Shown one piece after another: positions 1 through 64,000 of a DNA stretch of 64,000 nucleotides. The DNA lies in the NCBI RefSeq assembly GCF_900114455.1, contig NZ_FOTC01000002.1, positions 715,012 through 779,011 on the forward strand. The letters are read 5' to 3'. This stretch comes from Halogranum rubrum (GTDB taxonomy: Archaea; Halobacteriota; Halobacteria; Halobacteriales; Haloferacaceae). How positions within the stretch are numbered: position 1 is the first letter of the stretch; each line of letters starts with the position of its first letter. A program made the position numbers and the translations under genes. Under the pieces are notes generated by a model. That model had not been told where the DNA came from. It worked only from the letters and a program-made list of their open reading frames with translations, and ran no database searches.

Positions 1-970
1 CGGGAATGAGGCCGATGACGGCGCCCATGACGGGTGCGAGTACGCCCGCAGCAGCGGCAACGGCCTGTATCTCGATACCGGTGAAGACGAGACCGTACTC
101 GTAGAGCAGGTACGCTCCGATGACCCACACCGTGACGAACGACGTCTCCATCGCCGCGTGCGTGAGTGTCTCTTGGGCGTTGGCGAACGTGTCCTTCGCT
201 TTCCCGACGTGACCGTGGCCGACGTAGTGGCGACCGACGAAGTAGAGGTAGAACGACAGTGCCGTCCCCGTGATGCCGAAGATTGTGAACGCGCCCGCGA
301 AACTCGGGGCAACGACCATCGGAACATCCGGCGCACCACGCAGCAGGTACAACACACCCGCGACGAGTCCGAAGGCTGCTGCGACCCACCACGCACCGAG
401 TGCGACCTTACTCAGCGGAGTGAGAATCGGTGAGTGTCGCGTCGCGTCGTCGTGAACCTCACACCCCTGTGCCTCCTCGTAGTGGTGGACCTGACTGCCG
501 ACCGTCGGCGCGGCGAACCCACCGTCGGTCACGGTCCGTCCGATTCGACTCACCGCGCGGTCGATACGACCGACGCCGAGACCGACTGTGTCGACGGCGT
601 ACCCGAAGACGATGGCGGAGACGAACGAGATACCGTAGGCGTACAACCCCGCTTCGGGCGCGAGCGCGAGAATAACGAACGCTGCGTCGCCCGCCGTCGC
701 GATGAGCGTCGCGACGACGGTGCCGAACGAGACGCTCCCGCGGACGTACAGCGGCATCATCACGATTGCACCCCCGCAACCAGGCGTGAGTCCCATGAAT
801 GCGCCGACGAGCGGACCGGCGCGGCGGTTCTGTTCCAGTCGGCGGACGAGCGCACCGTCGGTCTTGTACTGGACGTAGCTAAACAGGAGGACGGTGACGG
901 CGACGAACGCACTGACCTGTACGAAACCGTCGCGGACGGAGGTGACGAAGATATCGACGAGTTCTGACAT
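1..970 (-). CDS. Putative manganese/heavy-metal exporter, 10-TM ArsP_2-type (3' end outside window)
   Basis: Reading leftwards from an ATG at 970, an open frame of 323 codons runs off the left edge. It encodes a polytopic membrane protein starting MSELVDIFVTSVRDG, with about eight hydrophobic segments visible. The signature GLTPGCGGAIVMMPLYVRG near residues 60-78, followed by SFGTVVATLIATAGDAAF, matches the PGCG loop of the putative 10-TM heavy-metal exporter family (ArsP_2), often annotated as a manganese transporter. A histidine-rich loop lies mid-protein (VHHYEEAQGCEVHDD), and GHGHVGKAK follows later. A DtxR/MntR-like palindrome sits at the predicted transcription start, which fits metal-dependent control of an efflux pump. 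The family call is firm; the metal is inferred. Confidence 0.8.
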   Translation of the reverse strand, partial: MSELVDIFVTSVRDGFVQVSAFVAVTVLLFSYVQYKTDGALVRRLEQNRRAGPLVGAFMGLTPGCGGAIVMMPLYVRGSVSFGTVVATLIATAGDAAFVILALAPEAGLYAYGISFVSAIVFGYAVDTVGLGVGRIDRAVSRIGRTVTDGGFAAPTVGSQVHHYEEAQGCEVHDDATRHSPILTPLSKVALGAWWVAAAFGLVAGVLYLLRGAPDVPMVVAPSFAGAFTIFGITGTALSFYLYFVGRHYVGHGHVGKAKDTFANAQETLTHAAMETSFVTVWVIGAYLLYEYGLVFTGIEIQAVAAAAGVLAPVMGAVIGLIP

Positions 971-977
971 AAGTAAA

Positions 978-991
978 TTAGACGTATCTAA
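978..991. promoter_or_regulatory. DtxR/MntR-like operator palindrome at the exporter promoter
   Basis: TTAGA-cgta-TCTAA is a perfect 5-bp inverted repeat with a 4-bp spacer, 8 bp upstream of the exporter start. It lies about 25 nt downstream of the TATA-like GTATAAG on the minus strand, so over the expected transcription start. The TTAGN-type dyad resembles sites of archaeal DtxR-family regulators (SirR, TroR, MntR). The regulator gene is not in this window. Confidence 0.6.
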
Positions 992-1010
992 ATCTCAGTT
1001 TGCCCTGTGA

Positions 1011-1020
1011 GAACTTATAC
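1011..1020 (-). promoter_or_regulatory. TATA box of the metal exporter
   Basis: On the minus strand this reads GTATAAGTTC, an archaeal TATA-box-like element. It sits about 41-50 nt upstream of the exporter start codon and predicts a start of transcription near 985-990, inside the palindrome, leaving a short leader. Confidence 0.5.
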
Positions 1021-1359
1021 ATTTGCACTCTTCGACTGTTCACGGCGTTCGAACGAATCGGGCGCACGACGACGGAGAGTGGGTGATTGCTCGCCAGACC
1101 TGACGGTTCTCTCCGATTCGATTCTGCTACTTCGGTAGTGACTTCGAGAGGCATCGTCGGCGTCGTCGGCATCGATACCCAGTTCGTCGTCGACCACAAG
1201 CAGGGCGAACAGCGTATCACCGAGTTCGTCTGTGTTCACCGCAAACTCTGACGAAACCGTTCCGTACTCCCTCGACGCCGTGGTATCGGCCGCGAGTTCA
1301 CCGACCTCTGCTGTCAGGTCGATGAGTCGGTACGCTGGGATGCAAAACTCGGTCCGTCG
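1015..1359 (-). pseudogene. Relic of a MazG-like nucleotide pyrophosphohydrolase
   Basis: Read from an upstream TAG at 1360-1362, the minus frame gives AYRLIDLTAEVGELA, then about 20 residues later ELGDTLFALLVVDDELGID. These are the two conserved helices of small all-alpha MazG-like NTP pyrophosphatases (EVGEL... and ELGD-LFALL--AEELGI-). A SHYRSSRIES segment matches the usual tail. The N-terminal helix is missing: there is no start codon before AYRLID except an internal GTG at 1239, and the C-terminal extension is an unrelated run towards 1015 that invades the exporter promoter. It is therefore a truncated, probably dead copy, although a short protein from GTG 1239 cannot be excluded. Confidence 0.65.
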
Positions 1360-1406
1360 CTAACTTCTGAAAAACGCTGACACACTTTAGTGTCGACTGG
1401 TGCCTC

Positions 1407-1598
1407 TCACAGCAGCAGCGAGAGAATCGCCAGCACGAGGAAGATGGCCACGAATATCTTCGCGATGCTCATCGAGATGCCGGCGACGCCGCGGAACCCG
1501 ACGACTGCGGCGACCAGTGCCAACACGAAGAACACCAGTGCGTAGTAGAGGAACCCCCCACCGCTCTGGAGTGGAATCGTGGTTAGTGCGCTGTACAT
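1407..1598 (-). CDS. DUF1328 (UPF0391) small membrane protein
   Basis: A 63-residue hydrophobic protein with two membrane helices separated by the short loop [16 protein letters not shown]. That loop and the tail [11 protein letters not shown] are typical of the DUF1328/UPF0391 family of tiny two-TM proteins, in bacteria often linked to envelope or general stress; no biochemical role is established. I chose the ATG at 1598 because GGAGG lies 8 nt upstream of it; the frame stays open 19 codons further upstream without a better signal. It stands alone, followed by the MazG relic. Confidence 0.75.
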
Positions 1599-1900
1599 GT
1601 GTCCTCCGTGCTTCTCGCCTGTCGGTCGGTTCGAACCATACGATTCCTCGTACACCAGACACCTGCTTAGTTGCCTGCCACCTAAGAACAGTCTGTTCGA
1701 TGCAACTGTCTACAGAAATAGTCTTCTTGGGAGAGTGGTGAGACGTTAGGACGGACAAAATAATCAAATTTTTGATAGCAGTTGTCTTCACACCTACCAA
1801 ACCGCCGAGACAGGTGGCGGTACGGCGGCACGGTGCTACTGCTGTCGCTGGCGTGCCTCCGAGTTACAGCAGAAACAGCGCGCCGAATCGCGTGTGGGAA
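1599..1900. other. Intergenic region with an AT-rich palindrome
   Basis: No gene is supported here. The notable element is a perfect 14-bp dyad at 1763-1776 (ATCAAA-tt-TTTGAT) in an otherwise GC-rich spacer. It could be a regulator site or part of a distal promoter for the DUF1328 gene; nothing decides this. Confidence 0.4.
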
Positions 1901-2185
1901 CTAGTGGTCGTGGCCCGTCGCCTCGGCGAAGGAGACACCGAAGCGCTCCTCGAACAGTTCTTCGGCCTTCTCGTTGATCTCGAGCAGGTCGTCCGGCACG
2001 TCACCCTCAGCGTGGTGGACGATGGTGTGTGCGCGCTGGACGAACGAGAGCAGCGAGATTTCGGCGACGACAGTCGCTGGCGACTCGCCCTGTTCGGAGA
2101 GCACGTCGACGAGACCCTCGGGGAGTTCGATGCTGTCGGTGTCACCGTTCGGTCCTTCGATGGTGTAGGTTTCCGTATCGACCAT
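1901..2185 (-). CDS. Conserved haloarchaeal hypothetical protein
   Basis: A 94-residue acidic soluble protein (MVDTETYTIEGPNGDTDSIE...). The N-terminal part looks like a short beta-strand region (TYTIEGPNG), the middle is a helix rich in aliphatic residues (AEISLLSFVQRAHTIVHH), and the C-terminal half is an amphipathic helix (LLEINEKAEELFEERFGVSF) ending in a histidine-containing tail ATGHDH. No catalytic motif is visible. Length, composition and clean codon usage support a real gene; I recall similar proteins in many haloarchaea but know no function. It lies upstream of trxB in the opposite sense of reading order, with its own spacer. Confidence 0.7.
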   Translation of the reverse strand: MVDTETYTIEGPNGDTDSIELPEGLVDVLSEQGESPATVVAEISLLSFVQRAHTIVHHAEGDVPDDLLEINEKAEELFEERFGVSFAEATGHDH

Positions 2186-2316
2186 GGGGCCATCTCGGGG
2201 ATGGAAGGTAAAGGGTCTGTGGGAATCGGGTGAGCAGGGCGTGTGCCCCGTTCACGGACGTATCGAGGTGTCTGTGAAACTGAACTCCGCACGACAGTCT
2301 TGGAGTCCCGCCTCGT

Positions 2317-3399
2317 TCAGTCGTCGGATTCGGCGGCCGCAGGCTCCGTCTGCTCGGTCTCGGCGCGTTCGAGACTCTCCAGATAGTCGTCGGCGTCGAT
2401 GGCCGCTTTACAGCCCATCCCGCCCGCCGTGATGGCCTGCTGGTAGTGGTAGTCGACGACGTCGCCGGCACCGAACAGCCCCTCGACGTCTGTCGCCGTT
2501 TGGCCGCCGTCGAAACCACCCTTCGTCTTGAGGTAGCCCTCGTCGTCCATCTGGACACTAGTGCCTTCGAGGTACTCCGTGTTCGGCGTGTGGCCGATGG
2601 CGTAGAACACCGCACCGGCGTCGAACTCGAACTCCTCGGTCTCCGGGTCGTCGAGTTTGTCCGTCGGGTGACCCTCCGGGTGCCGGACCATCGTCACGTG
2701 GTCGACGCCGTCTTCGGGCGTCCCGTGGAGTTCTGTGACCTCCGTGTTGAGCATCAGTTCGATGTCGCCGGACTCGACTTTCTCGTGGACGCGGTCGATC
2801 CAGTAGTCCTCGGCGCGGAACTCCTCGCGGCGGTGGACGAGATAGACCGTCGAGGCGAACTTGGTGAGGAAGTTGGCCTCCTCCATCGCGGCGTCGCCGC
2901 CACCGACGACGACGATTTTCTCGTCACGGAAGAACGCGCCGTCACACGTCGCACACGTCGAGAGACCGTAACCCATCAAGTCGTCCTCGCCGGGGATGCC
3001 GAGCGTCCGTGCGCTGGCACCGGAGGCGGCGATGACGGCGTCGGCGGTGTAGACGTCACCGTTGGTGAGTTCGACGCGGAAGGGGCGCGAAGAGTCGTCG
3101 ACGGATTTGAGGACGCCGTTTTTGACCTCCGCGCCGAAGCGTTTGGCCTGCTCTTTCATGTTGTTGACCAGTTCCGGCCCGGAGATACCCTCCGGGAAGC
3201 CCGGATAGTTGTCGACTTCGGTGGTCAGGGTGAGTTGGCCGCCCGGTTCCGTCCCCTCGAAGACGAGCGGTTCGTTGTTCGAGCGGGCGGCGTATATGGC
3301 CGCTGTCAGCCCTGAAATCCCCGTTCCGGCGACGATGAGTTTACGATGCTCGACGACGCCACCGTCCGTGGCAGCGTCCGCAGAGGCGTCTTCGGTCAT
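2317..3399 (-). CDS. trxB: Thioredoxin reductase (FAD/NAD(P)-dependent)
   Basis: A 360-residue pyridine nucleotide-disulfide oxidoreductase of the low-molecular-weight TrxB class, which reduces thioredoxin using NAD(P)H in the cytoplasm. The FAD-binding motif GTGISG is at residues 25-30 and the redox-active pair CATC at 149-152 (STCATCDG). The NAD(P) domain starts at GGGDAAMEEA (about 166), followed by HRREEFRA, and the second FAD motif FGAGDV sits near residue 312. Both domains and the order FAD-NADP-FAD are complete. The N-terminus carries a 20-residue acidic extension. The acidic C-terminal tail TEQTEPAAAESDD is typical of haloarchaea. It is monocistronic, divergent from the DUF357 gene. 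Confidence 0.95.
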   Translation of the reverse strand: MTEDASADAATDGGVVEHRKLIVAGTGISGLTAAIYAARSNNEPLVFEGTEPGGQLTLTTEVDNYPGFPEGISGPELVNNMKEQAKRFGAEVKNGVLKSVDDSSRPFRVELTNGDVYTADAVIAASGASARTLGIPGEDDLMGYGLSTCATCDGAFFRDEKIVVVGGGDAAMEEANFLTKFASTVYLVHRREEFRAEDYWIDRVHEKVESGDIELMLNTEVTELHGTPEDGVDHVTMVRHPEGHPTDKLDDPETEEFEFDAGAVFYAIGHTPNTEYLEGTSVQMDDEGYLKTKGGFDGGQTATDVEGLFGAGDVVDYHYQQAITAGGMGCKAAIDADDYLESLERAETEQTEPAAAESDD

Positions 3400-3530
3400 G
3401 CTCGATTCTTTGCGAGCGGGAAGTATTTACCTTGCGCTGTCCGGTAGCTGTGCCGCCATCGCGGACCCCTCGAACATCGCGCGCCGCGAAAGCCGAAGTC
3501 CTTACCCCGACTCGACGGATTCGCTCGCAC

Positions 3531-3815
3531 ATGACTGCGGACCTCGAAGAGAAGACCGACCGCTACGAACGGATGTTCGCCGACGCCCTCGACGAGGCCG
3601 AAATCGCGGTTCCCGTCGAGACACCGCTCGGCGACGCGGCGGCCGAGTGCCGCGAGATGGCCGAATCGTATCTCACCGACGGGCGACATTTCCGGGAAGA
3701 AGACGACTTGGTCAACGCGCTGGCTTCTTTCTCCTACGGCTACGGATGGCTCGACGCGGGTGTCCGGATGGGCCTCTTCGCCGTCCCCGACGACAGCCAC
3801 CTCTTCACGATGTGA
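3531..3815 (+). CDS. DUF357 domain protein
   Basis: A 94-residue acidic helical protein, MTADLEEKTDRYERMF onwards. The pattern of three helices, ending in the conserved EEDDLVNALASFSYGYGWLDAGVRMGLF, is the DUF357 signature found in nearly all archaea; its function is unknown (a helical bundle or tetratricopeptide-like fold has been suggested for such sequences). I use the ATG at 3531 because upstream codons are Arg/Pro-rich and not family-like. It is divergent from trxB and converges on the substrate-binding protein gene, 9 nt apart. Confidence 0.85.
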   Translation: MTADLEEKTDRYERMFADALDEAEIAVPVETPLGDAAAECREMAESYLTDGRHFREEDDLVNALASFSYGYGWLDAGVRMGLFAVPDDSHLFTM

Positions 3816-3824
3816 CTGTGTCGG

Positions 3825-5654
3825 TCACTCGAAACTCGCGCCGTTGTACTTCTGTTTGAACATCCCACCGATGCCGAACGGCGGAATCGACACTCGGTCG
3901 TACCAGAACCGCTCTTCTATCTGGTGATAGACGGGGAGGTTGGCCACGTCGGCCCAGTTGGCCTCCTCCATCTCGACGGCGGCCTCCGCGCGAAGCTGCT
4001 CTGCTTCGTCGGTCGGCGCGCGGTTCTCGGAAATCTGGTTCCACGCGTCGATGGCGTTCTGGGCGGCCTCGGTGTCTGTCGGCCACTGGTTGTACGACTC
4101 GATAGCTCCCGACGCTGTCGGGTCCGACGCCGCCGGGTTGAGGTGTTTGACGAACGCGTCGGGAGCGGCCCACGGGACGACCCATCCCAGCGAGTACGCC
4201 TGGACGTCCATCTTTCGCACGCGAGAGAGCAGTGCCGAGAACGGTGCTTTCGTAATTGTCATCTCGATGTGTGCACTCGCCAGTTGGTCTCGAAGGAGTT
4301 TGCCCGTATCCTCCCACGTCGTCGACTCGTAGATGAGGAACTCCAGTTCGTAGGGGTTGTCCGGTCCGTACCCTGCTTCCTCCATGAGCGCGCGTGCCTC
4401 GTCCAGTTGAGACTCGTTGTAGCCGTAGGGGTACGACTCCTCGGCGTGCGTCGAGTACCCTTCGGCACCGCCGGGATAGATACCGGGCGTCATGTAGTGG
4501 TAGGCGGGGACACCGCGCCGCTTGAACACCTGTTCGACGACGGTCTGTTGGTTCAGTGCGTGCGCGACGGCTTGTCGGACGGGTTTCTCCACCGCCTCCA
4601 TGTTGAACCCGATGTAGTAGACAGAGAGCGTCGGGACACCGAGATAGTTGACCGTCTTCCCGTTCCGGACGGGGCCGTAGGTACCGTGTCTACGGCCTCT
4701 GTCGTCTGTCTCCTCGACGGAGAGTTTCCCGCGGTCGAACTTGGCCGTCGGGATGTCGAACGCGTCGGCGTTCTCGTTCATCGCGTAGTTGTAGATGGCG
4801 TTGTCGTCCTCGATAATCTGCCACCGAACGCCGTCGAGTTGCGGGACGTCGCCGTGATAGTCGTCGTACGCCGACACCGAGACGTCTGTCCCCTCCTGCC
4901 ACGCGTCGAACGTGAACGGCCCCGCGCCGATGGGGTTCGAACTGGCGAACTCGTTGTACTCCATCTCGCCCTCGTAGCCCTCGACGTCGCCGACGATACC
5001 CTCGGGGACGGCGGCGAACTGGTTGTTCGAGAGCACCTGTAGAGTCGGCGCGAACGGTTGCTCGATAGTTATCTCGACGGTGTAGTCGTCGACTGCCTCG
5101 ACGGCGAGACTCTCCGGGACGTAGTTCTCGTCGCCGTCGACTTCGTGGACGACGCCGATGGTCTGGAGGATGTCTGCGGCCGTCCGCGAGTTCGACGACG
5201 CGGCGAGTCGCTCGTACGAGTAGACGAAGTCTGCCGCCGTCACCTCTGTCCCGTTGTGGAAGGTCACGCCCTCTTTGAGCGAGAACGTGTACGTCGTGAA
5301 GTCCTCGGACGTCTCGTAGCCCTCCGCGATGACGGGTTCGACGGGTACCTCGCCGTTCGGATACGTCATCAGGCCGTCGAACAGTTGTGTCGTCACTGCA
5401 CCCGACGCGGTGTCGTCTGCGGAGATGGGGTCGAGTGAACTCAGCGTTGAGTTGATGAGGTTGAGCGTGCCTGCCTCGCCGCCCTCGCTCGACGTGCCCG
5501 TCTCGGTTCCCTCGCTCGTCGCACTCCCGTTCGCCGCCGGCGTCGACTCGCCGTCACCCTCGGACCCGGTACAGCCAGCGAGTGCGAGACTCGCTCCGAC
5601 GCCACCCGCCGCCTGTAAGAACCGCCGCCGTGTCGTCTTGTCGTGTGTGGTCAT
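3825..5654 (-). CDS. ABC-type oligopeptide-binding lipoprotein (SBP family 5, Tat-exported)
   Basis: A 609-residue extracytoplasmic solute-binding protein. The N-terminus has a twin-arginine motif (TTRRRFLQ, residues 7-14) and a lipobox ending LALAGC with Cys28, so it is Tat-exported and lipid-anchored. A Ser/Thr/Gly-rich linker follows, then a family 5 fold: TLNLINSTLSSLDPI, the peptide-binding core with YTFSLKEGVTFHNG (classic DppA/OppA motif) and ADFVYSYERL, ending EERFWYDRVSIPPFG. Typical partners (two permeases and two ATPases) are absent on both sides, so it is an orphan binding protein, perhaps serving a transporter encoded elsewhere. Substrate class (peptides) is family-based; other small ligands such as nickel complexes are possible. 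Confidence 0.9.
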   Translation of the reverse strand: MTTHDKTTRRRFLQAAGGVGASLALAGCTGSEGDGESTPAANGSATSEGTETGTSSEGGEAGTLNLINSTLSSLDPISADDTASGAVTTQLFDGLMTYPNGEVPVEPVIAEGYETSEDFTTYTFSLKEGVTFHNGTEVTAADFVYSYERLAASSNSRTAADILQTIGVVHEVDGDENYVPESLAVEAVDDYTVEITIEQPFAPTLQVLSNNQFAAVPEGIVGDVEGYEGEMEYNEFASSNPIGAGPFTFDAWQEGTDVSVSAYDDYHGDVPQLDGVRWQIIEDDNAIYNYAMNENADAFDIPTAKFDRGKLSVEETDDRGRRHGTYGPVRNGKTVNYLGVPTLSVYYIGFNMEAVEKPVRQAVAHALNQQTVVEQVFKRRGVPAYHYMTPGIYPGGAEGYSTHAEESYPYGYNESQLDEARALMEEAGYGPDNPYELEFLIYESTTWEDTGKLLRDQLASAHIEMTITKAPFSALLSRVRKMDVQAYSLGWVVPWAAPDAFVKHLNPAASDPTASGAIESYNQWPTDTEAAQNAIDAWNQISENRAPTDEAEQLRAEAAVEMEEANWADVANLPVYHQIEERFWYDRVSIPPFGIGGMFKQKYNGASFE

Positions 5655-5850
5655 TTAACGTGGTAATGCTTAGTACATCCGTGCTAAAAGTATGCGTACG
5701 ACGGACAGTTCTGCTGGTTCTCCGCTAAAAATGTACATTCGTTGAGGGCGACGTGAACGGGACCGACCCCCGGTCGGTCGACGAGATAGCTGCCGACGTT
5801 GCCGATACATGCCGACGTACTTACCTGTCCGGAGGGTAAGTAAGCACACG

Positions 5851-6126
5851 ATGGAGGGGGTCCTCTGGTACGTCCTGACCGGGACACGCGGCGGGAAAAA
5901 CCGCGTCCGGTTACTGCGGGCAGTCGACGAACGCCCGCGGAACGCCAATCAGCTCGCAGAGGACCTCGAACTCGACTACAAGACCGTCCGTCACCATCTC
6001 GACGTGTTGATGGAGAACAACGTCGTCCAGAACAGCGGCGACGGGTACGGAACGGTGTATCTCCCCAGTGACCGAGCCAGAAGCAACTGGGACACGGTCG
6101 AGACGATCTTCACACAAGTAGGCTAA
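5851..6126 (+). CDS. ArsR-like winged-helix transcriptional regulator
   Basis: A 91-residue protein, MEGVLWYVLTGTRGGKNRVRLL onwards, made of a single winged helix. The recognition region is NANQLAEDLELDYKTVRHHLDVLMENNVV and the wing is GDGYGTVYLPSD. The ATG at 5851 is chosen because the 14 upstream codons have no family-like sequence. It is followed 55 nt downstream by a four-helix membrane protein, a pairing repeated in many haloarchaeal genomes. A signal sensed in the membrane and relayed to the regulator is plausible but unproven. Confidence 0.8.
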   Translation: MEGVLWYVLTGTRGGKNRVRLLRAVDERPRNANQLAEDLELDYKTVRHHLDVLMENNVVQNSGDGYGTVYLPSDRARSNWDTVETIFTQVG

Positions 6127-6181
6127 CTATGGAGAGATTCGGGAAAGCGTATATGGTTGCGACAGAGCAAGGTAGTACGAG

Positions 6182-6487
6182 ATGAGTCTCTGGTTCGACG
6201 TCGCGCGGGTCGCCCATGCACTGAACGTCCTGCTCTTGGTGGGACTTGGTTACGTGTGGGTCCGCAATTACCTCGAGTTCCGCTCGAAGCACACCCTCGG
6301 GCTGTTGCTGTTCTCCGTCTTCCTCCTCCTCGAGAACGCCTTCGCCCTCTACATCTACATGTTCGACGGCGTGCTCGCGGCGTGGTTCGCGACTGCCGTC
6401 CCCGCCCCAGCGTGGCAAGGGATGATGATGCTGCCCCTGTTCGAGGCAGTCGGTCTCGCGTTCCTGCTGTGGGTCACGTGGGACTGA
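6182..6487 (+). CDS. Four-TM membrane protein paired with the winged-helix regulator
   Basis: A 101-residue very hydrophobic protein with four predicted membrane helices (about residues 8-25, 38-58, 65-80 and 86-100). It has a conserved-looking loop EFRSKHTLGLLLFSVFLLLE and ends in WVTWD. No metal or catalytic motif is visible. It lies directly behind the ArsR-like gene in the same direction and is probably co-transcribed, or has its own weak promoter in the 55-nt gap. Function unknown; a partner or sensor for the regulator is an inference from position only. Confidence 0.75.
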   Translation: MSLWFDVARVAHALNVLLLVGLGYVWVRNYLEFRSKHTLGLLLFSVFLLLENAFALYIYMFDGVLAAWFATAVPAPAWQGMMMLPLFEAVGLAFLLWVTWD

Positions 6488-6952
6488 GACTCCGTAACCC
6501 GGGCCGGCGGCGGCCGTAGTTTTCGATTCTCCGACTCTTCCGACTTCTTCGACGCCTCCCCGTTCTGTGAGACGTCTCGGCACTAACTCTCGACCAAAGG
6601 GGACGGATGCAGGGATGCCGAGCGAGTCGAAGAAACCGACGACAGCGGCGACTCTCACTGTTCGCGAACGGACTGACGTCGAGTTCTCCGAGTCCGTGAA
6701 CGAGCACGACCGGACCGACGCCGAGTCCGAGCAGTACCGAACTCCACAGAGTAGGGAGATTCGGGGCTGACACAGACCGAGAGATACTGTCCGAGAGGAC
6801 AGTCCGACGTTCGATAACTTCGACAGTAGTTCCGTAGATATATGACCGGATCGCAAGACAGCCACCGATATTTGGGTGAAATGTGGGAGAATATTGGGTG
6901 AGATTCGGCCACAACGGTTTTGCTCAGACAATCCTGGGCCACAGACGTAGTT
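6488..6952. other. Gene-free spacer before the DUF4397 gene
   Basis: About 465 nt without a supportable gene; short open frames here have Arg/Ser-rich translations typical of GC-rich shadows. The last 100 nt are AT-richer (gatatatgaccgg and atatttgggtgaaatgtgg around 6835-6890) and probably hold the promoter of the DUF4397 gene. Confidence 0.5.
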
Positions 6953-8389
6953 ATGCCTGAGACAAACCGCAGAGCGTTCCTCAAGACGGTCGGTGCAGCG
7001 GGTACAGTCGCGATGGTCGGCGGTGCGGGCGTCGTCGGCGCCGACGACCACACCTCGGAGAGTGCCAACGTCCGCGTCGTCCACGCCTCGCCGGACGCGC
7101 CGAACGTCGACGTCTACGTCGACGGGTCGGCGGTACTCGAAGACGTTCCGTTCCAGGCGGTGAGCGACTATCTCTCGCTCGAACCCGGAACCTACACGGT
7201 GAAAGTGACCGCCGCTGGCGACCCGGATACCGTCGCCTTCGAGGGCGACGTGACCGTCGAGGACGCGGACTACACCATCGCCGCGACGGGCGAACTGAGC
7301 GAAGAGACGTTCACGCCGCTCGTCCTCGAAGATGCGCCGAGCGCACCCGCCGAGGGCAACGCGCAGGTCCGTCTGGTCCACGCCTCGCCGGACGCACCCG
7401 CCGTCGACGTGACCGTCGAGGGCGCGGACCTGACCGTCTTCGACGGCGTCGACACCGGTACCGCGAGCGACTACGTCGAAGTCCCCGCTGGCGAGTACAC
7501 CCTCGAAGTCCGCGGTGATACCGAAGGCAACGACGGCGACGTCGTCGCCACCTTCGACGTCGCCGTCGAGGCGGGGATGTCGTACACGGCGTTCGCGACG
7601 GGCTATCTCACCCCCGACGACGAACCACAGGACCGCGCGTTCGACCTCGTGGTCGCCGCCGACGGCTCCGAGATGGACGACAAAGAAGACGAGGGGGACA
7701 AACCGGAGCAACCGTCGGAGGCGTCGGTCCGCGCCGTCCACGCGATTCCGGACGCGCCGAGCGTCGACGTCTACGTCGACGGGTCGAAGGTCCTCTCCGA
7801 CGTCCCCTTCCGCGCGGTCAGCGACTATCTGACGGTTCCCGCTGGCGAGCGCACCGTGAAAATCACGGCCGCAGGCAAGCCCGACACCGTCGTCTTCGAG
7901 GAGATGCTCACCGTCGAGGAAAGTGCCTACACGGTTGCCGCCGTCGGCGAACTCTCCGAGGGGACGCAAGCACCGCTCGTCCTCGCCGACGACGCGACGA
8001 TGCCCGCAGACGACACGGCGGTGGTCCGTCTGGTCCACGCCTCACCGGACGCACCCGCCGTCGACGTGACCGTCGAGGGCGCAGACCTGACGCTCTTCGA
8101 CGGCGTCGAACCCGGCACGGCCAGCGAGTACGTCGAGGTTCCCGCTGGCGAGTACACCCTCGAAGTCCGCGGTGACACCGAAGAAAACGACGGCGACGTC
8201 GTCGCGACGTTCGACGTGGCTGTCGAGGGCGGCATGGCCTACACCGCGTTCGCGACGGGCTATCTCACGCCCGACGACGACCCGTCGAGTTGTCCGTTCG
8301 ACCTCGTCGTCGCTTCGGATATGACGATGAAAGCCGAGGGGACGGAAGACGACTCGTCGAGCGACGAGAAGACTGAAGAGAACGCCTAA
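6953..8389 (+). CDS. Tat-exported surface protein with four DUF4397 domains
   Basis: A 478-residue secreted protein. The N-terminus MPETNRRAFLKTVGAAGT carries a twin-arginine signal with a hydrophobic stretch and no lipobox cysteine. The mature part has four DUF4397 beta-sandwich domains, each opening with V(R/V)(L/A/V)VHA(S/I)PDAP-VDV, at about residues 38, 139, 257 and 358. Domains 1 and 3, and 2 and 4, are near-identical pairs, so the gene arose by tandem duplication of a two-domain unit. A charged linker (EMDDKEDEGDKPEQ) joins the halves and a Ser/Glu tail ends the protein. DUF4397 proteins are cell-surface proteins of unknown ligand. The start at 6953 is set by the Tat motif. Confidence 0.9.
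   Translation: MPETNRRAFLKTVGAAGTVAMVGGAGVVGADDHTSESANVRVVHASPDAPNVDVYVDGSAVLEDVPFQAVSDYLSLEPGTYTVKVTAAGDPDTVAFEGDVTVEDADYTIAATGELSEETFTPLVLEDAPSAPAEGNAQVRLVHASPDAPAVDVTVEGADLTVFDGVDTGTASDYVEVPAGEYTLEVRGDTEGNDGDVVATFDVAVEAGMSYTAFATGYLTPDDEPQDRAFDLVVAADGSEMDDKEDEGDKPEQPSEASVRAVHAIPDAPSVDVYVDGSKVLSDVPFRAVSDYLTVPAGERTVKITAAGKPDTVVFEEMLTVEESAYTVAAVGELSEGTQAPLVLADDATMPADDTAVVRLVHASPDAPAVDVTVEGADLTLFDGVEPGTASEYVEVPAGEYTLEVRGDTEENDGDVVATFDVAVEGGMAYTAFATGYLTPDDDPSSCPFDLVVASDMTMKAEGTEDDSSSDEKTEENA
7068..8297 (+). repeat. Tandem in-gene duplication, period 657 bp
   Basis: The segment 7068-7640 recurs at 7725-8297 with an offset of exactly 657 bp (219 codons). The best-matched stretch is around 7370-7450 against 8027-8107, where nearly all bases agree (CCGTCTGGTCCACGCCTC at both places except one A/G). 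The linker between copies is unrelated acidic sequence. Confidence 0.85.
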
Positions 8390-8506
8390 CTCGGTCGACG
8401 GCTGTCTCGCCGACGACTCGAACGCCTTCTCTGTTCTTTCGCGTCCGTAGTCTCGACTCTCGATGGTGAACGCCTCCGAAGGAACCGCGCGGGGTCGCTT
8501 CCCGCC

Positions 8507-9991
8507 TCAGAGCCGGTAGCTCGGCCCGTCGTCGCTATCCTCGACTTCCACGCCGAGGTCGGTCAGCGCGTCGCGGAGCGCGTCGGCCTGTTCGTAGTTC
8601 CCGTCGTCGCGGGCGTCCTCACGGACGTCGAGCACGAGTTCCACGAGGTCACCCGCCAGCGACACGTCACCCTCGGCCGACGCGTCGCCGAACGTGAGCC
8701 CGAAGACGTCGCCGCCGAGTTCCTCGAACGTCTCGATAGTTCGGCGAAGCGCCTGATAGTCGTATTCGACCGAATCTTCGAGATGTCGGTTGCTCGCGGA
8801 GGCGAGTTCGAGGAGCGCCGAGATGGCCTCGCGGACGTTGAAGTCGTCGTTCATCGCTTCGGCGAACTGCTCGTGGGTCTCGTCGACCGCGTCGCGGAGG
8901 TCCGCGTCTTCGACCTTCGTCCGCGCGTCGACGCCGTCGCAAGCGTCGACGGCGGCCTCGTAAGCGCGTTCGAGACGCGACCAGCGTTCCTCGGCCTCCT
9001 GCATCGCCGACTCCGAGAACGTCTGTTTCGACCCGTACTCGGTGGAGAGATAGAACGTCCGGACGACGTTCACGCCGAACTCCTCTAGCGCGCCGGAGAC
9101 GGTGAAGAAGTTCCCGAGCGACGAGGACATCTTCTCGCCTTTCGTTTCGAGCAGGCCCGTGTGAAGCCAGTAGCGGGCGAACTGTTCACCCGTTGCGGCC
9201 TCGCTCTGGGCGATTTCGTTCTCGTGGTGCGGGAAGACCAGGTCGTGGCCACCGACGTGGATGTCGATGGTCCCGTCGAGATGCGTCATCGACATCGCCG
9301 AGCACTCGATGTGCCATCCGGGTCGCCCTTCGCCCCACGGTGACTCCCACGTCTCGCCGTATTCACCGTCTTCGATCGGGCGGTCGTCCTTCCGGTGTTC
9401 GGCCACGTCGGCAGGCGAGACGCCACCGGCCTTCCAAAGCGCGAAGTCGAACGGGTTGCGTTTCTCCGAGCGTTCGCTCGCCTCACCCTGCGCCTCCATC
9501 TCCTCGACCTGCTGGTTCGAGAGTTTGCCGTAGTCTTCGAACTCGGTCACGTCGAAGTAGACCGACCCGTTGGACTCGTAGGCGTACCCGCGCTCTAAGA
9601 GCGTCTCGATGAGGTCGATTATCTCGGGGACGTGTTCGGAGACGCGCGGGTAGACCTCCGCACGCTTGAGATTCAGCCCGCGCATGTCTCGAATCACGGA
9701 AGTCATGAAGTGCTCGGCGACGGCCGCCTCGTCCTCGCCGAGGGCATCTTCACCGGCGCGGGCAGCGATTTTCTCGTTGACGTCGGTGAAGTTCTCGACG
9801 TGGTGGACGGTGTAGCCCTCGTGTTCGAGCCATCGGTGCATCACGTCGGCGTGCGTCCAGACGCGGGCGTGGCCGAGGTGGGCGTCGTCCGAGACCGTCA
9901 GTCCGCACACGTAGAGCAGGACGTCGTCTTCGTCACCGGGCCTGAACTCCTCGCGCGCTCTCGTGAGCGTGTTGGTCACGGACAGTGTCAT
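8507..9991 (-). CDS. cysS: Cysteinyl-tRNA synthetase
   Basis: A 494-residue class I aminoacyl-tRNA synthetase that charges tRNA-Cys. The N-terminal YVCGLTVSDDAHLGHAR contains the zinc cysteine and the HIGH-type motif HLGHAR. The central block WHIECSAM...DLVFPHHENEIAQSEA supplies the other zinc ligands (Cys, His and Glu). The signature KMSSS is in GEKMSSSLGNFFTV. The C-terminal DALR-like anticodon-binding domain ends YRL. The protein is complete; acidic insertions are normal for halophiles. It is monocistronic between the DUF4397 gene and a haloarchaeal hypothetical gene. Confidence 0.97.
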   Translation of the reverse strand: MTLSVTNTLTRAREEFRPGDEDDVLLYVCGLTVSDDAHLGHARVWTHADVMHRWLEHEGYTVHHVENFTDVNEKIAARAGEDALGEDEAAVAEHFMTSVIRDMRGLNLKRAEVYPRVSEHVPEIIDLIETLLERGYAYESNGSVYFDVTEFEDYGKLSNQQVEEMEAQGEASERSEKRNPFDFALWKAGGVSPADVAEHRKDDRPIEDGEYGETWESPWGEGRPGWHIECSAMSMTHLDGTIDIHVGGHDLVFPHHENEIAQSEAATGEQFARYWLHTGLLETKGEKMSSSLGNFFTVSGALEEFGVNVVRTFYLSTEYGSKQTFSESAMQEAEERWSRLERAYEAAVDACDGVDARTKVEDADLRDAVDETHEQFAEAMNDDFNVREAISALLELASASNRHLEDSVEYDYQALRRTIETFEELGGDVFGLTFGDASAEGDVSLAGDLVELVLDVREDARDDGNYEQADALRDALTDLGVEVEDSDDGPSYRL

Positions 9992-10037
9992 CGGCAGAGG
10001 ATTCCGCCGCGTCTCGCTTGAACCTGTTGAAGGTGTG

Positions 10038-10562
10038 CTACCGCGGTGCGGCAGTCCGCGTCGGCACCGTCTTCAGTGCAGACTCGACGACGCGGACCGC
10101 GTTGGCTCCGTCGCGACGGCCGACGACGACGAGGAGCGTCTCGCCCGCGACGGCCGCGGCGTCGACAGCGACGTCGGCGACGGCGAGTCTGTCGAGAACG
10201 GCGGCGAGACTGGCCGTGTCGACGTCGCCCGCGGCCAAGACAGCCGTCTGCGACCCGCCGTCGGCGACGACTCTCGTCCCGGCGAGTGCGAGGAGGGAGT
10301 CGGCCTCGCTCTCGTCCGTTTCCCTCTCCCCGTCGACGACTGCGACGCCGCTCTGCATCGTCACGCGAACCTGTCGCGTTTCGGTCTCGTACTCGTCTAA
10401 CTCCGCCGAGAATCGGCGGAGCGCCGTCGCGACAGCCTCTCGCTCTCCGTCGAGGGTCAAGAAGTCGGCCGCGGCGGTGTGGTTGACGACGCCCGCACGG
10501 AGTGCGTCGAAGAGAAACGGATGCTCACGGACGGCGTCGCGCGTGTCAGCGGCGAGTGACAT
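10038..10562 (-). CDS. Haloarchaeal conserved protein (DUF7523-like)
   Basis: A 174-residue protein beginning MSLAADTRDAVREHPFLFDALRAGVVNHTAAADFL. The first 60 residues look like a helical DNA-binding or ACT-linked domain (FLTLDGEREAVATALRRFSAEL). The remainder has two VVGRRDG/VRVTMQSG-type alpha-beta units reminiscent of ACT domains (LLVVVGRRDGANAVRVVESAL). This build (helix-turn-helix-like followed by ACT-like repeats) is common in haloarchaea; role unknown, a small-molecule-sensing regulator is a guess. I chose ATG 10562 over the upstream one because the family starts with AADTRDAVREHPF. Divergent from the two-TM gene at 10693. Confidence 0.75.
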   Translation of the reverse strand: MSLAADTRDAVREHPFLFDALRAGVVNHTAAADFLTLDGEREAVATALRRFSAELDEYETETRQVRVTMQSGVAVVDGERETDESEADSLLALAGTRVVADGGSQTAVLAAGDVDTASLAAVLDRLAVADVAVDAAAVAGETLLVVVGRRDGANAVRVVESALKTVPTRTAAPR

Positions 10563-10612
10563 GGACGTGCGATGCGACGGCGACGACAAAAGTGCCTCGG
10601 GCCGTTCTCCTG

Positions 10613-10656
10613 AATCTGATTTCAGTAATCTCTCGGACAGAAATGAAATTCAGATT
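10613..10656. promoter_or_regulatory. Imperfect inverted repeat in a divergent promoter region
   Basis: AATCTGATTT at 10613-10622 and AAATTCAGATT at 10646-10656 are inverted copies differing by one base insertion, with 23 bp between them. They sit in the AT-rich 130-bp gap between two divergent genes and could be an operator shared by both. Confidence 0.35.
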
Positions 10657-10692
10657 ACCGTTATGGTGGTCGTCGACCATCTACTAGACGTG

Positions 10693-10941
10693 ATGAGAGA
10701 GGACGTGACGACCCCGAACCCGGTGTACAGCCTCGGACAGGTACTCGTCGCGACGGGGGTGTTGTTCGCCGCCGTTTTGACGTTCTTCGTCGCTCTCGCG
10801 AACCCCGTCGCCGTCGTCGGTGCCGTCGCCGCCGCACTCGTTGCTACCGTGGCGACGACGGTGACGCTCGACTACCGTCGGAAGGTGGGACGCACCCGTC
10901 GCGTCTGCCTCCCGAAGACGGCCGTCTGCGTCGACGCCTGA
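10693..10941 (+). CDS. Two-TM small membrane protein
   Basis: An 82-residue protein, MREDVTTPNPVYSLGQVLVATG onwards, with two adjacent membrane helices (LVATGVLFAAVLTFFVALA and VAVVGAVAAALVATVATTV). A basic C-terminal tail (DYRRKVGRTRR) containing two cysteines follows (VCLPKTAVC). A longer start at ATG 10663 is possible but overlaps the inverted repeat and adds nothing family-like. I recognise no family. It is divergent from the DUF7523-like gene and lies 69 nt upstream of cbiX in the same direction. Confidence 0.65.
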   Translation: MREDVTTPNPVYSLGQVLVATGVLFAAVLTFFVALANPVAVVGAVAAALVATVATTVTLDYRRKVGRTRRVCLPKTAVCVDA

Positions 10942-11010
10942 ACATCCTCGTTCGGCCCTCCCACTTCCGTTTGCGAAGTCACTAAGGCGGTTCCGTCCGT
11001 GTATTTGCAT

Positions 11011-11889
11011 ATGAGCCAAGCGCTGGTCATCGTCGCCCACGGGTCGCACCTCAATCCCGACTCGTCGACACCGACGCACGCACACGCGGACACTATCCGC
11101 GAGACGGGTGCGTTCGACGAGGTGAAAGTCGGCTTCTGGAAGGAGGAACCCCACCTCCGAGAGGTACTCCGCACCGTCGAGTCCGACGAAGTGTACGTCG
11201 TTCCCCTGTTCATCAGCGAGGGCTACTTCACCGAGCAAGTCATCCCCCGCGAACTCCGCTTGGAGGGGTGGGACGTCTCGCAGTGGGACTCCGACGGTCT
11301 CTCGGCGGACCACGTCACGCTCACGGCCGAAGATACGGGTCAGCAGGTCACCTACTGCGGCCCGGTCGGCACCCACGAGTCGATGACGGACGTGCTCGTC
11401 CGGCGCGCCGAGACGGTCACTGGTGACTCTGACGTCGGCGACGGGTTCGGGTTCGCCGTCGTCGGCCACGGCACGGAGCGAAACGAGAACTCCGCGAAGG
11501 CCATCGAGTACCACGCCGACCGCATCCGCGAGATGGACCGCTTCGACGAGGTACAGGCGCTCTACATGGACGAAGAACCGGAAGTCGACGACGTCGCCGA
11601 CTACTTCGAGTCGCCGGACATCGTCGTCGTCCCCCTGTTCATCGCCGACGGCTTCCACACGCAGGAGGACATCCCCGAAGACATGGGTCTCACCGACGAC
11701 TACCGTAAGGGGTACGACGTCCCCGCCGACGTGGACGGCCACCGTATCTGGTACGCCGGTGCTGTGGGGACAGAAGGGCTGATGGCGGACGTCATCCTCG
11801 AACGCGCCGCCGAGGGTGGGGCCGACATCGGTGATGCGCTCGAACTCGTCCGCGAACGCACGCGAGGCCAGCAGACGGTGGAGGTCTGA
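11011..11889 (+). CDS. cbiX: Sirohydrochlorin cobaltochelatase, two-domain form
   Basis: A 292-residue chelatase that inserts cobalt into sirohydrochlorin in cobalamin synthesis. Two CbiX-like halves are visible. The first opens ALVIVAHGSHLNP with the catalytic His and continues EVYVVPLFISEGYFT; the second opens FAVVGHGTERNENS and continues IVVVPLFIADGFHTQEDIP. Both metal-binding His positions are retained (HGSH; GHGT). Start ATG 11011 is 4 codons into a longer frame and directly precedes the conserved strand. The next gene (DR2241 family) starts 1 nt after the stop, so the two form an operon, the usual haloarchaeal arrangement. Confidence 0.93.
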   Translation: MSQALVIVAHGSHLNPDSSTPTHAHADTIRETGAFDEVKVGFWKEEPHLREVLRTVESDEVYVVPLFISEGYFTEQVIPRELRLEGWDVSQWDSDGLSADHVTLTAEDTGQQVTYCGPVGTHESMTDVLVRRAETVTGDSDVGDGFGFAVVGHGTERNENSAKAIEYHADRIREMDRFDEVQALYMDEEPEVDDVADYFESPDIVVVPLFIADGFHTQEDIPEDMGLTDDYRKGYDVPADVDGHRIWYAGAVGTEGLMADVILERAAEGGADIGDALELVRERTRGQQTVEV

Positions 11890-11890
11890 G

Positions 11891-13117
11891 ATGGAGGAGT
11901 CAACACAGTTCGCCGCCCTCCGTGCTGCCGCCGAGAACGGACCCGGCGTCCAGTTCGACGGCCTCTACGTCCACGCAGGCGACGACGACTACGACAGAGA
12001 CGGCGGCTACACCTTCGGGACGCCCGAAGGCGAGCGCTCGAACCTCTCGGAGTCCGAGTTTCACGCCGCCGCCGAGGAGTACGACGAGTACGTCTCGAAC
12101 TGGTACTTCTGGACGCACGTCGTCGGCGGGTCGAAACTGAAAGGCGGCGTCGACGTCGGCGAGAACAGACACCATCGCCGCAACTTCCTGCGGTGGCTGG
12201 AACTGGCCGACCAGACGCAACACGACGTTCCGGGACGGTACGAGGCGCTTCGCGGCGGTCTGACTCACGAGTGGGGCGAACTCCAGATAACCGCGACACT
12301 CGGCGAAGAGGGCCACCGCGTCTACGAGATTCGCCACGAAGACGACGCCAACACTCCCACCGACGAGTTGGAGACTTACACCGACCCGTTAGACATCCGT
12401 GAGTTGGTCAAGTACGACGAACGCGGCCAGTACCGCCCGCTCAAGACCGCACCGACGCTCCAGACCGGGTGGGTGCTCACCGACCTCGACCAACGGCAGG
12501 TGTTCGACGCCGTCGACGACGTCGTCTATCCAGCGACCGTCGTCAACTGGAACCTGGAACGACACGGTGAACTCGACGTGAATCACTGGGAGGAGACAAT
12601 CGAGCGCCAGTCCGGTATCTACGGCGTCATCGAGACGTGGAACCGCGGCGACGGCCACGAACACGTCGATTGGGTCGCCGAGAGCTGTTGTGACGACTCG
12701 CAGTGTCTCAAGCGCCGCGAGTGGGAGTACGACGAGGAGACCGAACTCGACGCCGACGGCGGCGACGGGGAGTTCCCCTGCCGCGAACCGTGTTCGCTCG
12801 TCATCGCCGCCTCACGCAAGTGGACGCGACTGGAAGGTGAGGAGACACAGACCTACGAGTTCGAGTTGACCGAGAGCGAGAAAGAGCAGATAGAGGACAT
12901 CATCGACGCCGTCGCCGACGGCCGGGCCGACGACATCCGTGAGGCGGACATCTACGAGGGGGCGAACCGCTACCGCACACGGTTCCTCCGCGCCAAGCGA
13001 TTCGACGGGGAGGGAAACCTCTCGGGGACGCCGACGCAGGTGGACGAACAGGAGGGTCACGACCAGGAAGACGCCCGAGACGGTCACGACGAGGAAGAGC
13101 ACGACGGCGACGACTGA
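11891..13117 (+). CDS. DR2241 family protein with C-terminal Fe-S-type cysteine motif
   Basis: A 408-residue protein translated from ATG 11891, immediately behind cbiX. The N-terminal half (LYVHAGDDDYDRDGGYTFGT...) and middle match the DR2241 family that accompanies or is fused to CbiX. Near residue 265 the cysteines SCCDDSQCLKRREWEYDEE...EFPCREPCSLVIAASRKW form a four-cysteine cluster consistent with the 4Fe-4S binding domain described for this family. The last 50 residues are low-complexity (GHDQEDARDGHDEEEHDG). The partnership suggests a redox or metal-delivery role in cobalamin or sirohaem synthesis, inferred from context. Confidence 0.85.
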   Translation: MEESTQFAALRAAAENGPGVQFDGLYVHAGDDDYDRDGGYTFGTPEGERSNLSESEFHAAAEEYDEYVSNWYFWTHVVGGSKLKGGVDVGENRHHRRNFLRWLELADQTQHDVPGRYEALRGGLTHEWGELQITATLGEEGHRVYEIRHEDDANTPTDELETYTDPLDIRELVKYDERGQYRPLKTAPTLQTGWVLTDLDQRQVFDAVDDVVYPATVVNWNLERHGELDVNHWEETIERQSGIYGVIETWNRGDGHEHVDWVAESCCDDSQCLKRREWEYDEETELDADGGDGEFPCREPCSLVIAASRKWTRLEGEETQTYEFELTESEKEQIEDIIDAVADGRADDIREADIYEGANRYRTRFLRAKRFDGEGNLSGTPTQVDEQEGHDQEDARDGHDEEEHDGDD

Positions 13118-13159
13118 GCGCGCTGAATCTGCGTTTTGCAACTCGACTCTTCTGGCGCT

Positions 13160-13756
13160 TTACCGCAACTGCAAGGCGAGAGCGACGAGTACGCCGCCGA
13201 TGACGACGCCGACGCCGACAAGGACGACACCGCTGTCGACGACGACACCGACGAGGAGCGCGAGAAGAATCGCGAGCGCTGCCAACGCGAGCAGTGGGAG
13301 ACTGACTCCCGACGACGGGCGATTGCCGAACTTCTCGCTCATCGACGGCTCACGTTTAGCTGGGTTCCGGCGCTGTGACGCGTTTCGTTGCGGTTTACCG
13401 AGTTCTTCGTCGACTTGGACGGAGTGGTTCTCTTCTTCGAACGGTTCGACAGTCACGTCGACGTAGGCCGTCTCCGCTCCGTAGCCAGTGACGATTTTGA
13501 GCTTTCCCGTCACCGGTTCCTCGACGCGCTCGACGCCCACGCGGACAGTCGTCGTCGACCCGCTGTCGACGTAGTGGTTGCCGCCGTCCAGCGTCGCCAC
13601 CGTCGAAAGCGTATCGTCGAGATGGAGGTGGATGTGAACGGCCTCGCCGTGGTTCTCTAAGGCGACGTAGAACGCCTCGTCGGTCGTGTACATCCCCGGA
13701 ACCGCGACGTCGTGCAATCGGTCGCGGTTGAGGTCCACGGTCAGCGCTGAAGACAC
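13160..13756 (-). CDS. Membrane-anchored haloarchaeal hypothetical protein
   Basis: A 198-residue protein from a GTG at 13756. Residues 1-110 form a beta-rich domain (LTVDLNRDRLHDVAVPGMY...VHIHLHLDDTLSTVATLDGGNHYVDSG) that looks like an immunoglobulin-type fold. A charged linker follows (EELGKPQRNASQRRNPAKREP), then two adjacent C-terminal membrane helices (LPLLALAALAILLALLVGV and SGVVLVGVGVVIGGVLVALA). There is no signal peptide, so the beta domain is probably cytoplasmic or inserted by the helices. I recall homologues only in haloarchaea. Convergent with the DR2241 gene. Confidence 0.7.
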   Translation of the reverse strand: MSSALTVDLNRDRLHDVAVPGMYTTDEAFYVALENHGEAVHIHLHLDDTLSTVATLDGGNHYVDSGSTTTVRVGVERVEEPVTGKLKIVTGYGAETAYVDVTVEPFEEENHSVQVDEELGKPQRNASQRRNPAKREPSMSEKFGNRPSSGVSLPLLALAALAILLALLVGVVVDSGVVLVGVGVVIGGVLVALALQLR

Positions 13757-13887
13757 GTCTCATGACAAGACACCGAGAGACGAAAAAGGTTCAGGGCCGT
13801 TCGGGTGGTCGAACCGGCGCCCGCGCCCGAATCTACCGCTCGACGTGTCTCCTGCGTGTCATCTCATAGGGGAAACGCGTGGCCGTC

Positions 13888-14070
13888 TCAGTCGCGCATA
13901 TCCGGCGGCAGCAGGTTCGGGATTCCGTCCTCGATGGGGTAGCGCTCGCCGCACTCGCTACAGACGAGCGTCCCTTCGAGTACCTCTTCGTCGTCTTGTG
14001 AGTCGATTTCGAGGTCGAGGTCGTGTTTGTCCATCGGGCAGCAGATGATGTCCATCAGCGACTCCTTCAT
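13888..14070 (-). CDS. Trm112-like zinc-finger methyltransferase activator
   Basis: A 60-residue protein, MKESLMDIICCPMDKHDLDLEI...LVCSECGERYPIEDGIPNLLPPDMRD. The pattern CCP near the start, CSECG in the middle and YPIEDGIPNLLP at the end is the Trm112 signature. In archaea this small zinc-binding protein binds and stabilises several SAM-dependent methyltransferases that modify tRNA, rRNA and release factor. Full length for the family. It lies downstream of the histidine kinase gene on the same strand, about 40 nt away. Confidence 0.92.
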   Translation of the reverse strand: MKESLMDIICCPMDKHDLDLEIDSQDDEEVLEGTLVCSECGERYPIEDGIPNLLPPDMRD

Positions 14071-14110
14071 TGTCGAGACCGAAGCACGGACCGGTCAAAA
14101 GCGTAGGGGT

Positions 14111-15289
14111 TCACGGTCGGAACTCGCCTTCGGACTCGGTCTCCTCGGCTGACTTACTGGGGTGACCAGGGGTCGCGTCGGGGCGAGTCGAGAACTCGAA
14201 CCGTGCACCGTCTGCGGTACTGTCGGTGACGTGAACCTCCCAGCCGTGAGCCTCTGCGACGACGCGGACGATAGTGAGTCCGAGTCCGGTTCCCCCGCCG
14301 GTCGTGTACCCGTAGTCGAAGACGGACTGACGCTCGTCCGGGGGTATTCCGGGGCCGTCGTCTTCGACGTAGAACCCGTTGTTCCCTGGAAGCACTCCGA
14401 CTCGAACGGACACGTCGCCGCCGGCGTGAAACACGGCGTTGCGAAAGAGGTTCTCGAGGAGTTGACTCAGTCGCTCTTCGTCGGCGGGTGTCGAGTACGT
14501 CTCGTCGACGCCGAGTGAGGCGTCGCCCGTCTCGACGTTCTCCCACGCTCTCGCTGCGACGTCGCCGACATCGACTGGTGACGTCCTGCCGATACGCTTT
14601 CCCTGTCGTGCGAGCGTAAGGAGATGTTCGATGAGTACTTCCATCCGGTCGAGTGCTCGCTCGACGCTGTTGAGGTGAGGGCTATCGCACTCGTCGGCCG
14701 CGAGGTCTAACCGTCCGGTCGCGATGGTGAGCGGATTTCGGAGGTCGTGGCTCACGACGCTCACGAACTCCGACAACCGGTCGTTCTGTGACTGGAGTAT
14801 CTGTTCGCGTTCGGCCCGCTCCAGTGCTGCCTCCGTGTTCGCAGCCAGTATCTTCGCCAGGTGGACGTCGGACTCGTCGAACGCTGCCGTCGTCGTCGAC
14901 CCGATGTTCATCACCCCGTACGCTCCGAGAGGGAGAATCATCTCGCTCCGTATCGGCGTCTCTCGGTTGTGTACGGCGTCTTCCTCGCGAACGTCGTCGA
15001 ACCACTGAACAGTCCCTGACTCGTACACCTCCCACGAGAGACTGTTTCCTGGGGTGAACGTCGGATGCTTACCGATGACGTCGCGCGTCTGGGCTGTCTC
15101 GGCGGCCGGACGAAGCGAGTGAGTGCTCTCGTCGTAGAGCCAGATTGCGTTGAGCGGGAGCCCGAGGACGTCACTCGCCGTCTCGACTGCGATTTCACAC
15201 ACCGACTGCTTGTCCTCGGCGTCCATCAGGCGACGTGTCGCGGCGTGGAGGGTATCGAGTACGGCGACTTTTCGCCTCGAATTAGTCAT
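14111..15289 (-). CDS. GAF-domain sensor histidine kinase
   Basis: A 392-residue soluble kinase. After MTNSRRKVAVLDTLHAATRRLM, a GAF sensor domain spans about residues 20-155 (AIWLYDESTHSLRPAAET...EMILPLGAYGVMNIGS). The dimerisation/phosphoacceptor box SEFVSVVSHDLRNPLT has His181, the N box reads QLLENLFRNAVFHA, and the ATP lid elements are DDGPGIPP and GTGLGLTIV. No membrane segment and no receiver domain are present, and no response regulator gene is adjacent, so its output is unknown. The start is the ATG at 15289; the 23 upstream codons look non-coding. Confidence 0.92.
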   Translation of the reverse strand: MTNSRRKVAVLDTLHAATRRLMDAEDKQSVCEIAVETASDVLGLPLNAIWLYDESTHSLRPAAETAQTRDVIGKHPTFTPGNSLSWEVYESGTVQWFDDVREEDAVHNRETPIRSEMILPLGAYGVMNIGSTTTAAFDESDVHLAKILAANTEAALERAEREQILQSQNDRLSEFVSVVSHDLRNPLTIATGRLDLAADECDSPHLNSVERALDRMEVLIEHLLTLARQGKRIGRTSPVDVGDVAARAWENVETGDASLGVDETYSTPADEERLSQLLENLFRNAVFHAGGDVSVRVGVLPGNNGFYVEDDGPGIPPDERQSVFDYGYTTGGGTGLGLTIVRVVAEAHGWEVHVTDSTADGARFEFSTRPDATPGHPSKSAEETESEGEFRP

Positions 15290-15389
15290 ATAAGAAGAGT
15301 GTCTGCCGGAATGTAAAATAGTTAGCGGGCTAGCAGGTTTCGCTCGGCACGGATGCACTTTCGGGTGCGAGTGCGACTTCCCGGTGCTG

Positions 15390-16721
15390 TTATCGGTCGA
15401 AGGGGTTCGTCAGTTCGACCGTCTCGGCACGGTCCGGGCCGACGCCGATGGCGTAGACCGGCGCACCGACCTCTTCGCTGAGATAGTCGAGGTAGTCCTG
15501 TGCGGCGTCCGGAATGGCGTCGTAGCCCTCCTCAGCAACCTCGGCCCAGTCGACTTCGGGCCACGTCTCGAACTCTTTCAGGACGGGGTCGCACGCTGCC
15601 CAGCGCTCGGTCGTCGCAGGCATCGTCTCGATCTCCTCACCGTCGAGTTCGTAGGCGTGGCCGACTTTCACTTCCTCGAGTCCGGCCAGCACGTCGAGGT
15701 GGTTGACGGCGATACCGGTGAATCCACTCACGCGTGAGGCGTGACGGAGCATCGGCATGTCGACCCAGCCGATACGACGGGGACGGCCGGTGACGGTACC
15801 GAACTCGCCTCCCTTCTCGCGGATGAAGTCGGCGAGCGACTCCTCGTGGTCGGTCCCGTCGAGTTCGGTCGGCATCGGGCCCTCACCGACTCGCGAGAGG
15901 TAGGCCTTCACGATGCCGACGACTTCACCCTGTCCGACGACGGTTGGTCCGACACCCGAACCGGTCGCCGCAGCGCCAGCGGTCGGGTTCGAAGAGGTGA
16001 CGTAAGGGTAGTTGCCGTGGTCGATGTCGATGAGCGTTCCCTGTGCGCCCTCGAACATGAGCGAGTCACCCTCCTGTCGTCGCTGGTGGAGGAAGTCGCT
16101 GCAGTTGACGACCATCCCGTTCTCCTTGAGACGGCGGCCGAACTCGGCGAACTCCTCGTGCAGGGCGTCGACGTCGCACTCGTCGCCCGCTTCGAGGCCG
16201 TAGACGTCTTCGATGAGCGAGCGTTTCTGTTCGACGGCGTATTCGAGTCGGTCTCTGAGCACCTCGGGGTCCAAGAGGTCGCCGATGCGGATACCTCGGC
16301 GGCCAGCCTTGTCCTCGTAGGTCGGACCGATACCGCGACCGGTCGTCCCGACTTTCACACCCGAGTCGGCTTTTACCTCCTCTTCGATGCCGTCGAGTCG
16401 TCGGTGGTACGGAAGGATGACGTGTGCACGCTTCGCGACACGCACGTCGGGGTCCAGCCCACGCTCTTGGAGTCCGTCGAGTTCGTCGAAGAGCGTGCGC
16501 GGGTTGACGACACAGCCGTTGCCGAGAACGCCCACCTTGTCGCGGACGGCACCACTCGGGACGAGCGAGAGTTTGTACTCCTCGCCGCCTTCGACGACGG
16601 TGTGGCCAGCGTTGTCGCCGCCCTGATACCGGACGACGATGTCGGCGTCTCCGCCCCAGAGGTCGACGAGTGCACCTTTGCCCTCGTCGCCGAGCTGAGA
16701 GCCGACGATAGTTACGGTCAT
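15390..16721 (-). CDS. purA: Adenylosuccinate synthase
   Basis: A 443-residue GTP-dependent enzyme that joins IMP and aspartate in the first step of AMP synthesis. The N-terminus MTVTIVGSQLGDEGKGALVD holds the catalytic/GTP loop (QLGDEGKG). Other family blocks are VRYQGGDNAGHTVV, GTTGRGIGPTYEDKAGRRGIRIGDL, MFEGAQGTLIDIDHGNYPYVTSS and the C-terminal VTGRPRRIGWVDMP. Start ATG 16721 fits the family; a second ATG eight codons upstream does not. The 260-bp upstream spacer carries two phased palindromes. Confidence 0.97.
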   Translation of the reverse strand: MTVTIVGSQLGDEGKGALVDLWGGDADIVVRYQGGDNAGHTVVEGGEEYKLSLVPSGAVRDKVGVLGNGCVVNPRTLFDELDGLQERGLDPDVRVAKRAHVILPYHRRLDGIEEEVKADSGVKVGTTGRGIGPTYEDKAGRRGIRIGDLLDPEVLRDRLEYAVEQKRSLIEDVYGLEAGDECDVDALHEEFAEFGRRLKENGMVVNCSDFLHQRRQEGDSLMFEGAQGTLIDIDHGNYPYVTSSNPTAGAAATGSGVGPTVVGQGEVVGIVKAYLSRVGEGPMPTELDGTDHEESLADFIREKGGEFGTVTGRPRRIGWVDMPMLRHASRVSGFTGIAVNHLDVLAGLEEVKVGHAYELDGEEIETMPATTERWAACDPVLKEFETWPEVDWAEVAEEGYDAIPDAAQDYLDYLSEEVGAPVYAIGVGPDRAETVELTNPFDR

Positions 16722-16779
16722 ATCCGGCGATTGCTTCTGTCTCATCTACTAAACCGATTACGGTACACGACCGAAAGAT

Positions 16780-16836
16780 GTACACGTTCGTGTATTTTTC
16801 TTCACTCCGACGTGAGCGACTACACAGAACAGTGTA
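16780..16836. promoter_or_regulatory. Two phased inverted repeats upstream of purA
   Basis: Dyad 1 is TACACG-tt-CGTGTA at 16780-16793 and dyad 2 is TACAC-agaaca-GTGTA at 16821-16836. Their centres are 42 bp apart, close to four helical turns. A further half-site TACACG occurs at 16763-16768. They lie 59-115 bp upstream of purA, in the spacer shared with a divergent regulator gene. Confidence 0.5.
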
Positions 16837-16945
16837 TCTTCTGATTCGTGTCAGCCGACCGTCGCCGCCGTCACTAACCCGAAGTGTTAACCCCACACAT
16901 GAGAAAGGTCCGAATCAGCCCGCCGCCGTGCGCCTCCGACAGCAA

Positions 16946-16955
16946 CTTTTAAAAC
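16946..16955 (+). promoter_or_regulatory. TATA box of the winged-helix gene at 16981
   Basis: CTTTTAAAAC lies 26-35 nt before the ATG at 16981 and fits a leaderless or near-leaderless transcript. Confidence 0.5.
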
Positions 16956-16980
16956 CCTAAAAGACAAGTTAACAAATGGC

Positions 16981-17286
16981 ATGATAGACCGACTTGAGAA
17001 GGAAGTGGATATGCTTGAACGCCACTTGCAGGTCCTGAGAATGGTCATCGAGAGTGAACCGATCGGCATCGTCAAGATGTCCAACGAAACCGGCTACCCG
17101 CACCACAAGGTGCGATACAGCCTGCGCGTGCTCGAAGAGGAGAACCTCATCGAGCCGTCGAGCCAGGGTGCAATCACGACCGAGCGCACTTCGGAGTTCG
17201 TCGACGAACTCGACGACAAACTCGACGACATCGTCGACAAACTCGGCTCGATGCGCATCGAAGACGCCGCAGAAATCGAAAGCTAA
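16981..17286 (+). CDS. Winged-helix transcriptional regulator with coiled-coil ends
   Basis: A 101-residue protein. It starts with a short helix (MIDRLEKEVDMLERHLQVLRMVI), then a winged helix with the recognition region IVKMSNETGYPHHKVRYSLRVLEEENLI and a Ser/Gln-rich wing, and ends in an acidic heptad-like helix (ELDDKLDDIVDKLGSMRI) that could mediate dimerisation. Conserved in haloarchaea as a small predicted regulator; no target is known. It is divergent from purA, so the two phased dyads in the shared spacer are candidate binding sites for this protein, but that is inference. Confidence 0.8.
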   Translation: MIDRLEKEVDMLERHLQVLRMVIESEPIGIVKMSNETGYPHHKVRYSLRVLEEENLIEPSSQGAITTERTSEFVDELDDKLDDIVDKLGSMRIEDAAEIES

Positions 17287-17305
17287 ACTCCCAACTGAGA
17301 CGGGT

Positions 17306-19690
17306 CTACAGTTCCGGTACGTTGAGGTGGAAGTCCCCGTTTCGAGTCTCGACGAGACACAGATGGAAGCCCTGCTTTCTAGATAGTTTGACGAAACTCT
17401 TTCGTCGCCCGCGGCTGAGCAGTCCACCTCCAGTCGCATCCGCGGCGGTTTCGAGCGCCCCCGGGTCGAAGTAGCTCGCCGTGACGAGAAACGCCGCGCC
17501 GAGCGACTCGTTCGACTCTCTGAGCCGACTCGTGTTCTCGACGAGCGACGTCATCATCCCTTCCGTCGCCGGGTCACGCGACCCGTTGAGGTTCGCAACG
17601 ATGAGCGGGTTCCCCATCCGGTCGCGTAACACGACGTCGAACGACTGCTGTTCGCGGTGCTCTTCGCCGTCCTCGGTGTACTTCAACGTCACGTCGCCGT
17701 GCAATTCTGCTCGGTCGACCTTCGGAATCGCGTCGAACAGTTCGTCGAGGTTCCCTTGGTTCCCCGTCTCTCGAATCTCGTAGAGCAGGTCTTCGACGAC
17801 CCACCGGACGAAGCTGTACTCGATGCTACCGTGGAGGAACGTCTCGTAAGCCTCGCCGTCGACGGCGAGGCCCTCGGTCTCGAACCCGGTGTGGTGTTCG
17901 AGTCGGAGATTTTGGTTGACCTCTTCACGTCCGGACTCGCCCGCGTGGGCCTTCTCTAGCGTTCCGCCGCTCTTCGTCCCGTAGCGAACGAAGAGGTTCG
18001 TCCCGTCGAGTGCGGTGTCCGCCGACATCGTCTGGCTCGGTGTCGACGTGGCCGCCGCCGACCCGGAGCGAGTCTCCTGTAGTTCACCTTCGAGACGGTC
18101 GACTTCGGACTCCAACTCTGAGACCCGCGTCTGCAGTCGGTCTACTTCCTCGCGGTACTCGTCGCGCTCGGCCGTGAGACGTTCTTGGGCCGTTTCGAGC
18201 GCTTGTTTCTGCTCTGCGGTCGCCCGGAGGCGCTGTTCGAGTCGGGCGACGTCGGCCCGCTGCGGGCCGCCGGACGTCTCCGACGACTCGGATTGGTCTG
18301 TCTCTCGGTGCCGTTGCGGTGGCTGCCGTCGTCGCTGCTGTCGCACCGCGTTCTGCCCCGACGAGGCACTCGCCGACTCCGACGCATTCGGCCGACTCCG
18401 GTCGGTGCTGTCGGTATCGGTGGACGTGTGCTGTCCTGGGTTCTGTCTCTTCTGAGACTTCTGAGACTCCTGGGAGTTCTTCGGGTCGAGCGCCGGAATC
18501 GACGTCGCTTCGCGCCACTCGGCCTCTTCGGAGAAGACGTCTGCACTGGCCGCCGCACTCGTCGCCTGCTCGGACGCGTCCGCGCTCGAACCCGGCTGTG
18601 CGCCAGCCCGCTCCTGCGGTGACGGCGCTGGCGTTTCGGCGACTTCAGTCGCGTCCATCCGCTCGACCGGTTCCGGTTCGTCGGACGCCTCGACGGCCTC
18701 CCCCTCCGCAGGTGCAGCATCCGGGACAGGTTCTGTCGTCGTCTCGTCTGTCTCGGGCACGTCGGCGGCCGAGTCAGCCGAGTCGGCCGTACTGACCGGT
18801 TCGGCGTGGTCGGCATCCGCACGCGGTTTCTCGGAGACGTCCGTCGCAGGCCGGTCGTCGACAGGAGACTCGACCGCTTCGTCACCCTCGTGGTCGACTG
18901 CCGCCGTCGTCGACGCGCCCGGAGTGGCTGCGGCGGTCGGTTCTCCGTCGGTTGGGTCACTCTCGTGGTGGTCGTCGTGTTCGCCATGCTCGCCGCGCTC
19001 ACCGAGTTCGTCGCGCTCGGCGCTCTCGTCGGTCTCGTGTTCGTCGGCCGTCTCGTTCTCTGACTCGGGCGTGTCGGCGTCGGCGACGACAGTACTCGTG
19101 GCTGCCGTGTCGTCCTGTTCGGGGGACTCAGTCGGTTCGGGGGTGTCGGGTACCGGAGGAATCTCGACGATGTCGACACTCGCCTCTTTGACGTGGTAGA
19201 TACCCACCTCGTCGTTCGCGCGCTCGAACGCCTCGTCGCCCGCGAGGAGCTTTCGGTTGTTGCCCACGTAGGCGACGCTCATCGACTTGCCGCCGTAGTA
19301 GACGACGTAGTAGTCTCCCGAGAGCACGTTCTCCGAGAGTTCGATGTAGCCCGTGAAGTTCCCGGACGAGAGCGTCGCATCCGCCGACGAGAGCGGTGTG
19401 TCGTTCGAGTAGTACTTCGCTCGTGTCTCGTTCTCCCCCGCCTGCATCGCGTACAGGAGTGGAAGCGCCGGGTCCGGCGCGTGATACGCGGTCGCGTCCG
19501 CGTCTTCGAACGCTTCGATACCGCCGTCGAAGACACCGACGACCTTTCCGTTCAGAACGAACGCCCACACCGACCCCTCGCTGACGGCACCGGTGAACTC
19601 CCGGTCTGCGAGGTCGTGGAGTCCGGCGTACCCGTCGGAGACGGGCGTCGACTCCCACTCGGCGACGACGTCGATTATGTCACTGTCCAT
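17306..19690 (-). CDS. Large multidomain haloarchaeal protein with disordered middle and coiled coil
   Basis: A 794-residue protein with three parts. Residues 1-180 form a folded beta-rich domain (REFTGAVSEGSVWAFVLNGKVVGVF...YYVVYYGGKSMSVAYVGNNRKLLAGDEAF) that resembles in style the DUF4388/PATAN-type signalling modules. Residues 180-500 are extremely acidic low-complexity sequence rich in Glu, Asp, Ser and Thr. A coiled coil follows at about 510-565 (RLEQRLRATAEQKQALETAQ...ELESEVDRLEGELQETR). The last 200 residues fold again (DVVLRDRMGNPLIVANLNGSRDP...GFHLCLVETRNGDFHLN), and the first of these phrases recalls a PD-(D/E)XK nuclease core without an obvious active site. No signal peptide. Function unknown; a scaffold or signalling role is a guess. 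It converges with the winged-helix gene, 19 nt apart. Confidence 0.85.
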   Translation of the reverse strand: MDSDIIDVVAEWESTPVSDGYAGLHDLADREFTGAVSEGSVWAFVLNGKVVGVFDGGIEAFEDADATAYHAPDPALPLLYAMQAGENETRAKYYSNDTPLSSADATLSSGNFTGYIELSENVLSGDYYVVYYGGKSMSVAYVGNNRKLLAGDEAFERANDEVGIYHVKEASVDIVEIPPVPDTPEPTESPEQDDTAATSTVVADADTPESENETADEHETDESAERDELGERGEHGEHDDHHESDPTDGEPTAAATPGASTTAAVDHEGDEAVESPVDDRPATDVSEKPRADADHAEPVSTADSADSAADVPETDETTTEPVPDAAPAEGEAVEASDEPEPVERMDATEVAETPAPSPQERAGAQPGSSADASEQATSAAASADVFSEEAEWREATSIPALDPKNSQESQKSQKRQNPGQHTSTDTDSTDRSRPNASESASASSGQNAVRQQRRRQPPQRHRETDQSESSETSGGPQRADVARLEQRLRATAEQKQALETAQERLTAERDEYREEVDRLQTRVSELESEVDRLEGELQETRSGSAAATSTPSQTMSADTALDGTNLFVRYGTKSGGTLEKAHAGESGREEVNQNLRLEHHTGFETEGLAVDGEAYETFLHGSIEYSFVRWVVEDLLYEIRETGNQGNLDELFDAIPKVDRAELHGDVTLKYTEDGEEHREQQSFDVVLRDRMGNPLIVANLNGSRDPATEGMMTSLVENTSRLRESNESLGAAFLVTASYFDPGALETAADATGGGLLSRGRRKSFVKLSRKQGFHLCLVETRNGDFHLNVPEL

Positions 19691-19840
19691 TTGTCCCTAT
19701 GTCCCGTGAACCCGAATAAATACTTTGCGGCGGCGGAAAGTGTGAATTAGTGACACATTCTCGGCGAGAGGACTGTGCCAGTTCTTCGACGTTCTCGTCT
19801 CCGACGGTAGGGCTTTCCCGACTCAGTCCGACACTCGACC

Positions 19841-20749
19841 GTGTCTCACCCTCGCCCCGACGAGTTCTCGTTTCGTCGCTACCTCGCCGCCAAACGGACC
19901 GTCGACGACCGGGCGCTCCACCGACCGACGCTCACCCGTCTGACCGACGCCGTCGCCGACCGCGAGACGCTCCGCGTCCTCGACGTCGCCGCCGGTCTCG
20001 GAACCGGACTCCAGCGTCTGCTCGACTGGGACTGTCTCCCCGACCGACTCGACTACACGCTCGTCGATATCGATTCGGCGACCCTCGACGCCGCTCGCGA
20101 CCGTCTCTTGGCGTGGGCCGCCGAACAGGGGTACACGATGAGCACGGGTGATGAGGAACGCGAGACGTTCGAACTCACCCGTGACGCCGAGTCCGTCACC
20201 GTTCGATTCGTCTCCACAGATGCCCTGACGTATGCAGCGGCGACCGACGACCGGTTCGACCTCCTCGTCGGACAGGCGTTTCTCGACCTCGTGGACCTCG
20301 ACAAAGGTCTTCCATCCCTCCTCGAACTGGTCGCCGACGGCGGTCTAGCGTACTTCCCTATCACCTTCGACGGCGTGACGCATCTCTCGCCCGTCTTCGA
20401 TCCAGCCACCGACCACTCCGTCCTCGACGCCTACCACGCGACGATGGACGACGCCGACCGACCCGGGGGAAGCACGACTGGCCGGGAGGTATTGGATATG
20501 GTTGCGCACGGCGAGACGACGACGCTCGTCGCCGCTGGTGGCTCCGACTGGGTCGTCCACCCACCGTATTCGGCCGACGAAGCGTACTTCCTCCACCATC
20601 TCGTCGACACCATCGCCGGTGCCGTCGCGGGCGACCTGTCGGAAGAGCGTCGTCGCGCGTGGGCCGACGCGCGACACGACGCCGTCGCTGCGGCGGAGTT
20701 GACGTTTTTGGCGCACAACGTGGACGTTCTCGCGCGCGTTCGTCGATGA
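19841..20749 (+). CDS. Class I SAM-dependent methyltransferase
   Basis: A 302-residue enzyme from a GTG at 19841 (MSHPRPDEFSFRRYLAAKRTVDDRALHRPTL). Motif I is VLDVAAGLGTGLQ (about residue 46) and motif II is YTLVDIDSATLDAAR; the later core strand DLLVGQAFLDLVDLDKGLP matches motif IV and LADGGLAYFPITFDG motif V/VI. The substrate is unknown; the long C-terminal part with SDWVVHPPYSADEAYFLHHLVDT suggests a larger acceptor. It faces a CDP-alcohol phosphatidyltransferase gene on the other strand, 33 bp apart; related gene pairs occur in haloarchaea and a lipid substrate is possible but not shown. Confidence 0.85.
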   Translation: MSHPRPDEFSFRRYLAAKRTVDDRALHRPTLTRLTDAVADRETLRVLDVAAGLGTGLQRLLDWDCLPDRLDYTLVDIDSATLDAARDRLLAWAAEQGYTMSTGDEERETFELTRDAESVTVRFVSTDALTYAAATDDRFDLLVGQAFLDLVDLDKGLPSLLELVADGGLAYFPITFDGVTHLSPVFDPATDHSVLDAYHATMDDADRPGGSTTGREVLDMVAHGETTTLVAAGGSDWVVHPPYSADEAYFLHHLVDTIAGAVAGDLSEERRRAWADARHDAVAAAELTFLAHNVDVLARVRR

Positions 20750-20782
20750 ATCCCGACTGTCGAATCTCACGCTTCTGTTCGT

Positions 20783-21637
20783 TCAGTCTGCGAGCGACTC
20801 GTCGGCGTCGCCGTCGCTCTCACCCTCGGGCCGCGTTCGCTCGACGAGTCGCCCCGAGACGTAGAGCCAATCACGAGCGAACCCGGCCAACAGCGCCCCA
20901 CCGAAGAGTGCTGCACCGACTCGCCCCGCCGCGGGCGAGACGACCGGCGTGAGTGCGACGGCGACGAACGCCATCTGGAGACCGGCGAGCACTCGCCGAC
21001 TGGTTCGTGGTGGGAGGTCGGCGACGGCGAGACCACGATATCTCCTGAGACGAATGCCCGCGACGAAGACGTACCGCGCGACACCGACCGAGAGATACCA
21101 CCACGGCACCTGCCCGGCGGCGGCGGCGACGAGTGGCGCGACGAAGAGTCCGAACGCGTCGTAGGCCATGTCGAGTCGCGCACCGAGTGCAGTCTCTCGG
21201 CCGAGACGACGGGCGAGTGTACCGTCGACGGCGTCGAGCGCGGCGGCCGCTCCGTACAAGAGTCCCGGAAGCCACGCGACTACCCCTCCGCGTGCAGCCC
21301 ACGCGACGAGGAGGAAGCCGGCGACCCACGCGACGAGGACGCCGCGGGCGAGCGTCACGAGATTCGCGACGCCGAACGGCCACTCCGAGTGGTGCGCTGT
21401 CGCGGTTCGATGGACGGCGAACGTCCCGAACACGGCGATGAGAGCGGCGGCGGCGAACACGACCCATCGCCCCGCCTCGTCGGTACCGACGAGGCCTGTG
21501 AGAGAGACGGTGAAGAGAGCGGTCGCAACGAGGACAGTCGTGACGACCACGAGCGCCGAACGTCGTCGGCGACGGCGAGCGTCCCGGATGCTCTGGGCGC
21601 TCCGGTCGCTCTGTGGAGTGGTCGACGCACGAGTCAC
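20783..21637 (-). CDS. CDP-alcohol phosphatidyltransferase
   Basis: A 284-residue integral membrane enzyme of the CDP-alcohol phosphotransferase family. It transfers an alcohol (for example serine, glycerol phosphate or inositol phosphate) onto a CDP-activated archaeal lipid. The full catalytic signature D-x2-DG-x2-AR-x8-G-x3-D-x3-D is present in DAVDGTLARRLGRETALGAR followed by LDMAYDAF, with all four Asp in place. About seven hydrophobic segments surround it. The N-terminus has a basic patch (DARRRRRRSALV) before the first helix. The start codon is GTG 21637. The acceptor alcohol cannot be told from the sequence. Confidence 0.9.
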   Translation of the reverse strand: MTRASTTPQSDRSAQSIRDARRRRRRSALVVVTTVLVATALFTVSLTGLVGTDEAGRWVVFAAAALIAVFGTFAVHRTATAHHSEWPFGVANLVTLARGVLVAWVAGFLLVAWAARGGVVAWLPGLLYGAAAALDAVDGTLARRLGRETALGARLDMAYDAFGLFVAPLVAAAAGQVPWWYLSVGVARYVFVAGIRLRRYRGLAVADLPPRTSRRVLAGLQMAFVAVALTPVVSPAAGRVGAALFGGALLAGFARDWLYVSGRLVERTRPEGESDGDADESLAD

Positions 21638-21767
21638 AGTCGAGAGACGGCGCGGCCACTCTTAACTGTACGTCGTGTCGCGAAAAAGCAGGTCGAAGCA
21701 GGCTGAACCACCCTCGAGTTCCTCCGAGACTCGGAGTGGGACAGAGTAGGTCGGGTCAGATACCGAC

Positions 21768-21965
21768 TCAGTCGTCGCTGTCGTCGTCGCCGTCGTCGCG
21801 CATCTGGTCGAGTTTGCCGATGAGGTCTTCGTTCGAGGCTCCGGCCTCGAACTTCGACTCTCCGTCGTGGTCGTGTTCGTGGGTTGCGACAGCCTCGCTC
21901 TCGTCGAGGTCGGCGCTACTCTGTTGGTTCTCCTGCTCGGACTCGTCGTAGCTGCCAAATCCCAT
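21768..21965 (-). CDS. DUF5786 small acidic protein
   Basis: A 65-residue, extremely acidic soluble protein, MGFGSYDESEQENQQSSADLDESEAVATHEHDHDGESKFEAG and onwards. The opening MGFGSYDESEQ, the central HEHDHDGE histidine cluster and the helix NEDLIGKLDQMRDD match the haloarchaeal DUF5786 family of unknown function; the His/Asp cluster could bind a divalent metal. I chose ATG 21965 because the family begins MGFGSYDES. Monocistronic. Confidence 0.85.
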   Translation of the reverse strand: MGFGSYDESEQENQQSSADLDESEAVATHEHDHDGESKFEAGASNEDLIGKLDQMRDDGDDDSDD

Positions 21966-22070
21966 GTCTTGACCACGGCGGTCCACGCGTAAAACACCCT
22001 GGGTTCGTCGGAAGGATGGGGTGGGTTGACACCACGGACTTTACTGACTCTCCCTCCACGTCAGTGACAG

Positions 22071-22658
22071 ATGAGCCACACTGAGTCGTCTGCTGTCTCT
22101 CTCGCTCGCCTCTCGGGGTATCTCGCACCGGTTGTCACGCTCGGGGGGATTCTCCTCGCAATCGTCGTCTCTCCCTCGTTCTCGTGGTCGGAGAGCGCCC
22201 TCTCGGACCTCGGTGTCGCGGCGTCGACGGCGCTCCTCTTCAACGGCGGCTTGGTCGTCGGTGGGCTACTCGGTCTGCCCTACGCCTATGCACTGTGGCA
22301 CGACGGCCCCGGTGGACTCGGCCGACTGACGCCGCTCTCGTTCGCGCTCGCGGTGACCGCGATGGGACTCGTCGGCGTCTTCGTCAGCGGGACACCGCTC
22401 CACTTCCCAGTCGCTCTCTCGTTTTACTTGCTCGTGTCGACGACGCTCGCCCTCGACGGTCTCGCTCGGTGGTCGGCGCGAGAGGGACGTGTAGCCGCAC
22501 TCCTCGGCGTCGCCCACCTCGTGGGGTGGGTCGTCTGGGTCTCGGGGGTTCGATTCGGGACGGGTCTCGCCGTTCCGGAGACGGTCGGTGCAGTTGTCTT
22601 CGCCACGTGGGTGCTCGGACTGAGTCCTGCTGGACTCCTTAGCTCACGAGTTCGTTGA
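22071..22658 (+). CDS. DUF998 membrane protein
   Basis: A 195-residue protein with six membrane helices. It has the DUF998 pattern SGYLAPVVTLGGILLAIVVSPSFSW, then ESALSDLGVAA (the conserved S-LS-LG motif in the first outer loop) and GTPLHFPVALSFYLL. DUF998 proteins are widespread small membrane proteins of unknown function. ATG 22071 follows a short AT-rich leader (tttactgactctccctcc). Its 3' end overlaps the convergent K+ channel gene by 20 bp, so the coding ends are interleaved. Confidence 0.85.
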   Translation: MSHTESSAVSLARLSGYLAPVVTLGGILLAIVVSPSFSWSESALSDLGVAASTALLFNGGLVVGGLLGLPYAYALWHDGPGGLGRLTPLSFALAVTAMGLVGVFVSGTPLHFPVALSFYLLVSTTLALDGLARWSAREGRVAALLGVAHLVGWVVWVSGVRFGTGLAVPETVGAVVFATWVLGLSPAGLLSSRVR

Positions 22659-24267
22659 ATCGGTTGATGTCGGCGTCGATACCGGCGACGACGAGGATAT
22701 CTTCGTTCTGGACGACGAACCCCGGCCCGATTTCGGTCAGGAGTTCACCGTCGCGTTCGGCGGCGATGATGGTGCAGTTCGTCCGCGCACGAACGTCCGC
22801 TTCGATGAGGCTCTTGCCGACGAGTCCCGGTGCTTCGGTCCGGAGGATATCTATCTGGGTGTCCGGCGAGATGACCTCCTCGTCGAGGGCGTTCGACGCA
22901 AGGATACGCCCGGAGACGGTCGCCAGCGCGAGGACGTACTCGGCACCGGCCCGGTAGAGTTTGGGGACGCTCTCCGTCTCGTTGGCTCGCGCGATGACTT
23001 CCACGTCGGGGGCGACCTGTTTGGCGACGAGTGTCGCGAAGATGGTCGTCGTGTCGTCTGCCAGTGCGAGGACGATACTGCGCGCTTCCTCGATACCGGC
23101 TTCTTTCAGCGTCCGTGGGTCCGTCGCGTCACCGACGACGTCGACGCCGGGTTTGTCCGCAGTGTCGATGACCGTCGGCGGCGTCTCCGTCCCCGTGAGC
23201 GCTTCGGCGGCCGCCTCACCGACTTCACCGAATCCGGCGACGATGACTTTCCCGCGACGGTGACGACGTGTCTCCGACAACGTGAGTCGTTTCAGTCGCT
23301 CTAGTTGGGACTCTCGACCCGCGACGAGTAAGATGGTGTGCTCGTCGATGACGTCGCTGGGGCCGGGTGGACTCTTGAAATCGCCGCGGAACCACGCGCC
23401 GATGATGTTCGTCCCGGTCATCTCGCCGACGCCGCTGTCGAGGATGCGTTTTCCCTCCAGTGGGCTGTTACGCTGGACGAGCAGTTCGGCGATTTCGAGT
23501 TGGTCACCGATTTCGACGGCGTCGCCCAGCGCCGACGAGATAGACGTCGTCGCTTTGCTCGCGAGTCGCTCGCCGAGCAGTCGACGGGGGGAGATGACGG
23601 CGTCGGCACCGGCGTATCGGTGGTACTCGGCCACTTCGGCGTCCTCGATGAGGGTGATGACGCGCACGTCCGGAGCGGCCTGTTTGGCCGAGAGGACGAT
23701 ACTCGCGTTCCGTTCGTCGGTGTCGTCGGCGACGAGCGTGTCCGCGTCTGTGATACAGGCGGCTTCGAGTGCATCGACGTCTTCGGGGTCGCCGTGGATG
23801 ACGCTGTAGCCGTCTTCGTACAGGGTGCGGGCGTGTTCACGGTCGGCTTCGACGATGACGTACGGCTTGTCGCGCGACTGGAGTTCGTTGACCAGCGTGT
23901 CGCCTCGCGGTGTGAACGTGCAGATGATGACGTGGTCCTCCAAGTCGACGCGCGTCGGCGGGTCCGTCGCCAGTGCGGACTCGACGAGCGGCACGACGAA
24001 GAGTGGGAGCGTGAGGAAGATGAGGAACACGCCGGTCACCATCATCAGGATGACGAGGACGAGCGACGCGGGAGTGCTCCACGCCGAAGACTCCTCGCCG
24101 TAGCCAGTCGTCGTGAACGTCTGGACCGTGAACTCCAACGAGCGGAGGAACGATATCTCTCGTCCCTCGAAGACACCCTGTACCCACTGATAGAGGAGTG
24201 CGTACACGATGACGACGACGAATGAGAGTGCGATGTAGGCCACCGCCCGTCGCGTCGACTGCGACAT
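22639..24267 (-). CDS. TrkA-type potassium channel with two RCK domains
   Basis: A 542-residue channel. Two membrane helices flank a pore loop whose selectivity filter TTTGYG is at residues 52-57. Two regulatory RCK units follow: the first has a TrkA-N Rossmann fold (VDLEDHVIICTFTPRGDTLVNEL) and TrkA-C, the second a TrkA-N (RGKVIVAGFGEVGEAAAEALTG) and TrkA-C (ILVVAGIDADINRFNELVS). The first nucleotide motif lacks the usual GxGxxG (TFTPRG), while the second retains GFGEVG. This two-TM plus double-RCK layout is that of MthK/Kch-like channels gated by ligands such as Ca2+ or nucleotides. It sits between convergent and divergent small membrane-protein genes. Confidence 0.92.
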   Translation of the reverse strand: MSQSTRRAVAYIALSFVVVIVYALLYQWVQGVFEGREISFLRSLEFTVQTFTTTGYGEESSAWSTPASLVLVILMMVTGVFLIFLTLPLFVVPLVESALATDPPTRVDLEDHVIICTFTPRGDTLVNELQSRDKPYVIVEADREHARTLYEDGYSVIHGDPEDVDALEAACITDADTLVADDTDERNASIVLSAKQAAPDVRVITLIEDAEVAEYHRYAGADAVISPRRLLGERLASKATTSISSALGDAVEIGDQLEIAELLVQRNSPLEGKRILDSGVGEMTGTNIIGAWFRGDFKSPPGPSDVIDEHTILLVAGRESQLERLKRLTLSETRRHRRGKVIVAGFGEVGEAAAEALTGTETPPTVIDTADKPGVDVVGDATDPRTLKEAGIEEARSIVLALADDTTTIFATLVAKQVAPDVEVIARANETESVPKLYRAGAEYVLALATVSGRILASNALDEEVISPDTQIDILRTEAPGLVGKSLIEADVRARTNCTIIAAERDGELLTEIGPGFVVQNEDILVVAGIDADINRFNELVS

Positions 24268-24326
24268 TGCTCACTCACCCCTGCGGACGGACGGGAATTA
24301 AAGCCCGCCCTCCCGAAAGCCGCCTG

Positions 24327-24704
24327 ATGAACTCCCGGCACCGAGACGCCGTGCTCGCGACGGGGGTCACCGTCTGCGTCCTCGTACTCGCACGAGCGAT
24401 GGCTGTCGACCCGAACGTCCTCTTTCGCCCCGGCTTACTCCTCCTCGGTGCTGCCGGTGCGCTCGCACTCGAACTCCTCATGGCGTGGGTTCCCGACGTG
24501 AGTCGCCAACTCTGGAACGACGTGCGCGTGCAAATACTCGCCGTCGTCGTCGTCCTCGGTGGGGGCGTCGTGCTCGCCACACTGTCGGGCGTTTGGGTGT
24601 TCGGTGTCGTCATCGGGGGCCTCGCGACGTACTTCGTTCTGCTCGTGTTCGTGCTCACTGGTATCGTCCCCGGACCGGAGACCTGGTTCGAGCGGTCGGA
24701 CTGA
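24327..24704 (+). CDS. Small polytopic membrane protein
   Basis: A 125-residue protein, MNSRHRDAVLATGVTVCVLVLARAMAVD onwards, with four predicted membrane helices and a loop DVSRQLWNDVRVQ. No family is recognised with confidence; similar four-helix proteins occur across haloarchaea. The ATG at 24327 is preferred over a longer frame because upstream codons overlap the channel gene's start and are Arg/Pro-rich. It is divergent from the channel gene, sharing a 59-bp promoter gap. Confidence 0.65.
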   Translation: MNSRHRDAVLATGVTVCVLVLARAMAVDPNVLFRPGLLLLGAAGALALELLMAWVPDVSRQLWNDVRVQILAVVVVLGGGVVLATLSGVWVFGVVIGGLATYFVLLVFVLTGIVPGPETWFERSD

Positions 24705-24778
24705 ACGTCACCACTTCCGCTCACACCCCCATATAAAGATTGTAACGATTGGGCCAATTTGTTTATTTATATAGCACT

Positions 24779-24897
24779 CGCAGTTCAGGTGCGGTTCGAC
24801 AACCGCCCGTCAAGGTCGGATGGTGTCGAACCGTGGCATTCCGGCGCCCAGGTGATTCAGGCCGATGCGCCTGTACCTGGGCCGCTTTCCTGCGACA
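24779..24897 (+). ncRNA. Candidate structured non-coding RNA in a convergent gap
   Basis: Between two convergent genes, three nested or adjacent pairings are perfect. CGCAG at 24779-24783 pairs with CTGCG at 24890-24894. CGGTTCGACA at 24792-24801 pairs with TGTCGAACCG at 24824-24833. GCCCAGGT at 24846-24853 pairs with ACCTGGGC at 24875-24882, capped by CAGGC/GCCTG (24858-24862 and 24869-24873). TATA-like ATATAAAG (24731) and TTTATTTATATAG (24762) lie just upstream on the + strand. An alternative hairpin GCGGTT-cgac-AACCGC at 24791-24806 competes with the second pairing. ACA follows the closing stem (24895-24897), as in H/ACA RNAs, but pocket geometry is not convincing. The family is unknown. 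Confidence 0.55.
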
Positions 24898-24950
24898 ATC
24901 TCCACCGACGACCGCCGAGTACGTCGAGTGTCGTCACTTCGCGACGAGCG

Positions 24951-24964
24951 GACCGAAAAAGAAC
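24951..24964 (-). terminator. T-tract behind cytochrome oxidase subunit III
   Basis: On the minus strand the sequence 20-30 nt after the stop of the oxidase gene reads CGTTCTTTTTCGGTC; a T5 run is typical of archaeal termination. Weak evidence. Confidence 0.3.
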
Positions 24965-24982
24965 GGAGTCGGTGTCGCCTCG

Positions 24983-25852
24983 TTACTGAATCGCGCCGCC
25001 GATTTCTGCACCGAAGTACAGCACGACGACGAGGAAGATCCAGACGACGTCGACGAAGTGCCAGTACATCGACGCCGTCGTCACCGAGACGTGGCGGCGT
25101 GCAGAGTACTGCCCGCGGAGTGCGCGGACGAAGACGATGCCGATGAGCACCGCACCGAGCGTCACGTGGAGGCCGTGGAGGCCGGTCAGTCCGAAGAAGG
25201 CGGACGCGTAGATACCTTCAGTGAAGGTGAACCCCTCGTGGACGATGAACTCGTAGTACTCGACTATCTGTCCGCCGATGAAGACGGTACCGAGGATGAG
25301 CGTCGTGAGCAGACCGAGGATGAAGCTCCGACGGTTCTCGTTTCTGAGCGAAACTTCCGCCCAGTGGAGCGTGAAACTCGATGCGACCAGCAGTGCGGTG
25401 TTGGCCAATACGAGCGACCCTGCGAGGCCCTCCGGCATGCCGGCGGGCGGCCACGTCGCTCCTGCACGGATGTAGAAGTAGTAGCCGAACAGCGCACCGA
25501 AGGTGCCGAGTTCGGACCCGAGGAACGCGATCATCCCCCAGCGGAGTCCGGAGCCGTGGTCGTCGCTCTCGCCACGTTCCCAGAACTTGACGATGAACGC
25601 GTGATACAGCCAGCCGTAGATGCCGATGAGGAGGACGCCGATGCTCCCGATACCGACGGCCTGTCCGATGATGGGACTGACGAGCGGGTCCTCGCCGCTG
25701 CCGATGATGTACAACGCGGCAGCGACGTAGATGCCTGCGCCGCCGATTGCGGTGACGAACGGCCACCAACTGGCCTCGCCGAAGCCCCGTGGCCAGTCCT
25801 CGACTGCGGGGAGGTGGTGTCCGTGGTCGTCGTGTGAATCTTCGGTACTCAT
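24983..25852 (-). CDS. coxC: Cytochrome c oxidase (haem-copper oxidase) subunit III
   Basis: A 289-residue membrane protein with seven predicted helices. It opens with a His-rich N-terminus (MSTEDSHDDHGHHLPAVEDWPRGFGEASWWPF). Family III blocks are visible: RWGMIAFLGSELGTFGALFGYYFYI (conserved Glu/Gly patch), TFTEGIYASAFFGLTGLHGLHVTLGA (the FxLTGxHGxHV motif) and YWHFVDVVWIFLVVVLYF (the WHFVDxVW signature). It is part of a terminal respiratory oxidase in the membrane; subunits I and II are not in this window. It has its own promoter upstream at about 25880 (TTTTTAGTAG on the minus strand). Confidence 0.95.
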   Translation of the reverse strand: MSTEDSHDDHGHHLPAVEDWPRGFGEASWWPFVTAIGGAGIYVAAALYIIGSGEDPLVSPIIGQAVGIGSIGVLLIGIYGWLYHAFIVKFWERGESDDHGSGLRWGMIAFLGSELGTFGALFGYYFYIRAGATWPPAGMPEGLAGSLVLANTALLVASSFTLHWAEVSLRNENRRSFILGLLTTLILGTVFIGGQIVEYYEFIVHEGFTFTEGIYASAFFGLTGLHGLHVTLGAVLIGIVFVRALRGQYSARRHVSVTTASMYWHFVDVVWIFLVVVLYFGAEIGGAIQ

Positions 25853-26092
25853 ACGCGTGGGTACCAGTCGGACTACTAAAAATCCTCCCAACCGCGTCGC
25901 TCGTCTCGCACGACGACGAGCCAGCGAATGTTGCCGGTTCGAGTGGTACAATCGACGTATCCCGGCGTCGCTCCGCAAGTTACTCGTAGGGGAGTGCCCG
26001 AGTCCCGAATACGACTGTGGTGTCGCGTCAAAAGAGCCAATATCGTCCTCCCGTAACGTCAACCGTTGGCTCGGCATCCACTTTCCAACCCC

Positions 26093-27169
26093 ATGACACA
26101 GCCGTATTCGGTTTCACGCCGGTCAGTACTTCGAACACTAGCTCTCGGCGGCGTTGGCTCGCTTGCAGGCTGTCTCGGCGGGTTCGAGACGCAGTCCGCA
26201 TGGCGTGACCCCCCGCTCGTCGAGAACCGTCCGAACGCAGTCTACCTTCCGGCGATTACCGAGGGGATGAAGATGTACGGTCGAAAGACGGCGGGACCGT
26301 ACGGTGTCGCGCTCACCTACTCTTACCCGCACCGCTTCTGGACGCTCACTGGGGCCGAACGGACCAAGACCCCCGTCCGGAGCCAGGACTCGATACATCT
26401 GATGGTCTCGCTGTGGGACGAGAAGACGGGGACCGTCCTCCCGCTCGACGCGGGCGTGGCCATCGAAATCACACGGGGAGACGAACTCGTCACGCAGGAA
26501 GTCGCATATCCGATGCTCTCTCAGCAGATGGGCTTTCACTACGGGGCGAACTACGCTCTCGACGGGGAGGGAGAGTACACTGCCACGGTCCGAGTCGGTG
26601 GCGTCTCGCTGAACCGCACCGGGTCGTTCGCAGGTCGCTTCGAGAGAGCCGAGCGGGTCGCGTTCGACTTCACCTTCGACACCGACGACTTGTACGACGT
26701 CGACATCCGACGACTCGGCGACCGGCAGGGGACGAGAGACGCCATCGCGCCGATGGAGATGGGCTTTCCAATCGGTCGCGCACCGGACACCGACTCGTTA
26801 CCGGGACAGCACCTCGGGTCGCAGACCAGCGGCGATGCCGTGTTCGACACGTTCGTCGTCGAAGACGGCAGTCGGTTCGGTGTCGAGCAGTCCTACCTCT
26901 ACGTCTCTGCTCGGACACCGTACAATCAGATCATCGTCCCGATGATGGGCCTCGACGCGACGCTGACCAGAGACGGAGAACAACTACTCGACAGGACGCT
27001 AGCGCGAACACTGGACCCAACAGTCGGCTACCACTACGGAACGCCGGTAGACACCGTCGAATCCGGTGACGTCGTCGAACTATCGGTCGACGTCGCCCCA
27101 CAGGTAGCCCGCCACGACGGGTACGAGACGGCGTTCTTCGAGATGCCACCGATGAGATTCCGTTCGTAA
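26093..27169 (+). CDS. Tpd/P19-like metal-binding Tat lipoprotein, copy 1
   Basis: A 358-residue exported lipoprotein: the twin-arginine motif SRRSVLRTLA (8-17) and lipobox SLAGC place the lipid on Cys27. The mature protein resembles the iron/copper-binding Tpd/P19 family: HRFWT, DSIHLMVSLWDEKTG, SQQMGFHYGANYAL with His149, and EGEYTATV. The C-terminal half repeats the theme (VPMMGLDATL...VGYHYGT with His314), so the protein looks like two related domains. A paralogue lies at 36273-37337. P19 proteins bind Cu and Fe through His and Met outside the cell and feed a permease; in this protein the metal is inferred. It leads an apparent operon with the next two genes (5- and 14-nt gaps). Confidence 0.75.
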   Translation: MTQPYSVSRRSVLRTLALGGVGSLAGCLGGFETQSAWRDPPLVENRPNAVYLPAITEGMKMYGRKTAGPYGVALTYSYPHRFWTLTGAERTKTPVRSQDSIHLMVSLWDEKTGTVLPLDAGVAIEITRGDELVTQEVAYPMLSQQMGFHYGANYALDGEGEYTATVRVGGVSLNRTGSFAGRFERAERVAFDFTFDTDDLYDVDIRRLGDRQGTRDAIAPMEMGFPIGRAPDTDSLPGQHLGSQTSGDAVFDTFVVEDGSRFGVEQSYLYVSARTPYNQIIVPMMGLDATLTRDGEQLLDRTLARTLDPTVGYHYGTPVDTVESGDVVELSVDVAPQVARHDGYETAFFEMPPMRFRS

Positions 27170-27174
27170 TCCGC

Positions 27175-27459
27175 ATGACCAACACACACACGACATCGAC
27201 CGGAGAGTCGGTCTCCGATGCGCCCGACGCCGCGTACATCTGTGCGACCTGCGGACAGGCGTATCCGACCGAGACACTGCTGATTCACCACCGGGGGATT
27301 CGCCACCCCGACGACCTCAGCGAGACTGAACTCGAACAGTACCACGAGGCGTACGCCGAAGAGGAGGCGACGCTGCGGCGGTTTCGAATCATCGCCCTCG
27401 GCGGTATCGTCCTCCTCTACTTCGGTTTCCTCTTCATGTACGCCGTCTTCGCGCTCTAA
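27175..27459 (+). CDS. C2H2-type zinc-finger protein with one C-terminal TM helix
   Basis: A 94-residue protein. The motif YICATCGQAYPTETLLIHHRGIRH has the spacing C-x2-C-x12-H-x5-H expected of a C2H2 finger. An acidic helix follows (LSETELEQYHEAYAEEEATLRRFRI), and a single membrane helix closes it (IALGGIVLLYFGFLFMYAVFAL). The finger would sit on the cytoplasmic side if the helix is a tail anchor. Such finger-plus-TM proteins occur beside metal-linked genes in haloarchaea. It starts 5 nt after the Tpd gene and is probably translationally coupled to it. Role unknown. Confidence 0.8.
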   Translation: MTNTHTTSTGESVSDAPDAAYICATCGQAYPTETLLIHHRGIRHPDDLSETELEQYHEAYAEEEATLRRFRIIALGGIVLLYFGFLFMYAVFAL

Positions 27460-27473
27460 GTTGACCATCTAAC

Positions 27474-28904
27474 ATGACCTCGCAGGACGACGACTCCGAC
27501 ACGGACACGCCAGTACAGTTACTCACGCGAGTGAGTAGACGCCTCGCCGTCGTCGCTCTCGCCGCCGTCGCGTTCGTCGGAACCGCCGTCGCGAGCAACG
27601 CCGCCGTCGGTCTCGACAGCGCGTCCCAGCAGTCGCTCAGTGTCCCGCGGTGGCTCTACGTCGCAACCGGTGGGGCGGTCATCGGCGCGTCCGCCTTGTT
27701 GGCGAGTTTCGTGACCGACCGTCGGTTCGTCGCGTCGATTCACTCGTGGCGTCGCTTCCTCACCGACGGACGGACGCTCAGGCGGGGTGCCCGGGTGGGT
27801 CTGTCCGTCTTGGGTGTCGTCCTCCTTCCGCTCGTTGTTCTCAGGGGACTCACCGGTCCGCAGGTCCCCACGGTAAACTTCGCTCTCGTCCTCGTCTTCG
27901 CCGGGATGCGTGCGGGTTTCACCATGGCGACGTATCTCTTCGGGAACGCCTGGCCGTCACTCAACCCGTGGCGGACAATCGCCGAGTTCGCGCCGAACGG
28001 GTTCGTGTCCTATCCCGAACGGTTCGGTCGGTGGCCGGCCGTCGGCGGACTGCTCGCTCTCGTCTGGGTCGAGACGACGACGGGCGTCACCTCGCTGCCC
28101 TCGGTGCTCGCGACGACGATAGCGGTCTACTCCGTCGTCACGACTGTCGGAGCGATACTCGTCGGTCCCGACGAGTGGTTCGAGTTCGTCGACCCCGTCT
28201 CGGTGTTCTTCGCCTTCTACGGCCGGGTCGCCCCGCTGACGTGGACTCGCGAGGGGCTGGAACTCCACCTGCCAGGGATGCGACTCGTCGAGGAAGAGTT
28301 CGTCGACGGCCTCGACGACGTCGCGTTCGTCGTAGCGCTCGTCTGGGAACTGACGTTCAGCGGGTTCGTGACGACGGCGGCCGGCGCGTCGTTCGTCGAA
28401 CTCGTCGCGGGAGTCGGTCTCCCGCCGCTCCTCGTCTACGTCGTCCTCTATCTCGGCGGGTTCGCGGCCTTCGTGGGACTGTACGTGCTCGCCGCCAACG
28501 TGGCCGCGGACTACCTGCCAACCTACCGTTCTGCCCGAGAACTCGCCGTCTGGTTCGCGCCACCGCTTCTCGCCATCGCCGCGGGCTACCATCTCGCGCA
28601 CTACTTCGCCTTCTTCGTCTCGCTGCTCCCCACGCTCGTGACCGTTCTCGGGTCGCCGTTCTCGCCGCCGCCGAACCCGCTGGTTCTCACGCTCCCGGCG
28701 TGGTTCGGGAGTCTCAACATCGCCTTCGTCCTGCTCGGCCATCTGTTCGCCATCTGGGTTGCCCACTCTATCGCGTACGAACGGTTCCCGAGTCGCGTTC
28801 AGGCGATTCGGAGCCAGTACTCGTTCGTCCTCGTCATGATGCTCTACACCGCTCTTAGTCTCTGGCTCATCTCGCTGCCGACGGCGCCGCCGGCGTTTCT
28901 CTGA
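27474..28904 (+). CDS. Polytopic membrane protein, paralogue A of a conserved-His pair
   Basis: A 476-residue protein with about 12 membrane helices. The features it shares with the protein at 31159-32490 are: an (N/S)PWRT loop (here NAWPSLNPWRTI), Y(H/E)(L/V)AH (here YHLAHYFAFF), GHxxAxxxAH (here GHLFAIWVAHSIA) and the ending YTALSLWLISLP. The conserved His in paired helices could bind haem or a metal. Some database relatives carry the label fenitrothion hydrolase (membrane-type FedA/FedB); this is from memory and not evidence of that activity. It follows the zinc-finger gene by 14 nt, third in the Tpd operon, suggesting a permease or electron-transfer partner of the exported Tpd-like protein. 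Confidence 0.7.
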   Translation: MTSQDDDSDTDTPVQLLTRVSRRLAVVALAAVAFVGTAVASNAAVGLDSASQQSLSVPRWLYVATGGAVIGASALLASFVTDRRFVASIHSWRRFLTDGRTLRRGARVGLSVLGVVLLPLVVLRGLTGPQVPTVNFALVLVFAGMRAGFTMATYLFGNAWPSLNPWRTIAEFAPNGFVSYPERFGRWPAVGGLLALVWVETTTGVTSLPSVLATTIAVYSVVTTVGAILVGPDEWFEFVDPVSVFFAFYGRVAPLTWTREGLELHLPGMRLVEEEFVDGLDDVAFVVALVWELTFSGFVTTAAGASFVELVAGVGLPPLLVYVVLYLGGFAAFVGLYVLAANVAADYLPTYRSARELAVWFAPPLLAIAAGYHLAHYFAFFVSLLPTLVTVLGSPFSPPPNPLVLTLPAWFGSLNIAFVLLGHLFAIWVAHSIAYERFPSRVQAIRSQYSFVLVMMLYTALSLWLISLPTAPPAFL

Positions 28905-28937
28905 CTCTGACGTTGCGGTCGGAGCCCGTTTCGCTTC

Positions 28938-29954
28938 TCACTCGTCGTCGACGACCCATCGGAGCGTGACCTCTCTCGTCGCGCTTTCGCGGTCGGCGGC
29001 CGTCCACTCCACGACGACGTACTCCCGAGTCCCGTCCGGCGGCGACGGTGTGTCCGGGATGCCGTTACCGTCGGCCCGGATGCGGGCGTCGTCGTTTATC
29101 TCGCGACCGAGTGATTTGAGATACGCCACTGTCTCGTCGGGCGTCAGCGTCCGGCGACGTTCGCCGACACGTTCGTGTCGTCCGGCGAGGACAGCGTTGA
29201 TGACCGCGCCGACGAGGAGGACGACACCACTGAAGTAGAGCCACGTGACGAGGAGGACGACACCACCGAGAATGCCGTAGGTCGCCGACTTGTCGGCGAA
29301 CGCCGCGTAGACGTGGAACGCTCCCTGGAGGACGGTCCACCCGAGTGCGGCGAACACCGCGCCGGGGAGCGCTTCGGCGAGCGAGAGGTCGACGTCGGGG
29401 AAGACGTAGTACATCGGGAAGAACGCGAAGACGAGTCCGACGAGGAGGAGGAGTGGTTCGAGGACGCCGATGAACGGGACTGCCTCGAAGAGTGCGAGCG
29501 CAGCACCGGCGACAGTCGTCGCAATGGCGGCAAGCCAGATGGCGAACAGGACTACGATGCCGTCGCGGAGTTGGTCGAGAATCGACTCCTCGGACTCGGT
29601 GTCGTAGATGGCTGAAAACGCGGTATCGAGTCCGCGAAAGAGTTTGAGCGACGCCCAGAGCAACGTCAGAAGTCCGAGAACAGAGAACCCCACTTCGCCG
29701 CCGCTGCTCCGAATCGCCTTCGACAACGTGTCACCCATCGACGGTGAAACCGCGTGCGCGACACCGAGGACGGTCTGCACGAGACCAGGGTCGCCGAACA
29801 CCGAGAGCGCCAAGAGCGCGAGAAACAGGAGCGGGAGGAGCGCGACGAACGCGTAGTATGCGATGCTCGCGGCCATGAACGTGACGTCTTTCTCGCGAGC
29901 CTCGACGACGGTCGTTTTCACGACCGACGTCGCGTCGGCGAGTACGGTACGCAT
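28938..29954 (-). CDS. YihY/BrkB-family inner membrane protein
   Basis: A 338-residue protein with about six helices. The family signature is in the N-terminal half: KDVTFMAASIAYYAFVALLPLLFLALL near residue 23, then GDTLSKAIRSSGGEVGFSVLGLLTLLWASLKLFRGLDTAF. The six-TM core ends about residue 265 and a soluble acidic tail follows (RREINDDARIRADGNG...). YihY/BrkB proteins are widespread and of uncertain function (once wrongly labelled RNase BN). It is antiparallel to its neighbours and probably unrelated to the metal operon. Confidence 0.88.
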   Translation of the reverse strand: MRTVLADATSVVKTTVVEAREKDVTFMAASIAYYAFVALLPLLFLALLALSVFGDPGLVQTVLGVAHAVSPSMGDTLSKAIRSSGGEVGFSVLGLLTLLWASLKLFRGLDTAFSAIYDTESEESILDQLRDGIVVLFAIWLAAIATTVAGAALALFEAVPFIGVLEPLLLLVGLVFAFFPMYYVFPDVDLSLAEALPGAVFAALGWTVLQGAFHVYAAFADKSATYGILGGVVLLVTWLYFSGVVLLVGAVINAVLAGRHERVGERRRTLTPDETVAYLKSLGREINDDARIRADGNGIPDTPSPPDGTREYVVVEWTAADRESATREVTLRWVVDDE

Positions 29955-30025
29955 CGGTAGTCAGTATGTAAACGAGACGTAAAGCCGCCGTGGCCGACAC
30001 CGGCATCGAGTGCCGATGCCGCACC

Positions 30026-30376
30026 TCACTCGTCGACGACGTGTTGTCCCCAGAACCCACCGTGTTTCGTCACGAGCAGGTCGCCGTAGACTCGAGTCTG
30101 GCAGGCAAGTCGGAGTCCGGCGTCGAGCGACTCTGCGGAGTGCGGCGGGAACGACAACCGCGCTCGCTCACGTTTCGTCGGGCTACTCACGGCCAACTCG
30201 TCACCGGCAAGAGCGCCGAGTTCGACCGCACACGTCCCGCAGGAGCCGTGTCCGCGACAGTTGAGAACGTCTGCACGCCCGTTGTGCGGTGTCTCGCCCG
30301 CAGCGAGCAGGACGTCTCGAAGAACTGCACCCTCCGGACACTCGATTCGGTTTCCTTCGAAGTCGACGGTCGGCAT
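30026..30376 (-). CDS. 2Fe-2S ferredoxin-like protein
   Basis: A 116-residue protein, MPTVDFEGNRIECPEGAVLRDVLLAAG and onwards. The cluster motif is NCRGHGSCGTC (C-x5-C-x2-C), with the fourth cysteine in RLACQTRVYGDL; this is the beta-grasp 2Fe-2S fold used for low-potential electron transfer. It lacks the long halophilic insertion of the major haloarchaeal ferredoxin, so it is a separate paralogue. It sits between the YihY gene and the DsbA-like gene; partner unknown, but nearby exported redox proteins are candidates. Confidence 0.88.
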   Translation of the reverse strand: MPTVDFEGNRIECPEGAVLRDVLLAAGETPHNGRADVLNCRGHGSCGTCAVELGALAGDELAVSSPTKRERARLSFPPHSAESLDAGLRLACQTRVYGDLLVTKHGGFWGQHVVDE

Positions 30377-30443
30377 GGGTTCCAGTACGGTTCAGCCACG
30401 CAAAGTCCTGAGGGTTAAATAGCCCGAACCCCCTGTTTCGGAC

Positions 30444-31109
30444 ATGGATACGACTCGCCGTGCCCTCCTCGCGACTGTCGGCGGAAGCGCGACGCTCGGG
30501 TTGGCTGGCTGTCTCGGCAACGTCGGTGGAAGCGATTCGGGTGGCTCGAACGGTTCGGGACGTTCCGGTGACTGCGACATCACCGAAGAGCCGAAAGTGC
30601 AGGAACTGACCCCGCCGACGAAAGGTCCGGACGACGCACCCGTCACCGTCAAAGTCTGGAAAGACTACGTCTGTCCGCACTGCGCGACGTTCACCCTCGA
30701 CGTCCTCCCGAAAATCGAGTCGAACTACATCGAGTCCGGCGACGTGAAGTACGAACACCACGACCTTCCGCTCCCGATGAGCGAGTGGTCGTGGACCGTC
30801 CCCAACGCGGCCCGTGGCGTCCAAGACTCGATGGACGACGAGACGTTCTTCGAGTTCTCTCACGAGATGTTCGCAAACCAGGGCAAGTACTCGCTGGACT
30901 TCATCCAGAACAAAGCCGAAGAAGTCGGTGCCGACGGCTGTGGCATCCGTGGCGACGCCATCAACGAGACGTATCGCCCGGCACTCGAAGCCGACAAACA
31001 GCGGGCGCTCGACCGCGGTGCAGAAGGGACGCCCGCCGTCTACGTCAACGGGACGCTCGTCCAACCGACGTGGGAAGAAGTGAAGGCGGCTATCGAAGCC
31101 GAACTCTGA
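30444..31109 (+). CDS. DsbA-like thioredoxin-fold Tat lipoprotein
   Basis: A 221-residue exported thiol-disulfide protein. RRALLATVGG near the N-terminus is the Tat signal and LAGC with Cys23 the lipobox; a Gly/Ser linker follows. The active site is VCPHC with Cys77 and Cys80, in the strand KVWKDYVCPHCATFT. The cis-Pro loop is EGTPAVYVNG. DsbA/DsbG-type proteins catalyse disulfide formation or reduction on exported substrates, for example maturing other envelope proteins. It begins 67 nt from the divergent ferredoxin start and is followed after 49 nt by a polytopic gene in the same direction. Confidence 0.9.
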   Translation: MDTTRRALLATVGGSATLGLAGCLGNVGGSDSGGSNGSGRSGDCDITEEPKVQELTPPTKGPDDAPVTVKVWKDYVCPHCATFTLDVLPKIESNYIESGDVKYEHHDLPLPMSEWSWTVPNAARGVQDSMDDETFFEFSHEMFANQGKYSLDFIQNKAEEVGADGCGIRGDAINETYRPALEADKQRALDRGAEGTPAVYVNGTLVQPTWEEVKAAIEAEL

Positions 31110-31158
31110 ACGACGGACGAACCGACTACGTTTTCCACCGCTGTCGGCAACGTCGAGT

Positions 31159-32490
31159 ATGCGACGTCTCCGCCTCCTTTCGGTTCTCGCGGGACTCTCA
31201 CTGCTTGCGGTCCCGGCCTCTGCCCACCAAGTCGGGACACGTTTCGACGCGCCGCTTCCGCTCTCTCTTCTCTTCGCTGGCGCGGGTGCGACCGTCGCAG
31301 TGACGGCCGTGTTGCTCGCGTGGACCGACGAGACACCGACTGGACAGCGACGAGTCCTGACGGTTCCGTCGTCGGTGGCTCGACCCATCCGTCTCACCGG
31401 GCGTGTCCTGTTTCTGCTCGCGTTCGTCGTCGCACTCGTCGATGGAGTGCTGGGACCGCGTGCGCCACTCGGGAACTTCGCGACGCTGTTCGTCTGGCCG
31501 CTACTGTTGAAAGGGGTCGCGCTCCTCTCGGTGCTCGCCGGAAGCCCGTGGCGAACGCTGTCACCGTGGCGGACGCTCTACGACGGACTGGGGTGGCTCG
31601 AAGGACGAGACATCCAGTATCGGGCGTATCCCGCGTTCGGTGACTGGCCCGCGTTCGTCGGGTTTCTCCTCGTCGTCGGTATCGCAGAGAACCTCACACA
31701 GATACCGCAACGGCCTGCGCTGACCGCCGGACTACTCGCTGTCTACGCCGCAGTGATGCTCCTCGGCGGCGTCGTCTTCGGTCCACGGTGGTTCGACCAC
31801 GCCGACGCCATCGGCGTCCTCTACCGACTGCTCGGGCGTGCAGCACCGTTCCAGGTGCACTCCGGCGACGCCAGTGGTGACACGCTCGTCGCTCGCGTCC
31901 CGTGGCGTGGCTGTCGAGACGCACTCCCACCGAGTGCTGCTGCCTTCGTCGTCGCCGCCGTCTACACGGTGAGCTTCGACGGGTTCGCGGAGTCACCCGA
32001 GTACCGGACACTCTTCTTCGGTATCCGAGAGGCACTCGGCGTCGGCCCGACGGTGAGCATCCTCCTCTATCTCGTTGGACTGGCCGTTTTCCTCGTCACC
32101 TTCGTCGGCGTCACACGGTTCGCCGGCTCTCTCGGTGACGTCGACAGGCCCGTACAGGCCTTCGCCGTGACTGTCGTCCCCATCGCCGCTGCCTACGAGG
32201 TTGCACACAACCTCAGCTACGTCGCGACGTATCTGGGCCAACTTCCGCGAACAGTCGGTGCGGGGAGCGTCGACCTGTTGTTCTGGCTCCCACTCTCCGT
32301 CTACTGGGGGCTCCAAGTCGTCCTCGTCGTCGTCGGCCACGTCGTCGCCGTCGTCGCCGCTCACGCCGTCGCACGACGACTCGTCGAAGGCCGTCGTCGA
32401 GCGCTCGTCGCCCACCTCCCGCTCGTCGCGCTCATGGTCGGCTACACGGTGCTCTCGCTGTGGATTATCTCTCGACCGGTGGCGGCGTAG
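31159..32490 (+). CDS. Polytopic membrane protein, paralogue B of a conserved-His pair
   Basis: A 443-residue protein with a probable Sec signal peptide (MRRLRLLSVLAGLSLLAVPASA, cleavage before HQVGTRFD). About 11 helices follow. Shared with the protein at 27474: SPWRTLSPWRTL, YEVAHNLSYV, GHVVAVVAAHAVA and the end YTVLSLWIISRP. The mature N-terminus H-x-x-G-T-R-F-D-A-P-L-P is a metal-binding-like His motif seen in actinobacterial relatives. It stands between the DsbA-like gene and a beta-propeller gene, 49 and 44 nt apart, so the three may be one transcript. Confidence 0.7.
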   Translation: MRRLRLLSVLAGLSLLAVPASAHQVGTRFDAPLPLSLLFAGAGATVAVTAVLLAWTDETPTGQRRVLTVPSSVARPIRLTGRVLFLLAFVVALVDGVLGPRAPLGNFATLFVWPLLLKGVALLSVLAGSPWRTLSPWRTLYDGLGWLEGRDIQYRAYPAFGDWPAFVGFLLVVGIAENLTQIPQRPALTAGLLAVYAAVMLLGGVVFGPRWFDHADAIGVLYRLLGRAAPFQVHSGDASGDTLVARVPWRGCRDALPPSAAAFVVAAVYTVSFDGFAESPEYRTLFFGIREALGVGPTVSILLYLVGLAVFLVTFVGVTRFAGSLGDVDRPVQAFAVTVVPIAAAYEVAHNLSYVATYLGQLPRTVGAGSVDLLFWLPLSVYWGLQVVLVVVGHVVAVVAAHAVARRLVEGRRRALVAHLPLVALMVGYTVLSLWIISRPVAA

Positions 32491-32534
32491 GCCGAAGAGA
32501 GACGCTTATCCGAGACGGGTGGCAAGGTCGAACG

Positions 32535-33749
32535 ATGCGGATAGCCACCGTCGTCGTCGGTGCCCTCCTCGTCGTCGGACTGCTCGGTGTGGCCGTCGTC
32601 GGCCTCGGTGACTCCGGCGGCGAACTTACCGAACGCTGGGTGAGCGACACCGGTCGGAACGTGCAGTCGAATCACCACGCCGTCGCCGTCGGGGACGGTC
32701 GCGTCTATGCGCCAGTCAGCGCCGAGTCGAAGAGCGATGGCTGTGCACTCGTCGCGCTCTCAGCCGACGACGGCACTACCGTCTGGGACTACCAGATTCC
32801 CACGGAGAACTGTATCATCCACTCCGTCGCCGACCCGACAATCGCGGACTACGACGACGACGGTGTGAACGAAGTACTCGCCGCGACGACCGAGAACGAA
32901 GTCGCCGCCTTCGACCCCGACAGTGGTGAGAAGGAGTTCAACCGAACGCTGTCGGCGTACGGCTACACGCAACCGGTCGTCGCCGACCTCACGCCTGCCT
33001 CGGGACGCGAACTCGTCGTCGTCGACGCCAGCGGCGTCGTCTTCGTCCTGAACAGCGACGGAGACGCGCTGTGGACGCACGACCTCGACGCTCGGGTCTT
33101 CGCGCAACCGACCGTCGCCGACTACGACGACGACGGCGAACCGGAACTGTTCGCCGCTGGTGACGACGGGAACGCAACGCTGTTCGCGGCGAACGGGAGC
33201 GTCGAGTGGCAGAGACAGGCCGGGTCGTCGATTCTCTGGGCGACGAGCGGTGACGCCGACGACGATGCGGCATACGAAGCGTTCGTCGCCACGAGCGGCG
33301 GCGACGTCGTCGCGTTCGATGGACGAGAGGGACACGAAGAGTGGCGACTCGACGCTGGTCGCTACACGGCGGTTCACGCACTCGAAGACACCGACGAGGA
33401 CGGACAGAGAGAGCTCTACGTCACTGCCCGAGACGGAACGCTCCGCCGTGTCGACGCCGCGACTGGCGACGTCGCGTGGAAGATAGACCTCACGGCCGAG
33501 AGCGTCCAGATGATGCCGCCGCCCGTCGTCGGCGACGTCGACGGCGACGGTGCGAGCGACATCGTCGCCGCCGGCAACGACGGCACCGTCTCGGTCGTCT
33601 CACCGGGCGGCGACGTACAGGCGACGTACAGCCGTGACGTCCCTCTCTTCACTCATGCGACGCTCGCCGACACCGACGGGGACGGTGACGACGAGATACT
33701 GGTGATGTACGCCGACGGGCGAGTCGTCTCGTTGGACTACGAAGCGTAG
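32535..33749 (+). CDS. Membrane-anchored beta-propeller (PQQ/FG-GAP type)
   Basis: A 404-residue protein. One N-terminal helix (MRIATVVVGALLVVGLLGVAVVGL) anchors a repeated domain facing outside. Seven to eight propeller blades are seen as alternating VYVTARDGTLRRVDAATGDVAW-type strands with DxDxDG calcium-binding loops: DYDDDGVNE, DYDDDGEPE, DTDEDGQRE, DVDGDGASD, DTDGDGDDE. This mix of pyrrolo-quinoline-quinone-like blades and FG-GAP/VCBS Ca2+ loops is common in archaeal surface proteins that bind ligands or other proteins. It lies 44 nt after the paralogue-B gene in the same direction. Confidence 0.8.
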   Translation: MRIATVVVGALLVVGLLGVAVVGLGDSGGELTERWVSDTGRNVQSNHHAVAVGDGRVYAPVSAESKSDGCALVALSADDGTTVWDYQIPTENCIIHSVADPTIADYDDDGVNEVLAATTENEVAAFDPDSGEKEFNRTLSAYGYTQPVVADLTPASGRELVVVDASGVVFVLNSDGDALWTHDLDARVFAQPTVADYDDDGEPELFAAGDDGNATLFAANGSVEWQRQAGSSILWATSGDADDDAAYEAFVATSGGDVVAFDGREGHEEWRLDAGRYTAVHALEDTDEDGQRELYVTARDGTLRRVDAATGDVAWKIDLTAESVQMMPPPVVGDVDGDGASDIVAAGNDGTVSVVSPGGDVQATYSRDVPLFTHATLADTDGDGDDEILVMYADGRVVSLDYEA

Positions 33750-33899
33750 TTCGAAAGAGCGAACAGACGAAACGACGGTACCGACTCCACGAGTCGATGT
33801 CTCGTACGACCGCAGGTCGACTCGTGGCGCGTGTCAGGCCACACGCTCGGTGGTGCCGTTCTCCTACTTGAACTCTCTTCTCCTCTTCGAGCGGCGCGT

Positions 33900-35177
33900 T
33901 CACTCCCCTGTCGGCGTCGGGAACGAGCGCAGTCGTCGCGGCGGAACGAGGAAGTTACCGCGGCGACGGACGAAGATGTACTCCAGAATCCCGTTGTTCA
34001 CCCGCTGACGGATGGCCGGATTCGAGGTCAGGTCCGTCCCGTTCATCGCCTCTCGAACCTCCTCGAAGACGGAGATGCCCGTCTGGAGCGAGGGGAAGTG
34101 GAGACTGGCGACGTCGTCGTCGGTCGACTCGAAGTGTCGCCGGAGGACGCGGACGTTTCCCTCCTCGTCGCGGTTGGCGCGGGCGGCCTTCTGGGCGTGG
34201 CCGACACGTCCGTACTGTTTGGCCTGTTCCTCGATAGATTCGATGATGTCGGGCGTGAGGCCGCTACTGTCGCCGAGGTTGTCGCCGACGCCGTCCACGA
34301 GTCCCTCTGCGGCGTGCCTCGGGCTGAACATCTCGGCGACCCGGTCCTCGAAGTCCTGTTCGACGTACCAATCGTCGAGACGCTGTCGGATGTTGGCGAC
34401 GTGTTTCGTCGTGCCACCGGCGAACGGTCCGTCTTGGAGCGTGACGTAGTCCTCAGTTGCCTGATTCTGTGCGAATCCGGCTTTGAACCCCATAAACAGT
34501 GGTGACTGCTCGGGAACGGGTTTCGAGTCCGGAATCCCGGCGACGTCCTGTCGCTCGGCGGGCATCCCAGCCCCGACGAATCCGGTGCGCCGCGAGTCGA
34601 CAGCGAGCACGTCGGTGAGCGGTGACTCCATCGTGACGGTGTTCGCGGTGTCGCGGTCGCCCGTGAGCGCCTCCTCGGCTTCGAGGAGAGCGTCGGCACG
34701 CGTCGACCCGAGGTGGAGGAGTGCGTCTTGTCGGTCGAACTCCGGGTCCTCGAACGGCGCGAGCGACCGCGGTTCGGGGAGGTCGAGGTCGTCGGGCAGC
34801 GACTCGTCGAACCGGTCGAAGTAGGCGGGCGAGTAGGCGATGGAGTAGACGAGACCCTCGTGGCTCCGCTCGTAGGCCCGGTCGAGCGTCGTGAGTGCCG
34901 ACTCGAGTACTCGACGGTCGTCTTCGGTGGGCGGGCCGTCGTGGTCGAGGTTCACGTAGAGGAGGAGTTGGTGACGTGGCCCCTCGACGTTCCCAGCGTC
35001 GTCGTGCACGAGAACGTCGTTCCAAGCGTGCTGTCGCTCCGGAAGTGACGAAGGGTCGTCTGTTCCCTTCGGGATCGGTTCCTCGGCACGGCTCATGCAC
35101 GCGGAGAGGGCGCTGGCGCCGCCGACGGCGACGGCCGCCTTCATGAACTCTCGACGCGAGGACGGCCCATCGAACAT
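33900..35177 (-). CDS. Tat-exported DyP-type-peroxidase-like protein lacking the distal Asp
   Basis: A 425-residue exported protein with Tat motif SRREFMKAA and a lipobox SAC (Cys27). The fold resembles dye-decolourising peroxidases: GFVGAGMPAE, then SPLFMGFKAGFAQN where the family's GxxDG motif has Ala in place of the catalytic Asp. Later VGHAQKAARANRDEEG precedes VLRRHFESTDDD, aligning with the proximal haem-ligand block (His, then ILRRGY). I recall relatives under a haloarchaeal domain of unknown function (DUF7405). The protein may still bind haem or iron without peroxidase activity. It stands next to the propeller gene (convergent) and a divergent regulator pair. Confidence 0.7.
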   Translation of the reverse strand: MFDGPSSRREFMKAAVAVGGASALSACMSRAEEPIPKGTDDPSSLPERQHAWNDVLVHDDAGNVEGPRHQLLLYVNLDHDGPPTEDDRRVLESALTTLDRAYERSHEGLVYSIAYSPAYFDRFDESLPDDLDLPEPRSLAPFEDPEFDRQDALLHLGSTRADALLEAEEALTGDRDTANTVTMESPLTDVLAVDSRRTGFVGAGMPAERQDVAGIPDSKPVPEQSPLFMGFKAGFAQNQATEDYVTLQDGPFAGGTTKHVANIRQRLDDWYVEQDFEDRVAEMFSPRHAAEGLVDGVGDNLGDSSGLTPDIIESIEEQAKQYGRVGHAQKAARANRDEEGNVRVLRRHFESTDDDVASLHFPSLQTGISVFEEVREAMNGTDLTSNPAIRQRVNNGILEYIFVRRRGNFLVPPRRLRSFPTPTGE

Positions 35178-35396
35178 ACGTCGGCTAGGGTGTTGCGGCG
35201 TTAAGGGATTCTGGTCCGTCTCCCGAATCTCGACAGCCACTCTTTCGAGAGCCACACCAATCGGCATTTGTCCCTCGGGCTACTACGGTGGCGCAATGAA
35301 GAGTCGGACGTCCTTCCGCCACGCTCTCACGCCGGAGGGCTGGGCGTGACCGGATATCTCGTGCTCCCCTGTCACGTCGTCGCGACGGTGACGCCG

Positions 35397-35684
35397 ATGC
35401 TCGTCCTCGCCGTGTCGCTCGCCGGCCTCGGGTCGGCCGTCGTCGCGGGTCTCGGTATCGCCGCGTACGCACAGCGACGCTCGGGGTCGTACCTCCTCGT
35501 CGCGCTCGCACTCTCTGCGATACTGCTCCGGAGCGCCGTCGCCGTCCTCACTATCGGCGGTGTCATTCCGTTCACGACGCACCACACGGCCGAACACGCG
35601 CTCGACTTCGTGTTGGTCGCGCTGGTGCTCGCGGCCGTCTACTACGCTCGCCGTGTGGAGTCGGCCGCAGGGGTGGACCGATGA
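35397..35684 (+). CDS. Small membrane protein coupled to a double winged-helix regulator
   Basis: A 95-residue protein with three hydrophobic segments (SLAGLGSAVVAGLGIAAYA, SYLLVALALSAILLRSAVAVL, ALDFVLVALVLAAVYYA). Start ATG 35397 is chosen because GGTGA lies 7 nt before it; earlier starts are possible. The stop overlaps the next start (ATGA at 35681), so the pair is translationally coupled. Small membrane proteins joined to winged-helix regulators recur in haloarchaea (compare 5851-6487 in this window). The membrane protein may be a partner or sensor for the regulator; that is inferred. Confidence 0.65.
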   Translation: MLVLAVSLAGLGSAVVAGLGIAAYAQRRSGSYLLVALALSAILLRSAVAVLTIGGVIPFTTHHTAEHALDFVLVALVLAAVYYARRVESAAGVDR

Positions 35685-36202
35685 GCACGACGCGAACGCG
35701 AATCGCCCGCCACGTCCGTGAGAATCCGGGTGTCCACTTCAACGAACTCGTCCGCGGCACGGAGTTTGCTCCGGGTCAGGTCCAGTACCACCTCCGACAA
35801 CTCATCGGCGCAGAGACCGTCTCCGTCGAAGAACTGTACGGTCGGACACACTACTTCCCGCCGACGTTCGACGAATGGCAACGCGGCGCGCTCGCACTCG
35901 TTCGCCGAGAGACGTCGCGCGACGTCATCGGCCACTTGCTCGAATACGGCCCCACCGCCCCGGCCACCGTCGCCGACGACGTCGGTATCGCTCGAAGTAC
36001 ACTAGAGTGGCATCTCGACCACCTCGTCGAGCAGGACGTCGTGACGAAAGAGCGCGACTCTCGAAACCGTGTGACGCTCGTCCTCTCTCGTCCCGACGCG
36101 ACGGCCGAGTTGCTGGCGGCGGTGTCGCCGTCGCTTCCCGACCGCTTCCTCGACCGTTTTACGCGTCTCGTCGACGACCTGCTCGCGGGAGACGTAGAGT
36201 AA
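35681..36202 (+). CDS. Double winged-helix transcriptional regulator
   Basis: A 173-residue protein with two consecutive winged helices: RIARHVRENPGVHFNELVRG plus PGQVQYHLRQLI, then APATVADDVGIARSTLEWHLDHLVEQDVV. Both contain full recognition helices, giving a tandem MarR/ArsR-like regulator. Residues 45-60 form a wing (VEELYGRTHYFPP). It lies between the DyP-like and the second Tpd-like gene, so it is a local candidate regulator of the metal/redox set; no operator was matched. It overlaps the upstream membrane-protein gene by 4 bp. Confidence 0.8.
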   Translation: MSTTRTRIARHVRENPGVHFNELVRGTEFAPGQVQYHLRQLIGAETVSVEELYGRTHYFPPTFDEWQRGALALVRRETSRDVIGHLLEYGPTAPATVADDVGIARSTLEWHLDHLVEQDVVTKERDSRNRVTLVLSRPDATAELLAAVSPSLPDRFLDRFTRLVDDLLAGDVE

Positions 36203-36272
36203 ATCGGACTGAACGAAGCGTTCGAAGACTGGACCAGAACCCGTAACCCACCGAGATGCTAACTGACGAGTA

Positions 36273-37337
36273 ATGCAACGACGCGCCTTTCTCGGGGCCG
36301 CTGGACTCGGTCTCACCGGATCACTCGCTGGCTGTACGGCCGTCTCCAACGTCTTCGAGACGACGAACAGCCGCGAACCGCCGCTGGTCGAAAATCGACC
36401 GGATGCCATCTACATTCCAACTCACAGAGAAGGAATGGAGATGGTCGGGATGGGCGACGCCGGCGGTCTGAAGGTCGGCTTGATGTACAGCTACGCCCAC
36501 CGCTTCTGGACAGTGGACCCGGACGGCGGAAGTTACGTAGCCACCGAAGTCCCGCTCGAAGCCGACGACTCGATTCACCTCATGGCCGTCGTCTGGGAAG
36601 CGGAGACGGGCGTCGTGGTGCCCTCCACGGACGTCACGGTCGAACTGACCAACGACGACGGACTCGTCTACGAAGAGGTCGTCTACCCGATGTTCTCACA
36701 GCAGATGGGCGTCCACTACGGCGACAACGTTCCACTCCCTGGCGACGACATCTACACCGCGAAAGTAACCGTCGCTGGTCTCCCCTTCGAGCGGTTCGGC
36801 GCGTTCGACGGGCAGTTCGAGCAGGCCGCCACCGCCACCATCGAGTTCGACTACCGAGAGGGCCAGCGCAACGACATCCCGTACTCCCTCCTCGAAGACA
36901 AACAGGGCCAGCGCGGGACGGTTCCGCGGATGGAGATGGAGATGCCACAGGGCGTCGCCCCGAGTTCGCTTCCGGGCGAGACCATCGGCGAAGGAAAGAC
37001 CGAGACACAGGACATCACGTTCCGCGCACAGGCAGCCACCGACGACCGATTCGGCGACACCCCGTATCTCCTCGTCTCACCGAAGACCCGCTACAACGGC
37101 TATCTGGTCCCGCAGATGGGGCTGTCGGCGACGGTCGAACGCGACGGCGAGACGGCGTTCGAAGGCGACCTGACGCCAGGGCTGGACCCCGAGGCCGGTC
37201 TCCACTACGGCGCCCCCGTCGAGAACCTCACTCCCGACGACACCGTCACCGTCACTATCGACGTTCCTCCACTCGTGGCTCGTCACGAGGGCTACGAGAC
37301 GGCGTTCTTCGACGTCGGCAGCGTGACAGTCGAGTGA
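36273..37337 (+). CDS. Tpd/P19-like metal-binding Tat lipoprotein, copy 2
   Basis: A 354-residue paralogue of the protein at 26093 with the same layout: Tat motif QRRAFLGAAG, lipobox LAGC (Cys23), PPLVENRPDAIYIP, YSYAHRFWT, SQQMGVHYGDN with His148, and a second HYG in AGLHYGAP with His311. The ending ARHEGYETAFFD is nearly identical to copy 1 (ARHDGYETAFFE). The pair shows clear similarity along the whole length, so it arose by duplication, with the two copies now 9 kb apart and flanking the polytopic, DsbA, propeller and DyP genes. Metal preference is inferred from the Tpd/P19 resemblance, not seen. Confidence 0.75.
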   Translation: MQRRAFLGAAGLGLTGSLAGCTAVSNVFETTNSREPPLVENRPDAIYIPTHREGMEMVGMGDAGGLKVGLMYSYAHRFWTVDPDGGSYVATEVPLEADDSIHLMAVVWEAETGVVVPSTDVTVELTNDDGLVYEEVVYPMFSQQMGVHYGDNVPLPGDDIYTAKVTVAGLPFERFGAFDGQFEQAATATIEFDYREGQRNDIPYSLLEDKQGQRGTVPRMEMEMPQGVAPSSLPGETIGEGKTETQDITFRAQAATDDRFGDTPYLLVSPKTRYNGYLVPQMGLSATVERDGETAFEGDLTPGLDPEAGLHYGAPVENLTPDDTVTVTIDVPPLVARHEGYETAFFDVGSVTVE

Positions 37338-37401
37338 GAAGGCACGCCAGAGAGACGCCAAAGACGCCAAGGATTTGACGCCGCCGTTCCTCTCCTCTGC
37401 T

Positions 37402-38613
37402 ATGGGTTCTCAGCGACGTGACCGCGTCGTCCTCGCGATGGCCGTCTGGGCGGTACTCGTCTCGCAAGTCCTCCTCTATCCGGGCATCGCGGACCTCGTC
37501 ACCGCGCTCGGCGCGACGGGAGACCTCGACGCCGGGATGGTGTTTCTCGTCGCCGAGTTCGCCGCGTTCGTCCTCTTCGCTCCCGTCTGGGGTGCACTCA
37601 GCGACACCCTCGGCAGGCGGGTTCCGCTCGTCGTCGTCGGGGCACTCGGCGGCGCGGCGGCCTACCTCACCCTCGCCGCCGCGCCGACGCTCGGTCTCCC
37701 GTTCACGGCGGCGCTTCTCGTCCGCGCCGTCGGCGGCGCGTTCACCATCGGCGCGTTCTCGCTCTCCATCTCGATGCTCTCGGACCTCTCGGGAGGCCAC
37801 GGGCGCAACATGGGCGCGGCGGGCATCGCCATCGGACTCGGCGCTGCGCTCGGTTCTGTCGTCGGCGGTCGACTCACCGTCGTCGACCCACTCGCACCCC
37901 TCGCCGCCGCCGCGGGCGTCCTCGTCGTCGTCGCCGGTCTCCTCGCCACCGTCACCGACCGCGCAGAACAGTCCGACGACGCGGACGTCGGCGCGGCGCT
38001 CGGCCGCCTCACCGACCGTCCGGCACTGCTCGTCCCCTTCGCGTTTGGTTTCATCGACCGCATGACGGCCGGATTCTTCGCACTCGTCGGCGTCTACTAC
38101 TTCCGCGAGACGTTCGGTCTCGACGCCGCCGGAGCGGGCGCGATGCTGGCGGCCTTCTTCGTCCCCTTCGCCCTGTTTCAGTACCCCGCCGGAATCCTCT
38201 CGGACCGTGTCGGTCGATTTCTCCCCGTCGTCGTCGGGTCACTGCTGTACGGCGTCACTATCGTCGCCGTCGTCGTCGCCCCGACGCTCGTTCTCGCGGC
38301 GGGCACGATGGTCCTCGTCGGCGTCGCCGGGGCGCTCGTCGCTCCCGCGACGATGGCACTCGTGACGGACGTGGCCGCCCCCGAGGAGCGCGGTGCGGCG
38401 CTCGGCGGATTCAACGTCTTCGGGAGTCTCGGCTTTCTCACTGGATTCCTGCTCGGCGGCCTCACGACGGACCTCGCGGGCTACACACCGGCGTTCCTGC
38501 TCGTCGGCGGCGCGGAGATGGTCATCGCCGTCGTCGCCGCTCGGGCGGTCAAGCGCTTGGCGGACCAGACGATACTGGGCGAGAGCGGGTCGGTGTCGGT
38601 GGGTGACGACTGA
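37402..38613 (+). CDS. Major facilitator superfamily transporter
   Basis: A 403-residue 12-TM transporter. Motif A is present twice: GALSDTLGRRVPLVVVGAL after helix 2 and GILSDRVGRFLPVVVGSLL in the second half. Helix-5 contains GIGLGAALGSVVGGRLT, typical of drug:H+ antiporters. No ligand can be assigned; drug or sugar efflux is family-typical. I use the ATG at 37402; a TTG 27 nt earlier is less likely. It follows the second Tpd gene by 65 nt but probably has its own promoter. Confidence 0.88.
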   Translation: MGSQRRDRVVLAMAVWAVLVSQVLLYPGIADLVTALGATGDLDAGMVFLVAEFAAFVLFAPVWGALSDTLGRRVPLVVVGALGGAAAYLTLAAAPTLGLPFTAALLVRAVGGAFTIGAFSLSISMLSDLSGGHGRNMGAAGIAIGLGAALGSVVGGRLTVVDPLAPLAAAAGVLVVVAGLLATVTDRAEQSDDADVGAALGRLTDRPALLVPFAFGFIDRMTAGFFALVGVYYFRETFGLDAAGAGAMLAAFFVPFALFQYPAGILSDRVGRFLPVVVGSLLYGVTIVAVVVAPTLVLAAGTMVLVGVAGALVAPATMALVTDVAAPEERGAALGGFNVFGSLGFLTGFLLGGLTTDLAGYTPAFLLVGGAEMVIAVVAARAVKRLADQTILGESGSVSVGDD

Positions 38614-38690
38614 GCGGATGGGCCGCGTGGTGACGGATGTTCGGGGTCGTGCTGCATAGAGTGTGTGAGTTTTGCAGAAGGTTTTGAGTA

Positions 38691-38882
38691 TCAACCCTGC
38701 TCGTTCACCGAGGTAGGAGAGCCTGCGAGTCCAAGTGTCCCGACCAACGCTCCGACAAGCATAATGATAAGACCGAACTGACCGAGTTGTTCTGAAGCGC
38801 CCGCGAACACTGTTCTCCCAAGCAAAAGAAACCCACCAAATATTACGAGAAGAAGACCAAGGTGATACGTATTACTGGGCAT
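38691..38882 (-). CDS. Small two-TM membrane protein in an AT-rich patch
   Basis: A 63-residue protein, MPSNTYHLGLLLVIFGGFLLLGRTVFAGASEQLGQFGLIIMLVGALVGTLGLAGSPTSVNEQG, with two membrane helices. The base composition around it (38640-39400) is noticeably less GC-rich than neighbours, which suggests acquisition. Start ATG 38882. No family recognised. It is followed by a second small membrane protein at 38958-39350 on the same strand. Confidence 0.6.
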   Translation of the reverse strand: MPSNTYHLGLLLVIFGGFLLLGRTVFAGASEQLGQFGLIIMLVGALVGTLGLAGSPTSVNEQG

Positions 38883-38957
38883 AGAATTCAAGTAAAGTAA
38901 TGCGCGATAAAGTTCGGTGCGTATCGCACAGCTATCGCCACCGGTTTGCGGTCGTAC

Positions 38958-39350
38958 TCAGGCAGTTGCACCCCCTTCGTCGAGCCTTCCACGGATGGCT
39001 AGCAGAGCGACAACGACTGCGGCTACGACGCTCACACCGATATGGACGGGGAACGTAAATACCTCGTCGGCATATGGCATGTTGACGTAGCTCATTCCTG
39101 CGATTCCGACAAACGCGACACCGAACGTCGCGTAGGCGAAGAGGGCCAAAGCAGCGGTCCCGGAGAGTCGGTCACCGTACACACTGGTAATCCCACCTGC
39201 CAGCAATCCGACGACGACGCCGACGAAGACGCCGATGATACCGATTGCAGGGGCTTCGCCAGCCCCCAGCAGTACAATTGTCGCGGCACCAGCCAACAGG
39301 AAAGTCGTGATGGCGGTACCCATTCCAAGGGCGATCGTACGAGCGTTCAT
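38958..39350 (-). CDS. Four-TM membrane protein preceded by an operator-like palindrome
   Basis: A 130-residue protein with four hydrophobic segments (TTFLLAGAATIVLLGAG, AIGIIGVFVGVVVGLLAGG, ALFAYATFGVAFVGIAG, VSVVAAVVVALLAIRG). It ends with an acidic tail DEGGATA. I know no function. The start ATG at 39350 is directly preceded by the palindrome AGGTGA-tatt-TCACCT, and a TATA-like TATATC lies 25-30 bp further upstream. It shares the AT-richer patch with its neighbour and may be co-transcribed with it. Confidence 0.65.
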   Translation of the reverse strand: MNARTIALGMGTAITTFLLAGAATIVLLGAGEAPAIGIIGVFVGVVVGLLAGGITSVYGDRLSGTAALALFAYATFGVAFVGIAGMSYVNMPYADEVFTFPVHIGVSVVAAVVVALLAIRGRLDEGGATA

Positions 39351-39366
39351 AGGTGAAATATCACCT
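39351..39366. promoter_or_regulatory. Palindrome between TATA box and start codon
   Basis: AGGTGA-aata-TCACCT at 39351-39366 is a perfect 6-bp inverted repeat abutting the start codon of the four-TM gene. Its upstream arm (AGGTGA on the minus strand) also matches a Shine-Dalgarno-like sequence, so the element could act as an operator or as a hairpin hiding the ribosome site. Confidence 0.5.
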
Positions 39367-39679
39367 CAAGAGATGATATAGCTGACAGCTGGTTCTCTGA
39401 AGCCGAGAACTCGCTCACGGATACGAGACGAACGCGTTTGATTTTGACTTCGTCTACTGGCGAAGATGAGTACAACGGCACCATCAGGCTCTATACACCC
39501 ACTCTATACAGCACGCGACTTCTGACAGCGTTCGGTGAGGTTTCTCCGGTCGTGCTGAACTCGCCCCGCGTCTCTGGCACCGAGTTCCACGACGTATCCC
39601 GGCAGGTAGAGTTCCGTAACCGAAAACTGGACTCCTCGATCATCAGTTCGGTTCTCAGCGGGTTCGAGCCAGATTCTAC
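39367..39679. other. Gene-free spacer
   Basis: About 310 nt. A 92-codon frame on the + strand (39438-39716) overlaps the CNNM gene end and has no family-like sequence. The ATG at 39468 opens MSTTAPSGSIHPLYTARDF then stops, which could be the beginning of a dead gene. Confidence 0.4.
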
Positions 39680-41011
39680 TCAGTCCACCACCGAATCGTC
39701 TCCATCACGTTCGTAGACCCAGACCGTCGAAATTCGGGCCCCTTGGACGCCCGTCACCTCGACGACGTACCCGCCGACCTCGATGCGGTCGCCGCGTTCT
39801 GGTGCGCGATTGAGGCGTTCGAGTACCAGCCCACCGATCGTTTCGACTTCTTCGCTCGTGAAGTCTCCCTCGATCAAGTCGTTGACCTTCGACAACGGGA
39901 CGCCGCCGTCGACGTCGTACCCGTCGTCGTCACGCTGGCGAATCGAGGGTTCGCGCTCGTCTACGTCGAACCCGTCTCGGAGATCTCCGACGAGTGCCTC
40001 GACGACGTCTTCGACCGTCGCCATCCCTTCGAACGTCCCCCACTCGTCGATAACTGCGGCCATCTGCTGTTGGTCTTCTCTGAACTGTCGCAGGAGGTCG
40101 CTCAGTGCCATCGTCTCGGGGACGACGAGGATTTCGCGGGCGATGTCGCCGACTAGCTCGGCGTCCCCGCCCTCCACCTCTGCCCGGAGAACGTCTTTCA
40201 CGTCGACGAACCCAACCACCTGGTCGCCGTCGTCGGCATCGAGAACCGGATAGCGCGTGTGCCCGGCCTCGAGGATGATCGACTGAAGGTCGGCGAGCGA
40301 GGCATCCGCCCGAACACTCACCACGTCCGGTCGTGGGGCCATGACCTCTCTCACCACGACGTCGTCGAGATCGAAGACACGCTCGATCATCGCCACTTCC
40401 GAAACGTCGATGTCTCCTTCCTCACCGGACCGACTCAGTACCCGAAGGAGCTCTCGCTCCCCGAGCGTCTCCTCCGTCTCGGAAGCAGGTGGCACGCCGA
40501 GTGCTCGCGTGAAGGCGTTGGCGGCCCCGTTGAAGACGACGATTCCCGGATAGAGGATGTAGTAGAACAGCTTCATCGGCGGGGCGAGGAACAGCGAGAG
40601 TCGCTCGGTCTGGGCGATTGCGAGCGTCTTCGGCGCGAGTTCACCGAAGACGACGTGGAGGAACGTGATGAAACTGAAGCCGACCGCGAAGGCGACCAGG
40701 TGGATGAGGTTCGCGGGAAGAACCGGTGCCAGCACGGGCTCGATGAGTGACGCCACGGCCGGTTCGCCGACCCACCCCAACCCGAGCGAGGCGATGGTGA
40801 TCCCGAGTTGCGTCGTCGCGAGATAGTCGTCGAGATCCGTCATCACTTCTTGGAGCGTCCCCGAGCCGGGGCGCCCCTCCTCGGCAAGTTGTTCGACCGA
40901 GGTCCCTCGTATCCGTACGAAGGCGAACTCTGCAGCGACGAAGAAACCGTTGAGTACCACGAGAGCCAGCGCAACGACGACCTGCGCCAGCGAGAGCGCG
41001 ACGTTCACCAT
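39680..41011 (-). CDS. CNNM/CorC-type transporter (DUF21, CBS pair, CorC/HlyC domain)
   Basis: A 443-residue membrane protein. The N-terminal DUF21 transmembrane domain (about residues 1-190) contains EFAFVRIRGTSVEQLAEEG. A CBS pair follows with VVREVMAPRPDVVSVRADASL and ARYPVLDADDGDQVVGFVDVKDVL (written as TRYPVLDAD in the protein). The CorC/HlyC transporter-associated domain is at the C-terminus (DVDGGVPLSKVNDLIEGDF...RIEVGGYVVEV). The family is implicated in Mg2+ (and sometimes Co2+) export, with the CBS pair binding ATP. Monocistronic, preceded by the TATA-like TTTAAATGAC on the minus strand near 41087. Confidence 0.92.
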   Translation of the reverse strand: MVNVALSLAQVVVALALVVLNGFFVAAEFAFVRIRGTSVEQLAEEGRPGSGTLQEVMTDLDDYLATTQLGITIASLGLGWVGEPAVASLIEPVLAPVLPANLIHLVAFAVGFSFITFLHVVFGELAPKTLAIAQTERLSLFLAPPMKLFYYILYPGIVVFNGAANAFTRALGVPPASETEETLGERELLRVLSRSGEEGDIDVSEVAMIERVFDLDDVVVREVMAPRPDVVSVRADASLADLQSIILEAGHTRYPVLDADDGDQVVGFVDVKDVLRAEVEGGDAELVGDIAREILVVPETMALSDLLRQFREDQQQMAAVIDEWGTFEGMATVEDVVEALVGDLRDGFDVDEREPSIRQRDDDGYDVDGGVPLSKVNDLIEGDFTSEEVETIGGLVLERLNRAPERGDRIEVGGYVVEVTGVQGARISTVWVYERDGDDSVVD

Positions 41012-41150
41012 CGGTAGGGCTGGAGGCCACGGCTGTTCGTTTGTCGATTGTCCATACCTGTCCCTCTGGTTCCATCTACTAAAGTCATTTAAACTAGCTC
41101 GAAAAGCGAGGTGACCGTCGCGATTCCCGACCCAGACGTGGAAACCGCTC

Positions 41151-41177
41151 GACAGAGACGACAGAGACGACTGAGAC
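41151..41177. repeat. Three 9-bp direct repeats after the aldo/keto reductase gene
   Basis: GACAGAGAC, GACAGAGAC and GACTGAGAC lie back to back just 3' of the aldo/keto reductase stop codon. A minor microrepeat with no known role. Confidence 0.6.
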
Positions 41178-41189
41178 GAGAGTCCCCGA

Positions 41190-42164
41190 CTAGTCGTGAC
41201 CCGACGCGCGGACCGGTTGGTACGGCTCTTCGAGATACTCCATGTCGCTCGAACTCAGTTTGACGTCCAACGCCTCGACGGCGTCTTCCAGATGCTCGAT
41301 GCTCGTCGTGCCGACGATTGGCGCGTCCACCGAGTCTTTGTGGAACAGCCACGCGAGGCTGATTTGGGCCATCTTGACGCCCTTCTCGTCGGCGAGTTCC
41401 TGCACGCGCTCGTTGACCTCTTTCCCGCCGCCTTCGAGGTACGGGTGCTGGCGAGCCAAGTCGTCGGACTGGCCGCGCGTCGTCGCCTCCGACTCCTCGT
41501 GGGGCCGAGTGAGGTAGCCACGGGCCAGTGGCGACCACGGGATGACGCCGACGTTCTCCTTCGCACAGAGCGGGAGCATCTCGCGCTCCTCCTCGCGATA
41601 GAGCAGGTTGTAGTGGTTCTGCATCGTCTGGAACCGTTCGAGTCCGAGTCGTTCGGACGTGTGCAGCGCCTCTGCGAACTGGTGGGTCCACATCGACGAT
41701 GCGCCGATGTAGCGCACCTTCTCGCGGCGAATCGCGTCGTCGAGGGCGGCGAGCGTCTGCGCTATGGGTGTGTCGTAGTCCCAGCGGTGAATCTGGTAGA
41801 GGTCGACCGTGTCCATCCCGAGTCTGTCGAGAGAGTGCTCCAACTCCTGTTCGATAGCCTTCCGTGAGAGGCCACCCGAGTTCGGGTTGTCATCGTCCAT
41901 CTGGAAGTAGCCCTTCGTGGCGACGACGGACTCCTCGCGGCGGCCTTCGAGGGCTTTGCCGAGGACGCGTTCGGACTCGCCCATCGAGTACATGTTGGCC
42001 GTATCGAAGAAGTTGATTCCGAGGTCTATCGCCCGTTCGACGAGTTCGAGTCCCTCCTCTTCGTCGAGTACCCAGTCGCGCCAGTCGCTCGTCCCGAAAC
42101 TCATACAGCCGAGACAGATGCGCGAAACCTCCATGCCGGTGTCGCCGAGGGTCGTATACTCCAT
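41190..42164 (-). CDS. Aldo/keto reductase
   Basis: A 324-residue TIM-barrel NADPH-dependent oxidoreductase. The catalytic tetrad is visible: Asp54 and Tyr59 in NFFDTANMYS, Lys84 in VATKGYF, and His126 in YQIHRWD. The start MEYTTLGDTGMEVSRICLG and the block GLNFFDTANMYSMGESERVLGKAL place it with the YhdN/Tas-like group. Complete length. The physiological substrate is unknown; detoxification of aldehydes or sugar metabolism is common. It is divergent from the bactofilin-like gene. Confidence 0.92.
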   Translation of the reverse strand: MEYTTLGDTGMEVSRICLGCMSFGTSDWRDWVLDEEEGLELVERAIDLGINFFDTANMYSMGESERVLGKALEGRREESVVATKGYFQMDDDNPNSGGLSRKAIEQELEHSLDRLGMDTVDLYQIHRWDYDTPIAQTLAALDDAIRREKVRYIGASSMWTHQFAEALHTSERLGLERFQTMQNHYNLLYREEEREMLPLCAKENVGVIPWSPLARGYLTRPHEESEATTRGQSDDLARQHPYLEGGGKEVNERVQELADEKGVKMAQISLAWLFHKDSVDAPIVGTTSIEHLEDAVEALDVKLSSSDMEYLEEPYQPVRASGHD

Positions 42165-42306
42165 GTGCGAGACTCACTGTCAACGCACAAAAGCGTCGGT
42201 TTCGCGGAAGACGAAGCGGAGTGCTGTCGCGTGCCACTGTCGATTTTATGCCGCAGACACGCGTCTCTACACTCGACGAGAGCGTTCCGCTCTCGTCGTG
42301 ATTTCC

Positions 42307-43446
42307 ATGACTCACAACGTTCGACAGATGGGGTACCGCCTCGGTGTCCTGCTCGTCGTGCTCCTCGTGGTGGCGGGGTCGGTCCCCACACTCGCCTTCG
42401 CACAGGAAACGAACGCAGACGAGACGCGTGCCGGCGGTATCGTCAGAATCGGCCCGGGCGAGACGGTTACGGGTGACCTCGATGCGACCGGTGGCACCGT
42501 TCTCGTCTCCGGAACGGTCGACGGTGACCTCGAAGCGGTCGGCGGCACCGTCGTCGTCTCGGGTACCGTCACCGGCGACGTCACGGCAGTCGCCGGGTCG
42601 GTCACCATCGAGGGTGACGTCGGCGGCAGCGTCGACGCTCTCGGTGGGAGCGTCGTCGTCCGCGACGGCGCGCGTATCGACGGGTCGCTCGAAGCAGCGG
42701 CAGGAGCCATCCGACTCGACGGTGAAGTCGTCGGGAACGCGCGTCTCGGCGGCGACGAGGTGGCGCTCGGTCCAACCGCCGTGGTCGGCGGGAACGTCGA
42801 GTACGACGCCGAAACGTTCGACGTCGCGCCCGGCGCATCCGTCGCCGGGACGACGACGCAGAACGACGACCTCTCGTTCGACGTCGGGTCGCCGTTCGCC
42901 GGTGGTGTCGACTTCGCGGTGCCGGCGATTCCACCAATCGTCGCCGTCGCTTACGGCTTCCTCGCGAACCTCCTGCTCGGCGCAGTCGTGTTGCTCGTCG
43001 CACCGCGCTTCGCCGAACAGGTCGTCGAGGTTGGAACGTCTCGGGCCGTCCAGAGCGGCGGCGTCGGTCTACTGACGTTGGTCGGCGTCCCAATCGTGCT
43101 GGTGATTCTGCTCCTCACCATCGTCGGGATTCCGCTCTCGCTGCTCGGGTTCGTCGTCTTCGGGTTCACGCTCTGGGTCGGTCAGGTACTCGGCGCGTAT
43201 CTCGTCGGGACGAAGGCACTCGACATGGCCGACAGTAGCTCGCGGTGGGGTGCGCTCGTCCTCGGGTTGCTGGTACTCGCCGTACTCGGAGTTCTCCCAT
43301 TCGGTCTCGGTGGTATCGTGAGCTTCGTCATCTTGCTGCTCGGACTCGGTGCGCTGGCACTCGTGCTGTACGAGCGGTCGCGTGGTGACCGTCGCCGGTC
43401 GGCCCCGGCCGTCGACGACGACCCGGGACGCCGACCGACGGCGTGA
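42307..43446 (+). CDS. Secreted bactofilin-like protein with C-terminal TM bundle
   Basis: A 379-residue protein. A Sec-type signal peptide (YRLGVLLVVLLVVAGSVPTLAFA) precedes a right-handed beta-helix of short TVLVSGTVDGDLEAVGGTVV-type repeats from about residue 50 to 190, as in bactofilins and polymer-forming cytoskeletal proteins. The C-terminal 150 residues contain four membrane helices (AYGFLANLLLGAVVLLVA, ..GVPIVLVILLLTIVGIPL.., FGFTLWVGQVLGAYLV and VLGLLVLAVLGVLPFG). A surface scaffold anchored in the membrane is plausible. ATG 42307 gives a good signal; 42328 is an alternative. Divergent from the aldo/keto reductase. Confidence 0.8.
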   Translation: MTHNVRQMGYRLGVLLVVLLVVAGSVPTLAFAQETNADETRAGGIVRIGPGETVTGDLDATGGTVLVSGTVDGDLEAVGGTVVVSGTVTGDVTAVAGSVTIEGDVGGSVDALGGSVVVRDGARIDGSLEAAAGAIRLDGEVVGNARLGGDEVALGPTAVVGGNVEYDAETFDVAPGASVAGTTTQNDDLSFDVGSPFAGGVDFAVPAIPPIVAVAYGFLANLLLGAVVLLVAPRFAEQVVEVGTSRAVQSGGVGLLTLVGVPIVLVILLLTIVGIPLSLLGFVVFGFTLWVGQVLGAYLVGTKALDMADSSSRWGALVLGLLVLAVLGVLPFGLGGIVSFVILLLGLGALALVLYERSRGDRRRSAPAVDDDPGRRPTA

Positions 43447-43463
43447 GTTCGGGATGTCCCGCT

Positions 43464-44726
43464 TCACTCCTTTTCGACTCGAACGACGAGCGTCCCGGCC
43501 GCGTGGTCACCGATTCGCCGTCCGCCGTCTGAGAGCAGCGCGACGACAGCGCCGAGTACGTACCCGACGATGCCGTCGACGGGACGCAAGAGCGTTCGAA
43601 CGACTGCGTCACGACGCGAGAGCGACGCACCGTCGCCGGCGACGACGACGAGTCCCGTGACACGTTTACCGACTGTCTGTCCGCTCCGGGCTTCGAACCC
43701 GACCCAGTAGGCGGCCCATCCGAGGACGGCACCCACCAAGAATCCCGCCCACAATGCGGCGTCAGACCCGACTACGAGACGACCGAGGAGCGCACAAGAA
43801 GACCCAGCGACGAGAGTGACGACGCTGAGGACGCCCCAGTCAACGAAGAGGGCGACGACCCGTCGGCCGAACACGTCACCTGCGGTGTCGAGGTCACCTC
43901 GGACCGTCCGGACGCCGAACTTCGCGGGAACGCTCCCCTCGACGACGTCACCCTCACGGAGCCAACTCGGCACGTAGGAAGCGACGACGTCGACACCGCG
44001 GTCCTCGGCGGCCGTCGCGAGTCCAGCGAGATGTGCCCGACCGGTGGTGAGACACGCGCGGTCGTAGCCCTCCGCTTCGCAGCGTTCCGCGATACGCTCG
44101 ACCATGACGTCGTTTCGGTGCGAAATCGTGCGGAAGATGGTGTAGAAGATTGCACCGAGTGCGACGTAGCCGAGTGTCCAACCGAGTAGCTCCTGCGACG
44201 AGAGAAACCACCACGACCCGACGAGTACGGGGAAGACGGCGACGACCCAGAACAGTCGATGGACGCGACGAGCCAGACTGAGTGCGGTCCAGCCACCGAC
44301 GACGACACCGGCCGTCGCTCCGGTCGTGACCGGGTCGAGTGCGAGTATCACGAGAAATACGACCCACTCTGCGGCGGTTCGGAGCACACTGCTCTCGCCG
44401 AGTATCGAAATGACGTGGTCGTCGACCGGGTACAACGGGATATCTCGCTCTCGGTGGAGTTTACGCGCGGCGACGACCTCTGCCGGAACGATATCGCGGT
44501 TGAACAGTGCGTAGCCCGGCATGTGGAGGAGCGTGACGAGGAGCATACCGAGTGCCGACACCGGTGCTCGTGCCAGTGCTCGTCCGACCGTCGGAAACGA
44601 GATACCGTCGACCGGGTACTCGACGAACAGCGCGTCGGCTCCTTCGGAGAACCGTGACAGTTCACTGATGACCTTTCCACGACGGTCGATGTGAACCGCT
44701 CCGAAGAGGGCCAGTTTTGTCATCAT
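43464..44726 (-). CDS. TraB/PrgY-like protein fused to an RDD domain
   Basis: A 420-residue fusion. The N-terminal 110 residues have the TraB/GumN-type pattern: GAVHIDRRGKVISEL and ALFVEYPVDG, with a later CLTTGRAHLAGL block. Two or three membrane helices follow (about residues 120-180). The C-terminal 140 residues are an RDD domain: FGRRVVALFVDWGVLSV, GFEARSGQTVGKRVTGLVVV and SRRDAVVRTLLRPVDGIVGYV, with the RDD-typical basic loop and paired helices. TraB proteins relate to peptidase-like inhibitor or pheromone-shutdown proteins; RDD domains relate to small-ion or stress functions. The fusion suggests one membrane-linked role, not known. Start ATG 44726, or 44723. Confidence 0.8.
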   Translation of the reverse strand: MMTKLALFGAVHIDRRGKVISELSRFSEGADALFVEYPVDGISFPTVGRALARAPVSALGMLLVTLLHMPGYALFNRDIVPAEVVAARKLHRERDIPLYPVDDHVISILGESSVLRTAAEWVVFLVILALDPVTTGATAGVVVGGWTALSLARRVHRLFWVVAVFPVLVGSWWFLSSQELLGWTLGYVALGAIFYTIFRTISHRNDVMVERIAERCEAEGYDRACLTTGRAHLAGLATAAEDRGVDVVASYVPSWLREGDVVEGSVPAKFGVRTVRGDLDTAGDVFGRRVVALFVDWGVLSVVTLVAGSSCALLGRLVVGSDAALWAGFLVGAVLGWAAYWVGFEARSGQTVGKRVTGLVVVAGDGASLSRRDAVVRTLLRPVDGIVGYVLGAVVALLSDGGRRIGDHAAGTLVVRVEKE

Positions 44727-44803
44727 CCGGACCTCTCACGGATGCGATAAAATCACACCGACTCTACCCAAATGATTATCCGTGGGCTTTTCGACTCTCG
44801 GCT

Positions 44804-46423
44804 ATGGCAATCGAGTACGACGACGCCGTCGCAACGTTCGAGTGGGACATCCCCGACGACTACAACCTCCCGTCGGTCATCGAGTCCCACGCGGACTCCT
44901 TCGGCGACCGAGTCGCCGTCTACTTCCGCGACTCTGACGGCACACGCGAAGAGCGGACTTACGACGACATCCGCCGCGACATGAACCGTTTCGCCAACGC
45001 CCTGGCGGAACTCGGCGTCGGCAAGGGTGACCGCGTGATGCATCTCTTTCCGCGCCACCCCGATGGCTTCGCCGTCCAACTGGGCGCGCTGAAGCGCGGC
45101 GCGCTTCTCGTCCCCTGCTCGGAGATGCTGAAGCCGAAGGACCTCCAGTTCCGCGCCAACGACTGTGAGGCGACCACCGTCGTCGCCCACGCCGACCTGA
45201 CGGAGATGGTCGACCCTATCGCCGACGACTCGCCGCTCGACACCTTCATCTCGCTCGACGGTGCGTCGGGTGACTGGCAGGCGTTCTCGGACCTCCTCGA
45301 CGGCCAATCCGGCGAACACGACGGCCCCGCCATCGCGGCAGAGGACCCGATGTCCATCAACTACACCTCGGGAACGACGGGCAACCCGAAACCCGTCCGG
45401 CACAAGCATCGCTGGATGCGCTGCTTCGAACTCGTCAACGGCCCGTACTGGTGGGGTGTCACGGCCGAGACGGACTTCGACGACGAACTGCTCTGGGCGA
45501 CGACGGGGACCGGATGGGCCAAGTGGTTCTGGAGCCCCGTCGGCGTCGGCCTGACGACCGGTGCCTCCCAACTCATCTACGAGGGAGAGTTCGACCCCGA
45601 GACGTTCTTGCAGGTGATGGACGAGGAGGGAGTCACCCGTCTCTGTGCCGTGCCGACGCAGTACCGCATGTTCACACAAGTGGACCTCTCGGGCTACGAC
45701 ATCGACCTGCAGTCGGCGCTCTCGGCGGGCGAACCGCTCAACCGTGAACCCATCGAGCGCGTCGAGGAGGCGTTCGGCGTCACCCCGCGTGACGGCTACG
45801 GTCAGACCGAGACAGTCGCACTCGTTACCAACTACCCCGGTATCGACGTCCGGCCCGGAAGCATGGGCAAACCGACGCCCGGCCTCGGCACGACCATCAT
45901 CGACGACGACGAGAACGAACTCGACGCGGGCGAAATTGGCGAAATCGCCGTTCCCGTCGGCTGTCCGGGCATCTTCGACGGCTACTACGAGAAGCCAAAC
46001 CTCGACGAGAAGACGTTCTCCGGCGAGTACTACCGAACCGGCGACTTGGCCTCTCGCGACGAGGACGGCTACTTCTTCTTCGAGGGCCGCGCCGACGACA
46101 TCATCATCTCCGCGGGCTACCGTATCGGCCCGTTCGAAGTCGAAGACGCGCTCATCTCGCACCCCGCCGTCGCCGAGGCTGCCGCCGTCGCCAGCCCCCA
46201 CGAGGAACGCGGCGACGTCGTGAAGGCGTACGTCATCCTCGCGGAGGGCTACGACGCGAACGACGAACTCGTCGACGAGCTACAGAGCTTCATGAAAGCG
46301 GAGACGGCACCGTACAAATATCCGCGTCGAATCGAGTTCGTCGACGAACTCCCCAAGACGTCGAGCGGGAAGATTCGCCGTATCGAACTTCGCCAGCGCG
46401 AAGTCGACCAGTTCGGGCAGTAA
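44804..46423 (+). CDS. Acyl-CoA synthetase (AMP-forming)
   Basis: A 539-residue adenylating enzyme, MAIEYDDAVATFEWDIPDDYNLPSVIESHADSFGDRVA onwards. The ATP motif is MSINYTSGTTGNPKPVRHKH; A5 is DGYGQTETVALVTNYPG; A7 is YRTGDLASRDEDGYFFFEGRADDIIISAGYRIGPFEVE; the catalytic Lys lies in KTSSGKIRRIELRQRE near the end. It activates a carboxylate as acyl-AMP and then acyl-CoA; it resembles the acetoacetyl/medium-chain acyl-CoA group in the active-site loop. Exact substrate not determined. ATG 44804 is chosen for the family-like start. Divergent from the TraB-RDD gene. Confidence 0.93.
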   Translation: MAIEYDDAVATFEWDIPDDYNLPSVIESHADSFGDRVAVYFRDSDGTREERTYDDIRRDMNRFANALAELGVGKGDRVMHLFPRHPDGFAVQLGALKRGALLVPCSEMLKPKDLQFRANDCEATTVVAHADLTEMVDPIADDSPLDTFISLDGASGDWQAFSDLLDGQSGEHDGPAIAAEDPMSINYTSGTTGNPKPVRHKHRWMRCFELVNGPYWWGVTAETDFDDELLWATTGTGWAKWFWSPVGVGLTTGASQLIYEGEFDPETFLQVMDEEGVTRLCAVPTQYRMFTQVDLSGYDIDLQSALSAGEPLNREPIERVEEAFGVTPRDGYGQTETVALVTNYPGIDVRPGSMGKPTPGLGTTIIDDDENELDAGEIGEIAVPVGCPGIFDGYYEKPNLDEKTFSGEYYRTGDLASRDEDGYFFFEGRADDIIISAGYRIGPFEVEDALISHPAVAEAAAVASPHEERGDVVKAYVILAEGYDANDELVDELQSFMKAETAPYKYPRRIEFVDELPKTSSGKIRRIELRQREVDQFGQ

Positions 46424-46452
46424 CGTCTTCGAGTAGCGCTGATTCTCCTCGT

Positions 46453-46659
46453 TTAGCTGTCCGCGCCGTCACGGAAACTCGCCGTGTAGACGAAGAACGC
46501 ACCGGTCGCGATGACGAACGTGAGAAACGTCACGAGCGACAGCACCGTCGCGATTGGTTCGAGTGGAGAGAGAAACTCTGCACCGGTAGTGTCGAGGACG
46601 AGAATCGCGAGAAGTGCAGCGACGAGTGCGAGCAACCAGTTCGTCAAGACGTTGTCCAT
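46453..46659 (-). CDS. Small two-TM membrane protein
   Basis: A 68-residue hydrophobic protein, MDNVLTNWLLALVAALLAILVLDTTGAEFLSPLEPIATVLSLVTFLTFVIATGAFFVYTASFRDGADS. Two helices separated by an acidic loop. No family recognised. It converges with the acyl-CoA synthetase gene, 29 nt away. Confidence 0.6.
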   Translation of the reverse strand: MDNVLTNWLLALVAALLAILVLDTTGAEFLSPLEPIATVLSLVTFLTFVIATGAFFVYTASFRDGADS

Positions 46660-46700
46660 GGACCCGTCGACACAGCCCCGACGGTAAACGCTGTCGACGG

Positions 46701-46976
46701 TCAGAGACGCTTCAGGCGGACTTCTTCGTCCGTCACCGTCGAAATCTGTTCTTTCCGTATCGTCGAGGTGGCTCCCCGCTCGACGCCGAACCCCTCTCGG
46801 ATCGAGTCGGAGAGCGTTTCGTCGGCTTCGAGTGTGGCCGCGCCGTCGGCGACGGCTGTGACCGTGCCGATTCGTTCTCCGTCGTCTGTGACAACCGGCT
46901 TGCCGTCGTCGTCCTCGCTGAACTGATGTGCCGTACCGTAGGGTGCAGTCGGCGCGTAGGTGTGTCTCCCGGCCAT
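46701..46976 (-). CDS. PRC-barrel-like small protein overlapping the flavin reductase gene
   Basis: A 91-residue soluble acidic protein, MAGRHTYAPTAPYGTAHQFSEDDDGKPVVTDDGERIGTVTAVADGAATLEADETLSDSIREGF and onwards. The strand pattern VVTDDGERIGTVTAVADGAATLEA recalls PRC-barrel proteins, which bind other proteins or RNA. Its ATG (46974-46976) shares one base with the upstream gene's TGA (46976-46978), so they are translationally coupled. Function unknown. Confidence 0.75.
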   Translation of the reverse strand: MAGRHTYAPTAPYGTAHQFSEDDDGKPVVTDDGERIGTVTAVADGAATLEADETLSDSIREGFGVERGATSTIRKEQISTVTDEEVRLKRL

Positions 46977-47698
46977 CAGTTCTCTGCTTCCTCCGCTTCG
47001 TCTACAACCTCGTCGTCTTCCCAGCCTTCGGTGTAGATACGCTCGTCGTCGACGCCTTCGTCTTTCAACAGCTCCGTCGTGTCGACGACCATCTCCGGGA
47101 CGCCACAGACGTAGAAGTCCGTGTCGTCGAGCGTGTCGAGTTCGTCGACGACGTGGTCTTGGACGTGACCGGTCGGACCGTCCCACTCCTCGTCGGACAG
47201 CGTGTACGTGACTTCGACGTTCTCGTTACTCGCCGCCAGTCGGGTGAACGTCTCGCGGTAGATGAGGTCCTCCTGTGTCTTCTCGCCGACGAACAGGTGG
47301 GCGGTCCCCGTGCCCTCCTCGGCGTAGGCATCGAGCATCGCCGCCATCGGCGTGATTCCCGTCCCGGTGGCGACGAAGGCGACGTCCGAGTCGAAGTCGC
47401 GGACGTAGAGTTCCCCCTCGACGTCACCGACGTCGACGGTGTCACCACGCTCTCGTTCGTGCATCCAAACAGATGCGGTCCCATCGTCGTACCGACGGAT
47501 GGCGAGCGTCAGTTCGTCGGTTCCGGGGCGGTTGGTCGCCGTGTAGGGACGAACGACCTCCTCGCCGTCCTCCTCGAAGTGGACGGTCGTGTGTTGGCCG
47601 GGGCGAAACTCGAAGGTGTGGTCGTCTGCGACGAGGCGAAACTGCTTCACGTCGGGCGTGACCTCGTGGACGTCGGCGACGGTCGTCTCGTACGTCAT
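46976..47698 (-). CDS. Ferredoxin-NADP+ reductase-like FAD oxidoreductase
   Basis: A 240-residue two-domain flavoenzyme. The FAD-binding RxYT is RPYTATN (residues 50-56) and the NAD(P) domain opens VATGTGITPMAAM (about 110-122); the C-terminal CG motif is YVCGVPEMV near residue 200. It transfers electrons between NAD(P)H and a carrier such as ferredoxin or an oxygenase subunit; no partner is adjacent. The C-terminus is strongly acidic (EGWEDDEVVDEAEEAEN). It is the upstream member of a two-gene operon. An inverted repeat TGCCG-aatc-CGGCA (47757-47770) lies near its predicted promoter. Confidence 0.9.
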   Translation of the reverse strand: MTYETTVADVHEVTPDVKQFRLVADDHTFEFRPGQHTTVHFEEDGEEVVRPYTATNRPGTDELTLAIRRYDDGTASVWMHERERGDTVDVGDVEGELYVRDFDSDVAFVATGTGITPMAAMLDAYAEEGTGTAHLFVGEKTQEDLIYRETFTRLAASNENVEVTYTLSDEEWDGPTGHVQDHVVDELDTLDDTDFYVCGVPEMVVDTTELLKDEGVDDERIYTEGWEDDEVVDEAEEAEN

Positions 47699-48140
47699 CT
47701 ACCGGGTCGACTCTCGGAACGCTCAAAGGCGTGACGGCCAGTCCAACGCTCGAAGCTGCCGAATCCGGCATATTCAATTCTTCAGTTAATACCAGAACTC
47801 TGGGTGTTTCGGGAGTACCGGCTGGTCGACGAACAGCAACTCCTAGGGTCCGAGTGCTTCGACGAGTCGCTGGCAAGTGACCTGTGGGTAACAGCACGAG
47901 AGTCGTCGCTGTCGGGCAGGAGCGACTGCGAAAAAACCACGTGTGGATACTACGCCACGACCGGTGTGGGTTGACAGACCGCGCACGGTGTGCGCAAGAC
48001 TACCATTGCTCACACACGGTCTTGACTGTATCGCTCAGACAGCCGACACTGTTCAGTAGTGTCCATCACCGTCCGTCGGTGGATACCGACTCCGCGAGGT
48101 GCTATCGGGACACTCCGAACAGACCGGTTGCGAGACCGTC
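47699..48140. other. Gene-free spacer with small dyads
   Basis: About 440 nt between the flavin reductase gene and cspA, with no supportable gene. It contains perfect inverted repeats GCGCAC-ggt-GTGCGC (47981-47995) and CAAGAC...GTCTTG (47995-48000, 48019-48024). These could be terminator or processing signals at the 3' end of cspA (minus strand), but no T-tract is clear. Confidence 0.45.
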
Positions 48141-48335
48141 TTAGAGCCGTTCGACGTTCTTCGCTCGTGGTCCCTTGTCCGCTTGTTCGATGTCGAACTC
48201 GACTTCCTGTCCTTCTTCGAGGTCCGGGCCGCCGACGTCCTCCATGTGGAAGAACACGTCGTCGTCTGCGTCGTCCGTCTCGATAAATCCGTAGCCGCCT
48301 GTGTCGTTAAAAAACGCCACTTTACCTTTCGCCAT
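48141..48335 (-). CDS. cspA: Cold-shock protein
   Basis: A 64-residue OB-fold nucleic-acid-binding protein, MAKGKVAFFNDTGGYGFIETDDADDDVFFHMEDVGGPDL and onwards. RNP1 is GGYGFIE and RNP2 is DVFFHM. The loop is acidic (TDDADDD), as expected in a halophile. It chaperones RNA at low temperature or during growth. Complete length. Confidence 0.96.
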   Translation of the reverse strand: MAKGKVAFFNDTGGYGFIETDDADDDVFFHMEDVGGPDLEEGQEVEFDIEQADKGPRAKNVERL

Positions 48336-48488
48336 ACGGTGAACGAGACGTCACTTGTGAGTATAAGACTTGTGGCAACTGGCAGTACCATCCGGAACAA
48401 ATAGACGTCTCTCGCCGTTGGAAGGTCGATTTCGAGCACTCTGATCTCGTGACGCTCGCTCTGCACTCTAAGGACGTCGGCACTCTCC

Positions 48489-48857
48489 TTAGTGTACTGT
48501 GACGAGCGTCTGCACCGACTGTCGAAGCTCTCCCTTTCGGACCGGTTTCTCCAGCAGTTGCCGGGCACCGATAGAGAGGGCTTTCTGTCTGACCCCGCTG
48601 GGGAGCCGTTTCGCGAGGACGAGAATCGGGACGCCGAGCGACTGCAGACGCTCGCAGCGTGCCCAAATCTCTGCGGTGAACCCGTCGATGTCGAGGACGG
48701 CCAGCGAGACACCGTCGGCCTCCTGGAGCAACGCGTCGAACTCTTCGACGTCGTCTGCGGTCAGGACACGATACCCTGCCTCGTCGAGGAGTCCTCTCAT
48801 CAGTTCGAGATTTCGGCTGCGGGAGGCGACGGCGAGGATGAGCGCGTCGCCAGCCAT
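48489..48857 (-). CDS. Degenerate response-regulator receiver domain
   Basis: A 122-residue stand-alone receiver fold, MAGDALILAVASRSRNLELMRGLLDEAGYRVL and onwards. Strand 3 ends VLDIDGF with Asp56 and Asp58, one of which could be the phosphoacceptor. Lys104 in EKP is present. The usual acidic pair after strand 1 is absent (here AVASRSRN) and the Thr/Ser switch after strand 4 is Ala (VLAKR). It probably works as a pseudo-receiver with a lost or altered phosphorylation site. No kinase is adjacent; the histidine kinase at 14111-15289 is far away. Confidence 0.75.
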   Translation of the reverse strand: MAGDALILAVASRSRNLELMRGLLDEAGYRVLTADDVEEFDALLQEADGVSLAVLDIDGFTAEIWARCERLQSLGVPILVLAKRLPSGVRQKALSIGARQLLEKPVRKGELRQSVQTLVTVH

Positions 48858-49042
48858 CATCGGCCTCCTCGCGCCCCAGACCGGGGGATTGCTCGACTAC
48901 GTTGCGAAACTCGCGCTACCCAGCCCTGCTGTCGTGACTGACGTCTCTGTCCTCCGTCTACCGACGTTCCCCACTCCTCTCCACCCATTGTGGGTTCACA
49001 CTCGCCGCAGTGACTAAACGTTGTTTGCCGTTCGACCGAACG

Positions 49043-51649
49043 CTACCGTCTGCGGAACGCGCCGAGCAAGCGATAGCGTTTCTCTGGGTCGTACCGGCGG
49101 AAGACGAGACTGTTCGCCAACACCGAGACGCTGGAGAGCGCCATCGCACCGGCCGCCAACACCGGTTGGAGGAGGCCGAGCGACGCCAGCGGAATCATCG
49201 CCGTGTTGTAGCCGAGCGCCCAGAAGAGGTTCTGCTTGATCTTCGCCAGCGTCCCCTCGGAGACGTTGATGGCGCGGAGCACGTCCGCCGGGTCGTCGCG
49301 CATGAGCGTCACGTCCGCCGCCTCGATGGCGACGTCCGTTCCGCTACCGAGTGCCGTCCCGACGAAGGCGGCGGCGAGTGCGGGTGCGTCGTTGACGCCG
49401 TCGCCGACCATCATCGCACGTCGACCGTCGGACTGGATGTCCTCGACGACGCTCGCTTTGTCCTCCGGGAGCACGCCCGCTCGGACGTTCTCGGGGTCGA
49501 TACCGACCTGCTCGGCGACGGCGCGCGCCGTCCGCTCGTTGTCGCCAGTCACGAGCATCACGGTGAGGCCACGCTCGCGGAGCGCGGAGACGGCCGTCTG
49601 CGACTCGGATTTCACTTCGTCGGCGACGGCTAACACGCCGAGTAATCGACCCGTCTCTGCGTCGTCGGGTACGCGAGCGACGAGCATCGCCGTCTTCCCC
49701 TCACGTTCGAGCGTCGCCATCGTCTCCTCGGCGGGCGACGGGTCGACGTCGTACTCGCGGAGCAGTTCGGGTTTGCCGACGAGGACGTCGCCGTGGTCGG
49801 TTCGTGCACGGATTCCCTTCCCGGCGACGTTCTGCAGCGCGGCCGGGTCGGAGACGTCGATACCGCGGTCTCTCGCGCCCTCGACGACGGCTTCGGCGAT
49901 GGGGTGTTCGCTCCCTGCCTCGGCGCTAGCCGCCACGTCGAGCAGGAACTCCTCGGTCAGTTCGTCACCCTCGTACTCACTGGTGTCGTCTGTACTGACG
50001 ACACCCGACCCGTCGGTCTCGGGTCGGAGCACCCGCACGTCCGTGAGCGTCATCTCGCCTTTCGTGAGCGTGCCGGTCTTGTCGAAGATGACCGTGTCGA
50101 CGTCGCGAACGCGTTCGAGCACGTCGCCGCCTTTGAACAGGATTCCGTGACTCGCGCCGATGGCGGTTCCGACCATCGTCGCCGCCGGCGTCGCCAGCCC
50201 CAGCGCACAGGGGCAGGCGATGAGCACGGCGCTCGCGAAGACGATGATGGCGAACTCGGCCGACGAGACGGCACCGGGACCGCCCGCGACGAGTCCCCAC
50301 AGCGGCAGCGAGTCGACGAACCCCGCGAGTACGTTGGGGAACAGATACCAGACGGCACCCCACAGGAGCGCGTTCAGGATGACCGCCGGGACGAAGTAGG
50401 CGCTGATGCGGTCGGCCAGCGTCTGAATCTCGGGTTGGCGACTCTGGGCGTCCCGAACCATCTGGACGATTTGCTGAATCGCCGTCTCCGACCCGACTTT
50501 CGTCGCTCGGACGTAGACCAGACCGGTCTCGTTGATGGTCGACCCGACCACTTCGTCGCCGGGTTCCTTCTCGACGGGAACCGACTCGCCGGTGACCATC
50601 GACTCGTCGACGGCCGTACTTCCGTCGATGACTTCGCCGTCGGTCGGAACTTTCTCGCCGGGTCGCACTTTCAGTACGTCGCCGACTTGGACCTCTTTCA
50701 GGGGAACCTGTCGCTCGTCGACGAACTCGCCGTCTCGTTCACTCACGACCGTCGCTTCGTCGGCTTCGAGTTCGAGCAACTGCTCGATGGCCGCCCCCGC
50801 CTGACTCTTCGAGCGGGCTTCGAGATAGTTGCCGAGCGTGATGAACGTCAAGATGAGCGCGGCGCTCTCGAAGTAGAGGCCGCCCGCGACGAAGCCGAAG
50901 AGGACGGCAAGACTGTATCCGTAGGCCGTCGACGACCCCAGCGCGATGAGGACGTCCATGTTGGCAGTGCGGTTCTTGACGAGCGCTTTGTAGGAGTTGA
51001 CGTAGAACTCCTTGCCGAGAGCGACTTGAACGGGTGTCGACAGTGCCAGTGCCCACCACCCTCTCTCGACGCCGAAGAGCGTCTCGGGCACCGGAAGCCC
51101 AACCAGTTCGCCCATCATCAGCACCGAGAGCGGAATCGCGAACGCCGCCCCGAACAAGACGAGTCGAAGCTGTCGCTTCACTTCGGCGTCGCGGGCGCGC
51201 TTCCGACGCTCGGATTCGTTCTCGTCGCCGCCGGTGTCACGGACGGGCGAGTAGCCCGCGTCCTCGATGGCGTCGTAGATGGCGTCGCGGTCGGTGGCTG
51301 CAGGGTTGTACCGAACCTGCGCCTCGTCGGTGGCGTAGTTCGCGTCGACCGAGACGACACCCGGAACCTTCGAGACGGCCGATTCGACCGTCTGCGAGCA
51401 GTTCGCGCAGGTCATGTCGGTGATGCCGACCGAGAGCGTCTCGGCGACCGGGTCGTATCCCGACTCCTCGATGATTTCGTACACCTCCGCCAGCGATATC
51501 TGGTCGGGGTCGTACTCGACGGTCCCCTCGTCGGTTGCGTAGTTGACGTTTACCTCCCCGATTCCCTCCCGCCGTGTCAGTGCTTCCGTGATGGTAGACG
51601 AGCAGTTCGCACAACTCATCCCACCAATCTCGACCCTGACTCGTTCCAT
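49043..51649 (-). CDS. copA: Copper-exporting P1B-type ATPase with two N-terminal HMA domains
   Basis: An 868-residue membrane pump that removes Cu+ from the cytoplasm. HMA domain 1 has GMSCANC (Cys13 and Cys16) and domain 2 MTCANC (Cys81 and Cys84). The transmembrane metal site is [13 protein letters not shown] near residue 480. The phosphorylation loop is [13 protein letters not shown] near 520, and later [12 protein letters not shown] and [14 protein letters not shown] belong to the P and N domains. It closely fits CopA. The start is ATG 51649. It is downstream of, and probably controlled by, the TRASH/Lrp-type regulator gene. Confidence 0.95.
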
Positions 51650-51723
51650 TGCAGTCACTTGGTACTACATAAGGGTCCCCTACTCATGCGGATTGTGACT
51701 CAGAAACTGTGGGTCGAAGTGGC

Positions 51724-51734
51724 CGAAACTTTCG
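51724..51734. promoter_or_regulatory. Palindromic operator candidate in the copA promoter
   Basis: CGAAA-c-TTTCG is a perfect 11-bp palindrome just downstream of the TATA-like ATTAAAAAC (minus strand), about 75-85 bp upstream of copA. The half-site CGAAAGT (minus strand) recurs in the palindrome between the regulator and copZ genes. Confidence 0.5.
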
Positions 51735-51749
51735 TTTTTAATGTCCCGT

Positions 51750-52340
51750 CTACGCGCCGCTCTGGAGACGCTCGAACCGGTCTTCGAAGTTCGCGAGACA
51801 GGTGCCACAACAGAAGTGATACAGTTTGTCGTCGAGGCGGGCGGACTCGCCCTCACTCGTGACGTGATTACCGCACTCTGCGCAGGTGAGTGCCAACGTC
51901 GCATCACCGAGCGAGGGCGACCACTCGGACCCTCGGAGCAGGCGTACGTCCACGTCTCGGACCTGTTCGAGGTCGATTGCCTCGGCGAGGAGGCCGGTCA
52001 CGTCGCCGTCGCGGACCGTGGCCTGCACGACGACTGCGCCGTCGGCCGTCTCGAAGGTGTGCTCGACGGCGTCGAGTTCGCCGAGTGCCGTCGCCACCTC
52101 GCCAGCGCGGTCCACCGGAACGTCGAGTTCGACGAGGACGGGGACGCCGGTGTTTAACAGCGAGCGGTCGACGTCGACGGTGAACCCTCGGACGACGCCC
52201 AGTTCGCGCAGACGGTCGATACGGTCGGAGACGGCCGGGGCGGAGAGGTCGACGTGGTCGGCGATGTCGCTGTACGGTCGCCGAGCGTCGTCGACGAGCA
52301 ATCGGAGGATGTGACGGTCGGTGTCGTCGAGGTCACGCAT
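51750..52340 (-). CDS. Lrp/AsnC-type regulator with C-terminal TRASH metal-sensing domain
   Basis: A 196-residue regulator. The N-terminal HTH is DLDDTDRHILRLLVDDARRPYSDIADHVDLS and APAVSDRIDRLRELGVV. A RAM-like sensing domain follows (FTVDVDRSLLNTGVPVLVELDV...). The end is a TRASH domain with CAECGNHVTSEGES and CCGTCLANFEDRF; these Cys/His motifs bind copper or other soft metals. I recall a close relative in Halobacterium that controls the copper ATPase. It is divergent from copZ and upstream of copA on the same strand; the dyads in both promoters fit autoregulation and copA control. Confidence 0.88.
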   Translation of the reverse strand: MRDLDDTDRHILRLLVDDARRPYSDIADHVDLSAPAVSDRIDRLRELGVVRGFTVDVDRSLLNTGVPVLVELDVPVDRAGEVATALGELDAVEHTFETADGAVVVQATVRDGDVTGLLAEAIDLEQVRDVDVRLLRGSEWSPSLGDATLALTCAECGNHVTSEGESARLDDKLYHFCCGTCLANFEDRFERLQSGA

Positions 52341-52355
52341 GGTCCACCGTACTCG

Positions 52356-52413
52356 CTCGTCCGGGAAAGCGATTTCGTGCGGACTTTAGATTCGAAAGTC
52401 AATGCCGGACGAG
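52356..52413. promoter_or_regulatory. Nested inverted repeats between copper-regulator and copZ genes
   Basis: The outer arms CTCGTCCGG (52356-52364) and CCGGACGAG (52405-52413) are perfect 9-bp inverted repeats. Between them lies GACTTTAGATTCGAAAGTC (52382-52400), palindromic at 8 of 9 pairs around its centre. It includes CGAAAGT, shared with the copA palindrome. This is the divergent promoter of the regulator (minus) and copZ (plus). Confidence 0.6.
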
Positions 52414-52466
52414 ACATTCGTCGTGAAACGAAAAGGGAGTAAACGACGTCACCTATAGACAAGGAT

Positions 52467-52664
52467 ATGACGACGACACTCACCGTCGAAGGGATGAGTT
52501 GCGGTAGCTGCGAAGCGGCCGTCGAAGCGGCGCTGGAAGGCGTCGACGGCGTCACGGACGCGGCGGCGGACCACGAGCAGAACTCGGCCACCGTCGAGGG
52601 CGACGCCGACCCGCTGGACCTCGTCGTCGCCGTCGACGGCGCTGGCTACGACGCGCAGGCGTAA
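52467..52664 (+). CDS. copZ: Copper chaperone, single HMA domain
   Basis: A 65-residue protein, MTTTLTVEGMSCGSCEAAVEAALEGVDGVTDAAADHEQNSATVEGDADPLDLVVAVDGAGYDAQA. GMSCGSC supplies the two copper-binding cysteines of the ferredoxin-like HMA fold. It carries Cu+ to CopA. It is divergent from the regulator and convergent (3 nt apart) with the AhpD-like gene. Confidence 0.93.
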   Translation: MTTTLTVEGMSCGSCEAAVEAALEGVDGVTDAAADHEQNSATVEGDADPLDLVVAVDGAGYDAQA

Positions 52665-52667
52665 CGG

Positions 52668-53261
52668 TTACTCGCGCTTCTCGCGCGCCATCCCGTGGAA
52701 CTCGTCGTTCGGTCGCATGTCGGCGAACATCGCCATTCGGTTCGAGAGGTTGAAGAATGCCGTGACGCTGGCGATGTCCCAAATCGCCTCCTCGCTGTAG
52801 CCGACTTCGCGGAGGTCCTCGATGTCGCGTTCGGTCACTTTTGCGGGTTCTTCGGTGAGTTTCACGGCGACGTCGAGCATCACTAGCTGTCTCTCGCTCA
52901 CGTCGGCCTGTCGGTAGTTGGCGACGAGTTGGTCGGCCAGTTTGGGGTTCTTACTGTAGATACGAAGCAGCGCGCCGTGGGCGACGTTGCAGTAGTAGCA
53001 GTGGTTGACGCCCGAGACGGCGACGACTATCATCTCTACCTCGTCTCGGTCGAGTGCGGTATCCTCCACGAGCGCGTCGTGGTAGTCGAAGAACGCCCGG
53101 AAGTGCGAGGGCTTGTAGGCGAACGCCGAGAAGACGTTCGGCGTGAATCCGGCGCGCTCCGTCTCCTCGGCGATGCGCGCCTGGAGGTCCTCTGGAATGT
53201 CGTCGAAGTCGGGGACGGGGAAACGTCGCATCGCGTCGTCGTCGAGTGTCTGCTCGGACAT
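52668..53261 (-). CDS. AhpD/carboxymuconolactone-decarboxylase-like peroxidase-related protein
   Basis: A 197-residue helical protein. The AhpD-type active site is VNHCYYCNVAHGALLRI, with the redox pair CxxC and a following His. The block YDHDALVEDTALDRDEVEMIVVAVSG precedes it (here FFDYHDALVED). It would reduce peroxides through a thiol cycle. It sits 3 nt from copZ on the opposite strand, which may reflect a copper-peroxide stress setting, or chance. Confidence 0.85.
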   Translation of the reverse strand: MSEQTLDDDAMRRFPVPDFDDIPEDLQARIAEETERAGFTPNVFSAFAYKPSHFRAFFDYHDALVEDTALDRDEVEMIVVAVSGVNHCYYCNVAHGALLRIYSKNPKLADQLVANYRQADVSERQLVMLDVAVKLTEEPAKVTERDIEDLREVGYSEEAIWDIASVTAFFNLSNRMAMFADMRPNDEFHGMAREKRE

Positions 53262-53338
53262 GGGACGTGGTTAGATGTCACACCACTTAACGGTAGGTTG
53301 CCGAACCGTTCACTACCCGCCCATTCATCATCTCGAAT

Positions 53339-54076
53339 ATGCTCACCGAGACACGCGACGCCGTTGACGGATACTGGGCCGATGCGCTCGGGTGTTCACG
53401 TGCTGTCTTGCGACAGGAGGGCCTCTCAGTCGTCGAAGGTCCGGCCGACGAGGTCGAACTCGTCGCACGTGGCGACTCGGTGGTCGTCGCCGTCGGTTCG
53501 AGTCGGACGAATGTCGTTCGTGACGCACTCGCCGGACTCTCAGCCACGGCTGCCGTCGACGCCGACGTACTCACTGCTCGGTTCGCCTCTATCGGTATCC
53601 CCGTGAACGAAGTTCTCGGTCCCGCGTATCTCGGCTACGCGGACGACTCGACGCTCTGGCCAGTCGACGCGTCGACACGCCCAACTGTCGAAGATACGGT
53701 GCGAACATTGACCGAAAGCGACAGCGGTGCCTACGACCGGTTTCGTGCGGCGTGCTCCGACGACGAGTGGGACGCTGGTGGGTCAGACCTCGTTCCAGAG
53801 CGCACCGTCGGTCGGTTCGTTGACGGAAACCTCGTCGCCCTCGCTGGTTACACGGTGTGGGACGACACGCTCGCCCACATCGCCGTCGTCACCCACCCAG
53901 ACCACCGGAACGAGGGCCACGCCCAAGCGGTCGTCGGACGAGTCGCACGGGTCGCACTCGACGACGGACTCGTCCCGCAGTACCGGACGCTCGACGCGTG
54001 GCCGTGGTCGATACAGGCGGCGACGAACGTCGGGTTCGAGCGCTGGGGGACGAGCCTCCTCGTCCGATTCGACTGA
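53339..54076 (+). CDS. GNAT acetyltransferase with an N-terminal haloarchaeal domain
   Basis: A 245-residue protein. The last 100 residues form a GNAT fold: LVALAGYTVWDDTLAHIAVVTHPDHRN (beta4 with the CoA-binding bulge), then EGHAQAVVGRVARVALDDGLVPQYRTLDAWPWSI and a VGFERWG end. The first 140 residues (DAVDGYWADALGCSRAVLRQE...) are a second domain common to haloarchaeal GNATs. The acceptor is unknown. It is divergent from the AhpD-like gene with a 77-bp promoter gap. Confidence 0.85.
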   Translation: MLTETRDAVDGYWADALGCSRAVLRQEGLSVVEGPADEVELVARGDSVVVAVGSSRTNVVRDALAGLSATAAVDADVLTARFASIGIPVNEVLGPAYLGYADDSTLWPVDASTRPTVEDTVRTLTESDSGAYDRFRAACSDDEWDAGGSDLVPERTVGRFVDGNLVALAGYTVWDDTLAHIAVVTHPDHRNEGHAQAVVGRVARVALDDGLVPQYRTLDAWPWSIQAATNVGFERWGTSLLVRFD

Positions 54077-54087
54077 GGCTTCGAGCG

Positions 54088-54597
54088 TCAGATTCCGCGA
54101 ATCGCCAGCACCGTCGCCGCGGCGACGGCGAAGACGCCTAGCACGAACAACCCGTAGTTCCAGAGCGTGTTCTTCGCGGGCGTCAGCGACAGCGAGTAAC
54201 GCTTCTTCGACACCGGCCACAGGAAGTTCACGCCCATCGGGGTGATGACGTCGCCGAGGAGGTGTGTGACGACGGTGAGAGAACCGAGAAAGAACCCGAA
54301 CGCGGCCAGACCGACCGTCCCGAAGCCGTCGATGGTGGCCGTCAGGCCGAGACGCTGCCCGAGAAAGCCGCCGACTGCGGCGAACACGCCGCCAACGAGT
54401 GCCGCGAAGAGAAGCGAGTGCGTCGGCCCGCGGTGAGAGATGCCCGGTACTCGGTGGTCGACGTCCGGCAACATCGACAGCCACAGCATCGTCGCGCCGG
54501 TGACGAACGCGAGTTCCACTGCGCCGGCGGTGACGAGCAGAAAGCCGAGAGGCGCGAAGACGAGCAGCGAAATCCCGAAGTGGCCGAAGCGGTACAT
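54088..54597 (-). CDS. YdjM-like membrane-bound metal-dependent hydrolase
   Basis: A 169-residue protein, MYRFGHFGISLLVFAPLGFLLVTAGAVE onwards. About five helices carry the family metal motif: DVDHRVPGISHRGPTHS, followed by HLLGDVITPMG. LexA-regulated YdjM-family proteins share this H-x-H/D-x-D-H pattern. Substrate unknown. I chose ATG 54597 because the family starts MYRFGHFG; 11 upstream codons are unlike it. Divergent from mscS and convergent with the GNAT gene. Confidence 0.85.
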   Translation of the reverse strand: MYRFGHFGISLLVFAPLGFLLVTAGAVELAFVTGATMLWLSMLPDVDHRVPGISHRGPTHSLLFAALVGGVFAAVGGFLGQRLGLTATIDGFGTVGLAAFGFFLGSLTVVTHLLGDVITPMGVNFLWPVSKKRYSLSLTPAKNTLWNYGLFVLGVFAVAAATVLAIRGI

Positions 54598-54662
54598 GGT
54601 CACAGATTGCGTGAAGGCGGACAAAAACACACGGGTTCTACCGACACTCGCTCGACGGTGTA

Positions 54663-54670
54663 CATTTATA
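54663..54670 (+). promoter_or_regulatory. TATA box for a leaderless mscS transcript
   Basis: CATTTATA at 54663-54670 lies 25-32 bp upstream of the GTG at 54695, the distance expected for a transcript starting at the codon itself. This supports the GTG as the true start. Confidence 0.55.
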
Positions 54671-54694
54671 CGGCCACCTTTCCACCTGCAGGTC

Positions 54695-55840
54695 GTGCTT
54701 CAGACGCTCGAGTTTCTCTCCGGTCTCCCGCCGCTGCAGGCGACGTTGCTCGTCCTCGTGCTCTCTCTCGGCGCGGCGTTCGTCGTCGAGTTCGTCGTAC
54801 TTCGGTTCGCCCGGCAGTTGGTGAGCGAGACGAACACCGAGTTCGATAACATCCTCCTCCAAGAACTCCGCATCCCCGTCGTCGTCACCGTCGCCCTCGC
54901 GGGCGTCTTCGTGTTGACACGACTCCCCGCCTTCAAATCGGGTGTTCTCTTCACACCTGCCGAACTGAAAGCGTTCTTCGACAACCCTGCGCTCACGATT
55001 ATCGTCCTCGTGTGGGCCTACGCGCTGAACCAGATGGTCAACCGGTTCGTCGAGGCCGTACAGGACCGAGGGCCGCGCTTTGACTTCGCGCCGGTGTTCT
55101 CGAACATCTGGACGCTCGTGGTCCTTGTCGGGGCGGCCGGGCTGATTCTCCACGTATGGGAGATAGAGATCACACCGCTGCTCGGGGCGGCGGGTATCGT
55201 CGGCATCACCGTCGGCTTCGCCGCGAAAGACACCGTCGCCAACTTCTTCGGCGGCATCGCGCTCTACTTCGACGACACGTACAAAATCGGCGACTTCATC
55301 GAACTCGACTCCGGGGAGTCCGGCAGCGTCGTCAAAGTCGGTATTCGGTCGACGATGTTGCTCACACGAGACGAAGTGCTCATCACCGTCCCGAACTCGG
55401 TGCTCAACTCGGCGAAGATTATCAACCGGTCGGCACCGCAACACCGAAAACGGATTCGCGTCCCCATCGGCGTCGCCTATGGCACCGATATCGACGAGTT
55501 CGAGGACCTCGTCGTCGACATCGCTCTGGAGGAGAACCTCGCACTCGACTCCCCGAAACCGCGCATGCGTCTCCGTCGCTTCGGCGACTCCGCACTGGAG
55601 TACGAACTCCTCTGTTGGGTGAACAACCCGACGAAAGAAGCGCGTGCGAGACACTTCTTGAACCGCGAAATCTACAAGGGGTTGAACGAGTCCGGTATCG
55701 AGATTCCCTACCCGAAGCGCGACCTGTCGGTGCAGTTCGCCGAAGACGGGCGACGACTCGCCACCGCTGCGAACGCCGACGGTGAGGTGGCCAACGGCAA
55801 CGACGTCGGAGACGAGGCGAGCAACAGACGGGAGCTTTAA
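54695..55840 (+). CDS. mscS: MscS-type mechanosensitive channel
   Basis: A 381-residue membrane channel from a GTG at 54695 (translated VLQTLEFLSGLPP). Four to five helices precede the pore helix GAAGIVGITVGFAAKDTVANFFGGIALYFDD, and the beta domain follows (TYKIGDFIELDSGESGSVVKVGIRSTMLLTRDEVLITVPNSVL). The pore helix has the Gly/Ala packing pattern of MscS TM3. It opens under osmotic down-shock to release solutes, important in a halophile. A predicted TATA box supports a leaderless start. Confidence 0.92.
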   Translation: MLQTLEFLSGLPPLQATLLVLVLSLGAAFVVEFVVLRFARQLVSETNTEFDNILLQELRIPVVVTVALAGVFVLTRLPAFKSGVLFTPAELKAFFDNPALTIIVLVWAYALNQMVNRFVEAVQDRGPRFDFAPVFSNIWTLVVLVGAAGLILHVWEIEITPLLGAAGIVGITVGFAAKDTVANFFGGIALYFDDTYKIGDFIELDSGESGSVVKVGIRSTMLLTRDEVLITVPNSVLNSAKIINRSAPQHRKRIRVPIGVAYGTDIDEFEDLVVDIALEENLALDSPKPRMRLRRFGDSALEYELLCWVNNPTKEARARHFLNREIYKGLNESGIEIPYPKRDLSVQFAEDGRRLATAANADGEVANGNDVGDEASNRREL

Positions 55841-55864
55841 TCTCCCCCGTCCGTTCTACCCACT

Positions 55865-56008
55865 GTGCTCCAACTCGGCCCCCTCTCGGACCTCATCAGC
55901 GTGTTCGGGCCGTTCGTCATCCCGGTCCTCCTCTTCGCCTGTGGCTTCGTCGGCTATCTGATTCTCGTCCTTCTCGGTCGTGCTGGTCTCGGGAACGGCG
56001 GGCAGTAA
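55865..56008 (+). CDS. Short single-TM membrane peptide, 47 residues
   Basis: A frame shorter than usual cut-offs: from GTG 55865, VLQLGPLSDLISVFGPFVIPVLLFACGFVGYLILVLLGRAGLGNGGQ. A central hydrophobic helix (about residues 14-37) is flanked by a Pro-rich and a Gly-rich end. Coding usage and the position 24 nt behind mscS in the same direction support a real gene, possibly co-transcribed. Role unknown. Confidence 0.6.
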   Translation: MLQLGPLSDLISVFGPFVIPVLLFACGFVGYLILVLLGRAGLGNGGQ

Positions 56009-56514
56009 GTACGTGACTGTGAGACACGACGGCGCCCAGTGGATGCTCGACTTGACGACGAGAGCCGTCTCGATGGAATCCCCGGTGGACGGATGGTTAA
56101 CCTCCACAAAAACACTCGCTAAGGTCTCGTTTCGTTTTCGGTCGTTCTGCTTACCCACAATACTTGCGAAGAGATAGCGACGTTCGGGGGAGCTTTCCAC
56201 AGAGGACACCGACCGCGAAACGTCACTACTCGTCGCCGAATCTCGTCGAATGACTGCTTCCCGCCCGCCACACAGACGTTCCCCGGTTCGTGAAACAGTC
56301 GTGTACTCACTTGCATTCCGTTTCATCAGCTCACGCCTGCCAAAGAGTATTGTGGTGAATTTACACAAACGGAGTGTAGTGAGTCATCAGCACAGCGAAC
56401 GCTAAGACCGAACTGATGCAGAAAATCGTAATGAGTTAGCAAGTTCGGAAACGCAGACGTTCTGTATATGCTGATAATAACTAACACCACAGTGTTCGAA
56501 AGGGGAGTGTAGAT
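56009..56514. other. AT-rich spacer before the PadR gene
   Basis: About 500 nt, markedly AT-richer than the surrounding genes, with no supportable gene on either strand. Its last 60 nt hold the PadR promoter: TATA-like GTATATG at 56463-56469 and the dyad AACAC-caca-GTGTT. Confidence 0.5.
56483..56496. promoter_or_regulatory. Operator-like dyad at the PadR promoter
   Basis: AACAC-caca-GTGTT is a perfect 5-bp inverted repeat about 20-30 bp upstream of the PadR start (ATG 56515) and near the predicted transcription start, consistent with autoregulation. Confidence 0.5.
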
Positions 56515-56841
56515 ATGTCAGAAGTATTCTTCAACCTGACCGGATTCCAGCGCGACCTCCTGTACGTCATTGCAGACCTGCAGCAGCCATCCGGGCAATC
56601 AGTCAAAGACGCCTACGAAATTTCGTCGAACGCCGAAATCAGCGACGCCCGTCTGTACCCCAACCTCGACACACTCGTCGACGAGGGACTGCTGGAGAAA
56701 GGCAACCTCGACCGGCGGACGAACTTCTACAGCATCACCGAACGCGGAGTAGAAGCTCTCGGAACCCGTCGGACCTGGGAGGACAAACTGCTTCAGACCG
56801 AAGAAGATCAAAACTCCATTCCGGTCTCCAACCGTTCGTAG
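56515..56841 (+). CDS. PadR-family transcriptional regulator
   Basis: A 108-residue winged-helix protein, MSEVFFNLTGFQRDLLYVIADLQQPSGQSVKDAYEI and onwards. The PadR pattern is LDTLVDEGLLEKGNLDRRTNFYSITERGVEALGTRR, with the wing RRTNFYSI. It lacks the C-terminal dimer helix seen in the longer group, so it is a short PadR (s2-like). It precedes a broken archaellum region; some haloarchaeal PadR genes lie by archaellum genes, but function here is inferred. Confidence 0.85.
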   Translation: MSEVFFNLTGFQRDLLYVIADLQQPSGQSVKDAYEISSNAEISDARLYPNLDTLVDEGLLEKGNLDRRTNFYSITERGVEALGTRRTWEDKLLQTEEDQNSIPVSNRS

Positions 56842-56862
56842 AATCCGACAGAGGCAACTCGG

Positions 56863-57327
56863 CTACGTGGGTACACCACCGCTTTCGAACCATCGGAATC
56901 TCCGCTGTGACGTCGATTGGGGAGCGAACTCGCCGACCAGAAAGTGCGTCTCCTCGAGAATCGTGTCGATGTCATCTCCAGCAACCCGTGCGATGTGCCA
57001 CAGTGACCCAAGATGAGGAGAAAACGGTGACTCAGCCAGCGATGCGAACGAACTGTTGCTGTCGGAAGCCGTACCCTGTGGTTGGAGCTCCGAGAGAGAC
57101 AGTCCTTCGAGATGTTGGACCATCGATGCCCAGACTGATTCACTGATCCACCCGAGATCGTGATAGTACCGCAGCGCTTCTAACGCGCCGCGTGCGCCGA
57201 ACGCCGCCCCGAGATACCGAGCCCATTCGAGCGCTGCGAGCGTGCATCTCGGCGAACTGTGTACGGTTTCGAGGTACGGGCGATGTTGTTGGTGGGATGT
57301 CCTCAATTCTAATTGTCTTGAAATCAT
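56863..57327 (-). CDS. Archaellum FlaD/E-like domain protein
   Basis: A 154-residue protein, MISRQLELRTSHQQHRPYLETVHSSPRCTLAALEWARYLGAAF and onwards. The block PYLETVHSSPRCTLAALEWARYLG then EALRYYHDLGWISESVWASMVQHLEGLSLSEL matches the FlaD/E domain of archaellum accessory proteins. The C-terminal 70 residues are low-complexity. It lies 18 nt downstream of the broken arlJ, as in archaellum clusters, and may be the last readable gene of that cluster. Confidence 0.7.
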   Translation of the reverse strand: MISRQLELRTSHQQHRPYLETVHSSPRCTLAALEWARYLGAAFGARGALEALRYYHDLGWISESVWASMVQHLEGLSLSELQPQGTASDSNSSFASLAESPFSPHLGSLWHIARVAGDDIDTILEETHFLVGEFAPQSTSQRRFRWFESGGVPT

Positions 57328-57345
57328 ATGAATGTGTCTCTCGTT

Positions 57346-58927
57346 TTACACCGTGAGGACGCCCTCGACGAGCGTTCTCGTGACTGCGCCTGTCACGGCA
57401 CCAACCCAGGTGAGCACAACGAAGTGCAACCACGCATTACTCAGGTGCCCACGGTCGACGAGACGAATCATCAGCGCCGACAGGAGCGCGTTGGAGATGA
57501 TGACCAGCATCAACAGATACGTCACGAAGTCGACGTCGTACACCTCTGAGTGGAAGATGCTCGCGGCAATCTCGTTGCTACCGGGCATCGCAGCCGTCAT
57601 CGACATGAGGAGGTTGATGATCTCTAGACCGACGAAGAACGCGAACACGCTCGTCGCCGTAATACCGTACATGATGCCGATGATGGTCGTCGTCTCCTGT
57701 GAACGACGTTCACGAAGGTTGATAACTTCGCTGAAGTTCTGGTTGATGAGTTGGCCGAGTCGGGCAGGCGACCTTTGATGCACATCTCACTGAACTTCTG
57801 GATGAGGAACGACCCCGTCTCGGCGGCGAACATCCGCCACGCCCCACCCGAGTCGATTTACATCGACAACCGAGCGTGGAGTCCGTTGATGTTCTCGGTC
57901 AGCGCCCCGAAATCTTTCTTCCGAAGGGTCTTGAGGACACGCCCGGTCGAAGATTGCTTGACACTCTCGACCGCACCGAGAACGCGGATGAAACTCCCGA
58001 AGGACTCGTCTCGTTCCTTGATCGCGTTCTCTTCGTTCCGCATGACCCACGCGGGGTACAGCATCGGCGTCAGTGGTATCGCTAGATACAGCGGAAGTGG
58101 AACGAGCCGACCGTCGTACGGCAGGTAACCGAACAGGAGGGTGGCACACAGTCCCGTGAGACCGAGCGTGAGGACGATACCGACGAGGTGGCTGAGCAGT
58201 ATCTTCTGGTCACGGTCGGTCTCGACGAGGTCTGTGTGGTACCAGATGGGGTCCATCGGCGACACCATGTGGATGATGAGGACGAACCCGACCTGGACGA
58301 TGACGAACAACGCGACGATGCCACCGATGACGATTCCAGACTCCATCCCCGTCAGCAACGGAGTGATGATACCGAAGACGAGCGCGAACGTCGTCGACAG
58401 CGTCATCGAGAGGTGCAACTCTTTGAGGACGGTGAGTTTGTCGAGGTCGTTCTCGTAGCTGATGACGAACTTTCCGATGATTTCGTCCTGTTCTGTCAGG
58501 AGGAACTCCTGAAGCTCTTGGCCCGCACCGAGTGCGTAGGCCATCCGTTCCAGGAAGTCGGGCATAAGCGGACTCGGCACGCGTTTGGCTCGTAACCGAG
58601 CGGCCTCTTCGAGGCTCTGGTTCCACGTGTCGACGAGTGCGACGATGCGGGCGAGTTCTTCTGCGAGTGCACGGTACTCTTTCTCTGCGGCGGGCGTCCG
58701 GATAATTTCGACACGATCGATGTTCGTCGTCGACAGAATCGTCATGCGAGTGATGAAGAGGTGGAGCCGTTCTTCGATCTGTTTGCGGTGACGGTCTAGT
58801 TCGATCTTCGGATAGACGAGCGCGACGACGAGTCCGAGCACTAAGATACCGAGAGGAGGAACAGGACGATGAGAGGAACGCGCCCGACGAACTCGGCACC
58901 AAGACCTACGTCGAACTCTAAACCCAC
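57346..58927 (-). pseudogene. arlJ: Broken archaellum assembly protein ArlJ (FlaJ)
   Basis: A type-IV-pilus-like platform protein interrupted at several points. The main block is intact (VLGLVVALVYPKIELDRH...HLFITRMTILSTTNIDRVEII...GIITPLLTGM, about 57858-58841). A TAA in the same frame follows at 57855-57857 just after GLHARLSM; the frame continues WRMFAAETGSFLIQKFSEM, then shifts at about 57765 into PARLGQLINQNFSEVINLRERR to the end. At the 5' side, a frameshift near 58855 joins EFVGRVPLIVLF to VLGLVVA, and the usual 80-residue N-terminus is missing. The pseudogene is truncated against unrelated AT-rich DNA at 58927. Confidence 0.85.
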
Positions 58928-58992
58928 ACTAACGCCCTACTGAACGAAACACGATATTCAAACGCGATTCATCCCTTCCTTTCCGTACTACA

Positions 58993-59361
58993 ATGACCAC
59001 CAAGGACTACGTCACCCCCGATGAACTCGACTACCGCAACAGCGAGCGCGTCACCCTACTTGACAACGGGCGGTTCATCGTCCACACGGGTGACGGCGAG
59101 GTCCCTGCGGACCTATCGTTCAACCCAGAACCCACCCCAGTTCGCACCGTCATTGACGAACTCGCCGACGACGTGGCTCCATACGCCATCGACATCACGG
59201 CCAAGACCGACTACGGTGTCGATCGCCACCGCGTCGCCGACGTTGACCTCCAGCGGGTCTTCGTCGACATGCTGCGGTGGTACGCGACGCGGGTTGAACC
59301 GACGATGGATCCTGCCGAGGTAATCGACGTTCTCCTCCGTGGAACTGAGTTCGGGCGCTGA
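58993..59361 (+). CDS. Hypothetical protein of unknown family
   Basis: A 122-residue acidic protein, MTTKDYVTPDELDYRNSERVTLLDNGRFIVHTGDGEVPADLSFNP and onwards. It has alternating strands and a helical end (LQRVFVDMLRWYATRVEPTMDPAEVIDVLLRG). No metal, catalytic or membrane motif is visible. The coding frame has normal haloarchaeal usage, but it stands alone in a gene-poor repeat region next to the arlJ relic and could be a recent arrival. Confidence 0.6.
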   Translation: MTTKDYVTPDELDYRNSERVTLLDNGRFIVHTGDGEVPADLSFNPEPTPVRTVIDELADDVAPYAIDITAKTDYGVDRHRVADVDLQRVFVDMLRWYATRVEPTMDPAEVIDVLLRGTEFGR

Positions 59362-59464
59362 CCTCACGAATATTGTTCTGAGCCGTGTGCCTATTCACAA
59401 CATCTGAGACGCACTGAGTGGCAGCTATAGGGGCTAGTTAGTAAGTAATGCTGTCTGTGCGGAA

Positions 59465-59741
59465 TTCACAACCTCGTCAGGTCACCGAAAGAGGAATCGA
59501 TGCAGACTGTGGTTCTGGCTGTGTCTGGTTGAGCCGCCGTCGGGTACTTACTCGAACGGGTTGCGCTCTCAATCAACTACGGGGTCTTTCGGTGGTTATC
59601 TCCTTCCTTTCGAATGTTTGACCCAGTTGCGTGAGACCTGCTTCCATCCCTACGCTAAGCAATTGGACTGGCCGCTGGCCAAGTAGAGGGTGTTCAAATT
59701 TCACAACCCCTCTCAGTCTTGCGATTTTGTGCGGTTGTGAA
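59465..59741. repeat. TTCACAACC iteron-like repeats
   Basis: Two direct copies (59465-59473, 59700-59708) and one inverted copy (59733-59741) of the 9-mer. The last two form a perfect inverted pair with a 24-nt loop. Confidence 0.55.
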
Positions 59742-59776
59742 TCGGTGCTGCTGGTGGTTTCAGGCCAGTTCATCGA

Positions 59777-59802
59777 AGGGGGTTGAGCAGCTACAACCCC
59801 CT
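59777..59802. repeat. 9-bp perfect hairpin
   Basis: AGGGGGTTG at 59777-59785 and CAACCCCCT at 59794-59802 with an 8-nt loop. Could be a terminator stem or a transposon-end hairpin. Confidence 0.55.
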
Positions 59803-60299
59803 CACGAGACGCGCTGTCGCTGCTGAAATCAAGAGAATCTTGCCTGAGAGACTCACAGGGGTCGTCGCCGGATTAACGGCGAGTGCCGGCTCTCCAACGA
59901 GATAGACGTCGATTTTCACAATCTCACTCCGTCTGTCGTTTTTCGCTTATTGAGCCTCTCTTAGAGATATCTTGACGAGAGATAGTTCGTTTAGTGGAAA
60001 GCCTCTTTCTGGCTTCGTTGGGTGCTTTACTGGCCGAGTTGCGTTTCCGTAGGCTGTTGGATACACCGTAATTCGTCAGTCTACTTGACGTCGTTCCGTA
60101 CCTCATTTCTCCCCGAGATCACGGTCTCTTTCCGGACGAGAACTGGAAGTGGCACAGAGTCAAGACACGTCGACGCCGACCAACCCCGTTTATACACACC
60201 TCTCGACGCTTCCTTCCAGCTGTGAACCACCGCTACGCACAGAAGGTGTGTCTACTGTTCAAACCTCAACCTCTCCGGTACAGAAGCAATTATCACAAC

Positions 60300-61250
60300 C
60301 TACTCTGTTCTGAACGCCTCTACTTCCTCTCGCGTCGGCAGTGCCGTCATCGCTCCAGCGGCCGTCGTCGTCGTCGCAGCCACGGCGTTCCCGAACGCCA
60401 GCGACTCGGCTAAGGACTCACCGGACGATAGCGCAGCAATCATCCCGGCAGTGAAGGCGTCTCCTGCACCCGTCGTGTCGACGGGGTCGACCGTGTAGCC
60501 GTCGTGGGTGACTTCCGTCTCCTCGTCGACCCACGGCGCGTCGGCCGTCGCGTACGCATAGGAGCCTTCGTCGCCGAGGGTGATGAGGGCGGTGTGCGGG
60601 CCGAACGCACAGAGTTCGCGGGCGAGTTCGGGGGCGTCGCCCTCGAACCCGGCCTCGCGGAGGTCTTCGGGCGTGGCTTTCACCACGTCGGCGAGGCGGA
60701 ATCCTTGTTTCGCGGCTTCGAGGTAGGAGAACTCGCCCCAGCGCTCGGGTCGGGAGTTGGGGTCGAACGAGACGACGGTGTCGGCGCCCTGTGCTCGTTC
60801 GGCGAGGTCGATGATGGCGGCACGCGAGGGTTCGGTGTCCAGCGAGAGCACGTCGACGTGAACCCACCCGTACGCGGCGAGTGCGTCGTCGTCGATGGTT
60901 CCCGGCTTCATGCGCGTGTCTGCGGTGCCGTCGTGGTAGAAACTGAACTCTCGGTCGGCATCCTCGCCGAGACTGACGAAGGCGAGCGTCGTCTGAGCGT
61001 CGGGGTCCTGTTCGACGAGGTCACCCGTGAGTCCTTCGTCGGCGAGCGTCTCGACGAGGAAGTCGCCGAACGCGTCGTCGCCGACGCGTGTCCAGAAGTC
61101 GAGGTCGGTGTCGAGACGGGCGAGGCCGACTGCAACGTTGGCCGGTGCGCCACCGGCACGCTTGTCGAACGAGTCGACCGACGCGAGGGGACCGGATGCG
61201 TCGGGGATGAAGTCGATGAGGCTCTCGCCTGCGACGAGGATTCGTGTCAT
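60300..61250 (-). CDS. PfkB-family sugar kinase, fructokinase-like
   Basis: A 316-residue kinase. It begins MTRILVAGESLIDFIPD with the PfkB strand; GGAPANVAVGLARL holds the sugar-binding GG and N; the ATP/anion-hole motif is DPVDTTGAGDAFTAGMIAAL near the end. FDPNSRPERWGEFSYL gives the second conserved block. The N-terminal GESLIDF and GGAPANVA point to fructokinase/2-keto-3-deoxygluconate-type kinases, with fructokinase slightly favoured. It is intact within an otherwise decayed stretch. Confidence 0.88.
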   Translation of the reverse strand: MTRILVAGESLIDFIPDASGPLASVDSFDKRAGGAPANVAVGLARLDTDLDFWTRVGDDAFGDFLVETLADEGLTGDLVEQDPDAQTTLAFVSLGEDADREFSFYHDGTADTRMKPGTIDDDALAAYGWVHVDVLSLDTEPSRAAIIDLAERAQGADTVVSFDPNSRPERWGEFSYLEAAKQGFRLADVVKATPEDLREAGFEGDAPELARELCAFGPHTALITLGDEGSYAYATADAPWVDEETEVTHDGYTVDPVDTTGAGDAFTAGMIAALSSGESLAESLAFGNAVAATTTTAAGAMTALPTREEVEAFRTE

Positions 61251-61318
61251 GGCTCTCTGTCTCTCTTTCTCTGAGGTGTGGCAAAAGCCCCGGTGGTCGC
61301 GGTAGACACTGCACTAAC

Positions 61319-61327
61319 GTTTATATA
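61319..61327 (+). promoter_or_regulatory. TATA box now upstream of a mutated start codon
   Basis: GTTTATATA lies about 22-30 nt before ATA at 61349-61351, the spacing of a leaderless start. An earlier start MTIDPRDYDLGEL at this site fits the relic below if ATA was once ATG. Confidence 0.5.
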
Positions 61328-61348
61328 AAAATGACAGGATGTCCACCT

Positions 61349-62209
61349 ATAACTATCGACCCGCGCGACTACGACCTCGGCGAACTCCGCGACGCCGCCA
61401 ACCGGAGTTCGTCGAACAGGCGGACGCGGAGAGACGAACGAGCGGGCAGTGACAGACCGAACCGAGACGGGATACGCGAGCGGTCCGACGCTGGTCGGGA
61501 CAGCGTCGACCGAACTGACGTCGACGGCGGGAACGACCCGTTCAGACAGCGCAGTCGGCAGCGAGTTCGTTCGCAGCTATCCCGAGTCACTCTGTGGCGC
61601 GATTCCCGCCGTCGGCGACGGCCTCGAAGCCATCAACGAGATATTCCTCGCCATCAACCTCGGACCGACGAACCTCGAAGCCTGTGCCTACCGTCGTGGC
61701 GAGCAACTCTCGCCCTTCGCGACGGGTGCCGTCACCGGCAACGAAGTCGACCGTCGTATCGCCACCTACGTCGAAGAAGAGACGCAGCGCCGGGTCAACA
61801 TCGACCGACAGACCCCCGCGAGTACAAAGAGACCCACGCCGACTTCGTCGACTTTGACCCCTTCACCGACGTCATCCAGCAACCGGGCGGTGGCTCTCAC
61901 GAGTCCACCATCGAGTGGGTCGTCATGGACGCCGTCGACGAGTACCTCGACGAAGTCGTCGACGAGGTGGTCAACCGGTTCCTCGCCGAGCTCGCAAACG
62001 ACTACGTCCGACTCTATCGCCAGGCGCTCGACCGGCCCATCGTCCTCACGGGTGGGATGGCCTGTGTTCCCGGTCTGGTCGAAGAGTTCGAGACACGCCT
62101 GAGCGAAGAACTCGACCGGTCCATCGAGGCGACGGCCCCGGACCGTCCGGAACTCGCTGTCGCGACTGGCGCCCAGCGCATCGCCGAGCGCCTCGTCCGG
62201 AGTTCGTAG
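61349..62209 (+). pseudogene. Relic of an actin/MreB-like (Hsp70-superfamily) ATPase
   Basis: Pieces in different frames read as one protein. The likely original start is ATA 61349 (was ATG): TIDPRDYDLGELRDAA. A shift near 61405 yields EFVEQADAERRT. From about 61449 in a third frame comes SYPESLCGAIPAVGDGLEAI, then FLAINLGPTNLEACAYRRGE and NEVDRRIATYVEEETQRRVNI, like subdomain IIA of MreB. A one-base loss near 61813 (QT|REYKETHADF) shifts to the final frame, which ends RPIVLTGGMACVPGLVEEF, the MreB-type phosphate-2 region, then DRPELAVATGAQRIAERL. Subdomains IA and IB are largely missing. It cannot make a working filament protein. Confidence 0.75.
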
Positions 62210-62406
62210 AACGTGGCCCAACACTCGACTGGACCGGGTGACCATTCGAGAGCCTCGTCGTCTGTGTCTACCACGCCCTCGCGCCACATCCGCGTCTCCC
62301 GAGCGGTGGCTCTACGCCGGTGAGGAGGTCCTCGCACAGCGGTAGCGTCACAATCCGACCCCTCCGGCGAGGACGCTTTTAGGCACCCGGACCGAACACT
62401 CTGCAG

Positions 62407-62781
62407 ATGGCAGAGATACGCGACCCACTCCACGCCTTCGACGACGCCGTCATCGAGGCGGTCGCCCGCGAGCGTGACTTCGAGGTGCAGACACTCCGTG
62501 ACCTGGTTCGGAAACAACAGGAGGTCGTCCGCTCGCTCCCCGGCGTCGACGACATCGTCTACGAGTGGCGCAAGGCGTTCGCCACCGACCCACTCGTCGA
62601 GTGCCGACCGGACGCCTACTATCTCTCCGTCCCCGGCCACGTCTGGCCGGAGTTCGCGTCGTCGCTGTCGGCGTCGAGCGAGGAACTGAACGCCGTCCGG
62701 GCCGTCCACGACCGACAGTTCCGGGCCGTCCTCGGCGACGTCGGCGGCGACACCGACGCACTCGTTCTCACGAGGCCCTAA
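62407..62781 (+). CDS. Small conserved haloarchaeal protein
   Basis: A 124-residue protein, MAEIRDPLHAFDDAVIEAVARERDFEVQTLRDLVRKQQEVV and onwards. The helix-rich N-terminus is followed by VDDIVYEWRKAFATDPLVECRPDAYYLSVPGHVWPEFA. I recall it as conserved in haloarchaea without a known role. A TATA-like CTTTTAGG lies 24-31 nt upstream, fitting a leaderless start at ATG 62407. Confidence 0.7.
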   Translation: MAEIRDPLHAFDDAVIEAVARERDFEVQTLRDLVRKQQEVVRSLPGVDDIVYEWRKAFATDPLVECRPDAYYLSVPGHVWPEFASSLSASSEELNAVRAVHDRQFRAVLGDVGGDTDALVLTRP

Positions 62782-62887
62782 CTCGGCGTCGTCGTCTCAC
62801 GAGCGAGAACCGAGAGACGACGGCTGGTTCGACAGTCGTTCTCACAGCACGGAACGATTGATTACACCCGCGAGTCTCTGCTCTCTC

Positions 62888-63409
62888 ATGCCCGGTTCAG
62901 TGTTCCTCCGAGGGGAGGGTGTCGAACTCAGAACGGTCGAATCCGACGACCTAGCGTTCGTCAAAGACCAGATAAACGACCCCGACGTGTGGGGGACACT
63001 CGGTATGTCGGCGCCGAGAAACCAGCACAACGAGGAACAGTGGCTCGAACGGACGAGCGAAGACGACGATAGAGTCCACCTGCTCGTCTGCGACGACGGC
63101 GACCCGGTCGGTCTCATGGGTCTCCACGTCAACTCGACGTGGGGCGTCGGCGAACTCGGCTACTGGGTCGCACCTGAGTCGCAGGGGAACGGCTACTGCA
63201 CGGCGGCAGTGCGTCTCGTCTCACGGTACGCCTTCGAGGAACGGCGACTCCACAAGGTCGTCGCCGAAGCGTACGACCACAACCCCGGGTCACAACGCGT
63301 GCTGGAGAAGGTCGGATTCACACAGGAGGGCGTCCACCGCGAAGAGGCGTTCGTTGGCGGCGAGTATCGAGACCTGCTCCACTACGGACTGCTCGAAGAC
63401 GAACTGTAA
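62888..63409 (+). CDS. RimJ/RimL-like GNAT acetyltransferase
   Basis: A 173-residue N-acetyltransferase, MPGSVFLRGEGVELRTVESDDLAFVKDQINDPDVWGTLGM onwards. The GNAT blocks are LGYWVAPESQGNGYCTAAVRLVSRYAFEERRLHKVVAEAYDHNPGSQRVLEKVGFTQEG, with the CoA loop SQGNGY and the R/Q-x-x-G-x-G/A pattern. It resembles RimJ/RimL enzymes acting on protein N-termini or small amines. Start ATG 62888 is preferred over 62858 on family length. Convergent with the acyl-CoA dehydrogenase gene. Confidence 0.88.
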   Translation: MPGSVFLRGEGVELRTVESDDLAFVKDQINDPDVWGTLGMSAPRNQHNEEQWLERTSEDDDRVHLLVCDDGDPVGLMGLHVNSTWGVGELGYWVAPESQGNGYCTAAVRLVSRYAFEERRLHKVVAEAYDHNPGSQRVLEKVGFTQEGVHREEAFVGGEYRDLLHYGLLEDEL

Positions 63410-63410
63410 G

Positions 63411-64000
63411 TTACAGTCCGAGTTGGCGGCCGAGCACGAGATGCTGAATCTCGCTCGTCCCCTCGCCAATCTCCATCAGTTTGGCGTCGCGGTAGAACCG
63501 CTGCGGCGAGAAGTCCTCGGTGTAGCCGTAGCCGCCGAGTACCTGCACCGAGTCCTCGGCGACTTCTCTCGCTGCCTCGCTGGCGTCGAGTTTTGCGAGT
63601 GCCGATTCGGTCGAGACGCGTTCCCCGGCGTCGTAGCGACAGGCGGCTTTGTGCGTCAGGAGACGGGCGCGTTCGGTCTTGCGGTACATGTCGACGATTT
63701 TGTCACGAATCGCGTCGTACTTGGCGATGGGTTTGCCGAACTGCTCGCGCTCTTTCGCGTAGTCGTGAGCGGCGTCGTACGCGCCCTGTGCGAGTCCCGT
63801 CGAGAGGGCGGCGATGGAGATGCGGCCGCCGTCAAGCGTCTTCATCGTCTGTTTCCAGCCTTCGCCTTCTTCGCCGAGTAGGCGGTCTTCGGAGAGACGA
63901 ACGTCGTCGAGGGCGATTTCGCAGGTCGGCGAGCAGTTGAGCCCCATCTTGTCCCAGACGGTGGTGACTTCGAACCCGTCGTCGTTCTTCGGGTCGACGA
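63411..64000 (-). CDS. Acyl-CoA dehydrogenase, C-terminal part (5' end outside window)
   Basis: The open frame enters from the right edge. The visible 196 codons include VTTVWDKMGLNCSPTCEIALDDVRLSEDRLLG (beta-domain end), then GGRISIAALSTGLAQGAYDAAHDYAKEREQFGKPIAKYDAIRDKIVDMY with the flavin-binding RXQFGKPIA, and the C-terminal helical bundle QVLGGYGYTEDFSPQRFYRDAKLMEIGEGTSEIQHLVLGRQLGL. The GEGTSEIQ block holds the expected base region of many family members. It oxidises an acyl-CoA to enoyl-CoA, passing electrons to ETF. It is cut by the window, so the substrate cannot be narrowed. Confidence 0.93.
   Translation of the reverse strand, partial: VDPKNDDGFEVTTVWDKMGLNCSPTCEIALDDVRLSEDRLLGEEGEGWKQTMKTLDGGRISIAALSTGLAQGAYDAAHDYAKEREQFGKPIAKYDAIRDKIVDMYRKTERARLLTHKAACRYDAGERVSTESALAKLDASEAAREVAEDSVQVLGGYGYTEDFSPQRFYRDAKLMEIGEGTSEIQHLVLGRQLGL

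Follow-up and report, generated by a model that had tools for sequence, protein, structure and literature searches.

A candidate P19-based surface metal-redox module in Halogranum rubrum and other haloarchaea

Haloarchaea have homologues of P19 yet no FTR1, the permease that P19 serves in bacteria (FTR1 was found in 0 of 97 sampled haloarchaeal genomes). The locus described here occupies positions 26093-37337 of a 64,000-nucleotide stretch of Halogranum rubrum DNA (contig NZ_FOTC01000002.1), which we call the window. A possible undescribed surface metal/redox system had been predicted here from the letters alone, and our literature search found no paper on such a module. We propose that a conserved, P19-based extracytoplasmic metal-redox module is present here in duplicate at the cell surface, with Tpd lipoproteins and the DUF7405 protein as its core and a polytopic membrane protein, POLY, as the candidate membrane partner. 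We give this reading a probability of about one half.

The Tpd lipoproteins and DUF7405

TpdA (26093..27169, plus strand; PF24041, E 5.6e-57) and TpdB (36273..37337, plus; DUF7350, E 1.4e-48; PF10634, E 8.6e-10) are 46% identical. Both carry an RR...LAGC Tat lipoprotein signal and DUF7350 plus PF10634 domains, laid out in TpdA as a PF10634-like N half and a DUF7350 C half. Both score above the curated cut-off of 21 for PF10634 (Iron_transport), TpdB with 39.4 bits and TpdA with 22.2 bits. The Tpd profile also matches the structure of FtrA (8vv5; E 3.7e-6) over a stretch spanning the PM...GxHYGdN metal motif, and the N half of Tpd is homologous to the C half (hhalign E 5e-10). By these comparisons the Tpd lipoproteins are P19/FtrA homologues, each a tandem of two P19-type domains, in keeping with the pair of Tpd/P19-like Tat lipoproteins in the original prediction. 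In the homologue alignment, H80, H102, M104, M141, M146, H149 and H341 (TpdA numbering) are invariant. The bacterial P19 motif (HLE..., PM...GPHYG, RHxxxE) corresponds to the invariant IHLM, M141...M146GxH149YG and RH341xGYE of Tpd, where the profile alignment covers the PM...HYG stretch only and the other two matches were assigned by eye; the Glu following the first His of the motif is Met in Tpd. Haloarchaeal P19 homologues are automatically annotated as “iron transporter,” and control searches showed that H. volcanii carries both DUF7350 and DUF7405.

The Tat-exported DUF7405 protein (33900..35177, minus; PF24152, E 7e-169) aligns with EfeB/DyP by hhalign with a probability of 96 and an E of 3e-9 over 289 columns. 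The top 50 Foldseek hits of its AF2 model are all DyP or EfeB; since the model is of low confidence (pLDDT 43), it was used only where Foldseek agrees with the profile comparison. H327 and the LRR arginines R346-R347 are invariant among the homologues. In the alignment with DyP the distal Arg is aligned, while H327 lies three columns off the proximal heme His with a matching spacing. Where DyP proteins have the GxxDG aspartate, the window protein has Ala and the consensus Ser. Judged from these alignments, DUF7405 is a true member of the DyP superfamily minus the catalytic Asp: the DyP-like Tat protein had been correctly recognized as a relative, but because the DyP Asp is missing, its peroxidase activity is doubtful. 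A canonical DyP was present in 1 of 116 haloarchaeal genomes.

A conserved core and its neighbours

Among 145 haloarchaeal genomes, Tpd was present in all 99 that have POLY, and DUF7405 in all 124 that have Tpd. POLY is therefore nested within Tpd and Tpd within DUF7405, a pattern not shown by DUF7471 or BrkB; nearly the whole class has Tpd and DUF7405. Because losses are grouped by genus, this co-occurrence rests on fewer than 145 independent events. The core does not need POLY, since 25 of the 124 Tpd genomes have none. The genes are also physically close. DUF7405 lies within 4 kb of Tpd in 28 of 64 Tpd copies among the matches listed, against about 0.2 expected, and Tpd lies within 4 kb of POLY in 37 of 59 POLY loci, some of which had been chosen for either gene. 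Overall, clustering far exceeds chance for the genes of Tpd, DUF7405, POLY, the propeller and DUF7471-HTH, and the same partners recur in differing orders across many genera. The core is Tpd plus DUF7405, to which many genomes add POLY, the propeller and the DUF7471-HTH pair. The conserved co-occurrence and gene order that the original prediction set as a check are thus seen. The ferredoxin and DsbA genes that it included fall outside the conserved core.

The TM-anchored beta-propeller of the PQQ_2/FG-GAP type (32535..33749, plus; PF13360, E 1e-21) is encoded at 29 of 41 haloarchaeal contig-derived loci, 38 of these 41 being clade-B loci. DUF7471 (35397..35684, plus; PF24283, E 3e-30) is a membrane protein with an HHxxEH motif, in which H62, H63, E66 and H67 (ORF numbering) are invariant. 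In 16 loci its gene has an HTH gene as its neighbour; the window copy overlaps by 4 bases the gene of an HVO_0163-type double winged-helix regulator (35681..36202, plus; PF24266, E 1e-35). As a presence marker DUF7471 was rejected because many genomes without Tpd carry it, though often beside DUF7405. ZNF (27175..27459, plus) combines a C2H2-like finger (CxxC...HxxxxH) with one TM helix; C23, C26, H39 and H44 are invariant in 25 homologues, and the gene adjoins POLY in 27 loci as a partner of clade A POLY. In Haloferax mediterranei, pHME505 carries Tpd-ZNF-POLY. The predicted zinc-finger TM protein is thus recognizable by its motif and helix, but its zf-C2H2 score of 15.9 bits falls under the Pfam cut-off of 25.2 despite the invariant CxxC and HxxxxH.

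Other neighbours are local. The 2Fe-2S ferredoxin (Fer2; 30026..30376, minus; PF00111, E 1.7e-6) is conserved at a few related loci only, and a DsbA/thioredoxin-fold Tat lipoprotein (Thioredoxin_4/DSBA; 30444..31109, plus; PF13462, E 1.4e-27) is encoded near POLY in just four. The BrkB/YihY family membrane protein (28938..29954, minus; PF03631, E 3e-43) is a bystander, not conserved at the locus, with its family present in 143 of 145 genomes. Ferredoxin, DsbA, BrkB and MFS were rejected as core parts because their conservation is local only. All genes named in the original prediction, including the propeller, regulator, ferredoxin and DsbA-like lipoprotein, proved real; the BrkB/YihY and DUF7471 genes had been overlooked. 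Both strands are used for genes across the region.

Exported proteins might have been gathered here by chance or by joint horizontal transfer, with no function in common. The local neighbours and the mixed strands are what one would expect from such a history, but it does not fit the nested co-occurrence over 145 genomes, the proximity of Tpd and DUF7405 or the recurrence of the same partners in varied orders, and we consider it very improbable. For the core, a chance neighbourhood is largely refuted.

POLY and the metal

POLY A (27474..28904, plus; clade A, the Asn/Ser variant) and POLY B (31159..32490, plus; clade B) are 28-31% identical and, as predicted for the two paralogous polytopic proteins, have invariant His in common. 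W131, P136, Y346, H350, W383, H394 and M426 are invariant in POLY B, as are the equivalents of H350, H394, Y346 and M426 in POLY A. Pfam and NCBIfam searches of both matched no model, and sequence and structure comparisons found no similarity to any known transporter: for the AF2 model of POLY B (pLDDT 91.7), Foldseek returned nothing below E 0.001, and the best Z from VIA-align, 5.1, is no convincing match. A single REXXE string (REGLE, in POLY A) lies outside the conserved residues of the family. These results agree with the earlier claim that the permease is not FTR1-like. A kinship of POLY with proteins named “fenitrothion hydrolase” was considered and set aside, there being no usable paper and no Pfam or NCBIfam model for it, and plasmid homologues are annotated “hypothetical protein.”

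Positions 23 and 274 of POLY covary, being H23-D274 in clade B (both kept in POLY B) and N/S in clade A, and His23 of POLY B is the predicted first residue of the mature protein. The two POLY proteins are therefore probably not interchangeable, one having Asn/Ser where the other has a mature N-terminal His and Asp274. POLY relatives are widespread in bacteria of several phyla, and the haloarchaeal clade nests among them, so that the independent haloarchaeal solution once proposed can apply at most to the combination of parts. Beside bacterial POLY, a cupredoxin-like gene is found in 21 of 37 loci; its product is secreted, has an HxHGYD motif and a cupredoxin fold, and so is of the type that serves Ftr-type systems as their second soluble component. 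We tentatively suggest, as a possibility with considerable doubt attached, that POLY represents a so far unrecognised family of copper/iron transporters of the membrane or of metal-dependent redox proteins in bacteria and haloarchaea, acting in the role of FTR1. Its partner would be a cupredoxin in bacteria and the double P19 in haloarchaea, and its entry site the mature N-terminal His with Asp, or Asn/Ser in the second class.

The genes around POLY also invite a purely copper-based explanation, in which POLY and its soluble partner (cupredoxin or tandem P19) traffic copper to respiration, for example for the assembly of heme-copper oxidases, with no part played by iron. In the window and in about a dozen haloarchaeal loci, clade A POLY adjoins cox3 (order COX3-POLY-ZNF); the window gene for cytochrome oxidase subunit III spans 24983..26077 on the minus strand as the longest ORF (PF00510, E 3e-37), its true start probably being near 25852. 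Four bacterial loci have POLY near cox1/2/3 and heme-synthesis genes. The cupredoxin fold of the bacterial partner would suit copper, as would the His at the predicted mature N-terminus of POLY, since copper His-brace proteins have a His at that place. However, the majority of POLY-Tpd modules are away from oxidase genes, the cox3 neighbourhood may stem from one ancestral event, iron is what P19 relatives are known for, and genomes without POLY presumably make oxidases anyway. We therefore regard copper delivery to respiration as rather doubtful.

Other neighbours recall metal resistance. Plasmid modules sit with genes for a P1B-type ATPase, CDF, ZIP and a multicopper oxidase-like protein, and in the window a CopA-type cluster lies 12-15 kb from the module. 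Toxic metal could accordingly be bound or oxidised at the surface, or its peroxide removed, as protection against metal stress. The plasmid ATPases bear K/DxG, which we take to be a Zn/Cd/Pb signature; a copper ATPase beside the module was thus rejected, the type being neither iron nor copper. This signature speaks for resistance and against a module for iron or copper. Such neighbours are missing from most chromosomal copies, and the near-universal presence of Tpd and DUF7405 fits a housekeeping role rather than a resistance island, so that we find resistance an unlikely function.

Returning to the P19-based metal-redox module, we consider it moderately likely that it handles a metal; POLY as the permease is a candidate role that goes one step beyond this. 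The iron box TTAGGNNNNCCTAA, a DtxR-type motif of haloarchaea, has 7 sites in 1.38 Mb, none of them, by position, ahead of Tpd, DUF7405 or POLY. Simple control by iron starvation is weakened by the lack of this box before the module. No passage naming a module gene was found in the main text of PMC11218638 and PMC11349517, two sources of expression data; the iron-starvation table of PMC11349517 lists genes by HVO number, with no match made to the H. volcanii DUF7350 and DUF7405 genes. A passage of PMC10783030, through its reference 12, states that iron transport requires a copper site of P19/FetP. As cargo, we slightly prefer iron, combined with a copper site like that of bacterial P19, to copper alone.

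A plausible scheme is as follows. The conserved His/Met site of the tandem P19 would bind copper, iron or both, and the two fused halves of Tpd would replace the dimer that P19 forms in bacteria. DUF7405 may bind heme through its conserved His, and could then either oxidise or reduce the metal or clear metal-generated peroxide. The metal or its electrons may be received by POLY, whose last membrane helices contain two invariant His together with a Met and a Tyr. POLY would thereby occupy the place of FTR1 in bacterial P19 systems, and the DUF7471-HTH pair could provide regulation. The nested co-occurrence thus yields a short list of partners for haloarchaeal P19: DUF7405, POLY and DUF7471-HTH. 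Should POLY prove to be a metal permease, a function would be given to a membrane family found in several bacterial phyla that has no Pfam model or matched fold. DUF7405 would exemplify a DyP protein retained minus its catalytic Asp.

Comparison with known systems

As originally suggested, the locus parallels the P19/FtrABCD and EfeUOB systems in parts, through the homology of Tpd to FtrA and of DUF7405 to EfeB. As in EfeUOB, a Tat-exported DyP-superfamily protein is encoded with an exported metal-binding protein. Unlike EfeUOB, the locus has neither EfeU (FTR1) nor EfeO (M75), no match to either being found there in profile searches; a P19-type protein replaces EfeO, and DUF7405 is without the GxxDG Asp. 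Streptomyces DtpA, described in a passage of PMC4736821 as a DyP-type peroxidase that acts in copper-dependent GlxA maturation, is likewise a Tat-exported DyP protein tied to extracytoplasmic copper handling, whereas DUF7405 lacks the DyP Asp; that passage mentions no P19 or POLY.

Campylobacter FetMP-FetABCDEF resembles the locus in having a metal-binding P19 homologue and, in the same cluster, thioredoxin-fold and polytopic membrane proteins (PMC6083913, PMC10783030). In contrast, the Campylobacter system has FetM as its iron permease and FetBCD, which is predicted to form an ABC transporter, whereas the haloarchaeal locus lacks both an FTR1-type permease and an ABC transporter of that kind. 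P19 is single-domain in Campylobacter but a tandem fusion in Tpd. FtrABCD of Brucella/Bordetella, in which FtrA (P19) acts together with a cupredoxin and a permease, shares with the haloarchaeal locus a P19 and a membrane partner (PMC11966278). FtrC belongs to the FTR1 family, to which POLY shows no detectable relation, and an FtrD-like protein is absent from the haloarchaeal locus, where the 2Fe-2S gene is linked only locally. The pair of POLY and cupredoxin-fold protein in bacteria parallels FtrC/FtrB (PMC11966278).

Conservation and linkage of the gene set

The genes for Tpd (Tat lipoproteins homologous to P19/FtrA), DUF7405 (a Tat protein) and POLY (our working name for a polytopic membrane protein family) constitute a real, conserved and undescribed module of the P19 kind, one component of which is without recognised fold or function. 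The conserved co-occurrence implied by the original prediction was found as a nested series in 145 haloarchaeal genomes, which are not independent of one another: all 99 genomes with POLY have Tpd, and all 124 with Tpd have DUF7405, which is itself found in 128. Only four genomes carry DUF7405 without Tpd, and POLY is missing from 25 Tpd genomes. DUF7350, the C-terminal domain of Tpd, was found in 254 of 292 genomes of the class. Since the absences are spread over about seven genera and both states occur inside three of them (g2, g4 and g35), several concordant losses must have been involved. Two controls behave otherwise, so the nesting cannot be put down to a general artefact: DUF7471 occurs in many genomes without Tpd, and BrkB is in 143 of the 145.

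Gene-by-gene re-examination of the window upheld the list first drawn up for the proposed surface metal/redox system, from which two genes, BrkB and DUF7471, were missing. On the plus strand lie TpdA (26093-27169), a zinc-finger TM protein (ZNF, 27175-27459), POLY A (27474-28904), a DsbA-like lipoprotein (30444-31109), POLY B (31159-32490), a propeller (32535-33749), a DUF7471 membrane protein (35397-35684), an HVO_0163-type winged-helix regulator (HTH, 35681-36202) and TpdB (36273-37337); BrkB (28938-29954), a ferredoxin (30026-30376) and DUF7405 (33900-35177) are on the minus strand. BrkB/YihY is expanded in haloarchaea, with six copies in this genome and up to eight in one relative. Apart from the Tpd/POLY genes, the window also holds a separate copper homeostasis cluster (49043-52664), in which a CopA-type P-type ATPase carrying two HMA domains and an MxxSS signature is accompanied by an HMA chaperone and an HVO_1752-like AsnC-TRASH regulator.

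Among the 64 listed Tpd copies in genomes shared by both searches, 28 have DUF7405 within 4 kb (about 0.2 expected), 25 of them on the same strand. Six-frame HMM searches of 65 loci, selected for holding POLY or Tpd, placed POLY and Tpd no more than 4 kb apart in 37; the other pairs were POLY-ZNF (27 loci), Tpd-DUF7405 (21), POLY-propeller (19) and DUF7471-HTH (16). Searching with POLY alone gave a second, partially overlapping set: 41 haloarchaeal loci, of which 38 belong to POLY clade B, with the propeller in 29, Tpd in 17, DUF7471 and HTH in 16 each and DUF7405 in 14. Listings read by eye gave at least 36 DUF7405 genes that lie no more than 3 kb from a DUF7471 gene. The ferredoxin and DsbA-like protein, originally counted as module parts, lie outside the conserved core, since they recur just within the genus of the window and in a few of its relatives. 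An exported multi-TM protein without a Pfam family (MLAITLVATIGTVPLASAHGGHIYVNGV..., cluster c19; L080, 3252-4382, and relatives) recurs close to Tpd/POLY loci.

Tpd and DUF7405

A Tpd profile built from 35 sequences matched FtrA (8vv5, E 3.7e-6), other P19-type structures (e.g., 3nrp, E 0.0018) and, more weakly, the 34 kDa membrane antigen 2o6c (E 0.085), with the P19 motif PM...GxHYGdN inside the aligned stretch. Invariant residues include H80, H102, M104, M141, M146, H149 and H341 (TpdA numbering). Because the N- and C-terminal halves are homologous (hhalign probability 96.6, E 5e-10), each Tpd is a tandem P19, whose halves may mimic the bacterial P19 dimer; the first His/Met cluster is not retained in the C half, which does have HYG and, at its end, RHxGYETAF. 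In Rubrobacter taiwanensis, whose genome also encodes POLY, a single-domain P19-like lipoprotein gene (L215, 1075-1776) directly precedes, by eye, a DtxR-like regulator gene (1861-2535).

Compared with nine EfeB/DyP sequences, taken from records of plasmids and bacteria, the DUF7405 profile aligned over 289 columns (probability 96.1, E 3e-9), and the Foldseek top 50, queried with a poor AF2 model (pLDDT 43), were DyP and EfeB structures only. The catalytic Asp is gone, since MGFKAG in the window's protein (family consensus MGFKSG) stands where DyP has LGFKDG. The LRR arginines are invariant, as is H327, whose spacing is that of the proximal heme ligand, even though the automatic alignment shifts it by three columns. 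Haloarchaea have practically no canonical DyP (1/116). Another DyP-copper neighbourhood lies on a Rhodococcus plasmid (L222, 1-1371), where the genes for a DyP-type peroxidase and a PCu(A)C copper chaperone overlap.

The POLY family and its neighbourhoods

Searches of Pfam and NCBIfam gave no family for POLY, and the PDB no sequence relative. With a confident AF2 model from 44 sequences (pLDDT 91.7, pTM 0.89), Foldseek returned nothing below E 0.001 and VIA-align reached Z 5.1 at best; this is no proof of a new fold. W131, P136, Y346, H350, W383, H394, M426 and T430 never vary across 99 sequences, and H402 hardly does. The residue right after an AxA signal-peptide-like motif, located by eye, is H23 in all 33 bacterial sequences covering the region and in 27/27 of clade B; residue 274 is Asp throughout both. 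The 23/274 pair in clade A is H/D in 10, N/S in 23, M/S in one and R/D in one, and in the window POLY A is N/S and POLY B H/D. This pattern links the two positions and sets POLY A apart from POLY B; most N/S members form one clade, so N/S is mainly one evolutionary change. Nearly all haloarchaeal members form one clade (62 tips, support 0.996) nested inside bacterial diversity, and we therefore read POLY as transferred from bacteria and then split into clades A and B. Clade A is accompanied by ZNF plus Tpd or cox3, clade B by the propeller, DUF7405, Tpd and HTH. The order in relatives is COX3-POLY-ZNF; in the window, TpdA takes that slot, flanked by cox3 and ZNF-POLY A.

Bacterial carriers include Alphaproteobacteria, Burkholderiales, Chloroflexi and Rubrobacter. 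Directly upstream of POLY in 21/37 loci is a gene for a small secreted HxHGYD...H protein, whose profile matches cupredoxin-fold enzymes (copper nitrite reductase, E 3e-7; two-domain laccase, E 7e-7). A secreted YNCE-like propeller gene, mostly divergent, is nearby in 14 loci (e.g., L178, 6175-7353), so the propeller partner recurs in bacteria with another propeller family. Cytochrome oxidase or heme-synthesis genes are close in four loci. The heavy-metal islands of Haloarcula pNG600 and Haloferax pHME505 hold plasmid Tpd/POLY copies beside Zn/Cd/Pb-type ATPases, which therefore do not point to copper. Several genera (L066, L100, L105, L106) share a nearly identical plasmid version that includes P1B ATPase, CDF and DUF7471-HTH, a pointer to recent horizontal spread.

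A possible mechanism and its relation to known systems

The most economical reading is that the tandem P19 would capture copper or iron, DUF7405 would supply heme redox chemistry and POLY, in genomes that have it, would be the membrane acceptor. Because 25 Tpd genomes are without POLY, Tpd and DUF7405 must be capable of functioning with a different membrane partner or with none at all. P19 ancestry favours iron as the metal; copper has in its favour the cupredoxin and cox genes nearby and an apparently missing iron box. Our literature search found no paper naming DUF7350, DUF7405 or DUF7471, and the passages found in studies of iron starvation and denitrification in haloarchaea make no mention of the Tpd, DUF7405 or POLY genes. 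FTR1 was found in 0/97 haloarchaeal genomes sampled, and in this they differ from the bacterial P19 systems, where an FTR1 permease accompanies a copper-dependent iron-binding protein (PMC10783030, PMC11966278; see also PMC6083913) and, in FtrABCD, P19 is additionally paired with a cupredoxin (PMC11966278).
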